The notes below the pieces were generated by a model. It saw nothing but the letters and a program-made list of their open reading frames with translations, was not told the DNA's origin and searched no databases. Positions 1 to 20,155 of a stretch of DNA of 20,155 nucleotides are shown in pieces. Within the stretch, counting starts at the first letter, position 1; each line of letters starts with the position of its first letter. A program made the position numbers and the translations under genes. The stretch spans positions 1 to 20,155 of the IMG/VR virus record IMGVR_UViG_3300048500_000006. One strand, given 5' to 3'. The DNA is from a virus.

Positions 1-2493
1 CCGATCGAAGTCGTTGGCAAACTCGACCTCGAAATTGCGATCCTTGTAGCCATAGCGCGGGGCGATCTTCGACAGGGGCTTGGAGAGGGCGAACGCGGCT
101 GGCTCGACCGGCTCTGCTGGGGCGGCTGGGGCGGCCGGGGCGGGGGCAGCCGGCCGCGGCTTGGCGAAGTCGAGATCCCTGCGCTCCTCTTGGGCGGCGC
201 GTTCGGCAGGCGTCAGCGGCGCGACAACTCGCGGATCCCCGGGGAAGAGCGGCTGATCTTCTGTCAGGCCGCGCCGCGCCCGTTCCGCGTCGATTTCGTC
301 GAGGATTGACGTCTGCTCGCGAGCCGCAGCGCTGCCCTCACGGAAGCCGGCGGCGCCCTCCGTGGCGGCCTGAAATTTCTCGTATCTGCGCTGCAGATCG
401 GTCGGCGGGCCCCCTGGTGGCCCCGGTGGCCCGGGCGGCTGGCCGGCGGGCGGTCCGAGCAGCTCGTCCACGTACTGTCCCATGACCGACTCGCGCTGCT
501 GCTCGGTGGCCTCCGGAGGCAGGGCGTCGAGCCGCTGCGTGAGGCCTTCGTGGAAGGCGTCCTCGCCCACCTTGGCCGTCGCCTGGAGGATGCGGCCGCC
601 AAGGTCCGCGGCGGGGGCTGCCGTGGCCCCTGCTGCGCCCGGAGCTCCTGGCGCACCAGCTGGGCCCGCCGCGGTCGGAGCGGCGCCTGGGGCGCCTGGC
701 GGCCCGGGAGGGGCGCCCGGAGCTCCCGGTGCGGCGGGCGCCGCCCCCGGGGTCCCCGGCGCTGGCGCGGCGGCGGCGACGATGGCCGCATTCTCTCGGG
801 CTTGCTGGAGGGCCGCGCCGCCGCCCGCCGCGACGCCCGGGCCGAGACTCACGGCAGCGGCCTTCACCGCCGAAGCGCCCATTTCCTCCCACTTCGCCAG
901 CTTCGGGTCGATCTCGTACAGCCGTGCGTTCTCAACCCCATCCTGATAGATTTGCTCGAGCACTTCTCCGGTCGGTTCGACCAGGGCAGCCTTTGCCCCG
1001 GCGCCGGTCGCGCTGCGCTGGGCCGCGTTCCGCGCGACCTGATTTCCGATGGCGTCACGAATCCGGGCCGACGCCGGCCCGACCATGACTTTCTCGAGGC
1101 CCCGGACGCCGATAATCGGAGCCAGAACGCCGCCCAGCATCGACGGCCACAGCGCGCGGTCGTGCGACAACCCCTCGACGAGCTGGGCGTGGGTTTTCTC
1201 AGGGGCGCGTTGCTTCGCCTCCTGATAGATCGGGTCGCGCTCCCACGCCGCTTTGGGGACTTCCTGCAACGCATGGCGGATCGAGTCGTAGGTTTCGCTG
1301 CCGAACTGCGTCCCGTAGGGGACGGACATTCCCGCGGTCTGTGCGGCGCCGAGAATCTTCGCCGCGCGCTCGCCGGTGATGACGCCAGCGCGCACCCGAT
1401 TCACGAGGATGGGAAGCGACGCGATCGCGGCTCCGGTGCCGCCGATCATGACGCCAGCGATGAGCGGGACCTGGTCGACGATCTCGAGCCCCAGCATTTC
1501 GGGGTAGTCCTTATAGAACTTCGCCTGCGCGGCGGCCCACGCACCGATGCCCTGGCCCTTCTGCGCCTGCAAGCGCTCCGCCTCGATCTTCGCGATCTCC
1601 TTCGTTCGCTCGGAGGCTTGCGTCGTCATGAAGGCGTCGCGTATTTCGGCGCTGCCCTTCTCGGTGAACAGGTAGCCGATCGAGTTGGGGTCGGCCTCGG
1701 TGTCCATCCCCATGCGCTCGGCGAGCCAGCGCATCCCGCGCCCCATGCCCACTGACCCGGAAGCGATGCGCCCCGACATTTCCTTGCCGAGCTCAATCCA
1801 CGTGCGTTGGGGTAGCTGCTCGCGCGGCACCGCCTCGTAGAGCTTGTCCTTGAACTCGCGCTGATCGGCCTTCTTCTTGTAGTACTTGTCGCCCCACGCC
1901 TCCCACTCGCGATACCAGTCGGCCTGGATCTTCTGGCGCGTTTCGACCGAGCCCGATTGATAGTCGGCCTCCGCGCGCCGCTGCTCCCACGTCTGCGTCG
2001 GGGCAACGGGCAGCGGCACGACGGCTGCGCCGGGGCGCCCGGGCGCGGCGGGCCGTGGCGCCTGCAGTTGCCCGGTCGCGCGCGCCCAGGCCGCGAGCTG
2101 ATCGTCGAGCGCAGTCGTCGCCGGCGCGCCGCCGGGCGCCACCATCGGTGCGGCGCCCGGCGCGGCTACTGCGCCTTCCGGCGCCTGCGGTGGGTATCCT
2201 TCCTGCCTGGGCTGGATTGCCTCCAGCGCCTCGCCGATCCTTCGGCTGCGCGCCTTGGCAGCGGCCTCGGCCTCCTCGAGCGAGTCGAAGCGGCCGAGCT
2301 CTGGATTGTCGCCGCGCTCCCACGCCGCGATCGCATCCTCGGTGGAGAGGCGCTGGCCGCCTACGATCGTGGGGATGTTGAAGTGCTCACCATCGGCCTC
2401 GATCGTGACGGAGAGCTCGGTTGAAACCGAGCCGTCCGCGTTCTCGAGCTGTTGGCGCTCGAGATCAATCGTCGCTTCGGTGCCGTTTGCCAT
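1..2493 (-). CDS. Giant internal virion / polyvalent protein, 3' end beyond window
   Basis: This frame is open for 831 codons from ATG at 2493 to the left edge without a stop, and I translated it codon by codon. Residues about 15-90 form a recognisable phage domain: DGSVST (20-25), PTIVGG (41-46) and LGRFDS (66-71), then an EEAEAAAKA helix. This domain occurs at the N-terminus of many phage internal or ejected proteins. Two hydrophobic stretches (about 341-364 and 452-463) could contact membrane. A Gly-Pro-Ala, collagen-like linker spans about 580-622, further PPG triplets lie near 686-694, and an Ala-Pro linker lies near 775-790. After that comes a new basic-aromatic segment (RYGYKDRNFEVEF) that resembles the start of another globular domain. 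There is no cysteine in the visible part. The start overlaps the transglycosylase stop by one base (TAATG). By position it is the counterpart of T7 gp16, minus the transglycosylase. What lies beyond residue 831 is unknown. Confidence 0.9.
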   Translation of the reverse strand, partial: MANGTEATIDLERQQLENADGSVSTELSVTIEADGEHFNIPTIVGGQRLSTEDAIAAWERGDNPELGRFDSLEEAEAAAKARSRRIGEALEAIQPRQEGYPPQAPEGAVAAPGAAPMVAPGGAPATTALDDQLAAWARATGQLQAPRPAAPGRPGAAVVPLPVAPTQTWEQRRAEADYQSGSVETRQKIQADWYREWEAWGDKYYKKKADQREFKDKLYEAVPREQLPQRTWIELGKEMSGRIASGSVGMGRGMRWLAERMGMDTEADPNSIGYLFTEKGSAEIRDAFMTTQASERTKEIAKIEAERLQAQKGQGIGAWAAAQAKFYKDYPEMLGLEIVDQVPLIAGVMIGGTGAAIASLPILVNRVRAGVITGERAAKILGAAQTAGMSVPYGTQFGSETYDSIRHALQEVPKAAWERDPIYQEAKQRAPEKTHAQLVEGLSHDRALWPSMLGGVLAPIIGVRGLEKVMVGPASARIRDAIGNQVARNAAQRSATGAGAKAALVEPTGEVLEQIYQDGVENARLYEIDPKLAKWEEMGASAVKAAAVSLGPGVAAGGGAALQQARENAAIVAAAAPAPGTPGAAPAAPGAPGAPPGPPGAPGAAPTAAGPAGAPGAPGAAGATAAPAADLGGRILQATAKVGEDAFHEGLTQRLDALPPEATEQQRESVMGQYVDELLGPPAGQPPGPPGPPGGPPTDLQRRYEKFQAATEGAAGFREGSAAAREQTSILDEIDAERARRGLTEDQPLFPGDPRVVAPLTPAERAAQEERRDLDFAKPRPAAPAPAAPAAPAEPVEPAAFALSKPLSKIAPRYGYKDRNFEVEFANDFDR
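628..756 (-). repeat. Collagen-like Gly-Ala-Pro linker in the giant protein
   Basis: Residues about 580-622 of the large internal protein are almost only Gly, Ala, Pro and Thr, with several Gly-X-Y triplets (GAPGAPPGPPGAPGA) broken by irregular spacing. Imperfect register suggests a flexible linker more than a true triple helix. A second shorter PPG run is encoded near 410-450. Confidence 0.7.
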
Positions 2494-3389
2494 TACGAGC
2501 GGTCAAGCATCTGCTCGAGCTCAGAGTCGTAGGTGGTGGGGAACGGGTCGGCCAGGTCCGCGAGCGGGCCGAACTGCGCGCGCAGATAGGCGTCCATCGG
2601 GTTCATGTGGTGGCGCACGTTGCGCGGCGAGGGCCGCGGCATGAGCTCGCCCTCGACTGGCGCCGCGCCCTCTGCCCCGCCTCCGGATTCCCCGCCTAGC
2701 GCGACTTCGGTGCCGGGCGCCGATTCCAGACCAGGCGCCGATTCGGGTGGGATCGGCGGCGCCTCTGGCGGCAGGGCAGCCGGCCCAGCGCCGGGCGCTG
2801 CCGGTGCCCCTGCGGTCGACGGCGCGGGCGGGCCGGGCACGTTCCCCGTGCGGAGATCGCGCGCGATGTCAGCCTTGGAGCGAAGGCCGAGCTTGCCTCT
2901 GACCGACCTGAGCGTTTCATCCGAAAGCACCGCCTTCATCAGCGGGTAGAGGGCGAGGGTGAACGCCGAAGGCGCGAGCATCTGCCCGTACTGGCGCATC
3001 CGAGCGAACACTTCGGGCACGTAGGCGAGCGTCTCGTCGGGGATGCGCGTGCCCCGCGGATTCTCCTCGAGCTGAGCGGCGCGCCTGGGCCCCCAATTAT
3101 AGGCGGCGAGCGCGAGGCCGAGATCGCCGAAGCGGTTGATCTGCTGCTTGAGATACGCGACCCCGCCCCTGATGTTCTGGATCGGGTCGTTCGGATTGGT
3201 CACGCCCATTTCACGCGCGGTGGCGGGAATGAGCTGCATCAGTCCGGCAGCGTCTTTCTCCGAGCGGGCCTTGCTCTGCCAGTTGCTCTCGACGTCGATC
3301 ATCGCCTTCACGAGCTGCGGCGGTACGCCCTGCCGTTGCGCCTCCGCCTCGGCGAAAGCCTCGAGCTCCTTGCGGGTCAGGTCGGCCAT
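2493..3389 (-). CDS. Lytic transglycosylase (SLT domain), virion-associated
   Basis: A 298-residue soluble lytic transglycosylase-like enzyme that should cleave peptidoglycan glycan strands, locally opening the wall during DNA entry. The SLT signatures appear in order: ES motif with probable catalytic Glu34 (MIDVESNW), GLMQL (49-53), GVAYLKQ (76-82) and AYNWG (96-100). The catalytic domain ends near residue 150. A helical segment and a Pro/Ala/Gly-rich linker (about 186-250) follow, then a C-terminal tail. It has no signal peptide and no cysteine, which fits a protein packaged in the virion, not one exported by the cell. A GGAG lies about 12 bases upstream of ATG, so the site is usable but long-spaced. 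It sits between the gp15-like gene and the giant protein. In T7 the same activity is fused to the N-terminus of gp16; here it is a separate gene. Confidence 0.95.
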   Translation of the reverse strand: MADLTRKELEAFAEAEAQRQGVPPQLVKAMIDVESNWQSKARSEKDAAGLMQLIPATAREMGVTNPNDPIQNIRGGVAYLKQQINRFGDLGLALAAYNWGPRRAAQLEENPRGTRIPDETLAYVPEVFARMRQYGQMLAPSAFTLALYPLMKAVLSDETLRSVRGKLGLRSKADIARDLRTGNVPGPPAPSTAGAPAAPGAGPAALPPEAPPIPPESAPGLESAPGTEVALGGESGGGAEGAAPVEGELMPRPSPRNVRHHMNPMDAYLRAQFGPLADLADPFPTTYDSELEQMLDRS

Positions 3390-3404
3390 GCTGGCGTTAC
3401 TCCA

Positions 3405-4745
3405 CTATGCGGCCGTGATCGGTTGCTGCGTCTCCTGCGGCGTCGGGATCAGCGCGGCGATCTGACGGCGGAGGTTCTCGTGCATCGTCTGATTGACCGT
3501 CGTGTTCCCGCCGGGCTGCTCGATGAGTTTCGCGAGCTCCGTCGCCTGCTTGCTCAGGCGCTCTATCGCCACCTGTTCGTCAGCGGTCAACTTGTCGTAG
3601 GCGTCGCTTATGTTCATCAGCTTCTTCTGCCGCCGGTTGAACTCGTCGAGATCCTGCTTCTGCTTCGGCGTGACCGCGCTGGGCGCAGGCCGCCCGATCG
3701 CGGTGCCGACGCCCTCGGCCGGGGTCTTGGGCACTTCCTTGGCTGGGCGCGCAGGAGCGGGCGCACGCGGCGCCGCCGGCACTCGCGGGGTCGTCGCGCG
3801 TGGTTGCCCGCGCGCCGGCGCAGGCTCCGCGATGCCGAGTAGGCCTGGGAGCTGGTAGCCGATCCAGTTGCGGTTGTTCGCATCGACGGAGAGGAACCCG
3901 TTCTCGATCGGCACCTTGTTCATCACGGGCTGGCCGTTCGCATCGGTGGTCTGATCCACCTTGAACAGTTGCCAGGCCACGATCTTCTGCCCCGTGGCCT
4001 TGTCGACCCCCTCGACGCGCTCGACCATGAGATTGCGGCCGTAGCGCTCCAAGTACAGGTTCATCGTGTCGGCGTCGCCAGCCTTGGCCGCTCCGGTGAG
4101 CGCGCGAAGCGCGTGCTGGTCGCGCTGCCGTTGAAGTAGGGCCTTCGTCTCAGGCGCTGTCGCCTGGTCGATCGCGCGGTCGGCGCGTTCCCACGGATCC
4201 GCCCGGGCCGCACTCGGGTCGGCGCGCAGCGCCTCCCGCTCGGCCGTCTCGCCCGCCTGTAGGAGTTGCTGCGCTTCGGTTGTCGCGCGCTGCTGCGCCT
4301 GCAAGGCCTCGTAACTCCCGGCGGCGAAACCCGCCTGGCCGGCGCGTGCTTTCTCGGCGGTAGCCTCGCCACCGATCCGGACGTCGACGCGCTCTGGCGT
4401 GTACCTCGCCTCCTGTTCGCGGAGGCGCTCGTCGACGGTGCGTTCACGGCTCTGCTCCTCCATCTGATTGCGAAGGGACTTGCCGTAGTCGATCGTGAGC
4501 TCCTTGCGCCGCTGCTCCTGGCGCATACCAGGCAGCGACTCGAGCGCGCCGATCTTCGCCTCAGTCTCCATGCCGGAGAGGCGCGCGGCGGGAAGGTTCT
4601 GCAGCTCGAGGATCTGATTGGCGAGGCGCTCGCGCCGAATCTGCTCGTCGTTCTTCTCGCGCGTCTGGCCCCTCTCGATCCCGTATTCATACCCTTTGAC
4701 AATGTCCATCGGGTTGAAGCCGTAGAGGATGCTGTCGATCGCCAT
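3405..4745 (-). CDS. Coiled-coil internal virion protein (gp15-like position)
   Basis: A 446-residue, highly charged, mostly helical protein without cysteine. Residues about 15-200 are rich in Glu, Arg, Gln and Ala with heptad-like character. About 215-310 looks like a mixed globular domain ending in a sequence around NRNWIGYQLPGLLG. A Pro/Ala/Arg-rich linker follows (about 315-355), then a helical C-terminal region. AGGAG lies 6 bases before ATG. No enzyme motif is visible. Its place between two gp14-like genes and the transglycosylase matches T7 gp15, a helical protein of the internal core that is ejected into the periplasm. The assignment rests on position and composition, not on recognised homology. 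Confidence 0.88.
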   Translation of the reverse strand: MAIDSILYGFNPMDIVKGYEYGIERGQTREKNDEQIRRERLANQILELQNLPAARLSGMETEAKIGALESLPGMRQEQRRKELTIDYGKSLRNQMEEQSRERTVDERLREQEARYTPERVDVRIGGEATAEKARAGQAGFAAGSYEALQAQQRATTEAQQLLQAGETAEREALRADPSAARADPWERADRAIDQATAPETKALLQRQRDQHALRALTGAAKAGDADTMNLYLERYGRNLMVERVEGVDKATGQKIVAWQLFKVDQTTDANGQPVMNKVPIENGFLSVDANNRNWIGYQLPGLLGIAEPAPARGQPRATTPRVPAAPRAPAPARPAKEVPKTPAEGVGTAIGRPAPSAVTPKQKQDLDEFNRRQKKLMNISDAYDKLTADEQVAIERLSKQATELAKLIEQPGGNTTVNQTMHENLRRQIAALIPTPQETQQPITAA

Positions 4746-4754
4746 GAGCGTCTC

Positions 4755-5600
4755 CTATGGTCCTTGTGGCGACAACCCGGCGCCGTACTCACCGCCGAAG
4801 GTGTTGTTGCCGGCAAGCGGTTCGTTCGGCGCGGGCGCGGGCGCGTCAGGCTGCGTCGAAGCAGGCGCGTTGCTCGCGTTGTAGGCGTCTGAGCCGGCCG
4901 TCTCGCGCTGCGCCAGCTCTGAGTCGGACATATACCCCTGCTGTGCCGCCGCAGCGACCTGCGCCCGCTCGATGCCGCCGAACACGTCGCTGGTGAACCG
5001 CTTGCCCTCCTTGGTGTTGAGGAAGCCAAGGAACTGCGACCAGCCGGCCAGCGTCTTGCCCTGCTCCGCGCCGAGCTGCGCGCCGATCGCACCGGCAATG
5101 GCGGCCGCGCCGAGCGCGTTGGAGAGCAGGTTGCGGCCCAGCCCCAGGTAGGCGTAGATATTCTCGATGCGTTTCTGATTGCGCTGAATCTCGAGGTTCT
5201 GCCCGCGCCGGTAGCCCCACTCGCTCGCGTCGATCGCGGCGGTGGCCTCGAGCGCGGCGATCACGTTGCAGTCCTGCGCCATCTTGCCGACGTGGTAGAC
5301 GTTCTGCCCGCGGTAGAGCATCTGGCGCTTGCGGCCCACCGTTCTGATGACCTCGAGCCGCTGGCGCCCGGCGATCGTTGCCGACGGCGCCACGTACACC
5401 GGGATCGCGCAGACCTCCGTGATCGCGGCGGCATCGCATTGCGCGTAGTAGGCTTTCCAGTGATCGTGGAGCGAACGCGAGACGCTCGTCGCAAGCTCGA
5501 CCGCCGCGAGCGATGCCCCGGCGGCGACTGAGCCGTTACCGCTGCTCGTCGCGCCGCCGATCGCGCCACCGATTGCTGCGCCCGCCGAGAAACAGCCCAT
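4755..5600 (-). CDS. gp14-like internal virion protein, copy B
   Basis: A 281-residue protein beginning MGC followed by a small-residue hydrophobic stretch (GAAIGGAIGGA). It is collinear with the gene directly upstream over about 210 residues: LHDHWKAYY (44-52), AAITEVCAIPVY (58-69), DCNVIAALEA (110-119), WGYRR (128-132) and EGKRF (198-202) match LHEHWKNFY, AAITEVCAVPVY, DCNFLSGVEA, FGFRR and EGKRF there. The C-terminal 70 residues differ and are Ala/Pro/Asn-rich. T7 gp14 also starts Met-Cys with a hydrophobic N-terminus and forms an outer-membrane channel on ejection, so a similar role is inferred. The upstream stop and this start are adjacent (TAGATG), with GGGGAAAGA as ribosome site. A further glycine-rich hydrophobic stretch lies near 160-176. 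Confidence 0.9.
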   Translation of the reverse strand: MGCFSAGAAIGGAIGGATSSGNGSVAAGASLAAVELATSVSRSLHDHWKAYYAQCDAAAITEVCAIPVYVAPSATIAGRQRLEVIRTVGRKRQMLYRGQNVYHVGKMAQDCNVIAALEATAAIDASEWGYRRGQNLEIQRNQKRIENIYAYLGLGRNLLSNALGAAAIAGAIGAQLGAEQGKTLAGWSQFLGFLNTKEGKRFTSDVFGGIERAQVAAAAQQGYMSDSELAQRETAGSDAYNASNAPASTQPDAPAPAPNEPLAGNNTFGGEYGAGLSPQGP

Positions 5601-6464
5601 CTATCTTTCCCCCGTGAAATTCATCGCGTAGTCGGGGAGCCCGATCCTGTTGTTGAGATTGCCGCCGTCGGACGCCATTTCGCCTTGAACGACCGGCGTG
5701 GGGGCGGGGAGCGCCAGGGGGCTGCGCGAAACACCCTGCTCCTTCGTCATGGCAAACGAGTAGTCGATCGTCGTCGCCTCGCTCGTCGCGGCGCGCCGAG
5801 TCGGGCTTTCCGGTTCCCCCTTGAACAGCCCGCGGATGCCGCCGAGCGTGTCATCGGCGAAGCGCTTGCCCTCTGGCGAGCCGAGGAAGCCGGCGAACTC
5901 GAGCCAGCCCTGCGTCGGGCTTCCAAGCCATCCCTTGAGCGCGTCGCCGAGCTTCGCCGCGAGCTGAGCGGCATCGGACGACGTCTTGAGCAGCCCACGG
6001 CCCAGCGCCAGGAACGAGCGCTTGTTCTCGAGCCGGATCTGATCGAGCTGCTCCTTCACGCCCTCCTCTCGGCGGAAACCGAAGTTCATGGCGTCCACCG
6101 TCGCCTGCGCTTCGACACCGGAGAGGAAGTTGCAATCCGCGTTGGTGACGCAGAAATGCTCCTGGCACGTCGCGATCATCAGGCGCGCCCGGCCGAAGTC
6201 GCGAAGCGCGGCGCCGGCGACGCGGGCCTGCACCGTCGCGTAGGCCGGCGCGTACACCGGCACCGCGCAGACCTCGGTGATGGCTGCAATATCGCAGGCC
6301 ATGTAAAAGTTCTTCCAATGCTCGTGGAGCTGCCGCGCGACGAGCGTTTGTAGCTCCGCCGCCTGGCGCTGGGCGTCGGAAGCCTTCTTCGCGGCGTCGT
6401 TCTTCTTCTTCGACCCGAAAAGGGAGACGGCAGCGCCGACGACCCCTAGTGCGACGCAGGCCAT
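5601..6464 (-). CDS. gp14-like internal virion protein, copy A
   Basis: A 287-residue protein beginning MACVALGVVGAAVSLFG, a short hydrophobic segment, then a Lys-rich patch (19-27). Its core is AAITEVCAVPVY (60-71), with six cysteines in all, including TCQEHFC (99-105) and ADCNF. It is a tandem paralogue of the next gene, collinear to about residue 210. The tail after 215 is unrelated and ends NFTGER. Its position after the GNAT-like gene corresponds to T7 gp14. The start at 6464 overlaps the upstream gene by 19 bases and has only a weak GGGA upstream, so coupled translation is likely. Membrane insertion is inferred from the N-terminus only. Confidence 0.9.
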   Translation of the reverse strand: MACVALGVVGAAVSLFGSKKKNDAAKKASDAQRQAAELQTLVARQLHEHWKNFYMACDIAAITEVCAVPVYAPAYATVQARVAGAALRDFGRARLMIATCQEHFCVTNADCNFLSGVEAQATVDAMNFGFRREEGVKEQLDQIRLENKRSFLALGRGLLKTSSDAAQLAAKLGDALKGWLGSPTQGWLEFAGFLGSPEGKRFADDTLGGIRGLFKGEPESPTRRAATSEATTIDYSFAMTKEQGVSRSPLALPAPTPVVQGEMASDGGNLNNRIGLPDYAMNFTGER

Positions 6465-6961
6465 AAATTCATCCCGTACATGACTTCGAGCTCCTCGAGC
6501 CCGAGATCCTGCCAGAGTTGTGCGGCCGCCGAGTCCCGCGGGGCGGACACGATCAGGGCGTGCACCCCGAGCGCCTTGAGATAGTTGATGCCGATGGTCG
6601 CGAGACGCCGAGCGTCAACGCCTTTGCGGTAGCCCCCGTTGACAGCGACCGAGATCCCGACCACCTTGCCCTGCTCCCATGTGTACGGGTTGAGCATCCA
6701 CAGCTGATAGCCGAGGAGTGTGTCGCCGCGCTTCGCCGTGAGCATGATGAGCTGACGCCGCACGAGCGCGACCGCGATGCCCTCCCAATCGGGACTGAGC
6801 TTGAACCCGAGCTGGTAGTTGTACTTGCCAATGCGCTCGGCCATGATCGGGATGATCTGCTGCCAGAGCGACACCGCGGCCTCGAGATCGGCCGGGTCCT
6901 CGATCTGGTAGGTCACATCCGCCTCGACGAAGGCGACTGCGACTGCGCTATCCGTTGACAC
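6446..6961 (-). CDS. GNAT-fold-like protein (gp13 position)
   Basis: A 171-residue protein whose C-terminal half looks like the GNAT acetyltransferase core: strand VVGISVAVN (100-108), YRKGVDARRL (111-120) where acetyl-CoA binding is expected, helix to LKALGV (128-133), a strand, then DSAAAQLWQDLGLEELEVMYG (the beta4-alpha4 pattern). The usual R/Q-x-x-G-x-G/A loop reads RKGVDA, so the pyrophosphate loop is degenerate and activity is doubtful. No cysteine is present. The start is GTG: CAC at 6959-6961 has GGAGG six bases upstream, and no ATG fits better. The gene overlaps both neighbours. It lies between the propeller tail protein and gp14-like genes, the place of T7 gp13. A structural or assembly role is as likely as catalysis. 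Confidence 0.87.
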   Translation of the reverse strand: MSTDSAVAVAFVEADVTYQIEDPADLEAAVSLWQQIIPIMAERIGKYNYQLGFKLSPDWEGIAVALVRRQLIMLTAKRGDTLLGYQLWMLNPYTWEQGKVVGISVAVNGGYRKGVDARRLATIGINYLKALGVHALIVSAPRDSAAAQLWQDLGLEELEVMYGMNLWPASH

Positions 6962-8603
6962 TCGAGGCCTCCGTCTTTGCCGCGTCGAAGATGGACGTGC
7001 CCACCGTGAACTCGAACACTTCCGCGGTGCCCTTGATCTCGACCGCGCCGATGCGCGCGTTCTGCCCGCCCTTCACCCTGAAAAACTCCGAGTGATCGAC
7101 CTGGCGCTCGAACACGCGCCCGTAGTCGGTGATGAGCGCGAAACGCACGCGGCCCGCCGCCTCCCGATTCACAGCCGCGGTGTTGAGCGAGGTACGCCGC
7201 GGGAAGGTCACATCCGAGCATTGCCAGGTGTAGTCGCGGAACCGATCGCCGCCGTTCCAGTGCAACACTTGACGCCCTACCGCGTAGTAGAGCTCGCCGT
7301 CTGCCGCGGTCCAGATCGCAGCCGGCCGCTCGGAGAGGTTCGTGTAGCCGATCTCCTGAATCGTCGCGAACTCCTGATCGAGCGTGCGAAGCCGGATCCC
7401 CTCGACGTCGGTGTAGCCGTGATAGTAGCCCTTGCGGACGTGCCCGATCATTCGGTTCGGGTGCAGCTCCTGCCAGTCGCGCTCGGTCAGGCGGGCTTGG
7501 CTGATGATCTTCGCCTCGCCGCCGGCGAGCGCCACGAGCCCATCCTTCGATGCGTAGTAGGCGGCGCTGGTGTCGGCCGCCATGCTGCGGAAGGACACGC
7601 ACGGCAAGGGCACGCGCGTCCCCTTGACCGGGGTCACGCCGTTCGAGTTGGCGGGATCGGACAGATCGACCACGTAGGGGCGCGTGTCGGTGGCGACGTA
7701 GAGCGCGCCTCCCACCGCGCCCAGCGCGATCGGCGTGCCGTAGAAGCGCTTGACGTAGCGCAGCGGCCAGGCGTGCGGGGAGTGGGGCTCGCAGATCCAG
7801 ACATCGTTGCCAGAGATCCCGGCGAGAAAGCCGTTTTCGGCGGACACGATGCCGTGCAGGTCCGCGGGCGGGGGCAGGTATTCGTCGGTCACGAACACGC
7901 CCTGCGCGCCGTCGCCGAGCTCGAGCTCGGTCTTGTCGTCGAGGTAGGCCGTGGTGGCGACCGGGAGCTCCTCCACGAGAAAATACTCGGTGTTCTGCGG
8001 GTTCGATTGCTCGAGCCCGGTTTCGTAGGCAGTCGCCAGCCGGTAGAGCCGGATCGACACGACGCACCATTCCGCGGATGGCGCGGCGAAGCCTTGCACG
8101 AGGATCGGCTGGCCGTCGTTCGCACGGATGATCTGCGAGGGCGGCGAGCCCGGGCCCTCGCGGCCGTGCCGGTTGACGTAGGTGTAGCGGTAGGCGCGCG
8201 CCGCCATCGTCTCGCCATCGACCACCGCGACCTGGCTGGAAAGCGTCGGCGCCACTGGCGGGCACGGCACGCCGAGCCTGCACCAATCTCCGGCGCAAGC
8301 CTCCTCCGCCGTGGCGATCTGCGGGTAGGCGGCGGCGCCGGTCACGATGACCTGGCGGCACGACGGCGTGTAGGGGAACACGGCGTCAACGCACTTATCC
8401 CACGTGAGCCAGCAGCAGTCGGCGAGGATGAAGGAGAGAACGTCCTGTGCCGCCTCGTGAACGAGCCGCGGCGTGCGCCACGGCCGCAGGCTGTTGTTGT
8501 CGAGATCGACGTCGAGCGCGACCGCAGCGGACCCGGGCGGCCTCGCGAACGGGTTGAGCCGTGGAACGCGGCCTTGAGGGCGGGCGACGTTGATCCCGCT
8601 CAT
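6948..8603 (-). CDS. Beta-propeller tail protein (nozzle-like)
   Basis: A 551-residue protein with the hallmarks of a widespread phage tail protein family. It carries SLRPWRTPRLV near the start (38-48), the YRYTYVNRHGREGPGSP segment (138-154), a NGFLAGISGNDVWICEPHSPHAWP-type motif (257-280), then LPCVSFRS, YYASKDGLVAL and the TERDWQELHP motif typical of propeller blades. In podoviruses such proteins build the tail tube tip below the adaptor. It has eleven cysteines, clustered before residue 115. The frame stays open upstream to 9497, but the real start is ATG at 8603, which overlaps the previous stop as ATGA. There is no good ribosome site there, so translation probably depends on coupling. 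By order it matches T7 gp12, though it is shorter. Confidence 0.92.
   Translation of the reverse strand: MSGINVARPQGRVPRLNPFARPPGSAAVALDVDLDNNSLRPWRTPRLVHEAAQDVLSFILADCCWLTWDKCVDAVFPYTPSCRQVIVTGAAAYPQIATAEEACAGDWCRLGVPCPPVAPTLSSQVAVVDGETMAARAYRYTYVNRHGREGPGSPPSQIIRANDGQPILVQGFAAPSAEWCVVSIRLYRLATAYETGLEQSNPQNTEYFLVEELPVATTAYLDDKTELELGDGAQGVFVTDEYLPPPADLHGIVSAENGFLAGISGNDVWICEPHSPHAWPLRYVKRFYGTPIALGAVGGALYVATDTRPYVVDLSDPANSNGVTPVKGTRVPLPCVSFRSMAADTSAAYYASKDGLVALAGGEAKIISQARLTERDWQELHPNRMIGHVRKGYYHGYTDVEGIRLRTLDQEFATIQEIGYTNLSERPAAIWTAADGELYYAVGRQVLHWNGGDRFRDYTWQCSDVTFPRRTSLNTAAVNREAAGRVRFALITDYGRVFERQVDHSEFFRVKGGQNARIGAVEIKGTAEVFEFTVGTSIFDAAKTEASSVNG
6968..6972 (-). promoter_or_regulatory. GGAGG ribosome binding site fixing a GTG start
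   Basis: On the minus strand GGAGG is followed by a 6-base spacer and GTG at 6961. This is the only strong site at the head of this frame and decides the GTG start of the GNAT-like gene. Confidence 0.75.
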
Positions 8604-9454
8604 ACGTTGATCTGCAGCGATGCGGCCGTGCTGTCGAGAACTTCGCGCCAGCCCACGCCCTGAATGAAGATCCAGAACTCGCGCGGGTTCACCGTGCCGA
8701 CAACGCCCATCGTCTGCCCGTTCTGCGGCGGGTTGTTCAAGAGCAGCGCCGTGTTGGCGAGCTGCGCGCCAAAGCCGCCGAGGTTGACGTTGGGCACGCC
8801 AGCGCCAGCCACCATATCGAAGCTGCAGCCGTCGACCGACCGGAACAGCGTGATGCTGCCATCCGACGACGTCAGGTTGAGCAGCGGCTGGAAGGGCAGC
8901 GGGAGGCTCGTGACCAGCCCGTTCTGGATGACGATACCGCAGCCGACGAAGTTGACGCCCCCGCTCGCCGGGGTGTCGGAGACGTACAAGCCGTTGTTGC
9001 GGCACTGCACCGCGTTCCCGGCGTCGGGCGAGATCGTCAGTCCGATCTGGAATGGCGCGAGCGCCGTCCCGCAGCCGCTCACGGCCACGCACGAGCTCGT
9101 GGGCAGGATGAAGGCCCGCGTGAGCAGCGCGCCGTTCGTGTCGAGCGTGGTGAGGTTGCACGCCTCGCCCGAGATCGTAACGTCTGCGGTGGTCGGCGGC
9201 GTAGGGGGGACCACGCAGGGATCGCACGCCGAATAGACGACGTTGGTCCCTTCGGTGAGCTCGACGATGCAACCGCCGACCGTGCGAATGGTCGCGTTCG
9301 CGTAGACACCGTCGGGGATCGGGTTCGAGATCGGCGCCTCGATGATCCGCCCGCTGTCGAAACGCAGCACGCGGTTGCCAGCGCACCACTCGACCGGCGG
9401 GGTCACGGTCGCCGCCGGCGTGGTGCCGCCGTTGGGTGGGCAGCACTCGTTCAT
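8600..9454 (-). CDS. Cysteine-rich virion protein, fibre-like
   Basis: A 284-residue protein beginning MNECCPPNGG with twelve cysteines spread over the chain. The sequence is beta-rich with Gly/Asn/Thr turns, which suggests a beta-structured fibre or tail appendage. The C-terminus has NPREFWIFIQGVGWREV, an aromatic strand pattern seen at ends of trimeric fibres. It lies between an adaptor-like gene and the propeller tail protein, with ATGA overlaps at both ends, and AGAGGG precedes its ATG. I do not recognise a named family. The opening resembles in style the CxxC-type starts of the two fibre proteins at 14950-17594, but I see no clear alignment with them. Confidence 0.85.
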   Translation of the reverse strand: MNECCPPNGGTTPAATVTPPVEWCAGNRVLRFDSGRIIEAPISNPIPDGVYANATIRTVGGCIVELTEGTNVVYSACDPCVVPPTPPTTADVTISGEACNLTTLDTNGALLTRAFILPTSSCVAVSGCGTALAPFQIGLTISPDAGNAVQCRNNGLYVSDTPASGGVNFVGCGIVIQNGLVTSLPLPFQPLLNLTSSDGSITLFRSVDGCSFDMVAGAGVPNVNLGGFGAQLANTALLLNNPPQNGQTMGVVGTVNPREFWIFIQGVGWREVLDSTAASLQINV

Positions 9455-10161
9455 ACAACCCTCTGAGCTGTGGCGCGGAAGGGCCCGCGCGATTCACCGA
9501 TGAGCGCGTCGGTCGCGCCGCGCGCCTGGCCGATCTTGAAATCGCGCTCGTACTTCGCCGCGAGCTGCGGGTTGCTCCAGTCCTGCTTGGGCTGCATGAG
9601 GAGATACCCGGCCGCCCCCGCGACGAGCGTCATCAGGTAGCGATCGAACAGCACGCGGTCGAGATCGCAGGCGTCCCGCTTCGGCGCGACGTTGAGGCTT
9701 ACGCGCAGCGCCCCCTGCGTGTCCGCGCGCACCGGGGAGCGCACGAAAAGCGAGTTGGGCTGCTGGAACCACAGCGACAGCCACGCGATCTGTAGCGGCG
9801 CGGTCCCGGTCTGCTGCAGCGGGCCGCCCTCCCACGCGCCGGCGCACAGGCACGGGCAGTTGAGCTGGCAGGGCTGATTCGGCCGCAGGTAGTGGCGTTG
9901 GCCTCTGGCGTCGCAGATGAAGTCGATCGAGACCGTCCGCATCGAGTCCGAGTCGGGCGGCTCGAGCAGGTACTCCTGCACGTCGCATTGCAGGTCGACG
10001 AAAACCTCACGCTTCACCACCGCTGAGCGCTCGCAGAACTCGATCGCCGCGTTGCGGACGTAGGCCTCCGCGATGTCGCTCGGCACGCCGTTGGCGATCA
10101 TGCGGAGCTCGGGCAGAAACTCCGCAAGCGCGACCTTGTCGGGGACATCGCACAGTCTCAT
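9451..10161 (-). CDS. Adaptor-like virion protein 2
   Basis: A 236-residue protein with an N-terminal helix pair ending in DIAEAYVRNAAIEFCERS (29-46), a motif I associate with phage head-tail connector-type proteins. A beta-rich middle follows that carries a tight cysteine cluster (CQLNCPCLC, about 98-106), then a C-terminal helical region (LMTLVAGAAGYLLMQPKQDW). Nine cysteines is high for this size. It overlaps both neighbours as ATGA. It follows another adaptor-like gene, so the pair may form successive rings or partner subunits. The tail-tube connection is inferred from order. The CxxxCxCxC cluster could bind metal or form disulfides, and sequence alone does not decide between them. Confidence 0.87.
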   Translation of the reverse strand: MRLCDVPDKVALAEFLPELRMIANGVPSDIAEAYVRNAAIEFCERSAVVKREVFVDLQCDVQEYLLEPPDSDSMRTVSIDFICDARGQRHYLRPNQPCQLNCPCLCAGAWEGGPLQQTGTAPLQIAWLSLWFQQPNSLFVRSPVRADTQGALRVSLNVAPKRDACDLDRVLFDRYLMTLVAGAAGYLLMQPKQDWSNPQLAAKYERDFKIGQARGATDALIGESRGPFRATAQRVV

Positions 10162-10850
10162 CGGGTCCTCCCCGCGGGTTCGACGTTCGACGACTGCGCC
10201 GGCGCGATGAGCGACACGTCGGCGCGGGTGGTGAGGCCGAGGATGTTATTCCACGCGCCAATGTGCGAATTGTAGAGCGCGAGCTGGGCCTGATCGCTGT
10301 CGAGCTGGTAGGCCTGCGCGATCACGTAATGGCGGACCAGCGCGTACTGCCAGCAGTCGACCGGCGCCTGCGCGTTGAGATCGGCAATCCCGAGCTGCGG
10401 CGGCGCGTCAACGCACACGATCCGCACCTTGTACGCCTTCCCCGGCGGGGTGGGCGGGGCCACGTAGAACGTGTCGCGTTGCTTCGGGTCCTGGCTGTAG
10501 TCGAGGACGCGGTAGGACTCCGTAGACACCACGCACGATGGCCGACCCCAGGCGAGTTGCGCCCTGCGGCTGACCGGGTTGATCGGGCTGAGATCCTCGC
10601 CTTGCGGGCCGAGGTTGGCGTCGACCGATTTCAAAAGGCAGCCCTCGCCGATGAACTGGCGAGTCCCGGGCTGCAGGGTGAAGTCGCGCGAGCGGGTGAA
10701 CAGGTCGGGACGGATCCGGTGCAGGATGCACAGGCCCTCGTTCCAGTACCCGAGCAACTGCTCGCGCGTGAACTGCGTGAAAGCGTGGCCGGGCTCCGCG
10801 TCGCGAAGATCGACCGCGATGAGTCTCAGCTTGTCAGCCAGCGTTTCCAT
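10158..10850 (-). CDS. Head-tail adaptor-like protein 1
   Basis: A 230-residue protein that begins with a helix (METLADKLRLIAVDLRD) and FTREQLLGYWNEGLCILHRIRPDLF. This is the pattern of podovirus adaptors in the T7 gp11 / DUF6682-like group, where N-terminal helices pack on the portal. The middle is beta-rich (RRAQLAWGRPSCVVS, KRDTFYV-type strands, KVRIVCVDAPP). The C-terminal helices YALVRHYVIAQAYQLDSDQ and LYNSHIGAWNNILG complete the family layout. Five cysteines are present. The start overlaps the upstream gene by 17 bases with only a weak GGCGG site. Family membership is my recognition of the pattern, not a search result. Confidence 0.88.
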   Translation of the reverse strand: METLADKLRLIAVDLRDAEPGHAFTQFTREQLLGYWNEGLCILHRIRPDLFTRSRDFTLQPGTRQFIGEGCLLKSVDANLGPQGEDLSPINPVSRRAQLAWGRPSCVVSTESYRVLDYSQDPKQRDTFYVAPPTPPGKAYKVRIVCVDAPPQLGIADLNAQAPVDCWQYALVRHYVIAQAYQLDSDQAQLALYNSHIGAWNNILGLTTRADVSLIAPAQSSNVEPAGRTR

Positions 10851-11250
10851 CGCCGCCTACGTGGGCCCGTGCTTTCGCCGCTGGCTTGTTGCCTTTGCGA
10901 TGCGGCCTGCGGGATTGCTCCGTAGCAGGGAGGACCGGCGGCGCTGGGGCTTGAGCGGTTGGCGAGAGCACGGGTTGAGACGAAGGAACGCGCTGCCCGT
11001 AGTGAGCGAGATCGAGCGGGCTGTTGGCGACAACGATCCCTGGTTGCGGTGGTGCCTCCCAGCACGACTCGAGCACGTCCCCGAGGGGGCGCATCCAGTC
11101 CTGCCAGAAGTGGATCATGCCGGTCAGCTTCTCCCGAACGTATGGACTCGGCTCGAGATACTGAGGCAGCTTCGCCCCAATCGCATCGGCGTCATCCTTG
11201 GTGGGCAGCCGCGCAGAAACCTGCAGCGGCCGCGCCGTCACTTCGCTCAT
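10834..11250 (-). CDS. Unrecognised small virion-region protein
   Basis: A 138-residue protein with a short globular N-terminal half (SARLPTKDDADAIGAKLPQYL, then REKLTGMIHFWQDWM) and a disordered, Pro/Ala/Arg-rich tail from about residue 85. AAGGAGG lies five bases before ATG, one of the best ribosome sites here, so the gene is well supported. It stands between the capsid companion and adaptor 1, where small head-completion or stabilising proteins occur in other phages. No motif identifies it. Confidence 0.8.
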   Translation of the reverse strand: MSEVTARPLQVSARLPTKDDADAIGAKLPQYLEPSPYVREKLTGMIHFWQDWMRPLGDVLESCWEAPPQPGIVVANSPLDLAHYGQRVPSSQPVLSPTAQAPAPPVLPATEQSRRPHRKGNKPAAKARAHVGGDGNAG

Positions 11251-11273
11251 ACGGTCCTCCTTACGGTTGGTTA

Positions 11274-11287
11274 AACCCTTACGGGTT
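11274..11287 (-). other. Hairpin with GUAA loop over a stop codon
   Basis: The minus strand reads AACCC-GTAA-GGGTT, a 5-base-pair stem with a GNRA-type tetraloop. The TAA stop of the upstream gene falls in the loop. It precedes the strong AAGGAGG of the next gene. No U-run follows, so it is not a classical terminator. It may be chance or a message-stability element. Confidence 0.3.
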
Positions 11288-11887
11288 GGCGATCACGCAG
11301 GGACCATTCAGGCGGCAATTCGCCACCGTCACGGTTTCCAGGTCACGCGCAACGGCCGTCAGCTCGATGCGCCCGCGGAACGACGGCAAGCCGTTCACGG
11401 GCAGCGTGGTGAGCACAAGGCCGATACGGATGCCCTCGCGACCGCTGGGGCCGTAGGGCTGCGTGTAGAGCATGGGAGAGATTTGCGCCCACACCGAAAG
11501 CAGCGCGTTCGCGTTGAGGCCGGTCAAGCTCACGGGGAGCACGATCGGCGTCGTCACGGCGGTGCCGCAATCTTCGAGGGTGATGGTTTCGGCAACCACG
11601 CTGAACGTGATCTGATTGATCGCGTCCGGTTCCGACACCTTCACGCGGATCCCCTCGAGCAGAGCGTCCTCGGGGATCAGCGCCAGCCAGAGCGTGTCGC
11701 CGGCGAGGAGCAGGTCGTAGCAGACCTGATTCGTCGGATCGCACTGGTAGTCGAAGGCCGCGCCCATGTTGTAGGGCGCGCGACGGCGGTGAGCTGCCAT
11801 CTTGTGCGGAGCGGGGCAAATCGAGACCTTGCACTCGCCGCAGTCGGGGAGGAATGCCGTGCCACCTTCCCACAGGTTTACATCCAT
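11279..11887 (-). CDS. Cysteine-rich capsid-companion protein
   Basis: A 202-residue protein encoded directly after the capsid gene. It starts MDVNLWEGG and has a cysteine cluster CGECKVSIC (16-24), eight cysteines in all. The rest is beta-rich with hydrophobic strands (TLWLALIPED, QITFSVVAETI, GIRIGLVLTTLP, GRIELTAVARD). Position and fold style suggest a head decoration, capsid-stabilising or second head protein, but no family is recognised. AAGGAG lies seven bases before ATG. A 10-base direct repeat flanks this site, so a second ATG lies upstream in another frame. The gene ends in a small hairpin. Confidence 0.87.
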   Translation of the reverse strand: MDVNLWEGGTAFLPDCGECKVSICPAPHKMAAHRRRAPYNMGAAFDYQCDPTNQVCYDLLLAGDTLWLALIPEDALLEGIRVKVSEPDAINQITFSVVAETITLEDCGTAVTTPIVLPVSLTGLNANALLSVWAQISPMLYTQPYGPSGREGIRIGLVLTTLPVNGLPSFRGRIELTAVARDLETVTVANCRLNGPCVIANP

Positions 11888-11910
11888 GATGTTTCTCCTT
11901 CATCCATGAT
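11881..11910 (-). repeat. 10-base direct repeat around a ribosome site
   Basis: ATCATGGATG occurs twice (minus strand, 11910-11901 and 11890-11881) on either side of AAGGAGAAAC. The downstream copy holds the true start of the capsid-companion gene. The upstream copy opens a 9-codon frame ending at 11878 that lacks its own ribosome site. Confidence 0.7.
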
Positions 11911-11947
11911 TGCGGACGGGTTTTCGCGGCCCGCCGGAAGGAAGTGG

Positions 11948-11965
11948 GGTGCGCCGCGCCGCACC
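11948..11965 (-). other. Hairpin in the capsid-companion gap
   Basis: GGTGCG and CGCACC pair around a 6-base GC-rich loop, a few bases after the capsid stop. The 84-base gap (11888-11971) is the longest non-coding stretch in the window. No U-run follows, so a partial attenuator or a 3' stability hairpin for capsid message is more plausible than a full terminator. Confidence 0.35.
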
Positions 11966-11971
11966 GTGGTT

Positions 11972-12916
11972 TTACGGTTGCACCGTCCAGTAGCCGACTG
12001 CGAAGCCGTCGGGGTGCACGGGCTTGTGGCCCCACACGCCCAGGACTTCGAGCAGCTTGTACCATCCGTCGCCCTGCCGGATCCTCGTGATGATGAGGTT
12101 TTGCGCGAACAGCAGCGCATCCTTGTTGAGAGCGATGACGTAGAACACGGATTTCCCCGCGGTCGCGTCGGTGCCCTGGCAGGCGTAGTTGCTGATGACG
12201 AAGTCCCAGCCCATCATGTTCGTGTACCACTCCCCGGACATGAGAGGCGAGCACTCGACGCAGCGCCCCATCTGCAGGGCGTTGGCGAGAGGCGAGGCCA
12301 TCAGGATCGGCAGCATCGCGGGCGGCACGACGAGGATCATCTTGCCCTTCTGCCACGCGCACGCTTCCGCGAGTACCTGCTGGATCTTCGCGATCTCGCC
12401 GATGACGTTTGCCGGCGTGATGAGGACCGGAGCGCCCGGGCAGCCGAGATTGACCGCACCGCTCGTACCGGCCGCGCATCCCTTGTTCCGCATCGAAGCG
12501 TAGAAGGGCAGGCGCCGCATGATGTCGTTGGAAAGCAGCTTGTCCCAGCCGCGCGTCACCGCGACGTCGAACATTTCCTTCCACATCGACCACCGCTCGC
12601 ACAGCATCCGCTCGTCGAGCTCGTCGACCTTCACGCTGACGTAGGCGGCGTCGCAGATGCGGAAGCAGAACGCATCGGGCTTGGCCTCCTGGGGCGTGTT
12701 GACCTGGTTCTTCTCGAACGGCATGAACTCGAGCTCGAAGTTGCGAACGAACTGGATCTCCTGGCTGCAGTAGTCGATCTCCTTGTTGTACATCCCGTTG
12801 GTGAACAGCGAGAAGATCCCATCGCAGTGGTAGTCGTAGGCGATCGTGCGAGCGTACTTCCGCCGACCGAGAGGCGATTCTTCGAGGGATCGCCAGCCTG
12901 ATGCACTTGGTACCAT
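11972..12916 (-). CDS. Major capsid protein (probable)
   Basis: A 314-residue protein directly after the scaffold-like gene, the conserved place of the capsid gene in podoviruses. It has mixed alpha/beta character with aromatic-rich conserved-looking stretches (YDYHCDGIFSLF, NFELEFMPFEK, ILVVPPAMLPILM, TNMMGWDFVISN). The C-terminal strand region LVPP-to-YWTVQP is the sort seen in HK97-fold and P22-like coats, but I cannot assign the subfamily. It contains eleven cysteines, unusually many for a coat protein that folds in the cytoplasm. The start at 12916 has GGAGG six bases upstream. Capsid identity rests on position, size and the lack of any better candidate in the window. Confidence 0.85.
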   Translation of the reverse strand: MVPSASGWRSLEESPLGRRKYARTIAYDYHCDGIFSLFTNGMYNKEIDYCSQEIQFVRNFELEFMPFEKNQVNTPQEAKPDAFCFRICDAAYVSVKVDELDERMLCERWSMWKEMFDVAVTRGWDKLLSNDIMRRLPFYASMRNKGCAAGTSGAVNLGCPGAPVLITPANVIGEIAKIQQVLAEACAWQKGKMILVVPPAMLPILMASPLANALQMGRCVECSPLMSGEWYTNMMGWDFVISNYACQGTDATAGKSVFYVIALNKDALLFAQNLIITRIRQGDGWYKLLEVLGVWGHKPVHPDGFAVGYWTVQP

Positions 12917-12930
12917 TTACGGCCTCCGTT

Positions 12931-13968
12931 TCATTGACGTTTGGACCGGCGCCACGATTCAATCTGTTGCTTGTCGTAGAGCGCCTTGAGCTTGCGGTAT
13001 TGCGCCGGCTGGATCGCCCCCTCCTTGAGCTGCTGCATGGCGGCCGCAAGGGTTTCCTCGTCGACCACGGGCTCAGGGGTGGGGGTGCGCGGCGCCTGAT
13101 CTGGCGCGGGTCGACCGTGATTGACCGGCTCATTGTCGACTGCCCTCGGGGCTCCACGCAGCTTGAAGTCCTTGACGACGTCGCGAATGTAGTCGACGTC
13201 GCCCTCCCGCCATGCGGCGAGAACCTGGGATCGCCGATCCACGCGCGAGCCCTGGATGACTTCGGTGAGAAAGTCCTTGAAGTCGGGACGCTCGAGGAGC
13301 TTTCCGAACTCGGGCACGTCGCGTTGAATCGCCCGCTCGTTGAGATCCTTGCGAAGATCAGTCACGGCTTTGTCGGACTCGGCCTTGACCTGGTTCACAC
13401 GCTTCTCAACCGCTTGGTCGATCCGCGCCTGAATTGAAGTCTCGAGCCGCTGCAAATGGGGATGGAAGCCCCGATAGATTTCCCCGAACGCCTCCCGATC
13501 GACGTGCTCGCCCTCGAATCCGGCGACCGCCTGGGTGACGTCACGCTCCGCAGCCTGCTTGGCGACCGTCTCCTCGAGCTTGCGATTCGCTTCCGCGAGC
13601 TCTTGGTTACGCTTCTCCATGAACTCCTTGTTCGCGAGTGCTGCCTTCGCGATCTCCTCGGCTTCACGTCGACCACGGTTCTCCGCGTCGAGCCGGCCCA
13701 GCAGCGTGTCGTGCTGCGAGACGAGCATCTGCGCGTACTTCGGGTCGAGTGGCGGCAGATCGTCGTCCTGCCGGTCGGCAGGGGACGAGGCGGGGGCATC
13801 GGCTGGCGGATCGTCGGATAGCGCGGAGGCCGGGAGCGGCGCGTCTGCCGGCGCGTTGGGCGCGGGCGGCACAGCTGCCTGAGCATTCGCTAGGGTGGCG
13901 ATACGTTCGGCTTCGTCCCTCGCTGCATCTGCGAGAGGGTGTCCTGGTTGCGGGTTACGTGGGGGCAT
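12931..13968 (-). CDS. Scaffolding protein (probable)
   Basis: A 345-residue, very charged, cysteine-free protein. Residues 1-75 are Pro/Ala/Asp-rich and likely disordered. About 80-150 is a strong coiled coil (ENRGRREAEEIAKAALANK and on). The middle is helical with further Gln/Glu/Lys repeats. The C-terminus is a basic helix pair (YRKLKALYDKQQIESWRRSK), like the coat-binding tail of scaffolding proteins of P22 and T7 type. It lies 14 bases before the capsid gene, the typical scaffold-capsid order. GGAG precedes the ATG by 6 bases. A 65-base gap separates it from the upstream gene. Confidence 0.88.
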   Translation of the reverse strand: MPPRNPQPGHPLADAARDEAERIATLANAQAAVPPAPNAPADAPLPASALSDDPPADAPASSPADRQDDDLPPLDPKYAQMLVSQHDTLLGRLDAENRGRREAEEIAKAALANKEFMEKRNQELAEANRKLEETVAKQAAERDVTQAVAGFEGEHVDREAFGEIYRGFHPHLQRLETSIQARIDQAVEKRVNQVKAESDKAVTDLRKDLNERAIQRDVPEFGKLLERPDFKDFLTEVIQGSRVDRRSQVLAAWREGDVDYIRDVVKDFKLRGAPRAVDNEPVNHGRPAPDQAPRTPTPEPVVDEETLAAAMQQLKEGAIQPAQYRKLKALYDKQQIESWRRSKRQ

Positions 13969-14033
13969 TGCGTTCTCCTATTCGCGGGGGCTTACGCCAG
14001 CCGCAGGTTGTGTTGAAGGATGAAGATTCGCGA

Positions 14034-14384
14034 TCACGACTTCCGGGTGGTGAAACCCTTGGCCTGGCTCGTTTTTTGCAAACCGCTGGCGCCGCCCTCG
14101 TTCGGGTCGCGCGCCGGGATCCCGCCGAGCGGGCTCACGGCCGGCGTCATTTCGTAGCCGGTCACGAGCTTCTCGCCGTAGTTCTTGCCGCTGTTCGTGT
14201 CCGATGGCACTGAGTTGGGCGTGTTGCCCATGTTGGCGCCCGTCGCCTGCTTCGGCGGGCCCTTCTGCAGCACGCCCGACTTCGTCCCGTTCGGCCCGGT
14301 ATCGCCCGAGCGCATCCGGCGCATTGTCGAAGCGGTGCCGGCGTCGCTCTCGTGGCTGTGAAAGTAGCCGACGTTCATTCCCAT
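14034..14384 (-). CDS. Small disordered unknown protein
   Basis: A 116-residue Gly/Ser/Asn/Thr-rich protein with little predicted order. The N-terminus MGMNVGYFHSHESDAG is followed by Arg/Met-rich MRRMRSG and a basic C-terminus. No cysteine and no known motif. GGAG lies seven bases before ATG. It is the last of three small genes before the scaffold. Small basic, flexible proteins near scaffold genes may act in head assembly, but nothing here shows a function. Confidence 0.78.
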   Translation of the reverse strand: MGMNVGYFHSHESDAGTASTMRRMRSGDTGPNGTKSGVLQKGPPKQATGANMGNTPNSVPSDTNSGKNYGEKLVTGYEMTPAVSPLGGIPARDPNEGGASGLQKTSQAKGFTTRKS

Positions 14385-14408
14385 AGCTTTCTCCTTTCGG
14401 GTGGTGGG

Positions 14409-14708
14409 TCAGACTTTCTCGTAGTGGCGCCCGGTGTTGGGCGGGCACCCCTCGCTTATCATCGCGGCGACGCTGTTCGTGCCCGCCGCGTTGCGGATCG
14501 GGGGCAGCACGGTCTGATTGTTCTGCGGACCGTAGTGGGACGGCTCGAGCGCCTCTTCGACATCGTACTCGTAGACGTTCTCGCCCATGCGGACCTTCTG
14601 CGCGAAGTACCACAGGCCGACGTCCTCGAGGCAGGGGACGCAGTCGGCTTTCATCGGCTCCATTGGCATCAAGTCCGGTGGCATCGTTCTCGAATTGCGG
14701 GCCATCAT
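14409..14708 (-). CDS. Small CxxC protein of unknown function
   Basis: A 99-residue protein with a Met-rich N-terminus (MMARNSRTMPPDLMPMEPM), a CVPC pair (23-26), a helix with acidic and aromatic residues (DVGLWYFAQKVRMGENVYEYDVEEA) and a third cysteine near the end (88). The first ATG (14708) overlaps the previous stop as ATGA, with AAGGAG just upstream; a second ATG follows at once. The CxxC could be a redox or metal site, or a disulfide-linked virion feature. No family is recognised. Confidence 0.8.
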   Translation of the reverse strand: MMARNSRTMPPDLMPMEPMKADCVPCLEDVGLWYFAQKVRMGENVYEYDVEEALEPSHYGPQNNQTVLPPIRNAAGTNSVAAMISEGCPPNTGRHYEKV

Positions 14709-14953
14709 GTCTCCTTCCGCAGTTGTGGGAAAAGCTCGTTGAGGATCGCCGTGAGCTCCTGCGAGCGCCCACGCAGCACCGCCGCCTTTTCGCCTTCGGC
14801 GGCCTCGAGCTGCTCGCGACGCTGCTCGCGGCGCCGGTGAATGATCTCCCTCAGACCCTCGTACAGCATGGGGTCGTCGCGCATCTTCTGCATCGTTCGC
14901 TCCTCTGCGAACGCGGCGGGTAGCTGGTAGTGCTGGGCTTGGGCCATAGTCAT
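14705..14953 (-). CDS. Small helical protein of unknown function
   Basis: An 82-residue protein that is almost entirely predicted helix: Arg/Glu/Gln-rich (REIIHRRREQRREQLEAAEG) with amphipathic ends (LTAILNELFPQL). No cysteine. ATGA overlap with the fibre-like gene upstream and no clear ribosome site, so coupled translation is likely; Met3 at 14947 is an alternative start. It could be a dimerising assembly factor, but this is only inference from composition. Confidence 0.8.
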   Translation of the reverse strand: MTMAQAQHYQLPAAFAEERTMQKMRDDPMLYEGLREIIHRRREQRREQLEAAEGEKAAVLRGRSQELTAILNELFPQLRKET

Positions 14954-16137
14954 CTCGCGCAGTGGAACTCAACGAGCGGAACGCCGAGCGTGGTGTCGTA
15001 GCTGATTTGAAATCCGTTGATGGTTTTGTTGCCAATAATGCAGAACTGAGAGCTCGTGTTACCCGGTGTATTAGCCGTGGCGACGACAACGTAGTTGGTG
15101 TCGGGCTGCGGTGTGGTGAAGGTGATCCCCACGACGGAAATCGGGCCCGATCCGAGTAGGCTCCCGGTGCAGTTGTTCGTCACGAACGGAGGGAAAAAGG
15201 CAGTCCCTACGAAAAACTGGAACGACCCCACCGCGAATGTGCCGCCACCGCCTCCGCCACCGCCCGCCGCAGCGATTTGCGCCGACGTGTAGCTCAGGCA
15301 GTCGGAACCCAAGAACCTGGTGCCACCAGGCGGGGCCACTCCTGCGGCCGGGAACAGCGCAGCAATCGTTACGCACGTCACCCCGGCGCCGCCGCAGGCT
15401 GAGACGGCCGCACAGAACGCCGGATTTGCGCCGCTGATCGCGTTGTTGATCGCAGTCGTGACGAAGGCGGTCGTGGCGATCTGCGTGGTGTTGGTCCCGG
15501 CCGCCGCGGTTGGCGCAGTCGGGATGCCGGTGAAGGCCGGGCTGTTCAGCGGCGCGAAGCAGGCGAGCCCGGCGGTGCACACCGCGGAAACGATCGCGCC
15601 CCAAAACGGCGAGGCTAGATTCGGTGCGGTGAGCGCCGCAATCAGCGTGCAGGGGTCGACTGCCAGCAGGCAGTTGCCCATGTTGAGCTCGTTGATCGTG
15701 GCGTAGCGGACAACCCCGAACAGCGCCGTAGTCGCGCGCGAGTTGACGCCGAACGCCCCGGTGGAGTCGATGATGCCCGGCGTCGTGCTGATGCAGGTCG
15801 CGACCGCCGTGCAGAGCGCGAACGGGTCTGCGGTGAGACAGGCGTCTACCGCAGCGCAGAACGCCGGATTGCCGCCGGAGATCGCGGCCGCCACTTGCAG
15901 GCAGACCTGTGCGTTGGTGGCGAGGCCGTCGTTGCAGATATTGGCGCCAGCCGTACACCCGCGGCTGGTGCAATCGAGCTGCGCCCCGACGAGGGTGAGG
16001 TTGGTCGCCGTCCCGCCGTTGATCGCCCCGCCGTCGATCGTAGGGTTGGAGATCAGCGGGTTCACGAGCTGCACCCCCGAGAGCACGGCGGGAGCGCATC
16101 CGCAGGGGGTTTGACCGCACTTGGAGCAGCTCATCAT
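14950..16137 (-). CDS. Cysteine-rich tail/head fibre protein, copy B
   Basis: A 395-residue protein with 23 cysteines. The order is: CSKCGQTPCGC start (4-14); a five-residue periodic segment (LISNP-TIDGG-AINGG, about 28-53) suggesting a right-handed beta-helix; a region collinear with the upstream fibre gene (PAFCAAVDAC 91-100, CLLAVDPC 156-163, CTAGLAC 187-193); one tail-fibre repeat (FAPLNSPAFTGIPTAPT to TTAFVTTAI, 194-230); a second PAFCAAVSAC (239-248); eight glycines (292-299) as a hinge; and a C-terminal domain (VGITFTTPQPDTNYVVV, 336-352) of the beta-sandwich type found at fibre tips. Two ATGs lie in tandem; the second (16134) is better spaced from AGGTGA, the first is given here. It probably contacts a host receptor or decorates the head. 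Confidence 0.9.
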   Translation of the reverse strand: MMSCSKCGQTPCGCAPAVLSGVQLVNPLISNPTIDGGAINGGTATNLTLVGAQLDCTSRGCTAGANICNDGLATNAQVCLQVAAAISGGNPAFCAAVDACLTADPFALCTAVATCISTTPGIIDSTGAFGVNSRATTALFGVVRYATINELNMGNCLLAVDPCTLIAALTAPNLASPFWGAIVSAVCTAGLACFAPLNSPAFTGIPTAPTAAAGTNTTQIATTAFVTTAINNAISGANPAFCAAVSACGGAGVTCVTIAALFPAAGVAPPGGTRFLGSDCLSYTSAQIAAAGGGGGGGGTFAVGSFQFFVGTAFFPPFVTNNCTGSLLGSGPISVVGITFTTPQPDTNYVVVATANTPGNTSSQFCIIGNKTINGFQISYDTTLGVPLVEFHCAR

Positions 16138-16142
16138 TTCAC

Positions 16143-17594
16143 CTATGCGGAAACGAATCGGTCACGGTAGAACTCGGCGATCACGTCGTTGGCGAGCGTG
16201 CCGTTGAGCGTGAGTTTCATCGACTGCAGGACGGCGAGGTTCTCCGCCGCCGTCGAGTAGTTTGCGATGGCCTGAATCGTGCCCTCGCTGGTGGTTAGAG
16301 TCGTGGCGATCTTCTCCGCCGCCGCGCCTGTCCGCACTACCGTGCCCGTTAGGTGCCACGTCTCGGCCGTGATGATGGCGAGCGGCCCGGAGTCGAACAC
16401 GATCGTCGCGCCGAAGTACACCCGGATGCGCTTGTCCACGCTCGCCGTCGCGGCGAAACTGCCCGCCGCCTCGAACTCGACGGCATCGCCGTTCGCGGCG
16501 AGCAGGTTCGCGGTGATGTTGTGCAGGAACGCATCGGTTTCCGTCGCGGCGAGGTTCCCGACCGGGGTCGAGGAGAAGAAGATCGGGGCATCGCCGGCGG
16601 CGATTGCGGCGATTGCCGCGGTGACGAACGCGGTGGTGGCAATGCTGGCGTCGTTGTCGCCAGGGGCCGCCGTTGGGGCCGTTGGGTCGCCGGTAAGCAC
16701 CGGGCTGGCGAGCAGCGCGTACCCGCACGCTCCGACTGCCGCGCAGAACGCGAGGCTCGGAGCGAGCAATATCGTGAGCTCGTTCTGAACGTAGGCCGTT
16801 GTTGCGATCGAAGTGCTGTTATCCGCCGGCGCCGGCGTCGGGGCCTGCGGATTTCCTGTAAAGACCGGGCTCGCGAGGGTGGCAAACCCGGAAACGGCTG
16901 CGGTGACGAACGCGGTCGTGGCGAGCGAGTTGTCGTTGTCACCCGGAGCCGGCGTGGGCGCCTGCGGATCCCCGGTGAATACCGGGCTCGCGATGGGAGC
17001 GAAGCACAGCGCGCCGGCGCTGCACACCCCAGCCGCAAAGGCAGTCCAGAGGGCGTTGGGACCGCCCGCGCTCCAGAACGCGCCGAGCGTGCACGGGTCG
17101 AGCGCGACGACACAGGCCGCGCCCTGGACTTCCAGCAGCGTGGCGAAGCGCACCACGCCCGTGGTGACGGTGGTCGCGAACACGGCCGGGTCGAACGCGA
17201 GCGGGTTGAAGATCGAGCCCGGGTTCGTGTTGATGCAGTTGATGACAATGCCGCACGTGGACGGCCCGCCGGCGAGGCAGACCTCCACCGCGGCGCAGAA
17301 CGCCGGGTTGGTGGCGTTGATCGCGTCGTTGAGCGCCTGGCAGACGAAGGCGGTGCTCGCCAGCGCGCCATCGCACACTCCGGGCGGTTGCGTGCAGACC
17401 TGGCTCGTGCAGTCGATCGTGGCCCCGGTGATCTGCTGGCCGTTGCTCGTGCCGCCGTTGAGAGTCGCCCCGCTCAGGGTGCCGCCGGTCCACGTCCCGC
17501 CGGTGATGATCGGGTCGATGAGGCGCGCGTTGGCGAGAGCCGTCGGGCCCGGGCACGAACAGGGGTTGCAGTTGCAGCTCGAGCAGGTATTCAT
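16143..17594 (-). CDS. Cysteine-rich tail/head fibre protein, copy A
   Basis: A 483-residue fibre-like protein with 19 cysteines. It starts CSSCNCNPCSC (4-14), then has pentapeptide-periodic GGT repeats (about 29-58). The Cys-pair region follows: PAFCAAVEVC 97-106, CVVALDPC 161-168, CSAGALC 191-197. Three tail-fibre repeats (SPVFTGDPQAPTPAPGDND to ATTAFV) begin at residues 198, 237 and 292. The C-terminal third (IFFSSTPVGNLAATETDAF, GDAVEFEAAGSFA, DKRIRVYFGATIVFDSG) is a beta-rich domain common in phage fibre and head-spike proteins and unlike the tip of the neighbouring paralogue. Its start overlaps the previous stop as ATGA, with AAGGGG upstream. Location before the scaffold leaves open head fibre or tail fibre. 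Confidence 0.92.
   Translation of the reverse strand: MNTCSSCNCNPCSCPGPTALANARLIDPIITGGTWTGGTLSGATLNGGTSNGQQITGATIDCTSQVCTQPPGVCDGALASTAFVCQALNDAINATNPAFCAAVEVCLAGGPSTCGIVINCINTNPGSIFNPLAFDPAVFATTVTTGVVRFATLLEVQGAACVVALDPCTLGAFWSAGGPNALWTAFAAGVCSAGALCFAPIASPVFTGDPQAPTPAPGDNDNSLATTAFVTAAVSGFATLASPVFTGNPQAPTPAPADNSTSIATTAYVQNELTILLAPSLAFCAAVGACGYALLASPVLTGDPTAPTAAPGDNDASIATTAFVTAAIAAIAAGDAPIFFSSTPVGNLAATETDAFLHNITANLLAANGDAVEFEAAGSFAATASVDKRIRVYFGATIVFDSGPLAIITAETWHLTGTVVRTGAAAEKIATTLTTSEGTIQAIANYSTAAENLAVLQSMKLTLNGTLANDVIAEFYRDRFVSA
16605..17003 (-). repeat. Three tail-fibre repeats
   Basis: Residues 198-236, 237-274 and 292-330 each read SPVxTGxPxAPTxAPxDN, then S(I/L)ATTA(F/Y)V. About 18 residues, including another cysteine pair, separate the second and third copies. 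A fourth related copy is in the neighbouring fibre gene (around 15450-15558). Confidence 0.85.
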
Positions 17595-17770
17595 TTCTTC
17601 CCCTTCGGCGGCGTCCAGGCCGGCTTACCAGTGCCTGATGTACGCAGGCAAATCGCGATCGCCTGCCCGCGCTTGGACACAACGGGGCCGTTATGGCCCG
17701 AGTGCAGGGTGCCGGCCTTGAACTCCTCCATGCAGGACTTCATGCCCTCACGGCCTTTTTGGGTCGGCAT
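17591..17770 (-). CDS. Small DUF6496-like phage protein
   Basis: A 59-residue basic protein. The sequence FKAGTLHSGHNGPVVSKRGQ followed by AIAI matches the core of the DUF6496 type of small phage and bacterial proteins (FxxGxLxSG, KGPxVxxRxQAIAI). Function of that family is unknown. AGGAG lies eight bases before ATG, and the stop overlaps the fibre gene start as ATGA. It has two cysteines. The family call is from memory of the pattern. Confidence 0.82.
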   Translation of the reverse strand: MPTQKGREGMKSCMEEFKAGTLHSGHNGPVVSKRGQAIAICLRTSGTGKPAWTPPKGKK

Positions 17771-17779
17771 CGGCGTCTC

Positions 17780-17950
17780 CTACTTCTTCTTGAACCCGCG
17801 CAGCGTCTTGGCGAGCTCGCATTGGCGCTGTGTCTTGCCCGACAGGTTCGGCATCGCGCAGTGCTGCTCGACGGTGTGCCCCATCGCCTTCGCCTTCTTC
17901 GTCAGCGCGCCCGGATGCTTGATCGCGCCGGAAATCCAACTTTCGGCCAT
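17780..17950 (-). CDS. Small basic phage protein (WIxGAIKxPGAL type)
   Basis: A 56-residue Lys-rich protein with the start AESWISGAIKHPGALTKKAK and the end RQCELAKTLRGFKKK. I know WIxGAIKxPGAL from small uncharacterised proteins in phage structural regions. Two cysteines (31 and 44) flank a short loop. A strong AGGAGAGG site precedes the ATG, and only a few bases separate it from the neighbours. Function unknown; the basic charge could mean DNA or capsid contact. Confidence 0.82.
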   Translation of the reverse strand: MAESWISGAIKHPGALTKKAKAMGHTVEQHCAMPNLSGKTQRQCELAKTLRGFKKK

Positions 17951-17960
17951 GTTCCTCTCC

Positions 17961-18128
17961 TCAATCCCACGGATAGTTGTCGACCTTCTTGCGGCGCATA
18001 CCGTTGCCGTTGCCGTTCATCGGCGGCGCCGCGACTTCCTCGGGCTCCTCCGGCATCAGGCTCTTGAGCGCCTTGTCCTCGGCTTCGTCGAGCATTTCCT
18101 TGCGCGTTTTCTTGGGCATCGTCGCCAT
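17961..18128 (-). CDS. Small charged protein of unknown function
   Basis: A 55-residue protein: basic start (MATMPKKTRKEML), acidic middle (MPEEPEEV), Asn-Gly repeats (NGNGNG) and a basic-aromatic end (MRRKKVDNYPWD). The frame is open further upstream, but AGGAGG five bases before ATG at 18128 fixes this start. No family recognised; likely flexible. Confidence 0.75.
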   Translation of the reverse strand: MATMPKKTRKEMLDEAEDKALKSLMPEEPEEVAAPPMNGNGNGMRRKKVDNYPWD

Positions 18129-18133
18129 GATGG

Positions 18134-18139
18134 CCTCCT
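18134..18139 (-). promoter_or_regulatory. AGGAGG ribosome site, decides a start
   Basis: AGGAGG with a 5-base spacer to ATG at 18128 shows that the small gene begins there and not at the ATGs upstream in the same frame. It directly follows the upstream stop (TGAGGAGG). Confidence 0.75.
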
Positions 18140-18615
18140 CAGTTGCCGAGCACCATGCCCTCGGGCACGGGCTGGTCGATTCGTTGCGAGCGCTCCATGA
18201 CCACGAACGCATCACCGAGCGCGGTGGCCGGGATCAGGTGGAGCCGATACGTCCCCTGCGCGCAGATATAGCGCACGTCCGCGCAATCGTTGAGCACCCA
18301 CGAGCAGACCGGCTTGCAGGCGAGGATCGCTGGCGCCGGGATCGGCGGCAGGCACCCGCATTGCGTCGGGTCGAACGGGATGTTGGCGGCCGGGTCGAGA
18401 AAGAGTTTTTCGATCTGCACCGTCGCCCCCGCGAGGGCGTAGGCCGTGATCTGGACGCAGTTGCCCTCGACGACCTGAAAGCTGCGCGAGTACTCGTCGG
18501 TCGAGCTCGCGTCGAAAAGCACGTTCGGGTTCAAGGGAGCCTCCGCCAGTCCACAGTGGTTGGTCGCCGGGATCTCGGGGTCGAGATACTGCCCGGTGCA
18601 GATCGAGCCCATCAT
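18139..18615 (-). CDS. Cysteine-rich beta protein, probable virion component
   Basis: A 158-residue protein with nine cysteines, including CGC (about 87-89) and CKPVC (about 100-104). It is beta-rich (SRSFQVVEGNCVQITAYAL, TVQIEKLFLDP) and ends YRLHLIPATALGDAFVVMER, like a small beta-sandwich. The start overlaps the previous stop as ATGA; a second ATG follows at once. GGAAG lies upstream. No family recognised. High cysteine links it in style to the fibre proteins downstream. Confidence 0.82.
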   Translation of the reverse strand: MMGSICTGQYLDPEIPATNHCGLAEAPLNPNVLFDASSTDEYSRSFQVVEGNCVQITAYALAGATVQIEKLFLDPAANIPFDPTQCGCLPPIPAPAILACKPVCSWVLNDCADVRYICAQGTYRLHLIPATALGDAFVVMERSQRIDQPVPEGMVLGN

Positions 18616-18950
18616 GCAGCCGCTTCCGGTTTCTCGTCGCCGCTGTTGATGCCGACGACCTCGGCGCGCTGCTCGAGCGCCTCGGCGAGAGAGCCGAACG
18701 CGATGATCGAGAGCGCCGCGGCCGCGCGCTTCTTGATCTCCGCGATGTCCTCGGCGCTGAGCTCCTGCACGCCGCCCTTGCCGACGGTCTGGATCAGCTT
18801 GTAGCGTCGCAGCGCCACGTCCACGGCCGCGCCCTGATCGGTCGGGAGCGGCGCGGTGAGCGCGTTGTACGCCGCCATTTCGATGGTCGCGCCATCGGTG
18901 AACTCTACCCCTCTCGGGTCTTTCAGCTTCCTGCCCAGATCCACTTTCAT
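18612..18950 (-). CDS. Small helical protein of unknown function
   Basis: A 112-residue, cysteine-free protein: MKVDLGRKLKDPRGVEFTDG start, a segment NALTAPLPTDQGAAVDVALRRY, then two helices (SAEDIAEIKKRAAAALSIIA and SLAEALEQRAEVV). AGGA six bases before the ATG at 18950 supports this start. A longer form beginning at 19022 (MNLNRVARRRLEKL) would overlap the upstream stop as ATGA but has a poor ribosome site. If that form is used, a 24-residue basic extension is added. No family recognised. Confidence 0.8.
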   Translation of the reverse strand: MKVDLGRKLKDPRGVEFTDGATIEMAAYNALTAPLPTDQGAAVDVALRRYKLIQTVGKGGVQELSAEDIAEIKKRAAAALSIIAFGSLAEALEQRAEVVGINSGDEKPEAAA

Positions 18951-18956
18951 CTTCGG

Positions 18957-18960
18957 TCCT
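18957..18960 (-). promoter_or_regulatory. AGGA ribosome site at the internal start
   Basis: AGGA with a 6-base spacer stands before ATG at 18950. The in-frame ATG at 19022 lacks a comparable site but overlaps a stop, so both starts may be used. Confidence 0.55.
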
Positions 18961-19018
18961 CGTTGATGAAGCCTGCGCGTCAGTTTCTCCAGCCGGCGAC
19001 GCGCTACCCGGTTTAGAT

Positions 19019-20155
19019 TCATGCGAGAACGACGTTTCTCCACGTTGCCGTCCCGAACTCGTACATCCACAGCACGATGGTCCCGCCCGTCTCCTGAGCG
19101 ACCATCGGGACGCACCCGCCGAACGCGACCGGGACGCCAGTCGGGGCAGCAGGCACCGTCGGAATCCACGGGAAGCCAGACGCAGACGCGGCCACTAGAT
19201 CAGTGCGGCCCAACGTGATGTCGCGCGTCGAATAAATGTGCTTTGTTCCGGCCGAGCCGACGGACCCGTGGAACGTCATGTCCCCGCTGTTGTCCATCGT
19301 GAAGATTCGGCCACCGGCGATGATGCCGCCCGTGTAGAGGCCGAAGCTGCCGAAGTTGGTGCTGGCCGGAGCGCCCGGCCACACGAACCCGGCCTCTGCG
19401 TTGGTCGATGAGACGCCGGTGTTCCCCGCGCCCATATTGACGGAGAACCTGCCACCACGACCCGGAGACGATCCGGTGATAACGGTGTAATCCCCGCCAT
19501 CGGTGACACCTGACAGTCCGCATTCGAGTTGGATGGACCCGCCAGGCCCGGTGCCACCACCGCGTCCCGCCTCGAACAGCAGGAAGCCGCCAGCGCCAGC
19601 GCCATCTGCCTTGCCCGCGTTGATGTTCACGTTGCCGCCGGCAGCCGCAGTGATGGAGCGCGCCGCTTGGATTGTGACCGCTCCACCGCCGGTGCCGACG
19701 GCGTGCCCGCCGCCAACGATGATGTTGATGCTCGCGCCGATCTCGATCTTGTCGAAGCAGTTGTCGTCGCCGATGACGACTTTACCTAAGCCGGCGGGAT
19801 CGTAGAACATCCCGCTGTCTGGCGACGAGGTGAACGAGTACGTTGGCGCAGCGCAGGAACCATCCGCCCCGAGAAGCGGGAACGCCGGAGTCGCAATCGC
19901 GCCGCCAGCGTTGAAGCAGGTCGAGTGCCACGCGGCGGCGGCGAAGTTGTAGACCCACAAGCAGGTCTGCCCGCCCTCCTGCTCGATCGTGACCGGGTTC
20001 GCGTAGGTCGTCCCGCCGGGGATGTTCGTCCCCGCAGGCACTCCGACCGGCGCACCGCCGATACGCGGAGGCCAAAGGAACCCGGTCGTCGCGCCGGCGA
20101 GCAGAATCGTGTCCTGCGTTCCGTTGGTGCCCTGACCGTACCCGGCCATGACCAT
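19019..20155 (-). CDS. Glycine-rich fibre-like protein, 5' end uncertain
   Basis: A frame of 378 residues is open to the right edge, so the true start may lie beyond. The first ATG in view is at 20155; another is at 20149. Residues about 150-260 are a glycine-rich, strand-turn region (VGGGHAVGTGGGAVTIQ, GAGAGGFLLFEAGRGGG), a beta-helix or polyglycine stack of fibre shafts. The ends carry two versions of a module common in phage fibre-like proteins: GFLWPP-to-LWVYNF-to-W (18-80) and GFPWIP-to-LWMYEF-to-W (320-378). Six cysteines. Likely a trimeric fibre or head spike. Its place, upstream of the other two fibre genes, suggests a cluster of surface proteins. Confidence 0.87.
   Translation of the reverse strand: MVMAGYGQGTNGTQDTILLAGATTGFLWPPRIGGAPVGVPAGTNIPGGTTYANPVTIEQEGGQTCLWVYNFAAAAWHSTCFNAGGAIATPAFPLLGADGSCAAPTYSFTSSPDSGMFYDPAGLGKVVIGDDNCFDKIEIGASINIIVGGGHAVGTGGGAVTIQAARSITAAAGGNVNINAGKADGAGAGGFLLFEAGRGGGTGPGGSIQLECGLSGVTDGGDYTVITGSSPGRGGRFSVNMGAGNTGVSSTNAEAGFVWPGAPASTNFGSFGLYTGGIIAGGRIFTMDNSGDMTFHGSVGSAGTKHIYSTRDITLGRTDLVAASASGFPWIPTVPAAPTGVPVAFGGCVPMVAQETGGTIVLWMYEFGTATWRNVVLA
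19022..19198 (-). repeat. C-terminal copy of the G(F)xWxP module
   Basis: Residues 320-378 (GFPWIP, GVPVAFGG, LWMYEF, TATW) align with residues 18-80 of the same protein. The copies have diverged, so the relationship is visible in protein only. Confidence 0.65.
19916..20104 (-). repeat. N-terminal copy of the G(F)xWxP module
   Basis: Residues 18-80 (GFLWPP, GVPAGTNI, LWVYNF, AAAW) are the partner of the C-terminal module of the same fibre-like protein. Confidence 0.65.

Follow-up and report, generated by a model that had tools for sequence, protein, structure and literature searches.

The closest described systems are the DarB-like giant proteins of Bcep22-type phages (DC1 gp67, Pavtok gp27, Skulduggery gp28, and JC1 gp69), whose genes take the last structural position after an internal virion protein and an acyltransferase. 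These giants were annotated as transglycosylase/helicase/methylase or DarB-like proteins in DC1, Pavtok, and Skulduggery, and mass spectrometry of purified virions detected the JC1 homologue gp69 (PMC9144972). The polyvalent proteins are a further point of comparison; zincin-like MPTases are their commonest domain and were proposed to process the chain (Iyer et al. 2017, PMC5512222). The virion RNA polymerase of N4 (gp50, ~3500 aa) is packed in the head and injected along with the DNA, and the absence of cysteine in N4-like virion RNA polymerases was noted and explained by tail passage (PMC3915230; also PMC4837373). In T7, gp15 and gp16 are internal virion proteins, and gp16 has a transglycosylase function.

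The window, which is the whole stretch of DNA analyzed here, is a complete public record of 20,155 bp. One frame of 831 codons occupies 1..2493 on the minus strand, with its ATG at 2493 and without a stop codon through base 1. The initial annotation had described this frame as running off the left edge after 831 codons, and the same frame was found here. Because it is read from right to left and the record stops at base 1, the missing end is a property of the data. This frame quite probably represents the 5' portion of the gene for a giant, virion-packaged ejection protein ("polyvalent," DarB-like) of a Bcep22-type podovirus. The earlier assignment to an ejection/polyvalent-type protein agrees with the gene order, the adjacent transglycosylase gene, the N-terminal homology to the giants of Pavtok, DC1, and a further phage giant (G008), and the complete lack of cysteine.

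The adaptor, major-capsid-like (11972..12916), and tail-fiber genes all lie upstream of the giant on the minus strand. On the same strand, the gene of an internal virion/structural protein (6948..9497, read from 9497 to 6948; 849 aa) matched phrog_511 (E 2e-98), a marker of the Bcep22-type module. It is followed by a 171-aa ORF (6446..6961, minus) with a weak acetyltransferase match (phrog_1249, E 0.003), at the position of the acyltransferase gene of Bcep22-type phages. Further along, a 446-aa ORF (3405..4745, minus) and the gene of a soluble lytic transglycosylase (SLT; 2493..3389, minus; 298 aa, PF01464 E 1.2e-25) precede the giant, which reads from 2493 to 1. In the structural module, the giant is thus the last gene seen, lying downstream of the gene for the phrog_511 protein, and the window ends to its left.

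The catalytic ES motif expected of an SLT is retained (VESNW, residues 33–37), and the stop codon of the SLT gene overlaps the ATG of the giant by one base (TAATG). Transglycosylase activity at the front is shared with the Bcep22-type giants. However, the transglycosylase is fused at the N-terminus of the giant in DC1 and Pavtok, whereas the window has a separate 298-aa gene overlapping the start of the giant. The 446-aa ORF has a position comparable to the Cys-free genes before the giants of DC1, Pavtok, and Skulduggery, and it probably encodes a co-ejected protein. In those phages, the Cys-free pre-giant genes were gp64 and gp66 of DC1, gp24–26 of Pavtok, and gp25–27 of Skulduggery (loci L002, L004, and L007), and their products may also be co-ejected.

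Other genes of the window showed features of their own. The ORFs at 4755–5600 and 5601–6464 (minus) are tandem paralogues; both match a single gene (46947–47486, ~53%) in one relative, G001, and two genes in G005 and G002. Two adjacent tail-fiber genes at 14950–16137 and 16143–17594 (minus) are paralogous to each other. The ORF at 19019–20155 (minus) lacks a PHROG match. Sequences resembling it occur at about five different sites in each of G001 and G005, and this pattern suggests a multi-copy gene family. The capsid-like protein shows 76–89% identity to its counterparts in relatives that mostly reach 30–60% in their other genes, and 9 of its 11 cysteines are kept in all complete relatives compared.

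A search with the internal virion protein retrieved Bcep22-type and related podoviruses. Six named phages (Burkholderia DC1, Erwinia Pavtok, Pseudomonas Skulduggery, phage P27, Aeromonas phiARM81mr, and Achromobacter CF418P1) end their structural module with a giant gene of 2684–5007 aa. The DNA of the left 12 kb of the window gave no near-identity match to phage records. Scans based on the major-capsid-like protein, which served as the query for syntenic relatives, found three contigs with the whole structural module (G001, G002, and G005). Their complete giants have 2648, 2447, and 2502 aa, respectively, and an SLT gene is located directly before each. Neither the capsid alignment nor the giant alignment found a match in scans of bacterial genomes, and thus no evidence for prophages or a host was obtained.

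Residues ~160–563 of the window giant aligned with the N-terminal regions of the three kin giants, and the G001 giant was 30% identical over 639 aligned columns (E 1e-61). A profile of the N-terminal core, made from the window giant and its kin, matched G008 at 59.3 bits, compared to at most 11.3 for the locally shuffled or reversed control. The same profile matched residues 381–606 of Pavtok at 40.3 bits (control ≤9.0) and residues 397–595 of DC1 at 17.5 bits (E 9.5e-8; control ≤2.3). These homologies indicate that the separate SLT gene, followed by the window frame, matches the order of parts at the front of a Bcep22-type giant. Methylase and SF2 helicase domains like those of Bcep22-type giants would fall outside the contig, and neither is visible in the window giant.

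The visible 831 residues consist of a small N-terminal domain, an ejection core, and the start of a further module, and they have no Pfam match. The N-terminal domain (residues 7–91; 2221..2475, minus; DGSxSTE..IPTI..) is 58% identical in G001 and recurs in two phage contigs (L065 and L069) that also bear the further module. The ejection-type core (residues 164–563; 805..2004, minus) is the region homologous to the N-terminal regions of the G001/G002/G005, G008, Pavtok, and DC1 giants. Two moderately hydrophobic stretches were confirmed at residues 332–373 (1375..1500, minus) and 448–471 (1081..1152, minus), with peak Kyte-Doolittle values of 1.80 and 1.36, respectively. They had been called membrane-like segments, but they look like the amphipathic or glycine-rich stretches of ejection proteins rather than clear transmembrane helices.

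Low-complexity linkers rich in Pro, Ala, and Gly were found at residues 88–129, 136–175, 565–630, 668–705, and 774–809. The Pro/Ala/Gly-rich linker of residues 565–630 corresponds to 604..801 (minus). By composition, the linker of residues 668–705 (379..492, minus) is Pro/Gly-rich, and that of about residues 774–800 (94..174, minus) is Pro/Ala-rich. The initial annotation had regarded the linkers as collagen-like. This was not upheld, because the longest uninterrupted G-X-Y repeat in the 831 residues has five triplets (610–624). The likeness to the kin giants was lost past about residue 630. Direct look-ups of the giant returned no relatives among viral contigs or phages, searches of PHROGs and Pfam gave 0 matches, no convincing match was found in the PDB, and the 40-residue tail had no real match among phages and plasmids. 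None of the catalogued polyvalent domains (MPTase, LPD, ART, or helicase) was detected by Pfam within the visible 831 residues.

At the left edge, a module that we call the PRYGY module begins at about residue 801 (FALSKPLSKIAPRYGYKDRNFEVEFANDFDR; residues 801–831, bases 93 to 1, minus strand), and the edge cuts it after ~31 of its ~82 positions. A new domain had been proposed from near residue 808; the domain is real, and its start was moved to ~801. The tail of the window giant scored 13.4 bits against the module model (i-E 3.3e-6), whereas the best of 2000 shuffled tails scored 1.4 bits. This was a fair test of the tail, since the model was made from only four database sequences, none of them recruited through the window giant.

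The distribution of the module was followed with two sequence patterns. A degenerate-codon pattern for PR[YF]xYxDxNF led to five viral loci, in which the peptide opens a module of ~80 aa. In a tblastn search with the sequences of those loci, the module was found in four phage records: Sphaerotilus phage vB_SnaP-R1, Prochlorococcus P-SCSP2, Macromonas BK-30P, and MedDCM-OCT-S31-C1. A second pattern from another part of the module matched 85 loci. Recruitment was partly circular, in that the columns PRYGYxDxNF (L027–L031) and FxxDxDxAAYI (second set) were selected for. The module is carried by ~90 phage contigs (L027–L035 and L039–L120), mostly in very long ORFs, and most module-bearing ORFs exceed 1000 aa, even when truncated.

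AlphaFold predicted the module with a pLDDT of 89.6 as a short helix, a beta hairpin, and three helices. No Pfam model covered it in the proteins scanned, in a comparison that excludes the LPD alignments of Iyer et al. 2017, and the PDB gave neither a sequence match nor a fold match (best E 1.6). In the viral structure library, its four best matches were giant phage proteins (E 3e-4 and TM 0.87 for the first), two of which were annotated with a large polyvalent-protein-associated domain. The segment RYGYKDRNFEVEF had been likened to the borders of polyvalent phage proteins. This held true, as it is the start of a real module present in polyvalent giants, including G008 with its helicase and ADP-ribosyltransferase. 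The module was absent from the giants of G001, G002, and G005 and was not found in those of DC1, Pavtok, and Skulduggery. Since its three closest relatives lack the module, the window giant has parted from them at the very point where the cargo starts.

In the T7-like Sphaerotilus phage vB_SnaP-R1, the module lies in the internal virion protein, and a similarly placed, unnamed protein carries it in Prochlorococcus phage P-SCSP2. Unlike in T7, the transglycosylase and the giant are separate proteins in the window, and the giant has no direct homology to gp15 or gp16. No sequence homology to N4 gp50 was shown either, and no polymerase is present in the window giant. It is conceivable, though unlikely, that the PRYGY module acts as a so far uncharacterised signal for packaging or ejection, portable across very different cargo proteins: T7-type internal virion proteins, zincin/LPD38 giants, and helicase/ART giants.

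The regions that follow the module were compared in other phages. Among 19 module-bearing giants, Pfam matches were to LPD38 (3), SLT (2), and PBECR3 nuclease, RadC, methyltransferase, and others (1 each), and PHROG matches included the portal type (5) and the T7-gp16 type (4). In the complete L063 giant, the module (687–763) is followed by HExxH at 889 and by LPD38 (E 1.6e-13). Its C-terminal half, LPD38 included, matched the kin giants at E 3.5e-46, and the capsid protein of its contig is a distant match (E 5.8e-5). The complete G008 giant (4871 aa) has an N-terminal region like that of the window giant, the module at 998–1078 of the open frame, and ddrB-ParB, Strawberry-notch helicase, RadC, and ART-PolyVal domains, which it shares with polyvalent proteins (PMC5512222). 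In L030, the module precedes a methylase-like motif and a Strawberry-notch-type helicase. In L031 it closes a 774-aa protein as its final domain, and in L029 it lies within an 869-aa protein. The PRYGY module therefore does not identify the cargo, because different cargoes follow it in L063, L030, and G008, and none follows in L031.

The kin giants of G001, G002, and G005 contain two conserved HExxH motifs and share zincin-like (MPTase) and LPD38 regions with the polyvalent proteins (Iyer et al. 2017, PMC5512222). A profile of their first HExxH region matched Pro-Pro endopeptidase (PPEP) chains at E 6.7e-5, and an M34-like domain with HExxH and a downstream Glu is present in them; for the window giant, any such region would lie beyond the contig. 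The fold model of the zincin region was mediocre (pLDDT 61.6), and its best PDB fold matches were lethal factor and PPEP, at E 0.1 or weaker. We lean slightly toward an unseen part that comprises, in this order, the rest of the PRYGY module, a zinc peptidase of the lethal-factor/Pro-Pro-endopeptidase type, and an LPD38-containing C-terminal half, as in G001, G002, G005, and L063. Cutting of the proline linkers by the lethal-factor/PPEP-like peptidase of the kin was also considered; Pro-Pro pairs were not enriched over shuffled linkers, and this was left as a bare idea.

Instead of the zincin/LPD38 set, the cargo could be DarB-like, with a methylase and helicase and possibly an ADP-ribosyltransferase, acting in early counter-restriction and host modification. 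This is the main alternative, possible though rather unlikely. It is consistent with G008, which combines the window-type N-terminal region and the module with the domains listed above, with L030 and its same type of helicase, and with the DC1 giant, which carries SLT, methylase, helicase, LPD3, and LPD38. However, the contigs most closely related in their capsid, internal virion protein, and SLT sequences (G001, G002, and G005) carry the zincin-like/LPD38 set, and the module of L063 itself precedes a zincin-like motif and the kin-type C-terminal half.

It is improbable that the gene ends soon past the edge, as an ejection protein of ~900 aa with the PRYGY module last and no enzymatic cargo. 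The 774-aa protein of L031, with the module at its very end, and the 869-aa protein of L029 would be precedents for such a short product, but all three syntenic relatives have genes of 2447–2648 aa at this position, and the majority of module-bearing ORFs, truncated ones included, are longer than 1000 aa.

The cysteine content of the window was also compared. Cysteine was absent from the 831 residues of the giant and from the SLT, 446-aa, and 171-aa genes. The remaining genes had ~118 cysteines in ~4745 residues (about 2.5%), and the fibers had 3.9–5.8%. Nine of the 11 related giants had 0 Cys (G001, DC1, CF418P1, Pavtok, P27, phiARM81mr, Skulduggery, G008, and L063), which together with the window fragment amount to ~32,500 residues. 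The exceptions were G002 with one cysteine and G005 with three. N4 gp50, of which all but ~160 residues were read, and T7 gp15 and gp16 were likewise Cys-free, and most, not all, other virion proteins of T7 and N4 contain cysteine. The T7 scaffold and the N4 major head protein are Cys-free though not ejected, and 31% of the other long ORFs of module-bearing loci had zero cysteine. The absence of cysteine is therefore supporting evidence only, because some non-ejected proteins also lack it.

As a separate observation, cysteine was partitioned along the window (1–9497 vs. 9451–20155), with 3.5% in the capsid-like protein and 3.9–5.8% in the fiber and neighboring genes. These Cys-rich capsid and fiber genes are well above the 0.3–2% that is typical of the majority of genes in the reference phages used for comparison. 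The 345-aa ORF at 12931–13968 also has 0 Cys and is possibly a scaffold.

A surface or fiber protein, in which a collagen-like stalk and membrane segments would be displayed outside the virion, might be suggested by the P/G-rich linkers, the two hydrophobic stretches, and the separate tail-fiber genes of the window. It is most implausible, given the lack of a long G-X-Y repeat, the absence of cysteine in the giant against its abundance in the fiber genes, the location of the gene behind SLT as the module ends, and the homology to internal giants, not fibers.

For the preferred reading of a virion-packaged ejection protein, we read gene order, coupling, homology, the module, and composition from the sequence, and we infer packaging, passage, and function. 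Delivery into the host has indirect support from the Cys-free composition and from the detection of JC1 gp69 in virions. Points that weigh against this reading are the divergence from the three closest relatives at the module, the giant's lack of PHROG, Pfam, or convincing PDB matches, and the mediocre model of the zincin region. The SLT and the giant would be produced together late in infection and then packaged. At infection, the SLT would open the peptidoglycan, and the giant would thread through the tail or an ejection conduit alongside the DNA. Such threading would favor a Cys-free, flexibly linked chain that is able to unfold. The N-terminal part of the giant might help to form or anchor the conduit, and the C-terminal cargo would act in the cytoplasm of the host during the first minutes. 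A zinc peptidase of the lethal-factor/PPEP type in the unseen part may process the chain.

These results bear on how huge proteins are chosen for packaging and pass the narrow tail during phage protein injection, and they offer three handles on it. The part that cuts peptidoglycan is encoded apart from the giant, in a gene coupled to it. Unrelated injected giants share a widespread module whose fold is predicted with confidence and which has no counterpart in Pfam or the PDB. The strict avoidance of cysteine in these giants could help to predict ejected virion proteins. If the PRYGY module is indeed a portable signal, it would be a common "address label" of injected phage proteins, for capsid loading and tail passage.
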